Shown piece after piece: positions 1-64,000 of a stretch of DNA of 64,000 nt. A program made the translations under genes and the position numbers. Position 1 is the first letter of the stretch. Each line of letters opens with the position of its first letter. The notes under the pieces were generated by a model that was not told the DNA's origin, made no database searches, and worked only from the letters and a program-made list of their open reading frames with translations. Origin of the DNA: Saprospiraceae bacterium (GTDB lineage: Bacteria > Bacteroidota > Bacteroidia > Chitinophagales > Saprospiraceae); the NCBI GenBank assembly GCA_020846655.1, contig JADLDL010000375.1:1-64000 (forward strand). The letters run 5' to 3'.

Positions 1-1511
1 AAGGCCATGTAGGAAGGCATATCAGTGAGGAACAAGCCCAGAAAATAACGGATTTCATTGCCGTGCAAATAAAACGAATCAAAGCGCGGATCGTCCTTAT
101 CCGCCGTCATGAGGGTGAAATTGGGGGCAAACTGCCGGGTTTCCAGCCAGTGCCGGTACTGCCAGAAATCGCGCATGAACTTGGACGTGCCCACCGGCTC
201 CGCCTGGAGATCGCCCAGTGTAGAGTCTGCCAGGGAGGCTTCCAGGTGTTCGCATTCATCTCCGTAGGCCATTTCATTGGGCGGCGCCAAAAAACTCTCG
301 GCAAAGTATCCGAAATAGGGTTTTTCAGCCAAAATGAAGTGTTTGACGGCACCTAGCAGGTCGTAATATTCGCCTGGCGCCTGGGGCACCCCTTTGGGTC
401 GCATTTGCACATGCGACATATCGCCGCGCATGAAATCAAAATTATAAGCGGCCTGGATATCCCGGTAGTGGGCACAAACGTAGTCCCAGGCAGCCGTGTT
501 GGGCCGATCAAAGTCCAGTTCCCAGTGTTGATTGTTGTCTTTGGACTCGTACAAGCGGTAGCGGGCCAATGGGCCGAATACCCTGGACATAGGCTGGGGT
601 TCCTTGATCCGGTAGTCGCGCCAGATCCGGCCGTCTTCGTCCTGCACCATCGCGAGTGGGTTGGGGTCTACTTCCAAGCCCCGGTATGGCGGCGCCATAG
701 TGGCGGGCACCGTTTCGAAGCCTTCTTCGTAGAGGCATTGCATCAGGCTTTTTCGCCGGGCCAGACGCTCCTCTGCATCGCTGGGTTCGCCAAACAGGCA
801 GCGCAGGCGCTCGGCTTCGGCCCAATGCTGAAAAAATTCGCTGGTATCGGTTGGGATATAAAATCCCGGCACCGCACTACCCTGCTCCAGGAGCCAGGCT
901 AAAATCGTCAGTTGAACGTCGGTAAACAAATCGCTGTGGTGCCGCACAATCTCGAGTTCGCGGCGTTGCAGCCATTCAAAATATTGCGGATTGGCCAGGG
1001 CCTGTTCGGAATAGCGGTCTGTGTGCGGGACCACATCCATACCCACCGTTTTGCCCAAGAGGTGCAACAGGTTGACCACCACCTTTAGTTGTTTTTCAAC
1101 CGTATCTAAATCAGGGAATACCGTGGCCAATTCGGGACTGTAAAACTCCGGGTTGAGGTTCCAACTACAGGGGCCATACAGGCTGGAAACAACCCCCGTT
1201 TCCCAAACAGGTAAAATATGGATCGCATTTTGCGCATGCGGCAGGGTAAGTGCGTAAGGAACAATTTTCCAGAAATGCTGAATCGTGCGCACATTGATCC
1301 CCACTGTTTTGGCGGTTTTCAACCATTGCGTATCGCGCTGCCGGGCTACCGGGCTTTCGAAGTGTATGGCCGGGTCCATCGCCCGGAAAACGGCATCAGC
1401 ACCATACTGGCTTTCCAGGATTTGAAGGATCTCCCGGACAGAAAATTGCTGGATTTCCTGAGGGAGCAGGGTCAGGCAGGACTCGGGCAGATCGGACAAG
1501 GTCTTCGACAC
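1..1511 (-). CDS. alpha-amylase (GH13)-like glycoside hydrolase, C-terminus beyond the left edge
   Basis: Read by hand on the minus strand; continuous open frame from a GTG at about 1511 down to base 1, absent from the ORF track because it has no stop in the window. GH13-like motifs in order: GMDVVPHTDR (region I), FDFMRGDMSH (region II, Asp nucleophile), YFGYFAESF (region III, Glu). Confidence 0.75.
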   Translation of the reverse strand, partial: MSKTLSDLPESCLTLLPQEIQQFSVREILQILESQYGADAVFRAMDPAIHFESPVARQRDTQWLKTAKTVGINVRTIQHFWKIVPYALTLPHAQNAIHILPVWETGVVSSLYGPCSWNLNPEFYSPELATVFPDLDTVEKQLKVVVNLLHLLGKTVGMDVVPHTDRYSEQALANPQYFEWLQRRELEIVRHHSDLFTDVQLTILAWLLEQGSAVPGFYIPTDTSEFFQHWAEAERLRCLFGEPSDAEERLARRKSLMQCLYEEGFETVPATMAPPYRGLEVDPNPLAMVQDEDGRIWRDYRIKEPQPMSRVFGPLARYRLYESKDNNQHWELDFDRPNTAAWDYVCAHYRDIQAAYNFDFMRGDMSHVQMRPKGVPQAPGEYYDLLGAVKHFILAEKPYFGYFAESFLAPPNEMAYGDECEHLEASLADSTLGDLQAEPVGTSKFMRDFWQYRHWLETRQFAPNFTLMTADKDDPRFDSFYLHGNEIRYFLGLFLTDMPSYMA

Positions 1512-1742
1512 AGTACTTAAACAATAAATGAACAAATCGCGTTGGTGAATACTGGACTACTTCTAAATAGCCTTTTTTTATTGCTTATAATCGGTTATAT
1601 TCGCTGCGCGAAAGTAGATGAAAACGAGAAGAGCTAAGGGGCAAATATTACTACGACAGTACATAAAGACAAAGACAAACACACCCTAAGCAGCGCACCA
1701 CACTGCTTTAATCCTTTTCCCGAGAACAAAAACGCTCAGACC

Positions 1743-2273
1743 GTGATTTACAAAGTAAAACTAAAAAATGCCGACGACATGGTTTTGTTGGATGACCATG
1801 TGTACGATTGGTTGACCGCAGACGCCTATCTCTCCAAAATTGATTTGGTCAACAACCTGCGCAAACACTCCAGTGGCTGCGCCGTGTTTCAAAAAACCTG
1901 GAAAAAAGCCGACGGCGGGTTCAAGACCGAAACGATCTATCTCCACAAGATCATCGCAGAAAAATTTTTAGGCGACCAGAAGCTTGATAAAAAGCGGCTG
2001 GTGGGTGCTAAAAATGGCGACAAACTGGATTGCCGGCTCGACAACCTGCTGTACCGTTCGCGCTCGGTAGCCAGCCGGCAACGCAAAACCAGCAGCAAAA
2101 CAGGTTTTACCGGCGTATACCGGGAGCACAACCGCTTCCGCGCAGTTATCTCCATACGGGGAAAATCCGTGCATATCGGCATGTTTGATACCGCCGAAGA
2201 AGCAGCATCTGCCTACAACAAGGTTTCCAGGGAAACCTACGGCGAAGAAGGCAAGATTAACAAGATTAAATAG
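1743..2273 (+). CDS. HNH endonuclease-like protein with C-terminal AP2 domain
   Basis: GTG start. LHKIIAEKFLG...NGDKLDCRLDNL resembles HNH; TGFTGVYREHNRFRAVISIRGKSVHIGMFDTAEEAASAYNKVSRETYGE matches the AP2/ERF fold pattern. Confidence 0.8.
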   Translation: MIYKVKLKNADDMVLLDDHVYDWLTADAYLSKIDLVNNLRKHSSGCAVFQKTWKKADGGFKTETIYLHKIIAEKFLGDQKLDKKRLVGAKNGDKLDCRLDNLLYRSRSVASRQRKTSSKTGFTGVYREHNRFRAVISIRGKSVHIGMFDTAEEAASAYNKVSRETYGEEGKINKIK

Positions 2274-2286
2274 AAGGCCTGCTGTT

Positions 2287-2892
2287 TTAGTGCATCCGAT
2301 CGCCACGTGGGGTCATTTCCTGCAGGATATGTGCTTCCCGGTACAGGTATTCCTGCCAGCGCAAACGCACGGCGGTGGGGTCGAAATACAATTCTGCCAG
2401 GTCCAGAAACATCCGGTAGTGGCTGGCTTCGGCAACCATGAATTTGTGGTACCAACCGCGCAACTCCTCGTCAGCGCAATACAACGACAGCAATCGAAAG
2501 CGTTCGCAGCTGCGCGCCTCAATCAGGGCGCAAGTAAGCAAACGCTCCAAAAGCGCCTCCTCGCGGGAGACGCCTTTTTTCTGAAATTTCAACACCTCGT
2601 TGACGTATTCGTCCTTGCGCTGCCGGCCCAGGCGCAGGTTTCGTTTCTTCAATTCGACCAGCACCAATCGAAAGTGCCCCCATTCCTCCGTGACCACCGG
2701 CGCCAATTCTTCCACAAGTTCGAGCCGGTCCGGGTACGCCTGAATCAAGGAAATGCAAGCCGTTGCTGCTTTTTGTTCGCAATACGCGTGGTCTGTCAGG
2801 ATTTCCCCAAGGTCCATTTCAGCCAGGTTGACCCAGCGGGGGTCTGTCGGCAATTTCAAGCCGAGTTTGGTGTTGTGCAGTACCGATTCCAT
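2287..2892 (-). CDS. miaE: tRNA-(ms[2]io[6]A)-hydroxylase
   Basis: 201 aa; ferritin-like diiron motifs DHAYCEQKAA, EEWGHF, EARSCERF, EASHYRMF. Confidence 0.85.
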   Translation of the reverse strand: MESVLHNTKLGLKLPTDPRWVNLAEMDLGEILTDHAYCEQKAATACISLIQAYPDRLELVEELAPVVTEEWGHFRLVLVELKKRNLRLGRQRKDEYVNEVLKFQKKGVSREEALLERLLTCALIEARSCERFRLLSLYCADEELRGWYHKFMVAEASHYRMFLDLAELYFDPTAVRLRWQEYLYREAHILQEMTPRGDRMH

Positions 2893-2896
2893 TCTG

Positions 2897-2904
2897 CAAA
2901 AGTA
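2897..2904 (-). promoter_or_regulatory. Bacteroidota -7 element (TACTTTTG) for miaE
   Basis: Plus-strand caaaagta 5 bp upstream of the miaE ATG. Confidence 0.5.
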
Positions 2905-2921
2905 CTACTCCGGCGGTTTTT

Positions 2922-2929
2922 TACCTTTG
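2922..2929 (+). promoter_or_regulatory. Bacteroidota -7 element (TACCTTTG) for the SpoU methyltransferase
   Basis: Exact TAnnTTTG 22 bp before the start. Confidence 0.6.
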
Positions 2930-2951
2930 CCTCCGCAAACTTCGTTTTGGC

Positions 2952-3482
2952 ATGGAAAAACTCAGCATGGCGGCCCTGAACCGGCTTAGTCCGGATTCTT
3001 TTCGGGAAACCAAAAAATACCCCATCGTGTTGGTGCTCGACAACGTGCGCTCCGGGCTGAACGTCGGCTCGGTGTTTCGTACCGCCGATGCCTTTGCGCT
3101 GGAACGGGTGATGCTCTGCGGTATCACTGCCCAGCCGCCGCACCGCGAGATCCTGAAAACAGCCTTGGGCAGCACCGAATCCGTCGATTGGCAGTACCTC
3201 GAATCCACCCTGGAGGCTGTGCGGCAATTGCAGGCCTCCGGCTACCAGACCTGGGCAGTGGAACAAACCACGGAAAAAACCTGGTTGCAGGATTTTTTGC
3301 CTTCGGCCAACGAGAAATATGCCTTTGTGTTTGGCAACGAGGTAGACGGCGTGCAGGATGAAGTGCTCCGGCGCTGTACCGGCGTGTTGGAAATTCCACA
3401 ATTCGGCACCAAGCATTCACTCAACATTGCCGTAACGGCGGGCATCGTCAGTTGGGAGTTGGTGCGCAAGTTGAACCTGTAA
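2952..3482 (+). CDS. TrmH/SpoU family RNA methyltransferase
   Basis: VLDNVRSGLNVGSVFRTADAF, FGNEVDGV, IPQFGTKHSLNIAVTAGI motifs. Confidence 0.88.
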   Translation: MEKLSMAALNRLSPDSFRETKKYPIVLVLDNVRSGLNVGSVFRTADAFALERVMLCGITAQPPHREILKTALGSTESVDWQYLESTLEAVRQLQASGYQTWAVEQTTEKTWLQDFLPSANEKYAFVFGNEVDGVQDEVLRRCTGVLEIPQFGTKHSLNIAVTAGIVSWELVRKLNL

Positions 3483-3501
3483 AGAATCGCGTTACCTTCC
3501 T

Positions 3502-3509
3502 ACCTTTGC
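3502..3509 (+). promoter_or_regulatory. -7 element (TACCTTTG) for aspartate kinase
   Basis: Exact TAnnTTTG upstream of GTG 3569. Confidence 0.6.
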
Positions 3510-3568
3510 GCGTCCGAAACAGCCCCTTTGGCCCTTCATTTTTTCATGACTCAATTTTTCCAAACAAC

Positions 3569-4876
3569 GTGAATGTATTCAAATTTGGCGGCGCCAGCCT
3601 GAAAGACGCCGCAGGTGTAAAAAACGTAGCCTCGATTTTGCAACGCTATGCCTCTGATTCCCTGGTAGTTGTCGTTTCTGCTATGGGCAAATCCACCAAC
3701 GCACTGGAGGCTGTGGTGGCTGCTCATGCCAAACAAACCGGTGAGGCGCCAGCCTTGTACCAGGCGCTCAAAGAGCACCACTATGCCATCATGCGCGAAT
3801 TGTTTGAGCCCGGCGACGACGTGTTCAATATCGTCAACGACACCTTTGTAGAGGGCGACTGGGTGCTGGAAGAAAAACCCGCCGAGGACTATGACTACAT
3901 GTACGACCAGATCGTATGTGTCGGCGAATTGGTCTCCTCCAAAATTACAGCAGCCTATCTCAATAAAATAGGCCTCCGGACCCATTGGCTTGATGCCCGC
4001 GACGTGGTGGCCACCGACAACACCTACCGGGAAGGCTGGGTGATTTGGGATAAAACCAAGGCCAATACGCAAAAAAATGTGGCCCCTCTGTTGGCAAAAA
4101 GAGGCTTTGTGCTGACGCAGGGCTTTATCGGCGCCACTTCCGAAAATTTCACCACCACGCTGGGCCGCGAAGGTTCGGACTATTCGGCCGCCATTTTCTC
4201 CTACTGCCTCGATGCGGAAAGCATGTCGATCTGGAAGGATGTGCCTGGCGTCCTGAATGCTGACCCGCGTTTGTTTGAAAATGTGGTGAAACTTGACCGC
4301 CTTTCCTACAAAGAAGCCATCGAAATGACCTACTATGGCGCCCAGGTGATTCACCCAAAAACCATCAAGCCGCTGCAAAACAAAAATATCCCGCTATTTG
4401 TAAAGTCCTTTTTGGACCCGGCAGCGCCAGGCACTGAGATCAGCAGCGATACGGAAGAAGCCTATCCGCCCATTATTGTGGTGGAAAAAAACCAGGCCCT
4501 GCTGCACATCAGCACCAACGACTATTCCTTTGTGGCCGAGCAACATATGGCCCGCTTGTTTGCCAAACTGGCGGAGCTCCGGCTGTTTGTCAACATGATG
4601 CAAAACACCGCCATCAGTTTTACGATTTGCGTACCGAACGTGCCCGAACGCCTGGTCAAATTTGTCAAAGATGTCTCGGATGAATTCCGGGTCAAGCAGG
4701 AAAATGACTTGGAGTTGATCACCATCCGGCACTACAACGAAGAGACCATTGCTACCTTGAAAAAGGGCAAAATGGTTTTGTTTGAGGAGCGAATCCGCAA
4801 TACCATGCAAATGGTGGTGAAAAACGTACCCGCCATCGAGCGCCGTACCGTTGAATTGGAGCGGGCCAAAGGCTAG
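3569..4876 (+). CDS. aspartate kinase
   Basis: VFKFGGASLKDAAGVKNVA; GREGSDYSAA; C-terminal ACT-like region. GTG at 3569 preferred over the track start 3452, which overlaps the upstream gene. Confidence 0.88.
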   Translation: MNVFKFGGASLKDAAGVKNVASILQRYASDSLVVVVSAMGKSTNALEAVVAAHAKQTGEAPALYQALKEHHYAIMRELFEPGDDVFNIVNDTFVEGDWVLEEKPAEDYDYMYDQIVCVGELVSSKITAAYLNKIGLRTHWLDARDVVATDNTYREGWVIWDKTKANTQKNVAPLLAKRGFVLTQGFIGATSENFTTTLGREGSDYSAAIFSYCLDAESMSIWKDVPGVLNADPRLFENVVKLDRLSYKEAIEMTYYGAQVIHPKTIKPLQNKNIPLFVKSFLDPAAPGTEISSDTEEAYPPIIVVEKNQALLHISTNDYSFVAEQHMARLFAKLAELRLFVNMMQNTAISFTICVPNVPERLVKFVKDVSDEFRVKQENDLELITIRHYNEETIATLKKGKMVLFEERIRNTMQMVVKNVPAIERRTVELERAKG

Positions 4877-5030
4877 CGGCATTGAGAATTTTCGGCTGAA
4901 CCTGTTGCCCAGCCCTATGCTGGTCGATAAGTGACAACCGGGCCTTCCCGTACCTTGTTCTTTGTTGTTTTTAATCCATGTGCGCAGCCGCGCACGTGAT
5001 GTTCATGCGTTTTCCAAATCTTACTCCTCA

Positions 5031-7631
5031 ATGCGTAGTATCAAATTCCTTTTTTTTCTGGCTCTGGTGGCGCTTCCTGTATTGCTCGCCGCACAAATTC
5101 CACCCGCAAATGCCAGCCGGGGCAATATGCCGGGTAATCCCGCACAACTAAATATCGGCCGTTTTTATGGAAAAGTGCTGGACGAATCGACCGGCAAAGG
5201 CCTGGCCTATGCCTCTGTTCAATTGAGTGCGATGCGCTTCGACAGCACAAGCCGTTCCATGAAAGAAGTCCTCCTAGCCGGCCAACTCACCGAAGAAAAC
5301 GGCGATTTCAGCCTGGAAAACCTGCCGGCTATGGGCCAGTTTACCCTGAAGATCAGTTTTATGGGCTATGCCAGCCTCGAGCAGAAGGTTTCTTTTGGGC
5401 TCACGCCGGGTGGCCGGCCGGGTGCCGGTTTTGATCCGGGGAAACTGGACAAAGACCTCGGCAATATTACGCTGGCGACTTCCTCCAAAATGCTAAAAGA
5501 AGTGACGGTAAGTGGCGAAGCCTCGGTAGTGAGCCTGGCCTTGGATAAAAAAGTGTACAAAGTGGATAAAAATGCCGTTGCCGCCGGCGGCAACGCCGAA
5601 GATGCGTTGAAAAACGTGCCGTCCCTGACAGTGGATATTGATGGCAACGTAGCCATGCGCAATGCCGCGCCTCAAATTTTTGTCGACGGCCGCCCCACTA
5701 CCCTGGCACTCGACCAGATCCCAGCCGATGCCATCGACAACATCGAAGTGATCAGCAACCCTTCCGCCAAGTACGACGCTTCGGGCGGTACGGCGGGGAT
5801 TATCAATATCGTCCTGAAAAAAGAGCGCCGCGTGGGCTACAATGGTTCGATCCGGGCCGGCATTGATAAGCGTGGCCGAGGTAATTTAAATGGCGATTTG
5901 AATGCTCGCCAAGGCAAGATCAACGTCTTCCTGAGCGGTGGTTATTCAGCCCGCAAATCAATTGGCAACGGCGAAACCGACCGCTATAACCTGTTTGGGT
6001 CGCCGCTGACCAACGTTTACCAAAGCAGCAACTCCGAAAACGGCCGCGGTTTTATCAATAGCCGGGCCGGGATCGACTGGTTTGTCGACAATCGCAATAC
6101 CCTGACGCTCACGGGCAATTTCCACGGCGGCCGGTTCCGGTCCTTTGATGAATTGGGTATCCAAACCGATACCCTGCTCTCTGCTGGCCGGGTCAGCACC
6201 TTTGCCACCCGCAATTCGGACAACACCCGCCAATGGAAAAACCTGGGCAGCCAATTGTTGTACAAGCATTTGTTTCCCAAAGAAGGCAAAGAGTGGACCG
6301 CCGACCTGAACTACAACAGCAGTCGCTGGGACAACAAAGGTTTCTTCGCCACCACTTACCAGCAGTCGGCCACAGAGACCCGGCAACAACAAAACGGGGA
6401 GGGTGACAACCAGTTTGTTACCGTCCAAACCGATTATGTGGATCCCATCGGGCCAAAAATGAAAATTGAGGCGGGAGCCCGTGCCGCTATCCGGAACTAC
6501 AACAGCGAAAACGGCAATTTTCAATACGATTTCCAGCAGGGCGCCTATGTGCGCACGCCGGGTTTTGCGGACAAATACAAGTTCAACGATCAGGTGTACG
6601 CGGCCTACGCTACCTTCAGTAATTCCTACAGCCAATGGGGCTACCAGTTGGGCTTGCGCGCCGAAAGTTCGACCTACACCGGCACCTTAATCGATATCGA
6701 CTCCACTTTTTCTAATGAATTTCCCCTGAGTTTGTTTCCGAGTGTCTTTCTGACCTACAAACTCAATGAAGAGGACAATGTGCAGTTGAGTTATACCCGC
6801 CGGATCAATCGCCCGAACTTTTTCCAATTGGTGCCCTTTCCTGATTTTTCAGACTCCTTGCTGTTGTCGCGTGGTAATCCCGGGCTCATTCCGGAATTTA
6901 CCAATTCGCTGGAAGCCTCGTATCAGAATATTTTCAACCGCGCCCACAACCTCTTGGCGACGGTGTACTATAAGCAAACCACCAACCTGATCACGTCCTA
7001 CCAGTATTCTGAATTCAATGCTGCGCTCAACCGGGAAGTGATTGTTTCGACCTTTGCCAATTCAAATTCCAGTCAGGCCTATGGTTTGGAACTGACGCTG
7101 AAAAATACCTTTTGGAGCAAAATTGAATTGACGAGCAACCTGAATTTTTACAATTCAATCGTCAATGCGCGGAATATAGAGAGCAATTTGTCGAACGAAC
7201 AATTCACCTGGTTTGTGAAGGAGAACCTAAGTATAAAACTCCCGGCGCAACTGACCTTGCAACTGTCTGGCGAGTACCAGAGCCGTACGGCGGTGTCGTT
7301 GAGCAATCCTTCGATGCACGGTGGTTGGCGGGGCGGCCCGAGTTCTTCTGCACAAGGCTACACGATCCCGAACTGGTTTGTCGACGTGTCGCTGCGCAAG
7401 GACCTTTGGAACCGGACCGCGTCCATTTCGCTGGCGGTGCAGGATATTTTCAGGAGCCGGCGCAGTGGAAGCCACTCTGAGTCCATCTATTTTGTGCAGG
7501 ACAGTTGGCGCCGGCGCGACCCGCAGTTTGTGCGCCTGAATTTCTCCTGGCGCTTTGGCAAATTTGACGCATCCTTGTTTAAGAGGAAAAACAACAAAGT
7601 CAACGCAGAAGGCATGGACAGCGGTTTTTAA
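5031..7631 (+). CDS. TonB-dependent receptor-like outer membrane beta-barrel protein
   Basis: Signal peptide MRSIKFLFFLALVALPVLLAAQ, carboxypeptidase-regulatory-like domain, plug-like region, large barrel with terminal LNFSWRFGKF. ATG at 5031. Confidence 0.88.
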   Translation: MRSIKFLFFLALVALPVLLAAQIPPANASRGNMPGNPAQLNIGRFYGKVLDESTGKGLAYASVQLSAMRFDSTSRSMKEVLLAGQLTEENGDFSLENLPAMGQFTLKISFMGYASLEQKVSFGLTPGGRPGAGFDPGKLDKDLGNITLATSSKMLKEVTVSGEASVVSLALDKKVYKVDKNAVAAGGNAEDALKNVPSLTVDIDGNVAMRNAAPQIFVDGRPTTLALDQIPADAIDNIEVISNPSAKYDASGGTAGIINIVLKKERRVGYNGSIRAGIDKRGRGNLNGDLNARQGKINVFLSGGYSARKSIGNGETDRYNLFGSPLTNVYQSSNSENGRGFINSRAGIDWFVDNRNTLTLTGNFHGGRFRSFDELGIQTDTLLSAGRVSTFATRNSDNTRQWKNLGSQLLYKHLFPKEGKEWTADLNYNSSRWDNKGFFATTYQQSATETRQQQNGEGDNQFVTVQTDYVDPIGPKMKIEAGARAAIRNYNSENGNFQYDFQQGAYVRTPGFADKYKFNDQVYAAYATFSNSYSQWGYQLGLRAESSTYTGTLIDIDSTFSNEFPLSLFPSVFLTYKLNEEDNVQLSYTRRINRPNFFQLVPFPDFSDSLLLSRGNPGLIPEFTNSLEASYQNIFNRAHNLLATVYYKQTTNLITSYQYSEFNAALNREVIVSTFANSNSSQAYGLELTLKNTFWSKIELTSNLNFYNSIVNARNIESNLSNEQFTWFVKENLSIKLPAQLTLQLSGEYQSRTAVSLSNPSMHGGWRGGPSSSAQGYTIPNWFVDVSLRKDLWNRTASISLAVQDIFRSRRSGSHSESIYFVQDSWRRRDPQFVRLNFSWRFGKFDASLFKRKNNKVNAEGMDSGF

Positions 7632-7680
7632 GGCCCAGCCGATCTGTTTGTTATTTCAAGCCATTGAGGGCTTCGATCAG

Positions 7681-7714
7681 CCACTCCCGGGAAATGATTT
7701 CGGGAGTGGTTTTT
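7681..7714 (+). terminator. intrinsic terminator downstream of the outer-membrane receptor gene
   Basis: CCACTCCCG GGAAATGATTT CGGGAGTGG TTTTT. Confidence 0.8.
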
Positions 7715-7782
7715 AATTCTACATTCGTACTGCCGGGTTTTTTAATTGTATTTTCCAAAAACCCAAAGCCAGTTCCTCTTTG

Positions 7783-7790
7783 TACCTTTG
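7783..7790 (+). promoter_or_regulatory. -7 element (TACCTTTG) for mtgA
   Basis: Exact TAnnTTTG 20 bp before GTG 7811. Confidence 0.6.
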
Positions 7791-7810
7791 GCCCCCAAAA
7801 TATCCCGCTT

Positions 7811-8599
7811 GTGAATTTCCTGAAACGCATGTTGCGCCGCTGGTACCGCGCGATACCCCGCAAAGAAGACGGCACCTTGTCGTGGGGGCGCTATTTCCGC
7901 CGGCTGGTGCTCCGGCTGGTCCTTTGGTTTTTTGGCATAACCATCGGCCTGACACTGCTCTACGCCTTCCTTCCGGTGCCCTGCACGCCCCTCATGTTTA
8001 TCCGAAGTATCGAACAAGCCTCGGAGGCCAATCGAGACCTTCGCTGGAAGAAAGACTGGGTGCCCATGTCCGAATTGTCGCCCAAACTCCAATTGGCCGT
8101 GGTGTGCGCCGAAGACCAGGAGTTCCTGGAACACGAAGGCTTTGATTTTGCAGCCATTGAAAAAGCCTACAAATACAACCGCACCCACAAACGCAAGCGC
8201 GGCGCGAGCACCATCAGCCAGCAAACCGCCAAAAACACCTTCCTCTGGCCCGCCCGCTCCTGGATTCGTAAGGGCCTGGAGGTGTATTTTACCTTCCTGA
8301 TCGAAGTGATTTGGAGCAAGGAACGGATCATGACCGTCTACCTGAACATCATCGAATTTGGCGACGGCATCTACGGCGCAGAAGCGGCGGCCCGCCATTA
8401 TTACAACAAGGCAGCCAAGGACCTGACCACTTCCGAAGCCGCCATGCTGGCGGCTATTTTGCCCAATCCGCTGAAACGCTCGCCCAAAAACCCCAGCGGC
8501 GAGGTGCGCCAACGCCAACAATGGATCATCAGCCAGATGCGCATGTGGGGCGGGAAAATTGATTTTGACGACCCCAACACCCCTAAAAAAGAAAAATAG
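7811..8599 (+). CDS. mtgA: monofunctional biosynthetic peptidoglycan transglycosylase
   Basis: GT51 motifs: AVVCAEDQEFLEHEGFD, RGASTISQQTAKNTFL, EFGDGIYGAEAAARHYYNKAAKDL. GTG start 7811. Confidence 0.9.
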   Translation: MNFLKRMLRRWYRAIPRKEDGTLSWGRYFRRLVLRLVLWFFGITIGLTLLYAFLPVPCTPLMFIRSIEQASEANRDLRWKKDWVPMSELSPKLQLAVVCAEDQEFLEHEGFDFAAIEKAYKYNRTHKRKRGASTISQQTAKNTFLWPARSWIRKGLEVYFTFLIEVIWSKERIMTVYLNIIEFGDGIYGAEAAARHYYNKAAKDLTTSEAAMLAAILPNPLKRSPKNPSGEVRQRQQWIISQMRMWGGKIDFDDPNTPKKEK

Positions 8600-8610
8600 G
8601 AACCCATCGC

Positions 8611-10602
8611 ATGTCGAAAAAGAATAAATCCAATCCGCAGACGTCCGCGCCAACTCCCGAACCGGCTCCCTTGCCGCCTACGGGGGCTCCCGCGCTTTGG
8701 GAACGCCCCTTGGTAGCCTCGGTGTTGCTGGTGCTGGCGGTGCTGGCTACGTATGCCGCTTCCGTTCACAATGGATTCGTATTTTTTGACGACGACAAGG
8801 CAATTTTGTACAACCGTGCCTTGCAGAACCCCAGCCTGTCCAAGTTTTTCAGTGGCCAAAACCTCGGCATGTTTGCTCCGATCTCCTGGATTGGCTACTG
8901 GCTGGGCAGCCTGATCTCGGGCCAGGAAGCCTGGGGCTACCACTTGTTGGGGCTGTTGCTGCACGCCGCCAATGCCGTGTTGGCCTATTGGGTGCTCTAC
9001 CGACTGCTGGAGCGGCACTGGCCCGCCTTTTTTGCAGCCGCTCTGTTTGCGTTGCACCCTGCGCAGGTGGAGGCGGTGAGTTGGGCCGCTGCCTTGAGTA
9101 CGGTGTTGTTTGCTTTTTTCTACCTGGGCAGCCTGTTGGCCTATTTGGGTTGGAAAAAGTCCCCTACCCCAGCCCTGTACGGCTTGTCGTTGCTGGCTTT
9201 TGTGCTGGCTTGCCTGTCTAAATCGGCGGCCGTCACGCTGCCTTTGGTATTGCTGGCTGTCGACGCGTACCGGAGCGGTAAATTTTCAGGTATCCAATGG
9301 CTGAATAAAGTGCCCTATTTTGGCTTTAGCCTCCTTTTTGGCGCCTACACGTTTGTGACACGGGCGCAGGAAGGGCACGATATTGAGGCCGCCTCCAGCG
9401 CCTTTTCACTGGTCGACCGGTTTTGGATGGTGTGTCAAACCCTGTTGTTTTACCCGGCCAAACTGTTGCTGCCGCTGGGCTTTTCGATTTCCTATCCCTT
9501 TGTAAAAACCGAGGGGCTTTGGTCCTGGGAATATTACCTGGCGCCGCTGGCGCTGGTGGCCCTGGGGCTGCTGGTTTGGAAGAAATTCGCGAGTAATCGC
9601 GACGTTTTGCTGGCATTGGGCTTGTATTTGCTGCCCCTGGTGGTGATGTTGCCGTTCCGGACGGTGGGTAGTTTCGAGTTGCGCTCCGACCGCTATGTGT
9701 ACCTGTCGTGCCTGGGTGTGTTTTTGTTGCTGGCCCTGGCCCTTGAACATCAAAAAGCAAGCCTGCGCTACGGGGTTTTGCTGGGGGCCGCTGGCCTGCT
9801 GGCGTTTTTGACGCTGTCGCAAACCCGGGTTTGGAAAGACGGTATTGCGTTGTTTCAAAACTGCGTACAAAAAACGCCGGAAGCCTCTCTTTGCCAATGC
9901 AACCTGGCCTACAGCGAACTCCTGAACCTCGATTTTGAAAATTCAGCCTACCACTACAGCCAAGCCCTGAAATTCGACCCCTCCGTCGTGGAGGCGTACA
10001 ACGGCCGGGGACAAGCGTATTTTCAATTGAAAAAAATTCCGGAAGCCCTCGACGACTTTACCAATGCCATTGCCGGCGGCATCAGCACCCCCAAATTGTT
10101 TCTCAACCGGGGCAAATGCCTGGTCATGCTCAGCCGTCCGCAAGAAGCCCTCTCGGACCTGAACAAAAGCCTGGAACTGGAGCCCAATAGTCCGGAAGCC
10201 TATTTTTTCCGCGCTGTGGTGCACGAAAAAGGAAAAGAACCGGACTTGGCTTTGGCCGACTACAGCATGGCAATCGAGCAAAATCCGAATTACCTGGAGG
10301 CGATCGTCAACCGCGCGCTGATTCGTGTTGGCAACCAGCAATTTGCTGCCGCCATCGAGGACTACAGCCGGGCCGTTGCCCTGAACCCCCGGATGGAAAT
10401 GATTTACAACAACCGGGGCTACGCGTATTTAAAAAACGGCCAGCCCGACAAAGCGCTTGCCGACGTTAATACAGCCATGGAACTCAATCCTAATTACGCC
10501 CGGGCGTATCAAACCCGCGCCGTAATTTACCAGCAACTGGGCCAGGCTGCGTTGATGCAGGCCGATTTGCAAACTGTCCAGCGCTTGCAACAAGGCCGGT
10601 AG
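8611..10602 (+). CDS. polytopic membrane protein (PMT/TMTC-like) with C-terminal TPR repeats
   Basis: Multiple hydrophobic segments followed by tandem TPRs (e.g. AYNGRGQAYFQLKKIPEALDDFTNAI). Confidence 0.8.
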   Translation: MSKKNKSNPQTSAPTPEPAPLPPTGAPALWERPLVASVLLVLAVLATYAASVHNGFVFFDDDKAILYNRALQNPSLSKFFSGQNLGMFAPISWIGYWLGSLISGQEAWGYHLLGLLLHAANAVLAYWVLYRLLERHWPAFFAAALFALHPAQVEAVSWAAALSTVLFAFFYLGSLLAYLGWKKSPTPALYGLSLLAFVLACLSKSAAVTLPLVLLAVDAYRSGKFSGIQWLNKVPYFGFSLLFGAYTFVTRAQEGHDIEAASSAFSLVDRFWMVCQTLLFYPAKLLLPLGFSISYPFVKTEGLWSWEYYLAPLALVALGLLVWKKFASNRDVLLALGLYLLPLVVMLPFRTVGSFELRSDRYVYLSCLGVFLLLALALEHQKASLRYGVLLGAAGLLAFLTLSQTRVWKDGIALFQNCVQKTPEASLCQCNLAYSELLNLDFENSAYHYSQALKFDPSVVEAYNGRGQAYFQLKKIPEALDDFTNAIAGGISTPKLFLNRGKCLVMLSRPQEALSDLNKSLELEPNSPEAYFFRAVVHEKGKEPDLALADYSMAIEQNPNYLEAIVNRALIRVGNQQFAAAIEDYSRAVALNPRMEMIYNNRGYAYLKNGQPDKALADVNTAMELNPNYARAYQTRAVIYQQLGQAALMQADLQTVQRLQQGR

Positions 10603-10652
10603 GCCGAAGTCCAATGGATTGTTAATCTACCCTGAATTGCGGACGGGCCAAG

Positions 10653-10660
10653 TATTTTTG
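10653..10660 (+). promoter_or_regulatory. -7 element (TATTTTTG) for the amidohydrolase-like gene
   Basis: Exact TAnnTTTG upstream of 10699. Confidence 0.55.
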
Positions 10661-10698
10661 CCCCGAAAAGTCATTTTTTTCAATCAACAACCACGTCC

Positions 10699-11940
10699 AT
10701 GACAAAATCAATACTTCCGCTGATCGGATTTTGCCTGATCCAGGTCCTCGCCATTGGCCAAAAAACCACGCCCGTTTACGAGTTTAAAAACGGCAACTGG
10801 TACAATGGCGAAGGTTTTACACCGGGTACCTGGTATACCGTAGATGGGAAATTTACCAAAAAAACACCTGCCAAAGTCGACTCCGTATTTGATTTGGCCG
10901 GCCGCTGGGTCGTTCCGCCCCTGGCCGATGCCTACTGTTCGACCCTCACTGGCAACCCCTCGGCGGCCAACCAACTTGGCTTCTGCACGGAAGAAGGTAT
11001 TTTTTACCTGCAAGTGCTCGGCAACTCCCTGGAAGATCGCAAAGCCGTCGAGGCCCTGGTTAACAAACCTTCCGGCCCGGACGTGGCATTCGCCAATGGC
11101 GGGGTCACCTGCTCCCTGGGCTATCCGTTTCTCCAGTTTGAAGGCCCGGCCCAAGGGATCCGCAACCCGCAACTCATGAAGCAGCAATACGACAAAATCA
11201 AGTTGCAGCGCAGCATGGAAGGCAACGGCTATTGGTACATGGACAGCAAGGCGGCCGTTGGCAAAGCCTGGGATAAAATCAAGGCCCAAAGGCCGAACCT
11301 GATCTCGATTTATTTGCTCGATGTTGCCAACAGCGGCGGCAAAGAAGGCAAAGGCTTGTCGGCCGATGTAGCCAAAGAAGTGGTAAAAAAAGCGCACAAA
11401 TCTGGCTTTCCAGTGTACGCGCACGTCGAAACGGCAGCCGATGTGGCACTTGGCCTCAAGTTGGGTGTCGATGGTTTTGCCAACCTGCCCGGCCACAAGT
11501 GGGACGGCAGTGGCGACGGCAAAAAATACGAACTGTCGGACGATGACCTAAAAAAACTGGCCAAGAAGAAAACACCCGTAATTCCGCTTTTTTCGCACGC
11601 GCAATCCATGGCGCCCCGCCAGGGCAGCCAGGAGGCGCAATCGAAAATGCTGAAACGACTGCTGAGCAACGGGGTGAATGTGGTGATTGGCTCGGATGAT
11701 ATCCAACGCACGATCCGGGGTGAACTCAACTACTGGTTTCAATTCGGCGACCTGAACTACAGCCAGACCCTGAAAATACTCTGTGTCAACACGCCGCAGG
11801 CTATTTTCCCGAAACGCAAAATCGGTCGCATTGCGGATGGCTACGAGGCCAGTTTCATCGTGCTGAGCGACAATCCACTGACCAACCTGCTCAAACTCCG
11901 GGCTATCGCTTACAAAGTAAAAGACGGCTTGATTTTTTAA
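10699..11940 (+). CDS. amidohydrolase-like protein, metal-site motif degenerate
   Basis: Signal peptide; AHVETAADVALGLKLGVDGFANLPGH, NVVIGSDD, IGRIADGYEASFIVLSDNPL match the amidohydrolase superfamily. Confidence 0.75.
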   Translation: MTKSILPLIGFCLIQVLAIGQKTTPVYEFKNGNWYNGEGFTPGTWYTVDGKFTKKTPAKVDSVFDLAGRWVVPPLADAYCSTLTGNPSAANQLGFCTEEGIFYLQVLGNSLEDRKAVEALVNKPSGPDVAFANGGVTCSLGYPFLQFEGPAQGIRNPQLMKQQYDKIKLQRSMEGNGYWYMDSKAAVGKAWDKIKAQRPNLISIYLLDVANSGGKEGKGLSADVAKEVVKKAHKSGFPVYAHVETAADVALGLKLGVDGFANLPGHKWDGSGDGKKYELSDDDLKKLAKKKTPVIPLFSHAQSMAPRQGSQEAQSKMLKRLLSNGVNVVIGSDDIQRTIRGELNYWFQFGDLNYSQTLKILCVNTPQAIFPKRKIGRIADGYEASFIVLSDNPLTNLLKLRAIAYKVKDGLIF

Positions 11941-11978
11941 GCCTTGCCAACAGCAGGCATCCTGACTGTTGTACGAAC

Positions 11979-12026
11979 TAAAAAGGGCAAGCCTACAGCT
12001 GCGAATCTGTAGGCTTGCCCTTTTTA
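11979..12026. terminator. bidirectional intrinsic terminator
   Basis: Perfect 20-bp inverted repeat TAAAAAGGGCAAGCCTACAG / CTGTAGGCTTGCCCTTTTTA between convergent genes. Confidence 0.9.
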
Positions 12027-12074
12027 TGTACTGCCCGGACCGGCGTGTTTTCCAAAAATTGGGATATAGCCAGT

Positions 12075-13433
12075 TTAAATCGCCTGGATCAGGTCGTATT
12101 GGGTGAGGATATGCATGCCGCCGGAGCGGTCTTTGGCGATAACCGCCGTCACCTCCCGGTTGATGTATTTGTTCAACTGGCTGATCGGCAGGTCTTCCTG
12201 CACCAATGGAAAAGGTGCGCCCATGACTTCCCGCAGGAGTTTTTCCGAATTGTGGAGCGGATTTTCCAACAGGATACGCAAGACCTGATTTTCGGTGATG
12301 GAGCCCACCAGTTGGTCGCCATCCAGCACCGGCAACTGGCTGATATCATCCGATTTCATCAAACTGAAGGCGCTGCGCACGGTGTCGCTGACCTGAACGG
12401 AAATAAACCGACGGTCTTTTTTTCGGGCAATCAGGTCGCCTACGCTGAGTTCGTCCTCCAGGAATCCGCGTTGCCGCATCCATTCGTCGTTGTAAATTTT
12501 GCCGACGTAGCGGCTGCCGTGGTCGTGGAAAATCACGACCACCACATCGTCTTTTTTCAATTTGCCGCGCAGTTGCCACAGCGCGCCCATGGCGCTTCCT
12601 GCAGAATAGCCCAGCAGCAAGCCTTCCTGGCGGGCCAGGCGCCGGGCCCAAAGGGCCGCATCTTTGTCCGAAACTTTTTCAAACTGATCAATCACCGAGA
12701 AGTCCACGTTGGCAGGCAAAATGTCTTCGCCGATGCCCTCGGTGATGTAGGGGTAAATTTCTTTCGGGTCAAAAACGCCGGTTTCGTGGTATTTTTTGAA
12801 CACGGAGCCATAGGTGTCGGCGCCCCACACCTGAATCTTGGGGTTGCGCTCTTTCAGGTACCGGGCCACGCCAGACACGGTGCCGCCGGTGCCTACCCCC
12901 ACCACCAGGTGGGTGATTTTGCCCTCCGTTTGGTCCCAGATTTCGGGGCCAGTGGATTCGTAGTGTGCCTGCCGGTTGGAGAGGTTGTCGTATTGGTTGC
13001 ACCAGAACGAGTTGGGGATTTCGCCGCTCAGGCGCCGCGCTACAGCATAGTAGGATCGCGGATCTTCCGGCTCCACGTTGGTAGGGCATACGATCACCTC
13101 GGCGCCCAGGGCTTTAAGGACATCGACTTTTTCTTTGCTCTGCTTGTCGGTGGTCGTGAAAATACACCGGTAGCCCCGCACACAACCCACAAGGGCCAGG
13201 CCCATGCCGGTATTGCCGGAGGTGCATTCGATGATGGTGCCGCCGGGCTTGAGGTCGCCGCGCGCCTCGGCGTCGTCAATCATTTTAACAGCCATCCGGT
13301 CTTTGATGGAGTGGCCGGGGTTGAAGGTTTCTACTTTTGCGAGCACCAGAGCCGGTATGTCGCCGGCAATTTGGTTGAGCTTAACCAAAGGCGTGTTGCC
13401 TATCGTTTCGAGGATATTCTCTTTGTATTGCAT
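12075..13433 (-). CDS. cbs: cystathionine beta-synthase (PLP domain plus CBS domain pair)
   Basis: ETIGNTPLVKLN, NPGHSIKDRMAVKMI, CTSGNTGMGLA, GVGTGGTVSGVARYLK; C-terminal CBS domains. Confidence 0.88.
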   Translation of the reverse strand: MQYKENILETIGNTPLVKLNQIAGDIPALVLAKVETFNPGHSIKDRMAVKMIDDAEARGDLKPGGTIIECTSGNTGMGLALVGCVRGYRCIFTTTDKQSKEKVDVLKALGAEVIVCPTNVEPEDPRSYYAVARRLSGEIPNSFWCNQYDNLSNRQAHYESTGPEIWDQTEGKITHLVVGVGTGGTVSGVARYLKERNPKIQVWGADTYGSVFKKYHETGVFDPKEIYPYITEGIGEDILPANVDFSVIDQFEKVSDKDAALWARRLARQEGLLLGYSAGSAMGALWQLRGKLKKDDVVVVIFHDHGSRYVGKIYNDEWMRQRGFLEDELSVGDLIARKKDRRFISVQVSDTVRSAFSLMKSDDISQLPVLDGDQLVGSITENQVLRILLENPLHNSEKLLREVMGAPFPLVQEDLPISQLNKYINREVTAVIAKDRSGGMHILTQYDLIQAI

Positions 13434-13454
13434 GTGTGGTGTTAGATTGCCATT

Positions 13455-14183
13455 TTATGGTAAGTGCGCGAGCATCATGTCGCGTACTTTTTCTTTTAAC
13501 ATCGGGATATCGGCCGCGCTCAGTCCGGCGGTTTCAATGGGGGTGTCCCATACGATATGAACGGTGCCGGGGCAAAGGTCGAGCGAGCGGGCGGTGGCTG
13601 ATATGTTTTTTATGTTCAAAATGGTCTGGATGGCCAGCGGCGCTTTGGTCTGAATGGCAATCCGGAAGGCCCCATCGAAAAAAGGCGCCAACGGCTCCTC
13701 TGTTCGGTTTCGGCCGCCTTCCGGGTAGATAAAAATACTCCAGCCGGCAGCCAGTTGATTTTTTATATCCACCACGCTACGAGCACGGCTCATGGCACTG
13801 CTGCGGTCAACCGACAGGCACATTTTTTTGACCACCCAACCAAACACCGGCACTTTGTGCAGTTCTTGTTTAGCCAGAAAACGAAAAACGCCAGGGAAGG
13901 CATCGGCGTTGACGATAAAATCGAGGGAGGAGTTGTGGTTGCCAATAATGACGTAGGAGCGCTTCGGGTCCAATTTTTCCTGTCCCGAAATCCGGGTTCG
14001 AATGCCCACCAAGGTCAGGAAAACAGGCGTGAAAACATGGTGCAAATACCCAATATTGCGCCGCAGGGCCGTATTGCCTGGGGTAACTGCCATGTTAATG
14101 AGCAATACAGGAATCGATACGGCCATCAACAACAAAAACAACAGGACACCGTAGATAGCCCAAATTTTCCGAAAAAAGTCCAT
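13455..14183 (-). CDS. plsC: 1-acyl-sn-glycerol-3-phosphate acyltransferase
   Basis: NHNSSLDF (HX4D variant) and YPEGGRNRTEE motifs. Confidence 0.85.
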   Translation of the reverse strand: MDFFRKIWAIYGVLLFLLLMAVSIPVLLINMAVTPGNTALRRNIGYLHHVFTPVFLTLVGIRTRISGQEKLDPKRSYVIIGNHNSSLDFIVNADAFPGVFRFLAKQELHKVPVFGWVVKKMCLSVDRSSAMSRARSVVDIKNQLAAGWSIFIYPEGGRNRTEEPLAPFFDGAFRIAIQTKAPLAIQTILNIKNISATARSLDLCPGTVHIVWDTPIETAGLSAADIPMLKEKVRDMMLAHLP

Positions 14184-14201
14184 GCGCGAACTTTACGGGC
14201 G

Positions 14202-14209
14202 CAAAGGTA
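14202..14209 (-). promoter_or_regulatory. -7 element (TACCTTTG) for plsC
   Basis: Plus-strand caaaggta 18 bp upstream of the start. Confidence 0.6.
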
Positions 14210-14289
14210 CCTTAATTCCTGCCGAAAAAGATTCAGCAGTGATCCGAAAACCAGTCTTGTGTCGAAAAGCCGGTGTCTGGCTTGCCCGT

Positions 14290-14688
14290 TTAGTGCAAAT
14301 GGGCTTTTTCAATAGCCCTCGGGTCGTATTTTACGTTGATATTGATCCACATCAGGCGCGAAATGCGAAAGATGTACACAAAGTTGACCACCAAAAACAG
14401 GATCAGCGAGCCAAACGCCACGGTCTGACTATACCCCAGGACCCAGTGGAAAAGCGCGACAAACAGCAAACAGAACCATCCGCTCCACACGTAGGAAATA
14501 AACATAGCGCCGTAATAGTAGCCGGGTTCCGGAAAGTAGTTCAGGTTGCATTTCGGGCAGCGCTCCAACATGTCAAAGGATTTGACGAATGACCAACTGC
14601 CGGTTTCGAACATCTCCCCTTCGTGGCAACGTGGACATTTCAGGTAGAAAATGCTGTAAGACTTGGAGCCTTTTGAAAATAGAGCCAT
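14290..14688 (-). CDS. DUF983 family membrane protein
   Basis: KCPRCHEGEMF...RCPKCNLNYFPEPGYYYGAMFISY, two Zn-ribbon-like CxxC pairs and TM segments. Confidence 0.85.
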   Translation of the reverse strand: MALFSKGSKSYSIFYLKCPRCHEGEMFETGSWSFVKSFDMLERCPKCNLNYFPEPGYYYGAMFISYVWSGWFCLLFVALFHWVLGYSQTVAFGSLILFLVVNFVYIFRISRLMWININVKYDPRAIEKAHLH

Positions 14689-14732
14689 AGCACAATGGAC
14701 GCAATGCGCCCGGTTAACCGTAAAAGAAAGCG

Positions 14733-14740
14733 CAAAGATA
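14733..14740 (-). promoter_or_regulatory. -7 element (TATCTTTG) for the DUF983 gene
   Basis: Plus-strand caaagata upstream of 14688. Confidence 0.6.
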
Positions 14741-14878
14741 CGTTCTCCAGGCGTTCTTCAATCCCGGATGAGCAATTGGAAGGCTTGATGTAAATCACCA
14801 CCTGCTCTGACCCCGCTCATCTGCCCGCCTGGCCGTTCCTTCGACTTTTGTGTTATAAAAAAGTCATCTTCTATCGTC

Positions 14879-17338
14879 ATGGGGAAAACTACCGCCCTAC
14901 CTGTTGCCAAGCCCGCGCCCAATGCCGTGCTGTCCTGCTACCATTGCCACGAAGTCTGCCCGGACGATCGCCTGCACCTGGACGACAAGTTTTTCTGTTG
15001 CGAAGGATGCCAGATGGTGTATCAGATTCTGAACACACACGATCTCTGTCAATTCTACTCCCTCGACGACAAGCCCGGGGTCACACAAAAAATACAAAAA
15101 GATGCTCGCTCGTATGCCTGGCTCGACGATCCGGACATCCGCTCGAAATGGATTCATTTCAGTGACGGCAAACTCACCCGCGCCTCATTTTACCTGCCGG
15201 CCATGCACTGCGCTTCCTGCATTTGGTTGCTGGAGCACTTGTATCGGCTCGACGAAGGCGTGTCGCACTCCAGCGTGAATTTTCTGAAAAAGGAAATCAC
15301 CATCCATTTTGAAGAAGAAAAAACCTCGCTCCGGAAACTGGCCACCCTGTTGGCCAGCATCGGATACGCCCCCGAGATCAACCTCGGCGACGTCAGCGCC
15401 GACCAAACCCCCAAAGCCGTTGACCGCTCGCTGTACTATAAAATAGGCGTGGCCGGTTTCGCTTTTGGCAACATCATGCTCCTGAGTTTTCCGGAATACC
15501 TCGGCCTCGAAAAGGAGCATGAAGCCTGGTTTTTTGGCATTTTTGGCTACCTCAACCTCCTGCTGGCGCTCCCAGTACTGCTCTACAGCGCGCAAGATTA
15601 TTTTGTGTCGGCCTGGAATGGTTTGCGCAACCGCCACCTGAACATTGACGTTCCCCTGGCCTTGGGTATGGTGATGCTGTTCGGACGCTCGGCCTGGGAA
15701 ATTCTCAGTGGCGCCGGGGCCGGTTACATGGATTCGTTCGCCGGTTTGCTGTTCTTTTTGCTTACCGGCCGCTGGTTTCAACAGAAAACCTATCACCAAT
15801 TGTCCTTCGAGCGGGATTACCGGTCCTATTTTCCAGTGGCAGCCTCCCGCAAAAACCAGGATGGCACAGACACCGCTACACCCGTCGACCGGCTGGAGCC
15901 CGGCGACATTATCCTGGTTCGGCACGGCGAACTCATTCCGGCCGATGGTATCTTGCTGAAAGGAAAGGGCCTGATCGACTACAGTTTTGTGACGGGCGAA
16001 GCCGAGCCGGTGCCCGCCCAAAGCGGGGCGCATATTTTTGCCGGCGGCAAACAACAGGGCGAAACGCTCGAGATCAGCCTGACACGCCGCGTCAACACCA
16101 GTTACCTCACCCAACTTTGGAACGATGAGGCGTTCAAGGCCAAAGTAAAAGGCCACGCCAGCCTGCTCGCCGATCGCGCCGGGCGGTATTTCACCGGACT
16201 CATCCTGGGCATTGCCGGTCTGGCGTTTTTGTATTGGGCGCCACAAAACATCGCCGTGGCGGTGAACGCTTTCACCGCTGTGCTCATCATTGCCTGCCCC
16301 TGCGCCGTGGCCTTGTCCATTCCGTTCACGATGGGTAACGTGTTGCGCATCCTGGGCAGAAACCGATTTTATGTCAAAAACACGCAGGTGCTGGAGGCGT
16401 TTAGCACGATCAACGAGGTCGTATTTGATAAAACCGGCACCATCACGAATGTGGCACAACAGGCAGTTCGGTGGGTATTGCTGGACGGCGCTGCGCCGCT
16501 GTCGGGTCGCGAACGGGTAGCGCTGCGCACATTGGCCCACCAAAGCGGGCACCCCTTGAGCCGGCAAATCGCCGAATCGATGCAGGAAGTGCCGCTGGAT
16601 ACGGTCAGTGCCTTTGAAGAAATAACGGGCAAAGGCATTCAGGGGCGGGTGCAGGAGTACGGCCTGCGACTGGGTTCTTCGGCATTTATGTATGGAGATG
16701 CGCAGCAGGAACAAGGTGTTTTTGTAGAAATCAACGGCGTGGTGCGGGGCTATTTCGATATAAAAAACCGCTACCGCGATGGGCTACGCGACATGCTGGA
16801 ATATTTCCGCCAGCGGTATGCCGGTTTGTGGCTGTTGTCGGGCGATAATGCGCACGAATCCAGGGCCTTGCTTCCGTTTTTTGAAAAATCAGACGCCCTT
16901 CGGTTCAACCAAAGTCCGCAGGATAAACTCGATTTTGTCAAGCAATTGCAGCAGGAGGGACGCGAAGTGCTGATGCTGGGCGACGGCCTGAATGATGCAG
17001 GCGCCTTGCGGCAAAGCAACGTCGGCATTGTTGTGTCGGAAAATACCAATAATTTCACGCCAGCCTGCGATGCCATTTTGCACGCCGATGAATTCGAACG
17101 CTTGCCCAAGTTTATGGAGTTATCGCGCTGGGGTGTCACTACCGTGAACCGCGCCTATTTACTGGCGGCTTGTTACAATGTAGTCGGGGTGAGTTATGCC
17201 GTGACCGGCAGCCTGTCACCGGTGGTAGCAGCCATATTGATGCCCCTGAGTTCGGTGACGATTGTGTTGTTTGGCTTTGGGATGAGCCACTGGAAAGCCT
17301 GGAAACTGGGTCTACAAAGTCATGTTTTTTCAGAATAA
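14879..17338 (+). CDS. heavy-metal translocating P-type ATPase (CcoI/FixI-like)
   Basis: N-terminal CYHCHEVCPDD...FCCEGCQMVYQIL, HMA MHCASCIWLLE, ACPCAVALS, VFDKTGTIT, GDGLNDAGAL. Confidence 0.9.
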   Translation: MGKTTALPVAKPAPNAVLSCYHCHEVCPDDRLHLDDKFFCCEGCQMVYQILNTHDLCQFYSLDDKPGVTQKIQKDARSYAWLDDPDIRSKWIHFSDGKLTRASFYLPAMHCASCIWLLEHLYRLDEGVSHSSVNFLKKEITIHFEEEKTSLRKLATLLASIGYAPEINLGDVSADQTPKAVDRSLYYKIGVAGFAFGNIMLLSFPEYLGLEKEHEAWFFGIFGYLNLLLALPVLLYSAQDYFVSAWNGLRNRHLNIDVPLALGMVMLFGRSAWEILSGAGAGYMDSFAGLLFFLLTGRWFQQKTYHQLSFERDYRSYFPVAASRKNQDGTDTATPVDRLEPGDIILVRHGELIPADGILLKGKGLIDYSFVTGEAEPVPAQSGAHIFAGGKQQGETLEISLTRRVNTSYLTQLWNDEAFKAKVKGHASLLADRAGRYFTGLILGIAGLAFLYWAPQNIAVAVNAFTAVLIIACPCAVALSIPFTMGNVLRILGRNRFYVKNTQVLEAFSTINEVVFDKTGTITNVAQQAVRWVLLDGAAPLSGRERVALRTLAHQSGHPLSRQIAESMQEVPLDTVSAFEEITGKGIQGRVQEYGLRLGSSAFMYGDAQQEQGVFVEINGVVRGYFDIKNRYRDGLRDMLEYFRQRYAGLWLLSGDNAHESRALLPFFEKSDALRFNQSPQDKLDFVKQLQQEGREVLMLGDGLNDAGALRQSNVGIVVSENTNNFTPACDAILHADEFERLPKFMELSRWGVTTVNRAYLLAACYNVVGVSYAVTGSLSPVVAAILMPLSSVTIVLFGFGMSHWKAWKLGLQSHVFSE

Positions 17339-17447
17339 TCGGTGTTTCGCTTGATTTTCCACCTTTGTCAGCAGTAACAAACTGACCGTAAATGATGCCC
17401 GTCCTGCTCAGGTTTGGGCATTACTTTTTAGCGCTTACAAGCAGTCC

Positions 17448-20078
17448 CTAAAACTGCCTGACCACCGCCACGGTTTTTTTGCTGCGCCGAACCTCACCGT
17501 CGGGTGCAAAAATTTCTGCATACAAAATGTAAATGCCGGGTCGGGCGCGGGTGCCGTCGTCCAGGTCGCCATCCCAGCGCAGCGAACCTTCAACGGCCGC
17601 CAGTTGTTGCCGCACCAGGCGTTTCACTGGAATGCCGCCGGCATCAAAAATAGTCAACTGTGCCACATATCCGGCTCCTGGAAGGCGGAAGCGAATATCC
17701 AGGAAGTCCTCAAATCCATCGTCGTCCGGAGAAAGCCGGGCGGGATCGAGGAAAAGCAGCTCGTCACCCGCAAAAGGCGCAGTGCCAGAGCTTTGCGAAT
17801 TGCGCCGGGTAGGTGTGCCGGAGCCTCCGGTTGCCTGTTTGCCAGCCGATGTCCAGTTGGCGGGGTCGTTGGTTGGGCGGTCGGCTTGGATGCGTTCCAG
17901 CGACACACCGTCCTGGTCTGCTGTGCTCAGCAAGGCATTGTGCAGGTCATTGGAATAGTCGAACGAATCGACGGTCACCACCACGCCATTTTGCGCATAA
18001 AACAAGGTCACATTGCCTTCGTCGTCGGGAAAAGAGGGTAAGGCCAGACTGAACAAGCGGTTCGGATCGACCTGATCAAAACGCGAAGCGATGTCGCTAG
18101 GGTTAGCAGCATAAACCAGGTACGTACCAGGCAGAAACAATCGGTTGGCGGCCAGCGACACCGGTGCTGCGGCGCCGGCAAAATTGGCGAGGAAAAAGCC
18201 CTGGCCGTTAAAAATTTTGTTGCTGCGATTGTACAATTCCACAAAATCCGATCCGCCGGTAGCCGGATTGAACAACAGTTCATTGATCACAATATCCTGC
18301 GGTTCAGGCACTTCTGGCAAACCCAGTTGCACCGAGTCGCTGGCAACAGCCGGGTTGCCACTGCAGTCCAGCACGCTAGCGGCCGTTCGCAGGGTATACA
18401 AAACGCCTGATTCCAGGGGTTCGGACAAACTGAGCCGCACGGCGCGGCGGTCCAGGGCCGTGGGCACAGCCGAAGCAATGGCGCGGGCGGGTTGAAATTG
18501 AAAAGCCGCAGCATTGGCGGCAGTGTTTTTATCGAGTCCTTCGGAAAATACCACCACCACGCTGTTGGCATTTTCCGGGTAGGCCGACAGCAGATAGGGC
18601 GCATCGGTGTCCAGCGTATTTTGCAGAGATGCATTTTTTTGGCCGGGCGTGCCGCCGGGCAATACCGGGCAGGACTGCCAGTTTTCGGCGCCCAAACAGG
18701 GCAAGCCGGGGTTGATGCGTTCCAGGGTCCAGCCGCCATCTTGTTTGGCGGCTGTGGCATGCCAGTTGATGGAATAGGCGACCTGGTCAATGACTTGGCC
18801 GCCGGCATCGCTCAGTGTCAATACATCGGTATCGTTGTTCAGGGATGGGAAACCAGCCATCGTTTTTACCCGGTTGGTAATGGGTAGCAGAGCGGCCGTA
18901 CCGGCCAGGGTGCTCAGCACCAATACCGAATCGGGGTACAACAAGACGGCGGGCAAGGCCGCCGCAGGGCCGCCGTCCGACAGATACAAGGTTTGCAGGT
19001 TAATGATCTTTGTGCTGCGGTTGTACACCTCCACCCATTCCACTTCCGGCAAGCCTCTCGTAGGGCTGGGGTCTGCCATAATTTCATTGATCAAAATATC
19101 AAATTCAGTCGCATTTTCTATTTTAATAAATTCAAAATCAACTGTTTGCAGGGCACTTTCGTTGCCCAGTGTGTCAGCAACCAGGCTCGTTTTCAACGTG
19201 TACTGGCCAGTTTGCAGGCCACTGCTCAGGCCCAGGTGCAGGGCTTGCCGGCTACCCGGCGCAAAGGCAACAAGGGTCGGCTCCCCTACCCCACTGATGT
19301 TGTAATTCGCCGGACTGAGGGCTGAAGCCGAATCAAGGGTTTCGTCAAAAACGGCCAAAACCGTGTTGGCATCCAGGGCTTGGGCCGATACCAAAACCGG
19401 TGGCTTCGTATCCGGCGCATCGGCCAGGATGGATAGGTTGTCAAAGAAAAATTTGTCTTTTCGGGTAGCGGTGTATTGGCAAAATACACCGAAAAACAGA
19501 TTGGCGCCCCCGGCATAGGTAGCATCGGTGCTGCTCCCTTGTAGTTCAAAAGCGCCGTTTGGTTGGGCGGCTTCGATGCTCCAGAGGCCGGCGGCACTGC
19601 GTTTTACCCGGAGTTGTACCTGCACGGGATCGCCGGCGACAAAGCCGGCAATGCCAGTGGCCAAGGGGCTTTTGCTGGGCCCGTCTTGCCGGAACAAGCG
19701 GATGTCATCGGCAGTGCCGTCTTCGCCCAGTTCCAAAAAATAACCGTTGGCGTTCGGGAGATCGGCCTGGTCGGCCAACAAATACACCCGAAGCAGGTTG
19801 GTGGAAGAAGGGGCAAATTCCATACGGATCTCCAGTAACCAGACTGCGCTGTCTGGAATATGGCCTTGCACGGCCAGCAGCGAACTGCCCGCATCCGGGG
19901 CATTCAACTGCAATTCGCCGGCCGCATTGACCTTGAATTCGTTCGTTTCGCCTTGCCAGGCGGGGTTGGTTGAAAAATCGCCGTCGGAAAAATTGTCAAT
20001 AATTTGTGCGTTGAGTGCCGGGCAAAACCAGATCATCCAGCAGCAAATAAAAATTGCCGATCGTGTCAGAAGAGTCAT
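17448..20078 (-). CDS. exported multidomain protein with lamin-tail-like domains and C-terminal FlgD/T9SS-type domain
   Basis: Two lamin-tail-like segments (ILINEIMADPSPTRGLPEVEWVEVYNRS; DIVINELLFNPATGGSDFVELYNRS); C-terminus RPGIYILYAEIFAPDGEVRRSKKTVAVVRQF. Start MTLLTRSAIF at 20078 gives a signal peptide. Confidence 0.82.
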   Translation of the reverse strand: MTLLTRSAIFICCWMIWFCPALNAQIIDNFSDGDFSTNPAWQGETNEFKVNAAGELQLNAPDAGSSLLAVQGHIPDSAVWLLEIRMEFAPSSTNLLRVYLLADQADLPNANGYFLELGEDGTADDIRLFRQDGPSKSPLATGIAGFVAGDPVQVQLRVKRSAAGLWSIEAAQPNGAFELQGSSTDATYAGGANLFFGVFCQYTATRKDKFFFDNLSILADAPDTKPPVLVSAQALDANTVLAVFDETLDSASALSPANYNISGVGEPTLVAFAPGSRQALHLGLSSGLQTGQYTLKTSLVADTLGNESALQTVDFEFIKIENATEFDILINEIMADPSPTRGLPEVEWVEVYNRSTKIINLQTLYLSDGGPAAALPAVLLYPDSVLVLSTLAGTAALLPITNRVKTMAGFPSLNNDTDVLTLSDAGGQVIDQVAYSINWHATAAKQDGGWTLERINPGLPCLGAENWQSCPVLPGGTPGQKNASLQNTLDTDAPYLLSAYPENANSVVVVFSEGLDKNTAANAAAFQFQPARAIASAVPTALDRRAVRLSLSEPLESGVLYTLRTAASVLDCSGNPAVASDSVQLGLPEVPEPQDIVINELLFNPATGGSDFVELYNRSNKIFNGQGFFLANFAGAAAPVSLAANRLFLPGTYLVYAANPSDIASRFDQVDPNRLFSLALPSFPDDEGNVTLFYAQNGVVVTVDSFDYSNDLHNALLSTADQDGVSLERIQADRPTNDPANWTSAGKQATGGSGTPTRRNSQSSGTAPFAGDELLFLDPARLSPDDDGFEDFLDIRFRLPGAGYVAQLTIFDAGGIPVKRLVRQQLAAVEGSLRWDGDLDDGTRARPGIYILYAEIFAPDGEVRRSKKTVAVVRQF

Positions 20079-20149
20079 GTGTAAAAATTTGGTCCTCGCA
20101 AGGTACGGAAGCCGGCAGTTTTGCGTTTGGCCAAAAAACACATTCTGCT

Positions 20150-21229
20150 ATGAATTTGTCTTTCGCAAAAGGGGCGCTGGCGGTGCTCGTAGGGCCCGGG
20201 TTGTTTTTCGTGGCTTGCCGTGGTTCCGCTAAGTCAGATGCAATATTTTCATTATCAACTACATACGTCACCAGTTTGCGGGAGCAACCGAATGAAAAAA
20301 GTCGGGAAATCCGGCAATTGCCCCTGGGCACGGCCCTGGCAGATTTGGGAGAGGTAAGCCGATTTTTATCTGGCATCCTGCTGGCCGATTCGCTGCGGCA
20401 AGAGCCCTGGCTGCGGGTACAAACCTCGGAGGGCGAGGCGGGCTGGGTCTTTGCCGGAGCAGTGCAGCCGGAAGCCGCCGGCGCGGCGGAAATACGGCGC
20501 TGGCTCTTGGCCAAACGCTTCGAAGCCTGGTTTGGGCCGGTACTGGCACAACGCTGGCAGCGCTGGCAGGAACTGCCCGAGCCACAAAGCGACAGCCTTT
20601 TTTCGGTTCAATTGCGCGAAGGACTCGCCCTGCGCGATACCCTCAACTTGCTCATTTCCCGCAAGGTGACCCGCGATGCCGGGAATCCGTTTCCCGATTT
20701 TTTCTGGCTGAACGAAGCCTCGCCGTTTTTTATCGGACAACAAATCGCACAAGGCACCAATTTTTACCTGTTTCTGGACTACCGCGCTATTGGCCGGCGT
20801 GCGCAGCGCACCCAAGGCCAGGAGGACGACCGGTTCGCGGCCCTAGGCTATGCGGCCTACCCCACCGACAGCATCGAGTCGCCGCTGCCAGCCTGGGTGT
20901 TCCCCTTGAGCACCGAAGCGAGTTGCAGCAATTTGGGCCAGGGTCAGCACCTGGCGATGCTGCAACAACTCGGAGTGGCGCTGACGGCTGGGCGCTATTT
21001 CAAACCGGAATTGCTGCGGCTGAAAGAAGCGGTGCTGGAGGATTTTTTGAACCAAAAACGCAGTTTTTGGCAACCTCGGGAAAAAATTCTGGCTGAGTTG
21101 GATGCCATTCGGGCCGCAGCGCCGTCCTGCCTCTCCGACCGGGATTGGCTGGCGATAGAGGCCCAAAGGGCCATTTTCCAGCAAGCAGATGCAGGCGGTA
21201 TGAAATTAAATTTACGGGCCGGTGAATAG
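20150..21229 (+). CDS. SH3-like domain-containing lipoprotein
   Basis: MNLSFAKGALAVLVGPGLFFVACRG lipobox-like; YVTSLREQPNEKS...WLRVQTSEGEAGWVFAGAV SH3-like. Confidence 0.65.
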   Translation: MNLSFAKGALAVLVGPGLFFVACRGSAKSDAIFSLSTTYVTSLREQPNEKSREIRQLPLGTALADLGEVSRFLSGILLADSLRQEPWLRVQTSEGEAGWVFAGAVQPEAAGAAEIRRWLLAKRFEAWFGPVLAQRWQRWQELPEPQSDSLFSVQLREGLALRDTLNLLISRKVTRDAGNPFPDFFWLNEASPFFIGQQIAQGTNFYLFLDYRAIGRRAQRTQGQEDDRFAALGYAAYPTDSIESPLPAWVFPLSTEASCSNLGQGQHLAMLQQLGVALTAGRYFKPELLRLKEAVLEDFLNQKRSFWQPREKILAELDAIRAAAPSCLSDRDWLAIEAQRAIFQQADAGGMKLNLRAGE

Positions 21230-21258
21230 CCGCATGGCTGTCTATTGACAAATCCCCT

Positions 21259-21266
21259 TAGTTTTG
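21259..21266 (+). promoter_or_regulatory. -7 element (TAGTTTTG) for the PGI/PMI gene
   Basis: Exact TAnnTTTG upstream of 21327. Confidence 0.5.
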
Positions 21267-21326
21267 CGGCCGATAAAGACGCTGCCTGGCAGTATTCCTC
21301 TTTCAAAGTAACAAATCTACCCTCCT

Positions 21327-22313
21327 ATGGATAAGATGATTGAACGGTTCCCCGACCAACTGGCTGAAGCCTTGCGCCTGGCGGAAACGGTAACGATAAA
21401 AAAACACAGCTCGCCTATTCGTGCCGTGCTGATTTCCGGATTAGGCGGCAGCGGTATTGGCGGCAACTTTGTTCAAGCCCTCTCCGCCGACGAGTGCAAG
21501 GTGCCAATTTGGGTCAACAAAGGCTACCTCGTGCCCAAATGGGTCAACAAACACACCTTGGCCATTTGTTCGTCGTACAGCGGCAACACTGAGGAGACGC
21601 TGCATGTCTTCGATCAACTGAAATCGGCTGGCGCCAAAATTGTGTGCATCGCCTCCGGCGGTAAACTTCTCGACATGGCCCGGGAATTGGGCCTCGATTT
21701 TGTACAGGTACCTGGTGGCTGGAGCAGCCCGCGTGCTTGCCTGGGCTATTCTGTAGTGGCCCAATTGGCGGTATTACGCGCTGCAAAACTGCTGAGTGGC
21801 CGGCTTTTCCGACAAATCGAAGCCGGGCGCAAATTGTTGGTCAAAGACCAGGCGGACATCCGCAAACGCGCGCAAAAATTGGCGGGTTTTCTGGCTGAAA
21901 AAACACCGGTATTGTACAGCGCCGACCATATCGAAGCCGTAGGCATGCGCTGGCGGCAACAAATCAACGAAAATGCCAAAATGCTGTGCTGGCACCACGT
22001 GGTGCCCGAAATGAACCACAACGAACTCGTTGGCTGGCGCAACAACCGCCCCGATGTGGCCGTGGTGTGGCTGCGCAACCGCGATGATTTTGGCCGAACC
22101 TCCGTCCGGATGGACATCAACAAGGAAATCGTGGAGCATTTCACCAACACCTCCATTGAAGTGTATTCCAAAGGAAAATCGCTGGCCGAAAAAATGCTAT
22201 ACCTCACGCACCTGGGCGATTGGATGAGTTTTTACCTCGCCCTGGCCCGCAACGTGGATCCTGTGGAAATCAAAGTAATCGATTATTTGAAAGGCGAATT
22301 GGCCAAAGTATAA
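21327..22313 (+). CDS. bifunctional phosphoglucose/phosphomannose isomerase-like SIS protein
   Basis: GLGGSGIGGNF, CSSYSGNTEETLHVF, C-terminal NVDPVEIKVIDYLKGEL. Confidence 0.85.
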   Translation: MDKMIERFPDQLAEALRLAETVTIKKHSSPIRAVLISGLGGSGIGGNFVQALSADECKVPIWVNKGYLVPKWVNKHTLAICSSYSGNTEETLHVFDQLKSAGAKIVCIASGGKLLDMARELGLDFVQVPGGWSSPRACLGYSVVAQLAVLRAAKLLSGRLFRQIEAGRKLLVKDQADIRKRAQKLAGFLAEKTPVLYSADHIEAVGMRWRQQINENAKMLCWHHVVPEMNHNELVGWRNNRPDVAVVWLRNRDDFGRTSVRMDINKEIVEHFTNTSIEVYSKGKSLAEKMLYLTHLGDWMSFYLALARNVDPVEIKVIDYLKGELAKV

Positions 22314-22342
22314 CCCCTTGACGCCTAACAATTTTTGAAGTC

Positions 22343-23650
22343 ATGCAATTTATCTCTTTCGATACTGCGCCGGCCGATGCCTTCATTCGTCCGGAAGAAT
22401 TTTCGGCCCTGGCGCCACAAGTACAAGCGGCTGCTCAGGTGTTGGACAGCCGCAAAGGCCCCGGCCACGAATTTTTAGGCTGGCTGGATTTGCCGCTCAA
22501 GTACAACCGTGCCGAGTACAAGCGCATCAAAGCCGCTGCCAAACGGATACAACGGCAAAGCGAAGTGCTGGTTGTGATTGGAATTGGTGGCTCGTATTTG
22601 GGCGCGAAGGCTGCTTTGGAATTTTGCGGCCATACTTTTTACAACAACCTGCCCAAAAAGCAGCGGAAAGGCCCGGAAATCTACTTTGCTGGCACCAACA
22701 TCAGCAGTACCTACCTGGCGCATTTGCTGGAATTGATCGGCGATCGTCATTTTTCAGTCAATGTCATTTCCAAATCCGGCACCACTACTGAGCCAGCCAT
22801 TGCGTTCCGGGTGTTCAAAAAGAAATTGGAAGAAAAATACGGCAAAGAAGGCGCCCGCGAGCGGATCTTTGCCACCACTGATCAGTCGCGCGGCGCCCTG
22901 AAAGTATTGGCCGACCAGGAGGGATATGAAACCTTTGTTGTTCCCGATGACGTGGGCGGCCGGTTTTCGGTGCTCACGGCGGTAGGCTTGCTCCCGATTG
23001 CGGTGGCCGGCATCGACCTGGACCAACTGATGAAAGGCGCCGCCGATGCGCGGCAGCGCTACAAAACGGGCTCGATGGCCGACAATGACGTGTGGCGCTA
23101 TGTGGCGGCCCGCAACATCCTGCACCGCAAAGGCAAGGCCATCGAAATGATGATCAACTACGAGCCACGGCTGCATTTTATGGCCGAATGGTGGAAACAA
23201 CTCTACGGCGAAAGCGAGGGCAAAGACGGGAAGGGAATTTTTCCGGCCAGCGCTGATTTTACCACCGACCTGCATTCCCTGGGCCAGTATATTCAGGATG
23301 GACGCCGGCATTTGTTTGAAACGCTGCTCGAAATCGAGACGCCGGAAGTCGAACTTCTGGTCGAGTCCGATGCTGGGGACCTGGATGGCTTGAACTACCT
23401 GGCAGGTAAATCGCTGGATTATGTCAACAAAAAAGCCGCAGAAGGCACTCAAATGGCGCATGCCGACGGCGGGGTGCCGACCCTGAAGATTTCCATTCCG
23501 GAGGCTACACCCTACTACCTTGGCCAGTTGTTTTATTTCTTTGAAAAAGCCTGCGCCATCAGTGGCTACTTGTTGGGCGTGAATCCCTTCGATCAGCCGG
23601 GGGTGGAAGCCTACAAGAAAAACATGTTCCGCCTGTTGGGCAAAAAATGA
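22343..23650 (+). CDS. pgi: glucose-6-phosphate isomerase
   Basis: [52 protein letters not shown]. Confidence 0.92.
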
Positions 23651-25060
23651 TCAATAGCGGACGTAGGCGCTGGTATCGGTGAGGTGAAAATAGCGTTGCG
23701 GCAATTCGTCGAAGCGGTAGTTTTTGAACTCACCGAGAAACAACCCGGGCTTGGCCAGCAGGGTATCGAAACGTTCCGGGGCCTCATCTACCAGGATACA
23801 TCGTGCGCTGTCGGGGTGTCCCAGCGCCGATAGCATCAGAAATTCGTAGGGTGTTCCCCAGGAAAGTACGAGTTTGTCCATTGGCGCCTGTTGTTCGGTG
23901 AGCAGCAGTTTGCGTGCCGGCCGCTGGCTGGTTTGTTGCAACAATTCCTGTTCCCAGCGCAAGCGGGCTGTCCAGGGGTCATGGGTTTGGAAAATCCGGA
24001 ACAGGCTGATGAGGACCAAAGCACTCAGGGCTCCCCATTGCCAGCGGGGCGCAGGCAGGGCGGGCACCACATCGAAGACAAAAGGCAGGGCAGCAAACAC
24101 AGCCAGGGGCAGGTACAGGTTTTCGAGGTAAAACTGGTTGTCGCCCTGGTGAAACGGAATATTGACCATCAGCACAAAGCCCAGCGGGAATGCTGCGCAA
24201 AGGCCCGCTTTGAGCCAGTTTTTTTGCCGGAGGTAAAAAATTGTATTCGCCGCAACGAGCACCGGAATGAGGTAATAATCGCGCAGGCACCAGCGCAAAA
24301 AATCGCGGTTGCTCGGGATATCAAACCAGTTGGGCCAAAGTTCGCCAAAGGCCTTGGCCCGTTCGAGCGACATGGCATCGTACCAATCCAGTTTGAGAAC
24401 TTTGTATTTGACAAAAACGGTGGCCACGAAAATGCCCAAGGCTAGTGCCTGCAAGGCGCGCGTGCCCTTGCTGGACTGGCGGTCGAGCAAAAAAAATACG
24501 CTGCAAAACACCATGGCGTACAAGACCATCGGGTGGAAATAAAACGCCGTCACCAGGGCAGCCGCCAGCAAGGGGTATTCCCACCAGCGCAGAGCATCGA
24601 GCGAGCCTTTGTGCTGAAGCCAGGCCAGCACCAGCAGCAAAAAGGCGAGTCCTTGCGGCATTTCTGACAACCAGTAAAACGTGTGGGTAGTCATCAGCGT
24701 GGACACCAGCACCAGCACCAGGCCCCATTTCCATTGGCGCAAGCCCAAGGTAATGAGTAGAAAAAGGATCAGGTAGTACAACACATGGCCGAGAGAGTAA
24801 CTCAGCAAAACCCCACGCAGCGGCAGACCGGCAGCCTGCGCCAGCCAGGCAAACACCTGGGTGCCGGCAGCGCCGAAACGGCCACTCTGGATTTGCAACT
24901 CGCCGGTGCGCAGGATGTGAAAGCACTGGAAGGCCATGTCCAGAAAAGCCATCCGTTCCAAATAAAAAACGGTTGCCAACGTGGCCAAGGCCAGGTAGAC
25001 AACCGTTCCCCAGGTTGCGGTGGTGGATACAAAATTGGGCAAGGCGGGTTGCTGCTTCAT
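23651..25060 (-). CDS. polytopic membrane protein, possibly glycosyltransferase family 39-like
   Basis: 469 aa with many TM segments; stop abuts the pgi stop with 0 bp gap. Confidence 0.6.
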   Translation of the reverse strand: MKQQPALPNFVSTTATWGTVVYLALATLATVFYLERMAFLDMAFQCFHILRTGELQIQSGRFGAAGTQVFAWLAQAAGLPLRGVLLSYSLGHVLYYLILFLLITLGLRQWKWGLVLVLVSTLMTTHTFYWLSEMPQGLAFLLLVLAWLQHKGSLDALRWWEYPLLAAALVTAFYFHPMVLYAMVFCSVFFLLDRQSSKGTRALQALALGIFVATVFVKYKVLKLDWYDAMSLERAKAFGELWPNWFDIPSNRDFLRWCLRDYYLIPVLVAANTIFYLRQKNWLKAGLCAAFPLGFVLMVNIPFHQGDNQFYLENLYLPLAVFAALPFVFDVVPALPAPRWQWGALSALVLISLFRIFQTHDPWTARLRWEQELLQQTSQRPARKLLLTEQQAPMDKLVLSWGTPYEFLMLSALGHPDSARCILVDEAPERFDTLLAKPGLFLGEFKNYRFDELPQRYFHLTDTSAYVRY

Positions 25061-25139
25061 ATGCGGTTCGACATTCGAAGGCCTAAACCTAAAGCATTCC
25101 CGAATATCCAGGCGCTTTGCCTTTGTGTATTAACAATCC

Positions 25140-26321
25140 TTAGCCCAGGCGCTCGATGACGATGGCAGTAGCGCCGCCGCCGCCGTTGCAAATCGCAGCC
25201 AGGCCCAGGGCGCCGTCTTTTTGTTGCAAGACATTGTTGAGCGTTGTCACGATACGAGCGCCCGAAGCGCCCAGCGGGTGTCCGATGGCCACGGCTCCGC
25301 CAAATACGTTGGTTTGTTCGTGGGCGATGCCCAAGACCTGTTCGAACGCCAGCGTTACCACGGCGAAGGCTTCGTTTACTTCGTAAAAATCAATGTCCGA
25401 TTTTTCAAGGCCGGCCATTTTCAGGGCTTTGGGTGCGGCGATGGTCGGCGAAGTGGTAAACCATTCCGGCTCCTGCTCGGCATCGGCAAAGCCGCGAATT
25501 TTAGCGATGGGCTTCAGTCCGTATTTGTTGACGGCTTCTGCGCTGGCCAGGATCAGGGCGGCGGCGCCATCGTTGATGGTGCTGGCGTTGGCAGCCGTGA
25601 CGGTGCCATCGGGGGTAAAGGCCGGCCGGAGTCCGGGAATTTTATCAAAACTTACTTTTTTATATTCCTCATCCTCCAGGATCAGCACCGGGTCGCCTTT
25701 GCGTTGCGGAATGGATACCGGTACTATTTCATCCTTAAAAAAGCCGCCGGTGGTGGCTGCAGCGGCGCGTTGGTAGGAATCGACGGCAAACGCATCCTGG
25801 GCTTCGCGGCTGATCTGGTATTTCACTGCGGTGGCATCGGCGCATACGCCCATGGCTTTTTGGTTGTACACGTCGGTCAGGCCATCCTTGCTGAGGCCGT
25901 CGATCATTTCGGCGTTGCCAAATTTGTACCCCCAGCGGGCATTCGGAATATAATATGGAATCTGCGACATGTTCTCCATGCCGCCGGCCACTACGATATC
26001 GTTCAGGCCCAGCATGATGCTTTGCGCACCAAACGTAATGGCCTTCATGCCTGAGGCACATACTTTGTTGATGGCTGTGCAGGGAATATGGTTTGGCAAG
26101 CCGGCATAAACAGCGGCTTGACGAGCAGGCGCCTGGCCCAAATTGGCGCTTACGACGTTGCCCATCAGTACTTCCGTCACCCATTCCGGCTTCACGCCTG
26201 CTTTTTCCAGGGCGCCTTTGATGGCGGCTGCTCCCAAATGGGTGGCCCCTATGCCGGCCAAGGCGCCGCCGAAACTGCCGATGGGCGTGCGCACTGCCGC
26301 CACTATGAATACATCTTTCAT
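25140..26321 (-). CDS. acetyl-CoA C-acyltransferase (thiolase)
   Basis: AVRTPIGSFGGAL, NKVCASGMKAI, GGMENMSQIPY, NVFGGAVAIGHPLGASGARI, CNGGGGATA. Confidence 0.93.
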   Translation of the reverse strand: MKDVFIVAAVRTPIGSFGGALAGIGATHLGAAAIKGALEKAGVKPEWVTEVLMGNVVSANLGQAPARQAAVYAGLPNHIPCTAINKVCASGMKAITFGAQSIMLGLNDIVVAGGMENMSQIPYYIPNARWGYKFGNAEMIDGLSKDGLTDVYNQKAMGVCADATAVKYQISREAQDAFAVDSYQRAAAATTGGFFKDEIVPVSIPQRKGDPVLILEDEEYKKVSFDKIPGLRPAFTPDGTVTAANASTINDGAAALILASAEAVNKYGLKPIAKIRGFADAEQEPEWFTTSPTIAAPKALKMAGLEKSDIDFYEVNEAFAVVTLAFEQVLGIAHEQTNVFGGAVAIGHPLGASGARIVTTLNNVLQQKDGALGLAAICNGGGGATAIVIERLG

Positions 26322-26355
26322 GGATATTTATTTGGTATGGTTAAAAAATGCGCCG

Positions 26356-26363
26356 CAAAGGTA
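26356..26363 (-). promoter_or_regulatory. -7 element (TACCTTTG) for thiolase
   Basis: Plus-strand caaaggta upstream of 26321. Confidence 0.6.
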
Positions 26364-26574
26364 CTGCATTTTGCTTTCTGGAAATCAGAAGCATATTCGG
26401 CGACCAGTCCTTGTCCCGAAGTTAATTTTTCCATCAGGCGCGTTGTTTATTTATTTTATTTCGAATTGCAAATAGACAAAAATACGTATGTCTGAAATTT
26501 TGACCAAAGTCAGAATATAGCGTAACTTTATAGCGAATTTTTAAAATTATTTCACTGTAAAATAAGAAAAAGTC

Positions 26575-26901
26575 ATGATGCAACTTAAACGCTTTTCACC
26601 GCGCGAAGCCTACGCCGCCTACGTATTGGGTGGGGTTATGATTGATGTTCGCGAGCCCGAAGCCGTAGCCGAAAAAACGGTAGATATCAATCATTTGGTC
26701 ACGCTCCCAATGAGTGAATTTACAAACCGGTTCAACGAGTTGCCACACAACCGCCCGCTGGTGCTGGTATCCCGCGTGGGTAATACCAGTAACACCGCAG
26801 CCAAAATTTTGTTGGACAACGGCTATGCCGATGTCGCCATTGTCGATGGCGGAATTTTGGCTTGGGAAGATGAAGGTTTGCCGCTTCGGCACTCTGCCTG
26901 A
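26575..26901 (+). CDS. rhodanese-like domain protein, active-site Cys replaced
   Basis: Rhodanese fold pattern (GGVMIDVREPEAVAE...VAIVDGGILAWEDEGLPL); active-site loop reads VSRVGNTSN. Confidence 0.8.
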   Translation: MMQLKRFSPREAYAAYVLGGVMIDVREPEAVAEKTVDINHLVTLPMSEFTNRFNELPHNRPLVLVSRVGNTSNTAAKILLDNGYADVAIVDGGILAWEDEGLPLRHSA

Positions 26902-26910
26902 GTTGATTTG

Positions 26911-27666
26911 TTACCAGATAAAAGGAATAAGGGCCTTCCGGTGTTTCGGATAGGCCCTAAATTTTTCCTGGTACCAACGGTGGTGCGCCCAGGCGCGCGG
27001 CGCCAGATTGGCAATGGTCCAAAACGCAAAGGCCAGGCCCGGCAAACTCCAGCTTAGCAAGGCAAAACCAATCCATTCGATCATCTCGCCCAGGAGGTTG
27101 GGGCAACTGACCCACTCAAAAGCGCCGCCCGTGGGGATCACGTACCCCGTTTCGCCCGGCTTGCGCAAGCGAATGAGCCGGTAGTCCGTATAGATGTTGA
27201 GCGCGGCACCGCCCAGAAACAGGGCTGTGCCGCAGACAAACCGCCAGTCACTGAACCAGCTGGCCGGGTATTCTGCAAAATGTGCAAAATAGTAGCCCAG
27301 CAAAAAGCCGTTCATCGTGTTGAAGCACATGGCGGATAGCGCGATCAGCAAGGGCATTTGTTTGCCCCGGGTGCGCAGAAACCAAGGAAAGATAAGACTT
27401 CGGTGCAGGTAGTGCGCCACAAAAAAGCCCGCCATCAGGGCCACGGGGGAACCGAGCGGTGGCAATTTTTCGCGTAAAAACAGGAAAAAAACTACTAAAA
27501 CCGTGGCTTCCATCAGGATCCAGCCCAGGTGATTGTCCAGCGTCGGGCCCCAGCCGCTTGTGGTGTGCCGGCCAAAGGGCGCGCGGATAAACCGCAAGGC
27601 AAAAAAGACAATGGCGCCCAGGGCCACCCAGACCAGGATGACCAGGCGAAAGGTTTCCAAACTCAT
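26911..27666 (-). CDS. 3-oxo-5-alpha-steroid 4-dehydrogenase family membrane protein
   Basis: C-terminal GYVIPTGGAFEWVSCPNLLGEMIEWIGFALLSW...WYQEKFRAYPKHRKALIPFIW matches the steroid 5-alpha-reductase family pattern. ATG at 27666; the track's 28095 start runs into the upstream gene. Confidence 0.85.
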   Translation of the reverse strand: MSLETFRLVILVWVALGAIVFFALRFIRAPFGRHTTSGWGPTLDNHLGWILMEATVLVVFFLFLREKLPPLGSPVALMAGFFVAHYLHRSLIFPWFLRTRGKQMPLLIALSAMCFNTMNGFLLGYYFAHFAEYPASWFSDWRFVCGTALFLGGAALNIYTDYRLIRLRKPGETGYVIPTGGAFEWVSCPNLLGEMIEWIGFALLSWSLPGLAFAFWTIANLAPRAWAHHRWYQEKFRAYPKHRKALIPFIW

Positions 27667-28646
27667 GATTTCGATTTTATCCAATAGCTGTGCAGCCAAT
27701 CCCAGGTGTCGCGCAGGGTTTCTTCCAGCGGCCGGGGTTGGTACTGCAACTGTTGTGTGGCTTTTGCGTGTGAAACCTTGGGGTGCCCGCCCTGCACGTG
27801 CGCTATAGATTCGCGGGTGAACAGCGGCTCTGTTCCGCTGAGTCGGCTCCAGGCGGCCACGGCCGGAACCAGTGCGTGCAAGAGCCAGAAAGGAACACTT
27901 CTGGTGGGCATGCGCCGGCCGGTGATGTGGCCCAACATGGCGGCTATGTCCAAAATTCGGGCATAGTGGCCCGACAACAGATAGGCTTCTCCCGGAATCG
28001 CCTGGGTCATGGCCGCCACGGCTGCTTGCGCCACATCGCGGTTGTCTACCCAATCGTAACCACCGGGGGTAAGCACCGGGATCTTGCCCTGCCACAAATC
28101 AAGCAACATCTTCCCTTGCAGGGAGGGCTTGGTGTCCCAGGGGCCCAGGACGGCTGTTGGGTTCAGGCAAACGGTTTCCAAGGCACCGGGCTGGTTGGCC
28201 GCCAATACCAGGGCCTGCGCATTGGCTTTGCTGCGCTCATACGGAAATGCGGTGGCAGGCGGCGCCGATTCGTCGAAAGGCAGGTGCCGGGGCACCACGG
28301 CATAGGCATGTGCCGAACTAAAATGCACCAGGCGTTGCACGCCTTGCTTGCGGCAAGCCGCGATCACCCGCCGGGTGCCGTCCACGTTGATCTCCTGTAA
28401 GCGTTGCTCCGGAATACTGCCGATGCTAATTTGGCCGGCCAGGTGGAACACCATTTGGGCGCCGGCGCACAGTCGGTCCAAACTGTCAGGGTCTTGCAAA
28501 TCGCCCAAGACTGGCTCGAGCGGCAAATGCTGCAACCCCAGGCAAGGTTGTCGCACGAATATCCTGACATTATGACCCTCTGTTACCAAATGGCGACATA
28601 CTGCGGCGCCAATATGGCCGCTGGCGCCGGTGATTGCCACGTTCAT
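27663..28646 (-). CDS. NAD-dependent epimerase/dehydratase (extended SDR; 3-beta-HSD/HpnA-like)
   Basis: MNVAITGASGHIGAAVCRHL (GxxGxxG), HFSSAHAYA, YERSKA (YxxxK). Confidence 0.85.
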   Translation of the reverse strand: MNVAITGASGHIGAAVCRHLVTEGHNVRIFVRQPCLGLQHLPLEPVLGDLQDPDSLDRLCAGAQMVFHLAGQISIGSIPEQRLQEINVDGTRRVIAACRKQGVQRLVHFSSAHAYAVVPRHLPFDESAPPATAFPYERSKANAQALVLAANQPGALETVCLNPTAVLGPWDTKPSLQGKMLLDLWQGKIPVLTPGGYDWVDNRDVAQAAVAAMTQAIPGEAYLLSGHYARILDIAAMLGHITGRRMPTRSVPFWLLHALVPAVAAWSRLSGTEPLFTRESIAHVQGGHPKVSHAKATQQLQYQPRPLEETLRDTWDWLHSYWIKSKS

Positions 28647-28763
28647 GCCAGTAAAGGTAAAGCAGGAATGATTTTTGTACAGGCATTCTTGGTGGCATTT
28701 TCTAGAAAGCCTATTATTGTCCTGTCATCTATTCCGCTAATCCGCCCGGCTACTGAGTTGTCT

Positions 28764-30236
28764 ATGCCGATCAAAATACACTTCAGCGTCCTTATGGATA
28801 TCCAGCACGGGCTTACCGACCAGTTTTGCCGCCGGAAGTTCAATGTTATCATTTGGGGGCTCCTGCTATTTCTGCTCCCGCTTCGGCTGAACGCTCAACA
28901 AGCCCTGGAATTTGCCATTGCAGGGCAGCATTACCGGACGCAATTTTCCTGGGTACTCAAACACGTCAATACAGAATACCGGGCCAAACCGGCTTTTGTG
29001 CTCGACCGGGCAAAAAACGCCAATTTTGACCTGATTGTCTCTTTTTCGTTTGACAACGACTCCCTCCCGGTTGATAAAAATGTGGTCTGGGGCTTTCAGT
29101 TCAGGGAAACAGGCGGTTTGATTCTGCCAGCCAGCAACGCAAAAAGATCCAGGAGTGCCAAGCAATTTCAGCGCTTTACTGCCACCGGTGTTGGTAATGC
29201 CGGCCTCACCATTGTCCCAATGGTTTGGAAAATTGGGGGCGGCGGCATGGAAGTACTCAGCCAAGGCAACCCGGTTCCAATGAATTTTAGTTTTGTGGAA
29301 AACCCCTTGGGGGGTGACAACGGGCTGGCGAATCCGCTTCCGAATGCCGGCGCCAACCAGGTCAGGACTGATAGCCAGGCAGCGACGCCGACGCCAGTGC
29401 CGGGCGGAAATACAGAAGACGAAGCACAAGCCTATGCCGTGGCCAAAAGCGAGCCGGATACCCTGCGAAAAATTAAGGCACTCATTGACTTTGTGGACAA
29501 ATTTGCCGAAGCCAAACCCGGCTCGCCCCTGGTGGCCAAGGCCATAAAAGACATCCCGCTGCGCGCCAGCATACCGGAAAAAAAAGGTGGCAATACCTAC
29601 ACCTACACCTTGAATTACGCCGTAAACCCTGTTGTTGACACCTCTCATGTGCGCGGCTGGCAATGGCGTTTGTCGCAAGGCCAGTCGGGTAAATACCAAT
29701 TGGTGCTCACCGACCTGAAGGATTCGGTACATTCGTTTCGAATTGCCGACTTGGGAAAAAATGCCCCGTTTAACCGGCCTAGGGATTTAAAGCCCCTGGA
29801 GCGGGTACTTATCCGGTATTTGGGTGAAACATCCGATTCGTTTCGGGTGCAAGCCAGCGGCGGAAATGCTCCGTTTATCGTTTTCTTGTCTCAAAACGGA
29901 TACACGAAAGAGCGTTATATCATTGAAAAAACCGACCAGATCTGGACTTTTGCCAAAGATGTGTGCCAGCAGTGCGGCAACGGGCCACACACACTGGAGG
30001 TATATGAAAATGATTTGAGTACCTTGTTACTGCGGGAGCCAGATGCCGTCCACATCCAAAAACTAACCACCTGGATGTTGGTGTTGGGCGCTGTCGGCTT
30101 GGCTTTTGCCGCCTGGCTGTTGCTGGTTTGGTTTCCGAAATTCTGGAAACGGTACCGGTATGTTCAAAAACTGCGGGATATTGAGCAATGGGAGGAGAAA
30201 GAAGCCCGGGAGTCGGGCCGAAACCGGCGGCGCTAA
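28764..30236 (+). CDS. uncharacterised exported protein with C-terminal TM anchor and basic tail
   Basis: Signal sequence (FNVIIWGLLLFLLPLRLNAQ), C-terminal helix LTTWMLVLGAVGLAFAAWLLLVWF, charged tail. No family recognised. First gene of the operon with the next two. Confidence 0.7.
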   Translation: MPIKIHFSVLMDIQHGLTDQFCRRKFNVIIWGLLLFLLPLRLNAQQALEFAIAGQHYRTQFSWVLKHVNTEYRAKPAFVLDRAKNANFDLIVSFSFDNDSLPVDKNVVWGFQFRETGGLILPASNAKRSRSAKQFQRFTATGVGNAGLTIVPMVWKIGGGGMEVLSQGNPVPMNFSFVENPLGGDNGLANPLPNAGANQVRTDSQAATPTPVPGGNTEDEAQAYAVAKSEPDTLRKIKALIDFVDKFAEAKPGSPLVAKAIKDIPLRASIPEKKGGNTYTYTLNYAVNPVVDTSHVRGWQWRLSQGQSGKYQLVLTDLKDSVHSFRIADLGKNAPFNRPRDLKPLERVLIRYLGETSDSFRVQASGGNAPFIVFLSQNGYTKERYIIEKTDQIWTFAKDVCQQCGNGPHTLEVYENDLSTLLLREPDAVHIQKLTTWMLVLGAVGLAFAAWLLLVWFPKFWKRYRYVQKLRDIEQWEEKEARESGRNRRR

Positions 30237-30278
30237 TGGCATATTTATTGCCCGGATACCGATTAAGCAAACGAATTA

Positions 30279-32312
30279 ATGAAAACGAGCAATCACGTGT
30301 TTTTCCCCAAACGCATCCCGGCACTGGTATTCCTGCTACTTGGATTACTGGGGCCCTCGCTAGGGCGGGCACAGGCCTGTTTCAGCATCAATACAAGCAA
30401 GTCGCGCCTTGAATTAAGCCCGAGCCTGAGTGTTCAACTACCCGACGAGGGAGATACGCTAAAAATACCCTGCACCAGGCGAATTGAAAACCTGAGTATC
30501 GTACTTGATTTTCAAAGCAATACAGAAAAATATTTTGAAGATTCAACACAATTGGTAGCGACCTTGCTCCAAAATGGTTTTACGTATGTCTTGGTCTACG
30601 ACAAAGCCGCCAACACCTTCAAAATACCTTCCAACCAACCCGATTTGGATGCGGGCTCCTACAGCCTCACTATTTCTTCGGCAGCCTGCGCCCCTTTTGG
30701 CGTTGTTTGCGGGAATTGTATTCCAACCTACACCTTTTTTATTGTGTTCAGCCAGGCGCAGGTCAACCTGACGATTCAGACGAATCCGAGTCCTCCCATC
30801 TTGAAGTGTGTGCCCGGCAATGTGGTGACCCTGACGGGGTCGCCATTGCCCCACGACAAGTTCTCTGCCCAATGGTTCAAGTTTACGAACAACCTGTTTG
30901 TGCCGATTCCAGGTGCCACCAGCACAGAGTATAAAGCCAACCTTGCAGGGGTTTATCAATATAAAATTACCGGCCCTGTGGGCTGCACCGGTGCTGAACT
31001 GGCTACCGTAAATCCTCCACAAATGCCGATATTGAGTATTGCGCCCAATCCGCAGACCTTGGAGGCTTGCACGCAGGCCATCACGGGTGTTTCAGTAGAA
31101 AATTTCGGCACTTCGGTGTCCAACCTGAGTTATGCCTGGACGGCGCTAAATGGCGGCGACATCCAAAGCGGCGCCAACACGAGTAGTCCGGTTGTTCGCA
31201 GTGCCGGCGTGTATTCCCTGGTCGTGACGCGCAACGACAACAGCTGCGCCGCCGTGGGGCAATTGAAAATGGAGGCGGGCGCGATCCCGTTGCTTTCGGT
31301 CAAAATCATTAGCAGCGGCGGGAACATTCAGTTGGATTGCCTGACAAAAGAAATCCAATTGAATGCCGTAGCCGAGCTTTCCTCCGGTGCGCCGCAGTTT
31401 ACCTACGCCTGGTCGGAAGGGTCCAGTTCAAGTTCTATCGTAGTCAACACACCGGGCACCTACAACGTAACCGTTACGGCGACCGACATTGGCTGCCAGC
31501 GGTCCAGTAGCACCCAAATTTCACAACTTATGACCCTGCCGGCCTTGCAAATCACCAGTTCGAAGGACACTGTTTGTCCCAACCAAAGTGTTACGCTGAC
31601 GGCTTCCACGAATATCCCGACGCCTGCCTACAAATGGAACGACAACAGCGGCAACAAAACCCAGGTCGTGTACCCTACCAATCTGGGCCCGAATACCTAT
31701 GGTGTCACCATTACTGATTTGCAATCCGGTTGTACCAATGCGGGTAGCAAAATTATTGTTTTGGAGCCTACACCCTTCGTCGCGTGCAATGCATTCAGCC
31801 AGACGATCTATGATGGAGATCCGCTCAGCCTGGACTGCCAGGCATCTAACGGCTTACTCATTTGGGCAAGTAATGTGGTCAATGTATCCGGCGTGCCGCC
31901 CTCCGGGGAAGGCGCTATCCAGGATCAGCCATATGGTTTGTTTGACGACCGGGCGCCTGGCATGGTTCAATTTTATTTGTACAGTCAAAACCCGGGTTGC
32001 ACCAGTGACCGGGTGGAAGTGAACGTGCAAATTTTGCCGGATGCCGACCAAAATATTTATATCCCAGAGTTGATTACGCCGAATGGCGACGGTTTGAACG
32101 ACAGTTGGAATATTATTTTGCCGGGCGGCGCCAGTCCACCGGAAAACTACCTGCTCTCGGTATTCAACCGGTATGGCTCGCAGGTTTTCACCGGCAATTT
32201 GAGCGTTTTGTTTAACGCCGATGATTATCCGGACGGTTCATACTACTATATCCTGACCCCCCCGGATGGCCAAACCATCCGGGGGGCAGTTACGATTCTC
32301 CGCCGGCAATAA
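30279..32312 (+). CDS. surface protein with gliding-motility-associated C-terminal (CHU_C, T9SS type B) domain
   Basis: C-terminus YIPELITPNGDGLNDSWNIILP...YLLSVFNRYGSQVFTG...YPDGSYYYILTPPDGQTIRGAVTILR; Ig/PKD-like repeats upstream. Confidence 0.88.
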   Translation: MKTSNHVFFPKRIPALVFLLLGLLGPSLGRAQACFSINTSKSRLELSPSLSVQLPDEGDTLKIPCTRRIENLSIVLDFQSNTEKYFEDSTQLVATLLQNGFTYVLVYDKAANTFKIPSNQPDLDAGSYSLTISSAACAPFGVVCGNCIPTYTFFIVFSQAQVNLTIQTNPSPPILKCVPGNVVTLTGSPLPHDKFSAQWFKFTNNLFVPIPGATSTEYKANLAGVYQYKITGPVGCTGAELATVNPPQMPILSIAPNPQTLEACTQAITGVSVENFGTSVSNLSYAWTALNGGDIQSGANTSSPVVRSAGVYSLVVTRNDNSCAAVGQLKMEAGAIPLLSVKIISSGGNIQLDCLTKEIQLNAVAELSSGAPQFTYAWSEGSSSSSIVVNTPGTYNVTVTATDIGCQRSSSTQISQLMTLPALQITSSKDTVCPNQSVTLTASTNIPTPAYKWNDNSGNKTQVVYPTNLGPNTYGVTITDLQSGCTNAGSKIIVLEPTPFVACNAFSQTIYDGDPLSLDCQASNGLLIWASNVVNVSGVPPSGEGAIQDQPYGLFDDRAPGMVQFYLYSQNPGCTSDRVEVNVQILPDADQNIYIPELITPNGDGLNDSWNIILPGGASPPENYLLSVFNRYGSQVFTGNLSVLFNADDYPDGSYYYILTPPDGQTIRGAVTILRRQ

Positions 32313-32333
32313 TGCATTCCAGGCAACTCAAGC

Positions 32334-34316
32334 ATGATACGAATTTTCCCACCGATACCGATTTTAATAGGCATTTTGGCCAGCGCTACCCTGCTGCCTG
32401 CCCAGCAAATTCCCTTTTTAAACCAATATACCTGGGATGCCCGCTTGTTCAATCCGGCGAGTCAGGGCGCCGACAACCAGGGTGAAATTACCGCCGTATA
32501 CCGCACCCAATTCCATGACCTTGATAAAAGTATTCGCCCCAGCACCTATTTGTTACACGCCGATGTTTCGCCGTTTTTAGGAAAAAAAACCGGATTAGGC
32601 TTTCAGGTTATGGGGGATAAAACCCACATTCTCAAACGAATGCAGGCCACAGGTTTTTTTGGATATCACTTGGTGGAAAATGAAAAATTGCGCTTTTCGC
32701 TCGGCGCTATGGCCAGTTTCATGAACCAACAATTCGATTTCGATCAAATTCGCGTCAGCGACCCCCTCGATCTGCTGTATTTCAATGGTCAGGTAGATGC
32801 CAAGCGATTCGACGGTGGTCCGGGCATGTCGTTGGTGTACCAGGCCGAAGGAGGCTCAGCCATGAGCCTCGATGTCGCTGTGCCACAACTGTTTAGTAAT
32901 GATGTCAAAATAGCCGGCGCTGACGCATCCGTCAAACAACCGGCAGTATATGGCTTGGTGCCGCATTTTTTAGCCAATGTCCGTTTTTTGTACCAGGGAC
33001 GGGATTTTGCAGTAGAACCCAATGCTGCTTTTCGCTTGCTCAGCGGCGATAGGCCCTTGCAGACCGGTATTTTTGACCTCAACCTGAATGCCTACTTTTT
33101 AAAAAATAACTTGCTCATGGTTGGAGCAGGGCTGCGTACCGGCAAGGGTGGATTTCACGTACAACTCGGCGTTGCGCCGACGCCGGCATTTCGCCTGAAA
33201 TTCACGGCTGAACAACACAGCGTGTTGGGCGCCAGTTATGAAATTGGCTTGCAATATGTTTTCGAAAAAGCAGCAGCAGCAACGGTGGCCGTACTTCCGC
33301 CCGCCGACAATACGTCGGACTTTATCGCCAGAATGTACGAAGAATCGAAACGCTTGAACATGGCGATCAATGTGGAACTGGAACTCATCCGGAGCCGGCA
33401 AAACCAGATTCAAGGTGCCATCGAACGGGGAACAGACGCGACCAAACGAAGAGAAAAAGGAGCCTATGCCAGTCAATGCGCCGAACTGATCAGTCAATCG
33501 AACCGGGAGATCGTGCAGGTGGAACAAACGATCAGCGAATTGGAACAACGCTACCTCCAGGGGGAAAAACTGCTTCAGGAAAAACAGGCTAAAGCCGAAC
33601 TACTCCCGCCTGGCGCCCAAAACGGCCTGGTGGCTACCGCCGAATTGCGCAACGCTGCCCTACGCCAACTGGAAGAAATCAAAACCATTCAAGCCCTGCT
33701 CACCGAACGCTGCATGGCCTTGCAACCTGGCACCTCCGAGATGGCCTGCCTGCGCGCCGGAGACAGGGATTGCGTCCAGGATTTGTTTGCTGAGGCGCTG
33801 GCTGCCATGTCGGACAAGCCGAACAACCTGTTTCCATTACAGGTTGCTACCGATGGCCCGGTTGCAAGCGTCACCTACCGATACCCCGATGATGCCGAGG
33901 CATATGTACTCAGCCCGGAATTGCGCCGGCTGGCAGAACATATTGTTTCCCGGATGCGCCAACTGGATCGGCAGGGCGCCGAATCCTTTTCCCTCCAGTT
34001 GGTGACGGAATTGCAGGAGGACCAAAACACCCTGGGCTTTGCGCCGGGCTTGACGTACTCGGGCGATTTGGACGCGGATTTGGCGGCTTACGCCCTCATA
34101 GACAACGAAACAGGCACCCGAACGGACAAGCAACTGGCGCCTGCCAAAGATGCAGCCCTCAGCCTCGAAGAACTGGCTGCGCTAAAACTGGCTGCCTTAC
34201 GCCAATACCTGATCGGCCTTGGAGTGCCGGCTTCCCTGATCACCGGCACTATTCGCTACAACCACAGCGATATTATCTACCGGGAGGAAACCAACCTGAT
34301 CCTACAAATAAAATAA
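32334..34316 (+). CDS. PorP/SprF family barrel fused to coiled-coil and OmpA-like C-terminal region
   Basis: N-terminus PFLNQYTWDARLFNPASQGADNQGEITAVYRTQF typical of PorP/SprF; residues about 330-450 coiled-coil; C-terminus LAALRQYLIGLGVPASLITGTIRYN resembles the OmpA-like signature. Confidence 0.75.
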   Translation: MIRIFPPIPILIGILASATLLPAQQIPFLNQYTWDARLFNPASQGADNQGEITAVYRTQFHDLDKSIRPSTYLLHADVSPFLGKKTGLGFQVMGDKTHILKRMQATGFFGYHLVENEKLRFSLGAMASFMNQQFDFDQIRVSDPLDLLYFNGQVDAKRFDGGPGMSLVYQAEGGSAMSLDVAVPQLFSNDVKIAGADASVKQPAVYGLVPHFLANVRFLYQGRDFAVEPNAAFRLLSGDRPLQTGIFDLNLNAYFLKNNLLMVGAGLRTGKGGFHVQLGVAPTPAFRLKFTAEQHSVLGASYEIGLQYVFEKAAAATVAVLPPADNTSDFIARMYEESKRLNMAINVELELIRSRQNQIQGAIERGTDATKRREKGAYASQCAELISQSNREIVQVEQTISELEQRYLQGEKLLQEKQAKAELLPPGAQNGLVATAELRNAALRQLEEIKTIQALLTERCMALQPGTSEMACLRAGDRDCVQDLFAEALAAMSDKPNNLFPLQVATDGPVASVTYRYPDDAEAYVLSPELRRLAEHIVSRMRQLDRQGAESFSLQLVTELQEDQNTLGFAPGLTYSGDLDADLAAYALIDNETGTRTDKQLAPAKDAALSLEELAALKLAALRQYLIGLGVPASLITGTIRYNHSDIIYREETNLILQIK

Positions 34317-34451
34317 TTCTCCTATGGGAAGATGCGCTTAGCAATTGGTGCGGCAGCAAAATTCTTTACTTTTACGGCTCTTTACCTCAAATCGTAATAC
34401 GCCCCCTACCCTGCCCGACGGAGTTGTGTTCACCAAATTTTACCAAGCTGT

Positions 34452-36794
34452 ATGCGTACACCTCTTACCCTCCTGTCCATTCTCCTGGCCACCGCCCTTT
34501 TCGCTCAAAATGCTGTTATCCAAGGAACTGTAAAAGATATTGCCAACGGCGAAGCCCTGGTTGGCGTGTCGGTACGCGCCGGCAGTATCGGCGCCATTTC
34601 CGATATCGATGGCGCATTCCGGTTTGAACTGCCGGCGGGCAATTACGAAATCACGTTCACCTACACCGGCTATGAAGACCGGAAACAAGCCGTACACCTG
34701 GTCGCCGGCGAAACGCATGTATTGGCGATGCAATTGGGGGATGCCGACAATTTACTGCAACAGGCAACCGTGACGGCAGGAAAATTTGAAAAACCCCTGG
34801 GCGAGGTGACGGTGTCGCTGGATGTGCTCAAGCCGCGCTTGTTGGAAAATATCAATGCCTCGCAGGTTGATGAATCGCTGGTGAAAATCCCCGGCGTCAG
34901 TATTATCGACGGGCAGGCGAGTATCCGGGGTGGCGCGGGCTTTTCTTATGGCGCCGGCACCCGGGTATTGATCCTGGTCGACGATATGCCGGCGATGCAG
35001 GTAGATGCCGGCCTGCCCAACTGGAGCGATTTCCCGGTCGAAAACATTAGCCAAATCGAAGTGCTCAAAGGGGCTGCCTCTGCGCTATACGGTTCCTCGG
35101 CCATGAACGGGATTATTAACATCCGGACTGGGTTTGCCAAAGACAAACCGGAAACCAGTGCCGCCGTATTTAGTCAGGTATGGGGCAATCCCAAAGAAGA
35201 AGACGACTACCACCCCGGCAAAGAAGGGCAAAAGATAAACCGGAAATGGTGGGGTAGCGATACCTCCTACATCCTGATGCCCATCGAAACCGGCTATAGT
35301 TTTTGCCACAAACGCAAGGCCGGCAAATTGGACATGGTATTCGGTTCGTACGGCTTGTATCGCGATAGCTACAACAAGGATACGTACAGCCGGTACATGC
35401 GCGTTACACCCAATTTTCGGTACCGCTTCTCTGATCGGCTCCTGGTTGGGTTGAACACCAATTTCAACTTCGGACGCAGTGGCTCCTTTTTTACCTGGAA
35501 CGATGATTCGGAAGGCACCTACACGCCGGGGCTTTCATCCGCCAGTTATACCAAAGGCCGTCTGCGGTTTACTGTCGACCCTTCAGTCCAGTATTTTGAC
35601 CGGGGCGGCAACCGCCACAAATTCCTGGGCCGCTATTTTTATGTGCACAACAACAACAGCGGCAACCAAAGCAACGACAGCCGGATGCTCTACGGCGAAT
35701 ACCAATACCAGCGCCCCATGGACAATATCGGCCTGGTGGCAACGGCTGGCGTGGTAGCCACCTACAGCACCATCGATGCCGAACTCTACAACAACGCCAA
35801 TTACAGCGCACAAAACTACGCGGGCTCCATCCAATTGGACTACAAGGCCTTTGACCGCCTCAACCTTTCCGGCGGCGTGCGTTACGAACGGAACATCCTG
35901 CACAGCCCGGAAATTATTCCGATTGATGGCGTGGAGGTGGATACCATCCCCAACGGGATTACCAAGGAAGGCAAACCCGTGTATCGGATCGGGGCCAACT
36001 ACCAGGCCGCAAAAGCCACTTTTTTCCGGGTCTCGTACGGCCAGGGGTATCGCTACCCGACGATCGCAGAGAAATTTATCCAAACAGACTTTGGCGTCGG
36101 CAATGTCATCCCGAACCCGCGACTGGTGTCGGAAACAGGCTGGACTGCCGAACTCGGCATGAAACAAGGCTTCGCGCTGGGCGATTGGCAAGGCTTTTTT
36201 GACCTGACCGGTTTTGTGTCGGAATACGAAAGTATGATGGAGTTTAACCTCGACCGGCTCGTGCCTTCCATCGCATTTAAATCCAAAAACATCGGCAACA
36301 CCCGGGTGACCGGCTGGGAGGCCTCGATTATGGGGCAAGGGAAAATAGGCAATGGCATGTTGTACCTGCTCACGGGGTACACCTCCATCGACCCGAAGTA
36401 CAAACTGGAAGATGGCGAAGTCTTCGACCCCGCCAAATACGGCCTGCCCACCGACGACAGTACCAATGTGCTGAAATACCGCTTCCGCCACACCTTCAAA
36501 TGCGACCTCGAATACGTGTGGCGCGGCCTGGGTGTGGGTGGTTCGTTTCAGTACAACAGCCACATGCAAAAAGTGGATGGGGTGTTCGAGTATTTTATTC
36601 CCGGCGTCCATACGTTCCGGACGGAACACAACAACGGTGCAAGAATTGTAGATATTCGGGTATCGCAGAAAATCGGCAATCACCTGAAGGTGAGTCTTTT
36701 GTGCGGCAATATTCTCAATGAAGTGTATTCGGTACGCCCGGCTTTGCTTGAAGGGCCGCGGAACTACACGCTCCGTTTGGACTGGAAAATTTGA
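34452..36794 (+). CDS. TonB-dependent receptor
   Basis: Signal peptide, CarboxypepD_reg-like NTD, plug ([35 protein letters not shown]), barrel. Confidence 0.92.
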
Positions 36795-36799
36795 GAAAA

Positions 36800-36844
36800 G
36801 CGGGCGAAGGTTCTGTTGAAACTTTACCTTCGCCCGCCTTTTTT
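36800..36844 (+). terminator. intrinsic terminator downstream of the TonB receptor
   Basis: GCGGGCGAAGGT...ACCTTCGCCCGC followed by a T run. Confidence 0.88.
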
Positions 36845-36863
36845 AGTTATCAAATGCTTTGCC

Positions 36864-37430
36864 ATGATGCAGTGTCGGGTTCTTTATGTGACCGGTATTT
36901 TTTGTTCAATTTTACTGATTTTTTCCTGTGGGGCGCCGTCCAGTCCGCCTGCGGCTACCCAATCTGAAAAGGCGCCTTCTGCGGAACCCAGCGGCCTGCG
37001 TTTTCGGTTCAGCCAATTGGCGCCGCCCACGCCGGAGGAGTCGTCGGTCAATTGGTGCGATGGCCCTTTTGGCGAGCCCTTGGTGGTCAATGCCGAAAAG
37101 GAAAATATGCAGCGGCGTTATTTTTATTTGCCGCCGGGAGCGACCAAACTGGCAATCGGCCCGAGTGGTATCACCACGGCTTTTATGCTGAAGCCCGTTG
37201 CGCCGGAGGTGGTGGAAATTTATACCGGCAATAATTTCCCGCTTTGCCTGTCCATAGCCACCAATTTTTCTCCCCTGTCGGGCGGCGCGGTCGTGCAATA
37301 CCGAAACCACAAAAACGTCACGTTTTCGTTGGAATTAAAAAAGGAAAACGAGCACCTTATGGTGGTGGTTGAATTTCCAAAAGGCGCAAACTACGGCATG
37401 AGTGTTAATCCATGCGCGCCATGCAAGTAG
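36864..37430 (+). CDS. uncharacterised lipoprotein
   Basis: MMQCRVLYVTGIFCSILLIFSCGA lipobox. The track's 36816 start lies in the terminator stem, so 36864 is preferred. Confidence 0.65.
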   Translation: MMQCRVLYVTGIFCSILLIFSCGAPSSPPAATQSEKAPSAEPSGLRFRFSQLAPPTPEESSVNWCDGPFGEPLVVNAEKENMQRRYFYLPPGATKLAIGPSGITTAFMLKPVAPEVVEIYTGNNFPLCLSIATNFSPLSGGAVVQYRNHKNVTFSLELKKENEHLMVVVEFPKGANYGMSVNPCAPCK

Positions 37431-37441
37431 TCAAATTTATC

Positions 37442-37449
37442 TACATTTG
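37442..37449 (+). promoter_or_regulatory. -7 element (TACATTTG) for the 37473 gene
   Basis: Exact TAnnTTTG. Confidence 0.6.
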
Positions 37450-37472
37450 CGCTCCATTTTAAACAGACACCC

Positions 37473-38084
37473 ATGTTTACGATTAATATTTACCTGCGTT
37501 TTGCTCTGATGGCCGTCGGCATTATTGGCGGTATCGGACTCTGGTCCGCTTATGGCTTCTGGTACGGATTTCCCTTTTTGTTGACCGGCATTTTTCTCCT
37601 GATCGGGTACCTGATGTTGGGCACGATCATGTCGACCAATATGCTCCTGAGCCAAACCCGTTTTCACGAAGCGGAGCAGCGCCTGAAACTCACCCTTTTC
37701 CCGCGCATCCTGCTGGTAGGCTACAAGGGCGTGTATTACATGACACATGGCGCCCTGGCCTTGCAAAAGAAGGATTTCAATACGGGCGAAGTGTGGCTGA
37801 AACAGGCCTTGGAAGCCGGTTTGCCATCCGACAATGAACGTGGCGCGGCGATGTTACAACTGGCTATGATTTCGGCCTCCAAGAACAACAAAATGGCCGC
37901 CCAAAACTATATGGCCGACATCAAAAAACTCAACATCACGGAAAGTATGCTCAAAGAGCAAATCCGGGACTTGGAGAAACAACTCAAGCAGTTGGGGCAA
38001 TCCATGAACCCCAGCATGGTTGGCATGATGGGGCGCGGCGGATTCCGCCCGGGTGGCAAACGCCGGATGCCAAAAATGAAGTAA
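37473..38084 (+). CDS. uncharacterised membrane protein
   Basis: Two N-terminal TM segments; TAnnTTTG promoter 24 bp upstream. Confidence 0.7.
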   Translation: MFTINIYLRFALMAVGIIGGIGLWSAYGFWYGFPFLLTGIFLLIGYLMLGTIMSTNMLLSQTRFHEAEQRLKLTLFPRILLVGYKGVYYMTHGALALQKKDFNTGEVWLKQALEAGLPSDNERGAAMLQLAMISASKNNKMAAQNYMADIKKLNITESMLKEQIRDLEKQLKQLGQSMNPSMVGMMGRGGFRPGGKRRMPKMK

Positions 38085-38093
38085 GGACCGGCC

Positions 38094-38468
38094 TTACAAT
38101 TGTTCCCAGAGTTCGATTTTATTGCCTTCCGGGTCCAGTATCCAGGCAAATTTCCCATACTCTTCTGCCAGGGGTTCGCCAACCACGGTAACGCCCTCGC
38201 TACGTAGCGCTTCCAGGAGACGATCCAGGTTATCCACCCTGAAGTTGATCATAAACGGCTGCGTAGACGGCTCAAAATAGTCGGTTTGCTCCTTGAAGAA
38301 ACTCAACAGCGAATACGGTTGGATGGCCGGGTTCTCGTGGGTGTTCCAGTTGAATTGGGCACCCCAGGATTCCATAGGGATACCCAGGTGCTTTTCGTAC
38401 CAGGCGCGGGTGCTGTCGCGATCTTTGCATTTGATAAAAATGCCGCCGATACCGGTTACTCGTTTCAT
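38094..38468 (-). CDS. VOC (glyoxalase/bleomycin resistance-like) family protein
   Basis: GIFIKCKDRDSTRAWYEKHLGIP...FAWILDPEGNKIELWEQL. Confidence 0.88.
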   Translation of the reverse strand: MKRVTGIGGIFIKCKDRDSTRAWYEKHLGIPMESWGAQFNWNTHENPAIQPYSLLSFFKEQTDYFEPSTQPFMINFRVDNLDRLLEALRSEGVTVVGEPLAEEYGKFAWILDPEGNKIELWEQL

Positions 38469-38586
38469 AGATGAAGTTGGTTAGTGTGTGTAAGAGCACA
38501 AATGTATTTTATTTAAAACAATTTATTTATAAAAAAGCCTTGCGTTAACATTTTCCAAAGCCCAACCCTGGCAAATCCAACTTTGT

Positions 38587-38594
38587 TACTTTTG
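38587..38594 (+). promoter_or_regulatory. -7 element (TACTTTTG) for the DUF1599 gene
   Basis: Exact TAnnTTTG 11 bp before the start. Confidence 0.6.
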
Positions 38595-38605
38595 CCGCAT
38601 TCGAC

Positions 38606-39148
38606 ATGGAAAAAACACTCCGGCAATTCCAGGACATCGTGACGCGGTGTCGCGATCTTTTTCTAAAAAAGACAACCGACTACGGCACGGCCTGGCGTAT
38701 TCTGCGCCCGTCCAGCATCACGGATCAACTGTATATCAAAGCCTTGCGCATCCGGAGTATCGAGGAAAAAGGCGAGCAACGGGTATCCGACAGCGTTGAA
38801 TCGGAGTTTATCGGGCTGGTGAATTACTGTGTGCTGGCGCTGATTCAACTGCTGGACCTGAAGCCGGACGCGCCGCTGGAATTGAGCGCCGGGGAAGTAA
38901 GTCACTGGTATGACCGCCAAATTCAGGAGAACATCCGCTTGTTGCAAGCCAAAAATCACGATTACGACGAAGCCTGGCGGCTCATGCGCGTCAGCAGTAT
39001 GACCGATTTGATTCTTCAGAAATTGCTCCGTATCAAACAAATAGAAGACAATGCCGGTCAAACGCTGGTGTCGGAAGGCCTGGAAGCCAACTACCGGGAC
39101 ATTATCAACTATGCCGTTTTTGCGCTGATTCGTTTGCAGGAAAAATAA
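38606..39148 (+). CDS. DUF1599 domain-containing protein (internally duplicated)
   Basis: Two copies of the same module: FLKKTTDYGTAWRILRPSSITDQLYIKALRIRSIE / LQAKNHDYDEAWRLMRVSSMTDLILQKLLRIKQIE. Confidence 0.85.
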   Translation: MEKTLRQFQDIVTRCRDLFLKKTTDYGTAWRILRPSSITDQLYIKALRIRSIEEKGEQRVSDSVESEFIGLVNYCVLALIQLLDLKPDAPLELSAGEVSHWYDRQIQENIRLLQAKNHDYDEAWRLMRVSSMTDLILQKLLRIKQIEDNAGQTLVSEGLEANYRDIINYAVFALIRLQEK

Positions 39149-39204
39149 CCGTTTTAGCATCACCACGCTGTGCTGCCTGGCAGCCAGCACATTGTAGCAA
39201 CCAT

Positions 39205-40728
39205 ATGACATCGTTACCTACTCTGCTCATTTCGTTTGCCCTCGTTGGTCTGGCGCTTACGGCCCTGACCAAACTGACTAAAAAAACGAAAAACCTGTTC
39301 CTGAGTTTCCTTCAGCATTTCTGTGGCGTTTGGTTCGTGTTTTCCGGCCTGGTCAAAGCCGTTGACCCGATCGGAACCGCCTACAAAATGGAGGATTATT
39401 TCGCCCAGTTTGAAACCACGTTTGCCGGTCTTCAAAATTCGTTTAAGCACCTGGCGCCAATGTTTCCTTCGCTGGCCACCCTGAGCACCGGATTTTCTAT
39501 TTTGATGATCATTTTGGAAATTGCCCTGGGGGTGATGCTGATCGTGGGTTTCTCCCGCCGGCTCACCGCCTGGCTGTTCGCCCTGATTGTCGTGTTTTTT
39601 ACCTTCCTTACCGGATTCACCTACCTCACCGGATTTGTACCCACGGAAGCCAATTTCTTTGATTTTGCCAAGTGGGGCCCCTATGTCAAAACGCAGATGC
39701 GCGTGACGGACTGTGGTTGTTTCGGCGATTTTATCAAACTGGACCCCAAAATTTCCTTTTTTAAGGACTTGGGGCTGTTGATTCCGACCTTTGTTTTCCT
39801 GTTCCGCAGCCAGCAAATGCACCAGTTGTTTACGGCCCGGGGCCGGAATGTGATCGTTGGGCTGAGTGTGGTTGGCTCCTTTGTTTTTTGCCTGCAAAAC
39901 ACCTATTGGGATTTGCCGGTGGTCGATTTCCGGCCCTTTAAAAAAGACGCCAACGTGCGCGAACGCAAAGCCCTGGAAGAAGAGGCCCGTGGCAACATTG
40001 AAATTATTGGCTGGGTAATGGAAAATACCCAAACCGGCGAAGTGGCCACAGCCATGATCCCGATGGAACGGTACAAAGAACTGCTGGCGCAATACCCAAA
40101 AGACAAAGGCTGGAAAGTAAAAGACCAGATCAAAACGGAGCCCTTTGTGGAAAAAGACGGCCAGCGCGTAGTGGTCACGGAAACCAAGGTGACCGATTTT
40201 GCCGTGGAAGACAGCGACAACAACGAAATGGCGGAGGAGATCCTCAACGAACCAGGCTATAGCCTCATGATCGTGGCCTATAAGTTTTATGGCGAAAAAC
40301 AGATGGAAACGGTTGTTGTGCAAGACACCACCTGGCTGCCCGATACGCTGCGCATCAGTGCCGACTCGTTTCAAGTCGGGCAAAAAGTAGGCAGCATCGA
40401 GCCGAAAAAAGTAGAGCGGGAAACCTTCGTGCCGGAAGAACACTACGGCGCTCTGTACAAAAACAAGGTAAACCCGCTGGCGGAAGCCGCAGCCAATGCC
40501 GGCTGGAAAGTATATGCCCTCAATACCTTTCAGGACGCTGAAATGGCCGATGCATTCCGGGCAAAAATAAACGCCAAGTATCCATTTTACCGGGGCGACG
40601 ACAAACTGCTGAAAACGATCATTCGCTCCAATCCGGGCGTGGTGATCTGGAAAGACGGTGTGGTGATCGACAATTACCACTGGCGCCACCTGCCTACGCC
40701 GGAAGTCCTGTTGGAAAAATTCAAATAA
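39205..40728 (+). CDS. DoxX/BT_3928-type membrane protein with long C-terminal extension
   Basis: Four-TM DoxX-like N-terminus (FCGVWFVFSGLVKAVDPIGTAYKMEDYF), then a 250-aa soluble C-terminus. Confidence 0.8.
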   Translation: MTSLPTLLISFALVGLALTALTKLTKKTKNLFLSFLQHFCGVWFVFSGLVKAVDPIGTAYKMEDYFAQFETTFAGLQNSFKHLAPMFPSLATLSTGFSILMIILEIALGVMLIVGFSRRLTAWLFALIVVFFTFLTGFTYLTGFVPTEANFFDFAKWGPYVKTQMRVTDCGCFGDFIKLDPKISFFKDLGLLIPTFVFLFRSQQMHQLFTARGRNVIVGLSVVGSFVFCLQNTYWDLPVVDFRPFKKDANVRERKALEEEARGNIEIIGWVMENTQTGEVATAMIPMERYKELLAQYPKDKGWKVKDQIKTEPFVEKDGQRVVVTETKVTDFAVEDSDNNEMAEEILNEPGYSLMIVAYKFYGEKQMETVVVQDTTWLPDTLRISADSFQVGQKVGSIEPKKVERETFVPEEHYGALYKNKVNPLAEAAANAGWKVYALNTFQDAEMADAFRAKINAKYPFYRGDDKLLKTIIRSNPGVVIWKDGVVIDNYHWRHLPTPEVLLEKFK

Positions 40729-40746
40729 GAGCGCTGTCAGGCTTCG

Positions 40747-40800
40747 CCCAACAAACGCGGGGTGGTTTTCCAGTTGGAAAACCACCCCGCTTTTGTTGGG
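40747..40800. terminator. bidirectional intrinsic terminator
   Basis: CCCAACAAA-c-GCGGGGTGGTTTTCCA gt TGGAAAACCACCCCGC-t-TTTGTTGGG between convergent genes. Confidence 0.9.
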
Positions 40801-40812
40801 CAGATAAACCGG

Positions 40813-41541
40813 CTACAGCCGGTTTTTATCAATGAGTTCCAGCAGATCGTCGCGGTAGTTTTTACCGATCGGCAATAATTTGGGTTTGTCTTTCTCCAGG
40901 ACTTCGACCATATTGCCTTCGATGGCCGTGATTTTGTCCATTGCCACGATGTAGGACCGGTGAATGCGTTTAAAACGCCCGAAGGGAAGCCGGTCTTCCA
41001 GGCTTTTCATGGTTTGCAGGGTGATGACCCGGCCCAGCATCAGGCGGATGATGACATAGTCTTTCAGGCCTTCGATGTAAATGATGTCCTCAAAATTGAC
41101 TTTGACGAGTTTTTTATCCGCTTTCACAAAGAAAAACTCCATTTCCTCGGCGGCGGGAGCGGGCGGGTGATTTTCGCGGTGGGTCAGATCTGCCTGCTCC
41201 ATGGCTTTGTTTACGGCTTTCATAAACCGCTCCAGGGAAATCGGTTTCAGCAGGTAATCCAGGGCGTTGAGGTCAAATCCCTGGATGGCATAGTTGGGGT
41301 AGGCGGTTGTAAAGACGATCATCGGGGGTTTGGTGAGCGTTTTTACAAAATCGATGCCTGTCAGTTGTGGCATCTGAATATCCAGGAACATGAGATCAAT
41401 GGAATTGCTTTTCAACGCTTCATTGGCCTCCAGGGCATTGCTGCATCGTTTGACGAGGTGGAGTTCCGGCATCTGCCCGATATAGGTTTCGAGCACATCC
41501 AGTGCGAGCGGTTCATCGTCTACAATCAATACGTTCAACAT
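40813..41541 (-). CDS. LytTR family response regulator
   Basis: Receiver domain (IVDDEPLALDVLE, MFLDIQMPQLTG) plus LytTR (FKRIHRSYIVAMDKI). Confidence 0.93.
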   Translation of the reverse strand: MLNVLIVDDEPLALDVLETYIGQMPELHLVKRCSNALEANEALKSNSIDLMFLDIQMPQLTGIDFVKTLTKPPMIVFTTAYPNYAIQGFDLNALDYLLKPISLERFMKAVNKAMEQADLTHRENHPPAPAAEEMEFFFVKADKKLVKVNFEDIIYIEGLKDYVIIRLMLGRVITLQTMKSLEDRLPFGRFKRIHRSYIVAMDKITAIEGNMVEVLEKDKPKLLPIGKNYRDDLLELIDKNRL

Positions 41542-41688
41542 AAGTCAGAAAAGGAGGTCTTGTTTGCGTAAATCGGTGGCCTAAGGTAGTTTCTCTGTTT
41601 TGAATACCAAAATTTTATCGGCGCGTTTGGTTTTCTCCGATAAAAAACTCTTGGCTATCAATGCGTTGGGCGCAATGCGCCCAGTTTG

Positions 41689-42738
41689 TCAATTTAGTTG
41701 CAACTGAAGTGTGACGGCGTAGCGGTGTGGCTCATCTTCTACACTCAGGTTGTAACTATCGGGGTACAGAATATTCAGGCGTTGCCGAACATTCACCAGG
41801 CCAATGCCCCCGCTTCGGGGATGTTCCTGGCGCGGCAGGCGTTCGGCTTTGCTGTTTTCGATAAAAAATTCAAGGTCTTCGCCGCGCACCGCCAGGTGCA
41901 GGCGCACAAATCCACCGCCCTGCACATGGTGGTTGAGGCCGTGTTTGAAACTATTTTCCAAAAACGGGACGAACAGCAGGGGGGCAATGGTCTGGTCGCT
42001 GATATGGCCCTCGGTGGTAAACCGGATATCGGCCTCACCGGTTTGCCGGAGGCGCTCCAGATCGAGGTAATTGTTGATGTACTGAATTTCCTTGGTGAGC
42101 AGGACCCGCTTTTCGTTGCACTCGTACAGCATGTACCGCATGATTTCAGAGAGTTTCAGCACGATATCCGGCGCCCGGTCGCTTTTTTTTAAGGTTAGGG
42201 CATACAGGTTGTTCAGCGTATTAAACAGGAAATGCGGATTGATCTGGCTTTTTAAAAACCGCAGTTCCGATTGGATGGTTTGGGTCATCAGGTTTTGCTT
42301 TTCCCGCTGGTACCGCCACCAATCGGTGATGACTCGGAAAATGGTGGACAACAGCATCACCAAAAAACTTCCCAGGAACAAAAAGGGTTGATCGTGTACC
42401 AATTGTTCCTGGTAACCAAAGTCGCCGGAAAATTTCAGGTACAGCACCAGGATTCGGATTGGCGTAACCAGAGCACAGGTAACGATCACCAGACCAAGAT
42501 ACCAGAGCACATTGCGGGCCAGGTATCGGGGGATCAGGTAGAGGAGGTTGAAATAAACCAAGACGCCGTAAAAGATCAGGCTGATTAGTTCGGCCTCCAG
42601 CACAAAGCCCAAATCATGGTGCTGGCTAAGCCCCAGGAATACCATAATGGTAAACAGAGTAACCCAAAAAAGGCTGTGGTACACCGGCCGGAGGGTAAGT
42701 GCATAGTAAAGCCTGTCTATAAATCGCCGCGCAGTCAT
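41689..42738 (-). CDS. LytS-like sensor histidine kinase
   Basis: LKSQINPHFLFNTLNNLYALTLKKSD; GGIGLVNVRQRLNILYP. Confidence 0.92.
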   Translation of the reverse strand: MTARRFIDRLYYALTLRPVYHSLFWVTLFTIMVFLGLSQHHDLGFVLEAELISLIFYGVLVYFNLLYLIPRYLARNVLWYLGLVIVTCALVTPIRILVLYLKFSGDFGYQEQLVHDQPFLFLGSFLVMLLSTIFRVITDWWRYQREKQNLMTQTIQSELRFLKSQINPHFLFNTLNNLYALTLKKSDRAPDIVLKLSEIMRYMLYECNEKRVLLTKEIQYINNYLDLERLRQTGEADIRFTTEGHISDQTIAPLLFVPFLENSFKHGLNHHVQGGGFVRLHLAVRGEDLEFFIENSKAERLPRQEHPRSGGIGLVNVRQRLNILYPDSYNLSVEDEPHRYAVTLQLQLN

Positions 42739-42885
42739 GTAGATAAAAGCAAAAAGTCGGTAAAAGAACAGAAAACCGGCTCAGGCGTTTCAAAAATTAG
42801 ATGAACCGGGAACTCCGCCGGATCAAGCGACAGGTAACGGCAGTTCTAAAACCAATCGGCTTGTTTTTCAAGAGGGTTTTCCGTT

Positions 42886-42893
42886 TACCTTTG
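42886..42893 (+). promoter_or_regulatory. distal -7 element (TACCTTTG) upstream of folE
   Basis: Exact TAnnTTTG about 200 bp before folE. Confidence 0.5.
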
Positions 42894-43070
42894 CCGCCTC
42901 CATTTTCAGTATTGCCTGTTGAGTTGTGCAAGAACGCCCCCGGCAATGTTTTGAGCCTGGCGGCGGATTTTATCCGCACGGGGATGCAACCAACCACAGA
43001 AAACCTTGTTATCCACCTTTGGCGGCAAACAGCGCGGTGCTTCACCGAATCCGGTCCGGTTGCGAGCCAT

Positions 43071-43078
43071 TACTTTTG
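43071..43078 (+). promoter_or_regulatory. proximal -7 element (TACTTTTG) for folE
   Basis: Exact TAnnTTTG 17 bp before the folE ATG. Confidence 0.55.
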
Positions 43079-43095
43079 GGAAACAGAATACCATT

Positions 43096-43689
43096 ATGCT
43101 GAATTCTAAGGTTGAATATGATCCCGTCCGCACGGAACAACTCCAGGCGCACTTTGAATCCATTCTTGGCCATATCGGAGAAAATACGGAGCGCGAAGGA
43201 TTGGCTAAGACCCCGGAACGCGCTGCTAAAGCCATCCAGTTTCTGACACAAGGCTATGAGCAAAACCCCGAAGCCATTCTGCGTTCAGCCATGTTTCGCG
43301 AAGATTACAGCGAAATGGTGCTGGTGAAGGATATCGAGTTGTATTCCATGTGCGAGCACCATATGTTGCCGTTTTTCGGCAAAGCCCACGTCGCCTACAT
43401 CCCGGACGGTTATATCGTCGGGCTCAGTAAAATCCCCCGGGTAGTGGATGTTTTTGCGCGGCGGCTGCAAGTCCAGGAACGCCTGACGATTGAAATCCGG
43501 GATATTATTCAGGAAACGCTTCACCCGCTCGGGGTGGCCGTGGTCATTGAGGCGCAACACATGTGTATGATGATGCGCGGCGTCCAGAAACAAAATTGCA
43601 TAACGACCACCTCTGCGTTTACGGGCGAATTCAAAAATGACGAAACCCGGGGTGAGTTTTTGCGCCTGATCAGCAGCAAATTGCACTAA
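43096..43689 (+). CDS. folE: GTP cyclohydrolase I
   Basis: [64 protein letters not shown] at 43096. Confidence 0.95.
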
Positions 43690-43717
43690 ACGCCGGATCT
43701 TTCCGCCAAAACTGCCC

Positions 43718-45133
43718 TTGAGCACTCCTTTTCGACTGGTCCTTGCTTTTGCCGCCCTGGCGGCCTGGACGGCCATGGTGCAACACCACCCATTTTTTTG
43801 GGATACGGTCCAACTGGCGAGCAAACACGCGCATTTTTTTTACGACAACAGCCTCCAATGGGCGCCCCTGCCGCCTGAAATCGATAGCGGACACCCGCCG
43901 GTTTTTGGCTACATGCTGGCCGTGGCCTGGACCTTTTTCGGCAAAACATTGCCCATCAGCCATTGGATGATGTGGCCAGTTCTGTGTGGGATCGTGGCCC
44001 TGCTGCTCCGGTTGGGGGTTCGCTTGGGTGGCGCGGCCAAGGCCTGGTGGCTGCCGGCTCTGGCAATTGCCGATCCGGTTTTGGCCGGCCAAAGCGTGTT
44101 GGTTAGCCCCGACCTGGTGTTGGTGCTGTGTTTGTTGCTGGCCCTGGAAGGGGTGCTGGACGGGCGGTTTGGGTGGCTCCTGCTGGGTGTGCTGGGCTTG
44201 TGTATGATCAGTATGCGTGGTATGATGACGGCGGCGGCGCTTTTTGCCTGGTGTTCCGGCGCTTATTTTCTGCCTGCCGTTTTTCCGAAGGTTATCTGGC
44301 GGTACTGGCTCGCCTTTTTGCCCGGATTTGCCTTTGGCGCCTGGTTTTTAACCTGGCATCTGGCGCAGACCGGCTGGATTGGGTATCATGCGGGCTCTCC
44401 TTGGGCGCAGGCCTTTGCTACGAGCGAAGGCTGGGGTCTGCTGCGCAATGTATTGGTCATCGGGTGGCGTTGGACAGACGTTGGGCGGGTTTTCGAATGG
44501 CTGTTGCTTCTTGTGCTGTTGGCACGTTGGTGGCGGCATGGTGCCGGGGCGCAAAAAGAAGCCGGGATTGACGTGCGGGTATTGCTCAGTTTGTTGGCCT
44601 GCCTGGCTATATTTTTAAGTCCCTCTGCCCTACTCTACCAGAATCTTTCGGCACACCGGTATTTTTTGCCCCTCTTTTTGGCCTTGCATATGCTCGTGTT
44701 GGGTTGGGTGGCGCAAACCAGGTTTCCGAAAGGCTGGACTAACCTGGCTTTAGGCGCCTTGTTTGCCGGCCTGCTTACCGGCAATGGCTGGATTTATCCG
44801 CGCGGCATTTCGATGGATTGGGATTCAACCCTGGCACATTTGCCCTACTACCGCCTGCGAGCAGATTTTATGCGATATCTGGAGGAAAATCAACTAGATT
44901 TTCAAAACATTGGAACTGCTTTCCCCAATATAAATTCAGGAGAGGTACTTTTGCTCGATGGAGACCATCGAATATTTCAGGAAAAAGACTTTTCCCGCAA
45001 TAGTTTCGTTTGGACATCGAACATTTTCAACGACTTCTCCGAAGAGGATTATCAGTTGCTTTCGCGGGACTGGGTTTTAATCAAACGCCAGGAGTCCGCC
45101 GGTGTTTGGATGGAGCTTTACCGGCGCAAATGA
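43718..45133 (+). CDS. glycosyltransferase family 39-like membrane protein
   Basis: Multi-TM; FFWDTVQLASKHAHFFYDN...DSGHPPVFGYMLAVAWTFFG pattern. Confidence 0.7.
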   Translation: MSTPFRLVLAFAALAAWTAMVQHHPFFWDTVQLASKHAHFFYDNSLQWAPLPPEIDSGHPPVFGYMLAVAWTFFGKTLPISHWMMWPVLCGIVALLLRLGVRLGGAAKAWWLPALAIADPVLAGQSVLVSPDLVLVLCLLLALEGVLDGRFGWLLLGVLGLCMISMRGMMTAAALFAWCSGAYFLPAVFPKVIWRYWLAFLPGFAFGAWFLTWHLAQTGWIGYHAGSPWAQAFATSEGWGLLRNVLVIGWRWTDVGRVFEWLLLLVLLARWWRHGAGAQKEAGIDVRVLLSLLACLAIFLSPSALLYQNLSAHRYFLPLFLALHMLVLGWVAQTRFPKGWTNLALGALFAGLLTGNGWIYPRGISMDWDSTLAHLPYYRLRADFMRYLEENQLDFQNIGTAFPNINSGEVLLLDGDHRIFQEKDFSRNSFVWTSNIFNDFSEEDYQLLSRDWVLIKRQESAGVWMELYRRK

Positions 45134-45495
45134 TACTTCGTTCAACCCTCCAACCCAGCCAATACCAACAAACCTGCGTTAACCCTACAATACCAAAGTA
45201 TTCGCCGGACCTTAGCCATCCGGTACGAGACGTCTCCCGCACCGGATACTCGGTTGGGAAGAACGAAGCGAAGGCCAGTTGCTCAGCAAAGGCAACCTTT
45301 TCTCCGTAAAACAGTCGCCTTATTGGGCAGAACATGCGCAAGAGCATGACAAATTGCGAGATTCGCTGCACTTATATTTTTAAATTTGGAGGTATGAAAA
45401 CGATTTTGCCGTAACTTTTTTTACTGTGCGGAAAAAATCTAAATTGCCCCCGCATCGTTCAAACGTTTTTTCAACCTATTCGCCCGATCAGCAAC

Positions 45496-48400
45496 ATGAT
45501 ATCCAACCTTCGTTTTTTTTCAGCCTTCCTTGTGGGCATGTGTCTTTCTGTGTCCTTGCAAGCCCAAGACTGTACCTCAACCATTAAAGAAAACAAAAAA
45601 ATTTCCGGATTGCAAATTGTACGGACCGATCTCATCACCATTGTGGTGCGCGGAGGATACAACTACGGTATGGAGTTTTTTACCGACGAAAAGGGCATTT
45701 ATGGGCGAATGACTTCCGTTGGAGGCATCGAGTTCAATCAGGACGATCAGGTTGTTTTTGTGGATTTTACCGGAAAAGAACGGATTTACAAATTTGTCAG
45801 CCTCGGCGAAGTGGTGCCCGGCAACGTGCCAACCCATCGAAACAACCTGCAACTGGACCTTGAGGCCATACAGTGGCTATCCAGTACAACGATCACCAAT
45901 ATCAACCTGATCAATTTTGTAGACCGCCAGAAGTACAAGTTTACGATCAACCCCAACCGCCAAAGCGAGTTCCGCAATTTGTGTGTTTGCTTTTTTAATT
46001 CGCTGGAAGTCTCTTCTGTGAAAAACACACCCGGCGCACAAGTAGAAATCAAGCCCAAACAAGCGGCTGCCACCGCAGCGGCTGACAAAAATACAGGCTC
46101 CGCCACCGGAAAGCCTACCGGCGCCAAGCCTACAAAATCTTCTGCGGCAGTGAGCGACGACGAGGTGACGAACCTGAGAGCCGATCTTGAGAAAACAAAA
46201 GAGGCGCTGCGCAACGAGATCAAGGCTGAAAAAGAACGCGGCGAATCGATCAAACTTCAGCTCCAGCAGGAAGTTGCTGCTGCACGGGAAGCCGCCAACC
46301 AGAAAAAACTGGAATACGCCAATGAAGTGCTGGAGGCCCGAAAAGTTAGCCTCGCGGAGATCGAAAAGGCCAAAGCCGATGCCCAGTCCTACATCAATCA
46401 GAACCGGATGAAGGCAGATTCCGCTGTTTCCCGCATTTCCAATAGCGTGGAGGAAGCCCAACGGAAAGCCGCCGAAGACGTACAACGCGCCCGGGTCGCC
46501 TCAGCCGAAGAGGTGCAAAAAGCGCGCGAAAATGCCGCCAAAGAACTGGCTGCAGTAAAAGAAAAACTGGACCAGGCCAAACTTCAGTACACCGATGAAA
46601 TCGCCAGCGCCCGTTCCAATGCCGATGAGGAACTCAAACGCATTCGCGAAGAAAATGGCAAGGTCGTGAGCGACGCCCGCGAACGAGCCAAACTGGAGCA
46701 GAACAAAACCACCGAAGACGTGGTGACTGCAAAAAAAACGGCCTCCGAACAAATCCTCAAAATCCAGGAAGAAACCGCCAACGAGGTAGCCCAAACGCGT
46801 GAAAACGCCGTCATGGAAAAACAACGTCTCGCTACCGAGCTCGCCGAATCCCGCCGCAAAGCAGCCGAAGAAAAAGCCTTGGTGCAGCAAAACAGCTCCG
46901 CCGAAATCGCTGAGATTCGCGAGAACCTTGCCAAACAAAAAGAAGCCTCTGCCCTCGAAGTGGTGGAATCTAAAAAACGGGCAGCCGAAGAAATCGAACG
47001 CACCCGCCAGGAAGTGCAAGCCCAAAAAACAAAAGCCGAAACAGACAAATCGAATATCGCCAAAGAAGTGGCCGATAGCCGCCAGCGCGCTGCCCAAAGT
47101 GTCCAACAGGTACAAGATGAAGCCACTAAAGCTATTGCCGACGCCCAAATCCGTGCTAAAATGGAACGGGATTCCATCGCCGCCGGCATCATCAATGCCC
47201 GAAAAAAGGCTGAAGATGAACTGAAAAAAATCCAGGACGAACTGACCCGCGCCATCGCTGCCGCCAAAGAGCAGGAAAATAAAATCAAACAGGAAAGCGC
47301 CACCGAAGTCATGCGCGCCCGCGACCGCAGCCAACAAGAAATCAGCAAAGCCCAACAGGAAGCCCAAAGCAAGGTGCAGGACGCTGTTTCCAAATCCGAC
47401 CAGGCCCAAAAATTGTACGCCACGGAAGTCGTTTCGGCCAAACAAACCGCCGATGAACGCATCAAACAAATCCAGCAGGAGGCCGCTCAATCCATCGCGG
47501 ATGCCAAGAAGAAACAACAGGAAACCAGTACCATGACAGCGCAGGAGGTGATCAATGCCCGGGAAAAAGCCGCCGCAGAGGTGGCTAAAGCCCAGGAAAA
47601 AGCCGCCCAGGATATCGCCGCCGCCAGAGAGGCGCAAGTCCGCGCCCAGCAGGATGCCGCCAATGCCGTGTCCGATTACAAACGACAAAGCGCCCAAGCC
47701 ATCTCTGCCATCAAAACCGCCGAAGCCGACAGTGTTCGGGTAGCCCGCGAAAACTCCTCCCGCGAACGGCAACGCCTGGCTTCGGATGTGGCAACTGCCC
47801 GGGAACGCGCCGCTCAGGAAATCGCTACCACCAACCAGAAGGCCGCCGAAGATGTAAAACTGGCAAAAGAAAATGCCGCCAAAGCCCGGCAGGAGGCTGC
47901 AGAAGCCGTTGCCAAAGCAAAAGAAGAAGCCGCCAACCTGATCGCCAGCACCCGTGAAAGTGCTGCCAAAGAAGTGGCCGGCACCAAACAGCAAGCCCTG
48001 GAGGCAATTGCCCTCGCCAAAAAGGAGGCGGATGATAAAAGAGCCGCTATGGCCAAGGAAGTATCCGACGCACAGGAACGCTCCCGGAAAGAAATGGAAG
48101 ACGTGCGGGCCCACGCTGCCGCCGAAGTAGCCGCCGCCCGGAAAGACGCGGAAGAAAAACGCCGGCAATACACGATGGAAACCGAACAGGCCCGTAAAAA
48201 AACGCAGGAAGAAATCGCCGCCGGCCAAAAAGAAGCCACTGAATCGGTCTACAAAGCCAAACAAGAGGCCGCCGCCAATATTCAGGCGACCAAAGACCAG
48301 GAAGCCAAAGTAGTGACCGATACGAAAGCCCAAAGCGCCACCGAAGTAGCAAAAGCAAAAGCCGACAGCGCCGCCGAGGTGTCAAAGACAAAATCGGAAG

Positions 48401-48585
48401 CAGCCGCCGAAATCGCTAAAGCCCAAGCCGACGCAGCCCAGGCTATTGCAGCAGAAAACCAAAAGGTCAAGCAGGCCCAGCAACAACTGACGCAACTTCA
48501 GTCGGATGTACAAAAGGCACAAGCCGAATTGCAACGCCTGCAGGAGGAAATTAACAAGAAGAAACAAAAGAACGGCGACAACTAA
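45496..48585 (+). CDS. exported protein with about 800-aa Ala/Lys/Glu-rich coiled-coil
   Basis: Signal peptide (FFSAFLVGMCLSVSLQAQ), globular N-terminus of about 170 aa, then near-continuous charged A/K/E/Q repeats to the C-terminus. Confidence 0.85.
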   Translation: MISNLRFFSAFLVGMCLSVSLQAQDCTSTIKENKKISGLQIVRTDLITIVVRGGYNYGMEFFTDEKGIYGRMTSVGGIEFNQDDQVVFVDFTGKERIYKFVSLGEVVPGNVPTHRNNLQLDLEAIQWLSSTTITNINLINFVDRQKYKFTINPNRQSEFRNLCVCFFNSLEVSSVKNTPGAQVEIKPKQAAATAAADKNTGSATGKPTGAKPTKSSAAVSDDEVTNLRADLEKTKEALRNEIKAEKERGESIKLQLQQEVAAAREAANQKKLEYANEVLEARKVSLAEIEKAKADAQSYINQNRMKADSAVSRISNSVEEAQRKAAEDVQRARVASAEEVQKARENAAKELAAVKEKLDQAKLQYTDEIASARSNADEELKRIREENGKVVSDARERAKLEQNKTTEDVVTAKKTASEQILKIQEETANEVAQTRENAVMEKQRLATELAESRRKAAEEKALVQQNSSAEIAEIRENLAKQKEASALEVVESKKRAAEEIERTRQEVQAQKTKAETDKSNIAKEVADSRQRAAQSVQQVQDEATKAIADAQIRAKMERDSIAAGIINARKKAEDELKKIQDELTRAIAAAKEQENKIKQESATEVMRARDRSQQEISKAQQEAQSKVQDAVSKSDQAQKLYATEVVSAKQTADERIKQIQQEAAQSIADAKKKQQETSTMTAQEVINAREKAAAEVAKAQEKAAQDIAAAREAQVRAQQDAANAVSDYKRQSAQAISAIKTAEADSVRVARENSSRERQRLASDVATARERAAQEIATTNQKAAEDVKLAKENAAKARQEAAEAVAKAKEEAANLIASTRESAAKEVAGTKQQALEAIALAKKEADDKRAAMAKEVSDAQERSRKEMEDVRAHAAAEVAAARKDAEEKRRQYTMETEQARKKTQEEIAAGQKEATESVYKAKQEAAANIQATKDQEAKVVTDTKAQSATEVAKAKADSAAEVSKTKSEAAAEIAKAQADAAQAIAAENQKVKQAQQQLTQLQSDVQKAQAELQRLQEEINKKKQKNGDN

Positions 48586-49133
48586 ATCTTGGCCAGGAAC
48601 GCAAGCGTTTGTTGGACTAAAACATCCAACGGCAAGTCTTCCTCCAGGCGCAACACCGGGCAACTCAGGGTATCCAGCCAGGCCAATTCGGCCTGGCGGC
48701 TGCGCCGGTTGTCCGGTTCAAGGTCGTAGCGGGCGGCCCACTCCACAAATTTTTCATACACAGGGTGCAAATCACCGCCGGGCGACACCCGCTCCCGGCC
48801 ATAGCGCTCGCATTCCCGTTGCCAAATGCGCGCCCGGCGAATATCGGCAGGTAGCCAGCGGTACACAACAGCCTCAAAACGAGGACTCCAGACATCTCCC
48901 CAGCCCAGCATGGCGCCCGAAAGAACAAAGCAAGGCGCTTGTTTCAGATCGGCACTCATGACCTGCAAGCGGTGTTGTGGATTGCGCTTGCGCCGAAACG
49001 GCAAGGCGTCGTCCGTAAACCAATAGTAGTTATCGGTATCGAAAAAAGGGTAGTCCAAATGGCCGGCCAGTGCCTTGCCCAGGCTGGTAACGCCTGAACC
49101 CGGCGCGCCGAGAAGGTGGATGCGCGAGATCAC
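48582..49133 (-). CDS. P-loop NTPase (adenylate kinase/shikimate kinase-like)
   Basis: IHLLGAPGSGVTSLGKALAGHLDYPFFDTDNYYW: P-loop and downstream DTD; 3' end overlaps the convergent coiled-coil gene. Confidence 0.8.
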   Translation of the reverse strand: MISRIHLLGAPGSGVTSLGKALAGHLDYPFFDTDNYYWFTDDALPFRRKRNPQHRLQVMSADLKQAPCFVLSGAMLGWGDVWSPRFEAVVYRWLPADIRRARIWQRECERYGRERVSPGGDLHPVYEKFVEWAARYDLEPDNRRSRQAELAWLDTLSCPVLRLEEDLPLDVLVQQTLAFLAKI

Positions 49134-49148
49134 GAGGGTTGGCTGGTT

Positions 49149-50588
49149 TTAGTCGCGTTTCTTGAACCGGTAGGAGTACAAATCACTCTCTCCTTCATAA
49201 TACCCATCCAAAACGATATTGTTGTACGCATTGCGCACACACTCAACGGTTTCTGAAATATCGCTTACCCGGTTGCCGTTCACGCTCGTGATCACGAAGC
49301 CAGGTTGCATATTCGTGGTGTAAATGATGCTGCCCCGGCGCACGCTCGTGACCATAGCCCCTTGAACCCGCATCCGGCGCTGTTCCTCCTCTGTCAGGTT
49401 TCGAATTTCAAAACCCAGGGATTCTTCGAGTTCATTGCCTCGAAACTGCGCCGATTTTCCGGTAGAATTGTTGCCGTCTTTGAGCAATACGTTGGCCGAA
49501 AGTTTGCGGCCATCGCGCCAAAATTCCACCCGAATCCGGTCGCCAGGCCGGTAGCGACCCACGAACTCCTGCAGTTCCGGGGTGCGCCGCACGCGGGCTT
49601 CATTGAGCCCCAGGATAACATCACCCGAGCGCAAGCCGGCATCTGCTGCCGCGCCATTGTTGTTGATCCGGGTTACCCGAACGCCATCCGCATTGGGCAA
49701 GCCAATTTCGCGCGCTACCTCGCTGTCCAAGTCCTCAATGTTTACGCCCAAAAACGCGCGTTGCACTTCGCCAAACTCCCGCAAATCCCGAATGACTTTT
49801 TGAACCAGATTGGAAGGCACCGCAAAAGAATAGCCTTCATAACTACCTGATTCTGTAATGATAGCAGTATTGATGCCAATCAATTCGCCGGCAGTATTGA
49901 CCAAAGACCCGCCGCTGTTTCCCGGATTTACCGCAGCGTCCGTTTGAATAAACGATTCAATGCTCGTTACGCCCCCCAGGATATTGATATTTCGGCCTTT
50001 AGCGCTCACAATACCCGCTGTTACGGTACTTTCCAGGTTAAAAGGATTCCCCACGGCCAATACCCATTCCCCAACCCTGACCGAATCACTGTTTCCAAAA
50101 ACCATAAACGGCAGGTCGTACTCGTCAATTTTCAGCAAGGCAATATCCGTGGAAGGGTCCGATCCAATCAAAGTGGCTTGGTATTGCCGTTTGTCTGAAA
50201 GCGTTACTTTGATGTCTCTGCTCTTTTCCACCACATGGTGGTTGGTGACGATATAGCCATCCGGCGACATGATAACCCCGGAGCCGGAAGAGCCCGTCAA
50301 TGAACTGTTGCCCCAAATACCGCTCCCCGATTCCAGCAACGCCCGTATATTGACCACGGCAGGCGTCGCTACCTCAGCAGCCGTTGTAAATTCCGTTGGA
50401 GCAGCGGAATAAAAAGAACTGTTGGACCGGGCATTAAAAAGTTTGTCCACCAGGCCCGTATACCGCACCTCGCCATTTTCGCCCGAGTTCCACAACACCC
50501 GGCGTGGGCCTTCTAACTGACGATACAGGAAAACGGACAATACCGAACTGGTGATGGAAACAGCGAATAGCAACAGGAGTTTTTTCAT
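49149..50588 (-). CDS. Do/DegQ-like trypsin-type serine protease with PDZ domains
   Basis: Catalytic motifs TNHHVVE, TDIALLKI, NPGNSGGSLV; PDZ regions. Start MKKLLLLF at 50588. Confidence 0.92.
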   Translation of the reverse strand: MKKLLLLFAVSITSSVLSVFLYRQLEGPRRVLWNSGENGEVRYTGLVDKLFNARSNSSFYSAAPTEFTTAAEVATPAVVNIRALLESGSGIWGNSSLTGSSGSGVIMSPDGYIVTNHHVVEKSRDIKVTLSDKRQYQATLIGSDPSTDIALLKIDEYDLPFMVFGNSDSVRVGEWVLAVGNPFNLESTVTAGIVSAKGRNINILGGVTSIESFIQTDAAVNPGNSGGSLVNTAGELIGINTAIITESGSYEGYSFAVPSNLVQKVIRDLREFGEVQRAFLGVNIEDLDSEVAREIGLPNADGVRVTRINNNGAAADAGLRSGDVILGLNEARVRRTPELQEFVGRYRPGDRIRVEFWRDGRKLSANVLLKDGNNSTGKSAQFRGNELEESLGFEIRNLTEEEQRRMRVQGAMVTSVRRGSIIYTTNMQPGFVITSVNGNRVSDISETVECVRNAYNNIVLDGYYEGESDLYSYRFKKRD

Positions 50589-50801
50589 GGACACAAGCGG
50601 GTAAAACATTTAGTTGGAGTTAAATGTTTTTTTCAAAAAGTATAGACGACAAAACGCAGCATTCTGTGTTTTAGTTTAAACATCCGGACACACAGCCCCG
50701 GTTCAACAGAAACAACAACCATTCCCTATAAAAATCATGCCTTTTCACGAATCTTAACAACATTTTATGCCGGACCTTTGCGAAGAACAGCATTTTACTT
50801 T

Positions 50802-51644
50802 ATGAAAATACAATTTTGGAAATATCAGGGCGCCGGAAACGACTTTGTCATGCTCGATCAGCGCCACACCCAAACCCTCGACCGATCGCATACCCGGCAC
50901 ATTGCCTTTTTGTGTAACCGCCATTTTGGCATTGGTGCCGACGGCCTGATCCTCTTGCAACAACACCCGGAGTGTGATTTTGAAATGGTGTATTTCAATG
51001 CCGATGGCCGCGAAAGTACCATGTGTGGAAATGGGGGGCGCTGCATCGCCGCCTTTGCCAAGCACCTGGGCCTTCCGGGTGAGCAGTACCGCTTCTGGGC
51101 CATCGATGGTTTGCACGAAGCAACACTCCCCCACCCGATAGGCCCGGGTGGCGAATGGGTGGAATTAAAAATGACAGATGTTGCTGCGGTGGAATCGAAC
51201 GAAGCCGGCCAACCGGAATTTGTGTTGAATACCGGCTCTCCGCACTTCATCCGCTTTGCTCCCTCGGTAGATGAACTGGATATGGTGGCGGAAGGCCGAG
51301 CCGTGCGGTACTCCGACCGTTTTCAGGCAGCCGGCATCAATGTCAATTTAGTACAGGAAGGCCCTGAGGGGCATTTGCGAATCCGGACCTACGAACGGGG
51401 CGTGGAGGATGAAACCCTGGCCTGCGGAACCGGTGTCACCGCAGCGGCACTGGCTGAGCATACCCGCAAGCACTGGTCGCCGGGCGCCCATTCGGTACAA
51501 GTGCATACGCGGGGCGGCCAGTTGAGTGTGCGCTGGATGGCCCATGCAGATGGTTCCTTCAGCAATATTTGGCTTTGCGGACCGGCGCAACGCGTGTTTT
51601 CCGGCGAAATCATCCTGCCTGACTCGGAAACAGATTTGCCTTGA
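50802..51644 (+). CDS. dapF: diaminopimelate epimerase
   Basis: KYQGAGNDFVMLD, MCGNGGRCIAAF, ACGTGVTAAAL with both catalytic Cys. ATG 50802. Confidence 0.95.
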   Translation: MKIQFWKYQGAGNDFVMLDQRHTQTLDRSHTRHIAFLCNRHFGIGADGLILLQQHPECDFEMVYFNADGRESTMCGNGGRCIAAFAKHLGLPGEQYRFWAIDGLHEATLPHPIGPGGEWVELKMTDVAAVESNEAGQPEFVLNTGSPHFIRFAPSVDELDMVAEGRAVRYSDRFQAAGINVNLVQEGPEGHLRIRTYERGVEDETLACGTGVTAAALAEHTRKHWSPGAHSVQVHTRGGQLSVRWMAHADGSFSNIWLCGPAQRVFSGEIILPDSETDLP

Positions 51645-51701
51645 TCCTTTGATCGTACGGGAAGGCCGCAATACCTTGCAGACCTTAAATATCAAACCCA
51701 T

Positions 51702-52862
51702 ATGCTACATCGATACCTTTTTTTGCTGGCCCTTTGGCTCCCTTTTTTTGGGCATGCCCAGACGGATAGCCTGTCGTCGACTGCTGAAAAAATAATCCAG
51801 GCCCGGCGCGAGTTGCGCGCAGCGTTTTCCATCGACAACCGGCAAGATGTCCAGTATTGGCTGGAAATACTCCACCAACTCGAAGATGCCGACCACTTGC
51901 CAACCCAATGGGACGAACGCTGGCTACTGTACATTTGGCTGGAAAATTACACGCCTTTGCTCGAAGAGGCAGCCCGGTTTTCGGTTGCCACCGAAGAAGA
52001 GAATATTTACAAAGTGCCGCCGCCGGCAGATAGTCTTTTTGAGTTGTTGGACAACCGGATGTACGCGATGCACGAACAATTGGCCAAGGAAATTGCAGGC
52101 TCCTTTTTGTCGGCCGAAGAAAAGGCGTTCGGGCAATTGGTTCTCGAACTCTTGCTCCGCCTGAACACGGGTGATGAGGCGGAAGCCGCTTACGATGCCC
52201 GGTTGACGGAGTTCAGGACCCTGTATCCGACTACCCGATTCGCCCGCTTCATCCGCAAACGCATGTACAATCAGGCACCTCCGGGCGACTGGGGCGTAGG
52301 CCTGGATGCCTTGTTCCTGCACGGCACCTGGTCTGGCGAGATAGAACGCTCGCTTCGCCCTTGTTTCGGGGCTGATTTTGCTTTGTTTTTTTGGAAAAAA
52401 CGCTGGAATTACCTGCTCCGGTTTTCGGTAGGCGGCCAGCGTTTGCTGAGTGATGTTGTCCAAAACGGATACGTTTGGCCCGAAGAAGACCCTTCGACTT
52501 TTTTTGCAGTGGACCTGGAGGCCGGCTACGACCTCCTCAACAAATCCCGGTTCAGGCTCTTTCCTACCCTGGGCGTTGGTTTTAGCAGCGTACACCCACC
52601 TACTCCGGATGAAGAAGAAGGCCCTAACCCGGATTATTATGAGTTTTTCAAATTCAGGGGTTTTCACCTCACCGGCGCCCTGCAGGCCGATGTAAAATTT
52701 AAATCGCCTGAAAGCGAAGTGCGAAGTTCGTACCAGGGTGTTCGGGTGCGGTTGGGGTATCGATATTTAAATTTGGACAAGGAAAACCCGTACATGAAGG
52801 GCAATATGTTTTTCTTTGCCGTTGGTTTTACGTTGTTTGGCCGCCAAGCGCAGTCGGAGTAA
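51702..52862 (+). CDS. uncharacterised exported protein, predicted outer-membrane barrel C-terminus
   Basis: Signal peptide, helical N-terminus, alternating aromatic beta-strands ending MFFFAVGFTLFGRQ. Confidence 0.65.
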   Translation: MLHRYLFLLALWLPFFGHAQTDSLSSTAEKIIQARRELRAAFSIDNRQDVQYWLEILHQLEDADHLPTQWDERWLLYIWLENYTPLLEEAARFSVATEEENIYKVPPPADSLFELLDNRMYAMHEQLAKEIAGSFLSAEEKAFGQLVLELLLRLNTGDEAEAAYDARLTEFRTLYPTTRFARFIRKRMYNQAPPGDWGVGLDALFLHGTWSGEIERSLRPCFGADFALFFWKKRWNYLLRFSVGGQRLLSDVVQNGYVWPEEDPSTFFAVDLEAGYDLLNKSRFRLFPTLGVGFSSVHPPTPDEEEGPNPDYYEFFKFRGFHLTGALQADVKFKSPESEVRSSYQGVRVRLGYRYLNLDKENPYMKGNMFFFAVGFTLFGRQAQSE

Positions 52863-52889
52863 GGCCATTCACTTTTCCCACCTGGTCCG

Positions 52890-53861
52890 ATGACATCTAC
52901 CCACCCGTTCGACTGGCTTTCAGATCTCAGTCCTGCCTTCGCCGCGCAGGAAGCCTGGCATTCCGGCACTTACCACGAAGAAAGTTTATTTCATTTGGTG
53001 TACGAGCCGGAAGCCCCATTTGCTATTGCCTGTGGAGCAGGTTTGTTGGCGGAACACATCCGCCGCTTCCGCTTTTCTCCGGATGTGATTCAGCGTATGG
53101 GGCAGGTCAGCGACGTTCGGGGCTGTTCGATGTTCAGCGAAAGTTTTCTGAATCATTTGCAACGGATGCGCCTACGGGTAAATGTCTGGGCAGCGCCGGA
53201 AGGCATGCTCTTGTTGCCGGGCGAGCCCTTGGCCATCATCCGTGGCCCTTATGCGCAGGTGTTGTTGATGGAAACGGCCTTGCGCTGGTTGGTCTGGCGC
53301 TCTACCCAGTGGGCGACCAATCTTGCCGTCGTGCGTTGGGAGAAACAACAATGGGAAGAAGAAGACACTCCCTCGCCGCCCTTAACCACCTTTAATTTTG
53401 ACGGCTGGAAAATTCGGGCCGAGTATATTGGCGGCGCTATTGCCGATGAAATTTTGGAAACGATCCGCACCCCAAGCCGCCCGCCCAACCCTACGGAAGG
53501 CTTGATATGTCAATGGAGAAGCAAGGCCAAACCTTCGGAAAATACGCCGGCCCCGCTCTCCCAGATCCGCCGGGTGTACAAAGCCAATCACGCATTGGGC
53601 GATATTTGGCTGACCGACGCCCTGGAAGAGATGGCCAGCGTGAGTAAAACAAGCGCCGGCATTACAGACCGGCGAACCCACCGGCACAAAACCTTGAAAT
53701 TTACCCGTTTTCAAAATTTATACCAGCCTCTTTTGGCTAAAGGCCATCCTGTGCTGGCCAACCAACGGCTGGGGTATTTGCGGCAGCGCACCCTCAAACA
53801 ACTCGAAGCCTTTCATTTTGCTCCTTTGGGCGAATATCCGCACGGCTGGTTGCTGCCCTAG
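52890..53861 (+). CDS. nicotinate phosphoribosyltransferase-like protein lacking the central catalytic region
   Basis: N-terminus (FRFSPDVIQRMGQ...FSESFLNHLQRMRLRVNVWAAPEGMLLLPGEPLAIIRGPYAQVLLMETALRWLVWRSTQWATNLA) and C-terminus (IRRVYKANHALGDIWLTD...QRTLKQLEAFHFAPLGEYPHGW) follow the NAPRTase pattern; the middle barrel motifs are absent. Confidence 0.65.
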   Translation: MTSTHPFDWLSDLSPAFAAQEAWHSGTYHEESLFHLVYEPEAPFAIACGAGLLAEHIRRFRFSPDVIQRMGQVSDVRGCSMFSESFLNHLQRMRLRVNVWAAPEGMLLLPGEPLAIIRGPYAQVLLMETALRWLVWRSTQWATNLAVVRWEKQQWEEEDTPSPPLTTFNFDGWKIRAEYIGGAIADEILETIRTPSRPPNPTEGLICQWRSKAKPSENTPAPLSQIRRVYKANHALGDIWLTDALEEMASVSKTSAGITDRRTHRHKTLKFTRFQNLYQPLLAKGHPVLANQRLGYLRQRTLKQLEAFHFAPLGEYPHGWLLP

Positions 53862-53864
53862 CCA

Positions 53865-55205
53865 TTAGCCTAATGCTGTTTTGTACGCCTCCAGGCATCG
53901 CTGGCGCGCAAAAGCATGGTCCACCATGGGGGGCGGATAGCGGACGCTGCCCAACTCGGGCACCCATCGGCGGATGTATTGGTGCTCCGGGTCAAATTTT
54001 TTCGTTTGTTCGGCCGGATTGAAAATCCGGAAATACGGGGCGGCATCGGTGCCGCAGCCAGCCGCCCATTGCCAGCCGCCGTTGTTGCTGGCCAAGTCAA
54101 AATCAAGGAGTTTTTCAGCAAAATAGGCCTCGCCCAACCGCCAATCCAGCAACAGGTGTTTGGTTAAAAAACTGGCGGTAATCATGCGCACCCGGTTGTG
54201 CATAAATCCGGTAGCATTCAACTCGCGCATCCCGGCATCCACGATGGGATATCCCGTTCGGCCCTCGCACCAGCGCTGAAACTCCTCCGGTGCATCGCGC
54301 CAGGGCACCCGCGCATATTGGGCCTTGAACGGCTGCCCGACGACTCCTGGAAAATGGGCCAGAATCTGGCTGTAAAAATCCCGCCAAATCAATTCATTTA
54401 AATAGGTGTCGCTCAAACCAAATGCATGTCGGGCCTTTTCCCGGATACTGATCGTGCCAAAACGAAAATGAATGCCCAACCGGGAGGTGCCAGCACGACC
54501 TGGAAAATCGCGGGTTTGAGCATAGTTTCGAATCAGGCTACGCGCTACGGTAGTCGGTGGAATGCTTTGTTGGGAAGGCGCAAAACCAATCTCCGGCAAT
54601 TCCGGCATCGGGGCCGGCTGGGTTGTCAAAAAATTGGCAGCATATTGTAGGGTTGGATAACTCCGGAGATAAAACGAAACCGGCTCCGCTTCACCCGGCA
54701 GTAGTTGTTTTCGGGACTGTAGTTTGGCGAGCCATTTCCGGCTGTACGGCGTGAAAACCGTGTAGGGCGTTCCGTCGTCTTTCAGCACCTCGTCTTTTTC
54801 AAAAATAACATGGTCTTTGTGCTGGTGAAAAGGGATTTTTGCATTTTGTAGTAAATCCTTCACTGACTGGTCGCGGTTCAGCGCATACGGCTCGTAGTCG
54901 CGGTTGGAATAGACGGCTCCAACAGGAAATTCCTGCAACAAGTCTTTCCAGACCTCTAAGGGTGCGCCCTGCCGCACCAGGAGGGTGCTACCCAGTTGGG
55001 CGAGTTCCTGATGCAATTGCTGAACAGCCTGGTGGATAAACGTCACTCGGGCGTCCGTTTTGTCGGACAGATCGTCGAGGATCTGGGTATCAAAAATGAA
55101 TACCGGCAGTACCGGCATTTTACCTTTCAAAGCATGAAAAAGGGCTGCATTATCGTCGAGACGGAGGTCGCGGCGAAACCAGAAGAGGGCAACAGGCTGT
55201 GGCAT
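53865..55205 (-). CDS. deoxyribodipyrimidine photolyase/cryptochrome family
   Basis: LFWFRRDLRLDDNAAL, FGTISIREKARHAFG, DAGMRELNATGFMHNRVRMITASFLTKHLLLDWR. ATG 55205. Confidence 0.93.
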   Translation of the reverse strand: MPQPVALFWFRRDLRLDDNAALFHALKGKMPVLPVFIFDTQILDDLSDKTDARVTFIHQAVQQLHQELAQLGSTLLVRQGAPLEVWKDLLQEFPVGAVYSNRDYEPYALNRDQSVKDLLQNAKIPFHQHKDHVIFEKDEVLKDDGTPYTVFTPYSRKWLAKLQSRKQLLPGEAEPVSFYLRSYPTLQYAANFLTTQPAPMPELPEIGFAPSQQSIPPTTVARSLIRNYAQTRDFPGRAGTSRLGIHFRFGTISIREKARHAFGLSDTYLNELIWRDFYSQILAHFPGVVGQPFKAQYARVPWRDAPEEFQRWCEGRTGYPIVDAGMRELNATGFMHNRVRMITASFLTKHLLLDWRLGEAYFAEKLLDFDLASNNGGWQWAAGCGTDAAPYFRIFNPAEQTKKFDPEHQYIRRWVPELGSVRYPPPMVDHAFARQRCLEAYKTALG

Positions 55206-55277
55206 TGGATCGTATGGATTTGTGGGCATAACATCAAAATCCGGATTGTGTTTTCCTGAAAAGCCGGATAGCCACAA

Positions 55278-55313
55278 AAAAACGGGCCAGCCCGATCCGG
55301 CTGGCCCGTTTTT
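55278..55313 (-). terminator. intrinsic terminator between the AIM24-family and photolyase genes
   Basis: AAAAACGGGCCAGCC / GGCTGGCCCGTTTTT inverted repeat, 6-nt loop. Confidence 0.88.
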
Positions 55314-55333
55314 GAACGCATAGGACTTGAAAA

Positions 55334-56119
55334 TTAATGGCCGTCCAACATATTGCCCAAGCCTCCCAGGATACTGCCTTCGTCTTTGCCCCGGGTAGTG
55401 CCGTATTGCAGGATACGCGCAGCGAGACGACTCACTGGCAGTGACTGGAGCCAAACTTTGCCGGGGCCACGCAGTACGGCAAAAAACAGGCCTTCGCCAC
55501 CGAAAACCATATTTTTTACGCCTTTGACAAATTGGATGTCATAGTCTACGCGGTGCGTAAAGGCAACGATGCAACCGGTATCGACACGCAGCACCTCACC
55601 TACGGCCAAATCCCGTTCGAGGATATAGCCGCCGGCGTGCACGAATGCCATCCCATCGCCTTCAAGTTTTTGCATGATGAAGCCTTCTCCGCCAAACAGG
55701 CCGGTGCCCAATTTGCGCTGGAATTCAATGCCGACCTGAACGCCTTTGGCCGCGCAAAGGAATGCGTCTTTCTGGCAAACGATCTTGCCATCGAACTGCA
55801 TAAGGTCGAGCGGAACAATTTTGCCGGCATAAGGAGCCGCAAACGTGACTTTTTGTTTACCCGGCACGGTGTTGGTGAAGGTGGTCATGAACAGGCTCTC
55901 ACCGGTGAGCATTCGTTTGCCGGCCGACATTAGTTTGCCGAGAAAACCTTGCTCCTGCCCGCTTCCATCGCCAAAAACCGTAGCCATTTGGACGCCCTCG
56001 TCCATGAACATGAAACTGCCGGATTCGGCAATGACCGTTTCCTGCGGATCAAGTTCTATTTCCACGCACTGCATCTCTTCTCCGTGGATTTGATAATCAA
56101 TTTCGTGATTGCGACGCAT
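55334..56119 (-). CDS. AIM24/TIGR00266 family protein
   Basis: [26 protein letters not shown]...[28 protein letters not shown]. Start MRRNHEIDY at 56119. Confidence 0.9.
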
Positions 56120-56201
56120 AATCTGATTTTGTTTGAATATTGAGTTTTTGAGTTTGAATAACCGAAAAGGTCTGGTAAGCCAGCCGTTTCTGATATGCCG
56201 G

Positions 56202-56209
56202 CAAAAATA
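56202..56209 (-). promoter_or_regulatory. -7 element (TATTTTTG) for the AIM24-family gene
   Basis: Plus-strand caaaaata upstream of 56119. Confidence 0.5.
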
Positions 56210-56305
56210 CCCGATTGCAAAATTCAAATGGTAGCAATTCCCGACGAGTACGCACAATTACTCGGCCAAGAAAACATTTGACAAAACCAAGTTATTGGCC
56301 AGGGC

Positions 56306-56605
56306 CTAGGCCTGATACTCGCCGGTGATGGTTTGTTTCAATACCCGCATGTAGGTTTTTTCATCAATCAACAAGCGCACGATGTTGCCGTCGATTTTTG
56401 TCACCTTACCGATAATGCCGGCGCTGGTGACGACTTCCATGCCTTCCCGCAGGCTGTCCACAAATTTTTGTTGGTCTTTTTGCCGTTTGACCTGTGGCCG
56501 GATCAGGAAAAAGTAAAAAACGACAATAATCAGCAGGGGGAACAACATGCCGATAAGGGGGCTTCCACCTGGTTGTCCGGCTTGCAAGAGAATGAATTGC
56601 AACAT
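56306..56605 (-). CDS. yajC: preprotein translocase subunit YajC
   Basis: FPLLIIVVFYFFLIRPQVKRQKDQQKFVDSLREGMEVVTSAGIIGKV. ATG 56605. Confidence 0.93.
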   Translation of the reverse strand: MLQFILLQAGQPGGSPLIGMLFPLLIIVVFYFFLIRPQVKRQKDQQKFVDSLREGMEVVTSAGIIGKVTKIDGNIVRLLIDEKTYMRVLKQTITGEYQA

Positions 56606-56665
56606 GGTTGGTTCAGATTTTATAAGAAAAAACATCCCGGCACACACAATCGGTGCCGGGATGCG

Positions 56666-56673
56666 CAAAAGTA
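56666..56673 (-). promoter_or_regulatory. -7 element (TACTTTTG) for yajC
   Basis: Plus-strand caaaagta upstream of 56605. Confidence 0.55.
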
Positions 56674-56717
56674 GTTTTTCCTGTCGGTAATTCCGGAGCC
56701 CGGAAGGCCTCAAAACT

Positions 56718-58859
56718 TTATTTCACTTCAAACAGGGTGTCGGAAATGCCGGTATTGGCTTTGATTTCCAGCACAGTGCCGACCATCGGGACGGGGAAAA
56801 CGCCGGAAATCGTAATCTTGTGTGGAAACTGCACGCCATTCACAGCCTTGTAGTCGCCAAAGTCATTGGTCATAGTTGCCGGTTCGCCATCCTGGCCCGG
56901 CTGGACCGATACTTCCCGCACTTTGAGGCTGGAGGCCATATCGTAGTACTCCGTGGATTTTTTTCCATCCGGACGTACCACTTCAATAATATAGGCATTT
57001 TTGCCGTCAATCGCCTCAATGCCTTTGAGGGCCAGTTGGTACCCAGCCGATACGTAGTTGGCTTCTTTGCAAAAGAGGGCTTGTTCTTTCATGTCGGTCA
57101 GTTCTTCGCCTTCTAAGGGACGTGCGCCGCCCATGCCCGACTCCATGGCTTTTTCGCCGTCAAAAACGCGGTGCGACAATACCTGTCCATTCATCGTCAT
57201 GTCGATGGCGAGTTTCGTCGCATCTTTTTGTGCGATCGTCATATCGAATGAAGGCCCCGGCGTTTTCAGGTTCATTTTTGTCGTCAAGTCCTTGAGTTCT
57301 GCAATTTTTTTGGTTCCTCCGATGGCGTTGACATAGTCGGCAAGCACGGTTTGTGCGGTGACGCCAGCCGGGATAGCGACGTTATTGTCTTGGATCGGTG
57401 CGCCAAAAGCATCAAAAAAGCGCAATTTGCCGTCGGCCGAAAATTGTTTTAGCCGTTCTGCGACATCGTCTTTGTTGCCGACGACCAGGATGTATGCGCG
57501 GTCCGGCGTCACGTATTTGTTGGCCAGGCGCTGAATGTCCTCTGCCGTAACGGCTTGGAGGTTTTGCAGGTACTTTTCATAGTAGTCGGCCGGCAGGCCA
57601 TACAAGGCCGTGTTGAGGGCAAAAGTAGCCACGGTACCCGGTTGCTCCAGGCTTTGCGAGAACTGTCCGGTCATCACGTTTTTCACTACCTGCAATTCCT
57701 CTGCCGGTACTTTCTCAGCCCGTAGTTTGTTCATCTCCTTTTTGAATTCGATGATAGAGCTGTCGGTCACGGCATTGCGGACGCTGGCGTTGGCGTTGAA
57801 ATATCCCACCAGTTCATCGGCCACCAGTGCAGTACGGGCACCATAGGTGTAGCCATGCCCTTCGCGCAGGTTGGCGTCTACCCGTGACTTGAGCGGGATG
57901 CCCCCCAGAATCGTGTTCATAACCCGTGCAGCAATGGCATCCGGACTATTTTGTGGCAGTTCAACGGGATACGTGATGTTGATGACGGACTGTACGGCCC
58001 CAGGTTTGTGCACAAAATCTACTTCGCTTTTGGCGGGTTGGCTGGGCGTCTTGTAGCTGTGCGTAGGCACTTTGCCGCCGGTCCATTTGCCAAAAAACTG
58101 CTCTGCCTTGGCCAGGGCAGCGGCCTTCGTAATATCGCCGACCACAACGAGATATGCGATATTCGGTTTGAAATAGGTGTTGTAATGTGCCTTGATGGGA
58201 TCCAGGGTGATTTTCGCAAGCGAGGCTTCCGTCAGGATTTCACCATAGGGATGCTCTTTTCCATAGCGCAGAATTGCACCTACATTGCTGGCAATTTGGC
58301 CGGCATCGTCTTTGGACGAAGCCAGGCCACTTTCCGAGCGCCGCTTAGCCTTGTCCAGTTCTTCTTGCGGAAAACTGGGGTTGATCAGCACATCGGCCAT
58401 GATGCTGAGCAGTTTGTCCGAGTGTTTGCTGAGGCATGCGCCCGAAACGCCGTTGCCGTCTGAGGACAAAAATGCACCGATAAAGTCTACCTCTTCATCG
58501 ATCTTGGATTTGGAGCGGGTGCTGGTGCCTTTGGTCAGCAATTCGCCCATCAGGTCTATTGTGCCGGCCGTTTCCTTTTCCAGAACCGGGTCTTTGTCGA
58601 CAAACACCCGGAAGGAGACTTGCGGCAGTTTGTGGTTTTCTACCACGATCACCGTCAGGCCATTTGCTAATTTGGTAGTTTCGGCTTTGCCAATTTGAAT
58701 TTTAGGCGCCGAGCCGGCTTTGGGAGATGATTTGCGGATCTCGCCGCTGGGAATTGGAATTACCGGCGCACCGCTTTTGGTCTGTTGAGCAGAGAGCGGA
58801 GTATGGAATGTGGCCGTCAGGAATACTGCAGCAGCCAGCATCTGGAGATATTTTTTCAT
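56718..58859 (-). CDS. M16 family peptidase-like protein, HxxEH missing, with C-terminal extension
   Basis: M16 fold patterns, R/Y-type GHGYTYGAR; DLMGELLTKGT where HxxEH is expected. Confidence 0.85.
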   Translation of the reverse strand: MKKYLQMLAAAVFLTATFHTPLSAQQTKSGAPVIPIPSGEIRKSSPKAGSAPKIQIGKAETTKLANGLTVIVVENHKLPQVSFRVFVDKDPVLEKETAGTIDLMGELLTKGTSTRSKSKIDEEVDFIGAFLSSDGNGVSGACLSKHSDKLLSIMADVLINPSFPQEELDKAKRRSESGLASSKDDAGQIASNVGAILRYGKEHPYGEILTEASLAKITLDPIKAHYNTYFKPNIAYLVVVGDITKAAALAKAEQFFGKWTGGKVPTHSYKTPSQPAKSEVDFVHKPGAVQSVINITYPVELPQNSPDAIAARVMNTILGGIPLKSRVDANLREGHGYTYGARTALVADELVGYFNANASVRNAVTDSSIIEFKKEMNKLRAEKVPAEELQVVKNVMTGQFSQSLEQPGTVATFALNTALYGLPADYYEKYLQNLQAVTAEDIQRLANKYVTPDRAYILVVGNKDDVAERLKQFSADGKLRFFDAFGAPIQDNNVAIPAGVTAQTVLADYVNAIGGTKKIAELKDLTTKMNLKTPGPSFDMTIAQKDATKLAIDMTMNGQVLSHRVFDGEKAMESGMGGARPLEGEELTDMKEQALFCKEANYVSAGYQLALKGIEAIDGKNAYIIEVVRPDGKKSTEYYDMASSLKVREVSVQPGQDGEPATMTNDFGDYKAVNGVQFPHKITISGVFPVPMVGTVLEIKANTGISDTLFEVK

Positions 58860-58910
58860 ACAAAAATTAGTACGTTATTCGTTTTAAATTATTGATATCC
58901 AAAACAGTAA

Positions 58911-60230
58911 CTACGGTTGCTTGCCTTTGGGCATCCAGTGCAACACGACACGTGCTTTGTTTTGGAAGTATTTTTTTGCAGCGCGTTGCAGGTCAGCACG
59001 GGTAACCTTCCGGTAGCGTTCGAGTTCAGTGTTGATCAGGTTGGCGTCGCCGTAGTACATTTCATAATTGGCGAGGCTTTCGGCGATGCCGGCGACATTG
59101 TTGTTGGCCGTCACAAAGTCGGCTTCTACCTGGTTTTGCAATTTTTGAAATTCCGTTTCCGAGATCAATTCGTCCTGAACGTTGGTGATAACCTCGTCCA
59201 TTGATTTTTCCAGGTCGGCTACATTTGCGCCCATGTTGGCTACGCCGTACATGATGCAAGGAGCAGGATTTTCGAGTTCAAACGCGAAGGATCCAGCAGC
59301 CACAGCCTTTTGCTCTTCGTCGACGATTTTTTTCTGCATCCGGCTGCTTTCGCCCTGGCTGAGGAGCATAGTCAGCATTTTTACGGCGTAAAAATCCGGC
59401 GTGCCCTGTGCAGGAACATGATAGGCAAAAACCACGGCTGGGAGTTGGACGTTGTCAAAAATCGTATCGCGCACTTCGCTGGTCATGGCGGGCTCTACGA
59501 TTTTAGGGCGATAGATCTCCGTTTTGCCGCGCGGAATGTCTTTAAAGTACACATCGATCAGTTTTTTGGTTTGTTCGATGTCGATATCTCCGGCGATGGA
59601 AAGGATAGCGTTGTCCGGGCGATAAAAATCCTGATAAAATTGCACGTAGTCCTGTTCCTGGGCGGCATCAAGGTGTTCCATCGAGCCGATCGGCATGTGC
59701 TTGTAGGGGTGTTTGGTGTACAGGTGCGAAACGGCTTCTTCGAGCAGGCGACCGTAGGGCTGGTTGTCGTAGCGCATCCGGCGTTCTTCTTTGACCACCT
59801 GGCGCTGTGTTTCGATACCGATTTGCTCTACTTTGGCGTGCATCATGCGCTCGCTTTCGAGCCAAAGGCCGAGGCCGAGCTGATTGCTCGGTAGTTTTTC
59901 GTAGTAGAACGTCCGATCGAAGGTAGTATTGGCGTTGTTCATGCCGCCGGCGTTGCTGATGTAGTCGTCAAATTCGCCCCGTTTGATGTTTTCGGAGCCT
60001 TCAAACAGCAAGTGTTCAAAGAAATGCGCGAAGCCGGTGCGTTCGGGTTTTTCATTTTTAGAGCCAACATGGTACATGACCGAAACGGCCACAATCGGTG
60101 TGGAATGATCCTCGTGTAGCAGCACTTTCAGGCCATTCGGCAATTCGTACTCTACAAATTTAATATTCTGGCCTGTAGCTGTTGCCAGCCAGCCAAACAG
60201 TAACATGAAAACTGGAATACATCTTTTCAT
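58911..60230 (-). CDS. M16 family zinc peptidase
   Basis: GFAHFFEHLLFEGSENIKRGEFD: intact HxxEH. Confidence 0.92.
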   Translation of the reverse strand: MKRCIPVFMLLFGWLATATGQNIKFVEYELPNGLKVLLHEDHSTPIVAVSVMYHVGSKNEKPERTGFAHFFEHLLFEGSENIKRGEFDDYISNAGGMNNANTTFDRTFYYEKLPSNQLGLGLWLESERMMHAKVEQIGIETQRQVVKEERRMRYDNQPYGRLLEEAVSHLYTKHPYKHMPIGSMEHLDAAQEQDYVQFYQDFYRPDNAILSIAGDIDIEQTKKLIDVYFKDIPRGKTEIYRPKIVEPAMTSEVRDTIFDNVQLPAVVFAYHVPAQGTPDFYAVKMLTMLLSQGESSRMQKKIVDEEQKAVAAGSFAFELENPAPCIMYGVANMGANVADLEKSMDEVITNVQDELISETEFQKLQNQVEADFVTANNNVAGIAESLANYEMYYGDANLINTELERYRKVTRADLQRAAKKYFQNKARVVLHWMPKGKQP

Positions 60231-60376
60231 AACGATGGTTTGAAATTGAACATTTTGGCGTCAAAAAGCAGCGCAAAAGTGCAGAGATCGGCGCTAATTT
60301 TTGCCTGGTTTCGATAAACGAATGCCAACGTTCGCCCAAAAGCGTCAGACCGAAGGGGTTTGTGTCCGACAAACAA

Positions 60377-60405
60377 AGAAGGGGCAGCCTGAGACTGCCC
60401 CTTCT
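60377..60405 (-). terminator. intrinsic terminator downstream of the YkuK-like gene
   Basis: AGAAGGGGCAG / CTGCCCCTTCT, T-rich 3' side on the minus strand. Confidence 0.75.
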
Positions 60406-60457
60406 GGTATCGGGATGATACCGCTGGGTAAGGAACAAATAGGGGCTTCTGCCAGGC

Positions 60458-60928
60458 TTAAATCACTTTGTCCGCACAGGAAGAGGAAGCAAAAGCGTCG
60501 GGTTTGGCTTTGAACACAAAACCCATGCTAAGGATGTACCCCATCGCTTCTTTCAAGGCTGTATTGCTTTCGAACGTGGGATCGGTGTTGATATCGGCAT
60601 GTACTTCCAGGGCGATATCATACCGGTCCAACAATTCGCAGAGCGAATAGGCCACCTCTACCGAGCGGCCAACCTCCAGGATCATCCGTTCGCGGAGGGT
60701 CATGGTGCGCTGCATTTTGTCGTTGGAAATGAACATGAAGCCGCCTCTTTTTTCCCGCAAAAACACGATAACTGTAGCGAAATGTACTTCTCCGCCAATC
60801 ACTTGCGAGTCTGTTCCAATACAAACCTTGAGCTGATAGCCCGCAGCGGTTTCTCTGCGGATCGTTTCTTCTACCGCTGTGAGCAAGGGTTGATCAATAC
60901 GCTGCCCATTGAGTCTTCTCCAATGCAT
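60458..60928 (-). CDS. YkuK/DUF458-type RNase H-like protein
   Basis: VCIGTDSQVIGGEVHFATVIVFLR...EVHADINTDPTFESN. Confidence 0.8.
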   Translation of the reverse strand: MHWRRLNGQRIDQPLLTAVEETIRRETAAGYQLKVCIGTDSQVIGGEVHFATVIVFLREKRGGFMFISNDKMQRTMTLRERMILEVGRSVEVAYSLCELLDRYDIALEVHADINTDPTFESNTALKEAMGYILSMGFVFKAKPDAFASSSCADKVI

Positions 60929-61131
60929 AAGATGGTAAATGTTTGGTGATGAAACAAAAAGAGATCAGGTCACTTTTAACAGGGCGGGTGCAGGCGATTC
61001 AATTTTAATTGCCGGATAATCAAAGAATGCCCCAAATTTAGCATTCAGAATAGCGATTTGGGGCAATATGTTCCAAATTTAATGTATACTTAAACCAAAC
61101 TTTTGCTAAAAGAGTTCCGGGATTTACACGA

Positions 61132-61641
61132 ATGAACAAATCTTCCTTTATCAAACGGGTCAATTCGCCATTTTGGATGCGCCTATTTCTGCTGTGGAAA
61201 CTGCCGGCAGCCTGGTTCATGGGAGTCCGGGTGGAATCCTGCACACCACAGCGCGCTGTGGTGTGTTTGCCGTATGGCTGGCGGTCACAAAACCCATTTC
61301 GGTCAACCTATTTCGCGGCGCAATGTGCTGCGGGTGAATTATCAACCGGCCTGTTGGCGCTGGTAGCCTTACAGGAAAGAGATCCGGTATCCATGCTGGT
61401 GCTTCGAATAGAAGCTGAATTTCTGAAAAAAGCCGACCAGGCCCTGCTATTTACTTGTGAAGAGGGCGACTTGGTAGAGTCGGCGCTTGATGAAACGTTT
61501 CGGACCCGCCAAGCCCAGGTTGTGCGGCTGAGCACTGTGGGTCGGTTGCCGGATGGAACGGAAGCGGCCCGGATGTGGATTACCTGGTCCTTCAAAGCGA
61601 GGGCCGCAAAACGTCTGGCCCGGAAAGAGGGTCTCCTGTAA
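61132..61641 (+). CDS. DUF4442 (hotdog-fold thioesterase-like) protein
   Basis: CTPQRAVVCLPYGWRSQNPFRSTYFAAQCAAGELSTGLLAL. Confidence 0.8.
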   Translation: MNKSSFIKRVNSPFWMRLFLLWKLPAAWFMGVRVESCTPQRAVVCLPYGWRSQNPFRSTYFAAQCAAGELSTGLLALVALQERDPVSMLVLRIEAEFLKKADQALLFTCEEGDLVESALDETFRTRQAQVVRLSTVGRLPDGTEAARMWITWSFKARAAKRLARKEGLL

Positions 61642-61646
61642 AGAAA

Positions 61647-61678
61647 ATGCGCCCCGCCGGAAAACCGACGGGGCGCAT
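61647..61678. terminator. bidirectional intrinsic terminator
   Basis: ATGCGCCCCG...CGGGGCGCAT between convergent genes. Confidence 0.8.
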
Positions 61679-61706
61679 GGTGTATTAAAACCAGGCAATG
61701 CCTGTT

Positions 61707-64000
61707 TTAGTGGCTGACAACCAATTTGCGCGCACCAACTTCGTGTCCGGTGCGGAAACGAACCAGGTAAACGCCATCAGGCAGCAGGCTGCAATCCAGG
61801 CGAATCACTACCTGTTGGTCGCTGAGTTGGCGCAGTACTTCGCGGCCCATAGCATCCAACACGCTGATTTCCAGTGTCGAAGCAGGCAGGTTGGACAATA
61901 CGACCTGCGTCAGGCCAGTCGTCGGATTTGGGCGGATCGAAACGCCACGCAACCAGATGGGTTCGACAGCCGAAGTGGTATTGCCGACCACGATGCCTTC
62001 GATAGCAACTAAGCAGCCGTTGGCATCTTTGACGTTGACAACATACGTGCCTTCCGTAAGGCCGGTCAGGTCTTCGGTCGTTCCGACCACCTGGTTTTCC
62101 CGGGTCCAAACATAGGAGTAGGGCTGAGATCCACCACCAACGGTGATGTCGATAGCACCATTGCCTTGGTTGTTTACGTCGTTGGTAACACCCGAGACCG
62201 CCACCAGAATGGGTTCGGTGATGATTACGCTAAAGGTGCAGGAGCCAATGTTGCCGCTGGCATCTTTGTAGGTGTAGGTTTGAGCGGTAGTGCCTACCGG
62301 GAAAACAGAGCCGCTGGGCAAACCTTCGGTTTGATTCCAGTTGCCACTGTTGCTCAGGCAGTTATCAACCGCTACCGGTGCGCCGTAGTTGATGGTATTT
62401 TCGTACCAGCAGCTAACAATATTCGCCGGACAACTTACCGTAGGAGCAATATCATCCACCACCGTTACAGTAATCGTGGAGGAGGAAACGTTGCCCGCAT
62501 CATCGGTAGCCCAAATGGTTACCTCATGGCTACCCACTTGTGAGCAGTCGAAGGAGTTGGGCGAAATCGTGGAATTGCTGACGGAACAGTTATCCGAAAC
62601 AACAGCGCCCAAGGACTGAAGGGTTGCGGTTGCATTGCCGCTGGCGCTCAGGCTGAGGCTGGTGTTTTGTGCGGCGATAACGGGGGCTTCCTGGTCCGTA
62701 GCGGCCAGCGTGAACGAATTGTTGATGGCGCAGCCATTCGCATCGGTCAGTGTAACCGTATAGCTTCCTGGCGACAGGCCGGAAACGGAGCCTGTGTTGA
62801 GGCCATTGCTCCAAACAAAGGCATAGGGTTCAGTACCGCCGGTCGCTGTCACATCAATGACGCCGGAGGGATCGTTGGCGCATACCGGGTTTACCGTCAC
62901 CGAGGAGGCATCCAGTGCTTCCGGTTCGGTTACGGCGCCTTCAGCATTCAGTTGGCAGCCGTTGGCATCGGTGATCGTCGCGGTGTATGCGCCCGGGCTG
63001 AGGTTGCTGATGCTGGCTGTTGTTTCGCCATTGCTCCATAGGTAGGTGAACGGTTCTGTGCCGCCGGTGATCGCCAACGAAACACTGCCATTGGCTTGGC
63101 CAAAGCAGGCAATATTGGTGATGGATGTACCAGCCGTGATGATACAGTTGTAGGAATTTACAACCACTGTTTCAACATCCATACAGCCATTCGCGTCCGT
63201 CACGGTAACCGTATAAGCGTTTGGTGTCAAACCAGTTATGCTGGCTGTCGTTTCACCATTGCTCCACAAGTAGGTATAATTGGCAACGCCGCCATTCGGG
63301 CTGGCAGATGCCGTACCGTCGTTGGCGCCGGCAGCCGTTTCGGCACTTACGGTCGTCATGGTGCTCAGCAAGGACGGTTCGCTGATGGAAATGTTCAGAA
63401 TAACGGCGCAATTGGTTACGTCTTTTACCTCGACGGTATACGTGCCAGGAGCCAGATTTTCAACACTGGGCGTGCTGCCACCGTTGCTCCAGGTGTACGT
63501 CAAGGGGTCATTGCCGCCGGCTTGCGCTACAATCGCTGTGCCGTTTGCCACACCAAAACAAGTCACGTTGGTACCGGAAATACCGCCGGTCAACGCGCAG
63601 TCAAACGCATTCACCGTAACATTTTGTGTAACGGAGCACCCATTGGCATCCGTGACGACAACCATGTAGGTGCCTGGCGCCAATCCGGAAATAGTTTGGG
63701 TGGTTTCGTTGTTGTCCCACAAATAGGTGTAGCCGCTGGTGCCGCCAGCTGGGCTTGCTGTTGCGGTGCCATCATTTACTCCGGCAGCCGTTTGCGAGGT
63801 AGCGCTGGCATTGGCAGCCAAAATTGCAGGTTCGCTGATGGTAACGGCTGTTGCTGCACTGCAATTTTCGCCATCGGTAACCGTCACACCATAGGTGCCG
63901 GCAGCCAGGTTGGAAATGCTTTGTGTAGTTTCGCCATTGCTCCAAACAAATGCATAGGTAGCATTGCCACCTGCTGGCGTGACAGCGGCTGTGCCGTTAG
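61707..64000 (-). CDS. very large SprB-repeat/HYR surface protein with T9SS type A sorting domain, N-terminus beyond the right edge
   Basis: C-terminus VSIRPNPTTGLTQVVLSNLPASTLEISVLDAMGREV...GVYLVRF; HYR domain; tandem modules of the form YTYLWSNGETTASITGLTPNAYTVTVTDANGC. The frame stays open past the track's 63887 to base 64000. Confidence 0.9.
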   Translation of the reverse strand, partial: NGTAAVTPAGGNATYAFVWSNGETTQSISNLAAGTYGVTVTDGENCSAATAVTISEPAILAANASATSQTAAGVNDGTATASPAGGTSGYTYLWDNNETTQTISGLAPGTYMVVVTDANGCSVTQNVTVNAFDCALTGGISGTNVTCFGVANGTAIVAQAGGNDPLTYTWSNGGSTPSVENLAPGTYTVEVKDVTNCAVILNISISEPSLLSTMTTVSAETAAGANDGTASASPNGGVANYTYLWSNGETTASITGLTPNAYTVTVTDANGCMDVETVVVNSYNCIITAGTSITNIACFGQANGSVSLAITGGTEPFTYLWSNGETTASISNLSPGAYTATITDANGCQLNAEGAVTEPEALDASSVTVNPVCANDPSGVIDVTATGGTEPYAFVWSNGLNTGSVSGLSPGSYTVTLTDANGCAINNSFTLAATDQEAPVIAAQNTSLSLSASGNATATLQSLGAVVSDNCSVSNSTISPNSFDCSQVGSHEVTIWATDDAGNVSSSTITVTVVDDIAPTVSCPANIVSCWYENTINYGAPVAVDNCLSNSGNWNQTEGLPSGSVFPVGTTAQTYTYKDASGNIGSCTFSVIITEPILVAVSGVTNDVNNQGNGAIDITVGGGSQPYSYVWTRENQVVGTTEDLTGLTEGTYVVNVKDANGCLVAIEGIVVGNTTSAVEPIWLRGVSIRPNPTTGLTQVVLSNLPASTLEISVLDAMGREVLRQLSDQQVVIRLDCSLLPDGVYLVRFRTGHEVGARKLVVSH
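61900..64000 (-). repeat. tandem SprB-type repeat units in coding DNA
   Basis: Repeated minus-strand modules [Y(T/A)(Y/F)xWSNGxxTxSIxxLxPGxYTVTVTDANGC]; conserved TGGAGCAATGG-type segments recur on the plus strand as tcgccattgctcca. Confidence 0.8.

Follow-up and report, generated by a model that had tools for sequence, protein, structure and literature searches.

We propose that three adjacent genes of a Saprospiraceae bacterium encode one envelope-spanning surface module, which would act as a tether or as a receptor. They lie in a 64,000-nucleotide stretch of DNA, hereafter the window. We give this reading a probability of about 0.6, and we infer both the contact between its parts and any signalling through them. 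The product of the first gene, ORF1, is most likely a JAB-less form of a membrane protein used in ubiquitin-like operons of the Saprospirales. The features are as follows.

28647-28763, no strand: intergenic stretch common to the operon and the divergent gene 27663-28646, putative promoter region
28764-30236, + strand: ORF1, 490 aa, exported and bitopic by prediction
30279-32312, + strand: CHU_C/type B T9SS cargo with PKD/Ig-like repeats, 677 aa
32334-34316, + strand: long PorP/SprF-family barrel, 660 aa

The operon and its three products

The original prediction of a three-gene operon with gaps of 42 and 21 bp was borne out in strand, lengths and spacing. Judging by its position, the stretch 28647-28763 is probably the promoter region of the operon. 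An alternative, longer ORF1 would start with TTG at 28404 and overlap the opposite-strand gene 27663-28646. Gene order and strand are kept in two other genomes (loci L012 and L013), where the proteins are 44-48% identical, and thus the set is not a chance arrangement. A T9SS is expected in the host, since its genome encodes SprA (2304 bits) and GldK (571 bits), both over cut-off. The long PorP gene is adjoined by a TonB-dependent receptor gene at 34452-36794.

The identity proposed for the second and third products also held. The cargo contains a CHU_C domain (PF13585, 4.2e-12) and PKD repeats, both over cut-off, while its match to the type B model TIGR04131 (9.6e-8, 32.1 bits) falls slightly below the cut-off of 35. 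The barrel gene matches PorP_SprF (PF11751, 1.7e-25) and TIGR03519, the latter over cut-off. Overlooked earlier was an additional C-terminal extension of about 350 residues in this PorP. The structure model of the whole PorP (pLDDT 79.7) consists of a barrel (51-309), a helical stalk (326-461) and an alpha/beta domain (503-659), and the PDB matches of the model are outer-membrane barrels, T9SS translocon chains among them. OmpA was considered for the C-terminal domain: the secondary-structure order is broadly compatible, and hhalign gave 42% over 22 columns only. Pfam gave no OmpA match, and this identity is not established.

ORF1 had been described as an exported protein with a C-terminal TM anchor and a basic tail, and our predictions agree. 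It contains a predicted signal peptide (hydrophobic 26-44, ...LNAQQ) and a single C-terminal hydrophobic segment at 439-457, within a TM helix at about 436-457. The remaining 33 residues include 12 K/R and 6 D/E, and a basic helix (YxxKLRxIExWE), predicted to be cytoplasmic, is conserved at the C-terminus. The structure model is of moderate confidence (pLDDT 74.6, pTM 0.47) and shows a beta-rich ectodomain, a short helical part (217-262), further beta structure and a helix (436-489) crossing the membrane; the periplasmic ectodomain is predicted as a tandem beta-sandwich that includes a short stretch of helix. The topology of ORF1 is very probably that of a bitopic inner-membrane protein, with a periplasmic ectodomain, one TM helix and a cytoplasmic C-terminus. 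Independent support comes from paralogues, described below, in which a JAB domain that should lie in the cytoplasm directly follows the same helix.

No family was matched by ORF1 in Pfam or NCBIfam at E<=1, nor was there a match in PADLOC. In the PDB, no match of the single sequence was better than E 0.11, and a profile built from nine sequences matched nothing at E<=10. Fold searching returned generic Ig, FN3 and pilus-chaperone matches with low TM-scores, none of them convincing. The earlier statement that ORF1 has no recognisable family thus holds for curated libraries; what it missed is the kinship to JAB-bearing membrane proteins of ubiquitin-like operons.

ORF1 relatives in ubiquitin-like operons

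The same genome encodes, on contig C122, a 756-aa paralogue of ORF1 whose first ~470 residues match it at 35% identity (E 4e-79), the ectodomains aligning over their whole length. Just past its TM helix the paralogue carries a JAB/JAMM domain (PF01398, 1.3e-5) in which the JAMM residues E614, H678, H680, S688 and D691 are intact and conserved in relatives. The window ORF1 ends 33 residues past the TM segment and lacks this domain. In hhalign, the ectodomains of ORF1, of the Saprospirales TM-JAB proteins and of the TM proteins next to them (the 588-aa type) were homologous (98.6, 97.4 and 99.5%, the first value being that of ORF1 against the broader TM-JAB set); unrelated comparisons used as controls gave 0.6-0.7%. 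Branches in the ectodomain tree are long, so gain of JAB is not polarised against its loss.

The C122 cluster is complete (1138-14816; L003 in G000:C122:1-20000) and encodes, in order, an E1, a YukD-like Ubl, two E2s, a 588-aa TM protein, the ORF1/JAB paralogue, a multi-TM FHA protein, a CHU_C protein and a long PorP/SprF barrel. The E1 matches ThiF at 2.5e-50. The Ubl (89 aa) belongs to the YukD family (2.6e-8) and ends in PKLVAG, and both E2s contain HPN...C, one scoring above and the other just below the Pfam cut-off. By E2 profile, E2s of this type are restricted in the window genome to C122 and C177. The proteins scanned beside the window ORF1 are the CHU_C protein, PorP, the TonB-dependent receptor and two short proteins without a family match over cut-off; E1, E2 and Ubl were absent among them.

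A second complete cluster of the C122 type was found in genome G210 (L041), and partial ones in G204 (L042, truncated where the contig ends) and, in the window genome, on C177 (L040). The latter, at 2001-9512 of G000:C177:1-16000, reads E1-Ubl-E2-TM-JAB-FHA and is the second such cluster in this genome; its Ubl ends in AGNR and may need trimming before use. Across the order, the E2 profile detects such operons in 17 of 398 genomes, which represent 10 of 165 genera; a sample of the whole phylum showed them almost nowhere else. Most loci retain the core E1-Ubl-E2-(TM)-JAB-FHA and differ in the flanking module. A CHU_C gene flanks it in L081, together with PorP, and in L082, where the stretch read stops at CHU_C. 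Other loci are flanked by an ion channel (Ion_trans; L070 and L071, the former also with an upstream nSTAND1 NTPase), and L075 adjoins M23 peptidase and T6SS_VasE-like genes, with neighbours of similar size in L076 and L077. This variety suggests interchangeable partner modules. The FHA proteins of several relatives contain a VWA domain over Pfam cut-offs. Past the first TM segment of the FHA protein of L003 (~395-450), and in its relatives, there is a conserved DPxTxDxF...C...W...CPxYPxC stretch. By eye, and without Pfam support, this Cys segment resembles a RING/U-box, and a role as E3 is possible.

Co-occurrence, mechanism and alternatives

Of 42 genomes in the genus, 8 contain ORF1 and 10 the long PorP, a G218 match at E 0.075 being excluded from the ORF1 count. 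All 8 fall within the 10, an overlap with a hypergeometric probability of 3.8e-7 when phylogeny is ignored; the counts are phylogenetically dependent because four genomes in which the genes are dispersed form one clade in the tree. CHU_C relatives were searched for in the 10 genomes that have the long PorP and, as controls, in 2 that lack it. They are present in 10/10 of the former: near full length at 37-45% in G200, G224, G225, G235, G236 and G239 (and, besides the gene in the window itself, on C122 of G000), truncated at contig ends in G204 and G223, and as a weak partial match (33%) in G210. The 2 controls gave only partial, repeat-like matches.

The window, G239 and G200 have the three genes side by side; G204 may have them so too, but its contigs break within the set. 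In G224, G225, G235 and G236 all three are retained on different contigs, ORF1 adjoining a conserved M1 peptidase-type gene (this family and metK were Pfam-checked in G224 only). A different CHU_C gene follows ORF1 in G225. The PorP of this dispersed clade (L045-L048) keeps a TonB receptor neighbour 64-66% identical to that of the window. Four of the eight ORF1 genomes thus rule out strict adjacency: ORF1 does not always adjoin the CHU_C/PorP pair. Adjacency is common and co-retention constant, which supports, at the level of gene content, a functional tie between ORF1 and the pair. The suggestion of an inner-membrane partner for cargo and barrel consequently stands on topology and co-occurrence but loses constant adjacency. 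Beyond the genus, no protein of the order sample matched the ORF1 profile at E<=1e-4. A scan of the contig collection gave no match with the single sequence and seven contigs with the alignment, all matching genomes already sampled.

Type B cargo requires PorP/SprF, which also anchors it (PMC12618676, PMC9143113). In the reading that we favour, the T9SS would secrete the CHU_C protein and the cognate barrel would hold it on the surface. The extra periplasmic stalk and C-terminal domain of PorP would extend inward, where the beta-sandwich ectodomain of ORF1 may contact barrel or stalk, its conserved helix facing the cytosol. A surface load could in this way be tethered to the inner membrane, or a ligand sensed there. 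In ubiquitin-like loci a JAB enzyme occupies the position of the cytoplasmic helix of ORF1, with a related CHU_C-PorP pair also encoded, and this suggests signalling in those loci.

Cysteines offer a possible point of contact. ORF1 C401-x-x-C404 is invariant in nine relatives, and C382, C460, C472 and C480 of PorP are conserved in 10/12 relatives. The two PorPs without them (L041 and L044) come from genomes whose TM-JAB proteins likewise lack C-x-x-C. As the periplasmic tail of SprF is disulphide-bonded to GldK in gliding (PMC12635249), a covalent link between ORF1 and PorP is a fair hypothesis, which draws on a single evolutionary contrast that intramolecular bonds would fit equally.

We also consider, tentatively and with less confidence than the module itself, a Saprospirales signalling chain with a T9SS-displayed protein on PorP outside and a ubiquitin-like cascade inside, of which the window operon would be the stripped envelope part. 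The inner end of such a chain would comprise E1, a YukD-like Ubl ending in Gly, E2, the TM-FHA protein as a candidate RING/U-box-like component and the membrane-anchored JAB; the window ORF1 would keep a short cytoplasmic docking helix instead of the enzyme. The window form itself likely works on its own, without a ubiquitin-like system, since it has no JAB and no such E2 turned up at E<=1e-8 in four ORF1-bearing genomes (G200, G224, G225 and G235). For at least these four, we reject the idea that ORF1 depends on a ubiquitin-like operon in its own genome.

ORF1 might instead be an accessory periplasmic or inner-membrane assembly factor for the cargo-barrel pair, chaperone-like and with no mechanical or signalling role. 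Its predicted tandem beta-sandwich would suit such a factor, as would the weak matches that its fold gives to FimC-type chaperone complexes and to other Ig/FN3 proteins, and its co-occurrence with CHU_C and PorP is compatible with a dedicated role. However, those matches are generic and of low TM-score, and the reported requirements of type B pairs are the T9SS and the cognate PorP/SprF, no such third partner being named (PMC12618676). The strongly conserved cytoplasmic helix and the JAB fusion of the paralogue suggest that the cytoplasmic side is important, and we regard an assembly factor as unlikely, though the most credible of the alternatives.

Less probable again is a satellite receptor that feeds the C122 and C177 ubiquitin-like systems in trans, with ORF1 as a JAB-less decoy or regulator. 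The same genome does contain two E1/E2/Ubl/JAB loci, and the ORF1 and C122 ectodomains can be aligned end to end, but the ORF1 genomes without such an E2 argue against any general dependence. That ORF1 is an unrelated gene which merely happens to precede an ordinary cargo/PorP pair of type B would agree with its position beside M1 peptidase genes in four genomes. We consider this very improbable: the order is conserved in three genomes, the pair accompanies ORF1 in every genome that has it, and a homologous ectodomain is again linked to CHU_C-PorP in C122 and L041.

Comparison with known systems

The current view is that type B cargo-barrel pairs reach no further than the outer membrane or the T9SS track. 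A dedicated inner-membrane partner, if true, would turn some of them into trans-envelope tethers or receptors. The homology of ORF1 to a membrane-anchored deubiquitinase-like protein, together with CHU_C-PorP in a ubiquitin-like operon, suggests a testable route from the surface to cytoplasmic conjugation, in a bacterial group where ubiquitin-like systems appear little studied. The cargo-barrel pair is already known; what appears new, judging by the open papers searched, is the third component, the long barrel and chiefly the link between T9SS and ubiquitin-like systems. We did not find these three described in that literature, in which Bil and Bub were covered through later summaries.

Bacterial ubiquitin-like operons with E1, E2, Ubl and JAB have been described (Iyer 2006, PMC1779556), as have FtsH ternary systems (PMC7159879) and, as later papers summarise them, Bil and Bub (PMC13373217, PMC11354881). 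The same genes are found in C122, C177, L041 and L042. A similar run of E1, E2 and JAB genes lies on a cyanobacterial plasmid of Crinalium (L111, NC_019754.1 29843-48724), where the order is E1, two small ORFs, E2 and Mov34/JAB, adjoining a type IV secretory system gene. The C122-type loci differ from the known operons in that their JAB domain forms part of a single-pass membrane protein whose ectodomain is predicted to be periplasmic (a TM segment only in L040), that a TM-FHA protein is added, with VWA in several relatives, and that some loci include CHU_C-PorP. E1, E2, Ubl and JAB are all absent from the window operon itself.

With respect to GldM/PorM, ORF1 has no domain of that family by Pfam or NCBIfam; its predicted layout is an N-terminal signal peptide and a C-terminal TM helix. 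The window set resembles SprB-SprF and PG1035-PorP (PMC12618676, PMC9143113) in that a CHU_C cargo gene lies directly upstream of the barrel gene and the T9SS core is present; it differs by the ~350-aa stalk and domain on the barrel and by a third, inner-membrane gene. It also recalls SprF-GldK (PMC12635249), as conserved Cys residues past the barrel of a PorP/SprF-family protein may have a thiol partner. Unlike SprF, the window PorP has no C-x-C tail, and its proposed partner would be an inner-membrane C-x-x-C protein instead of the lipoprotein GldK.
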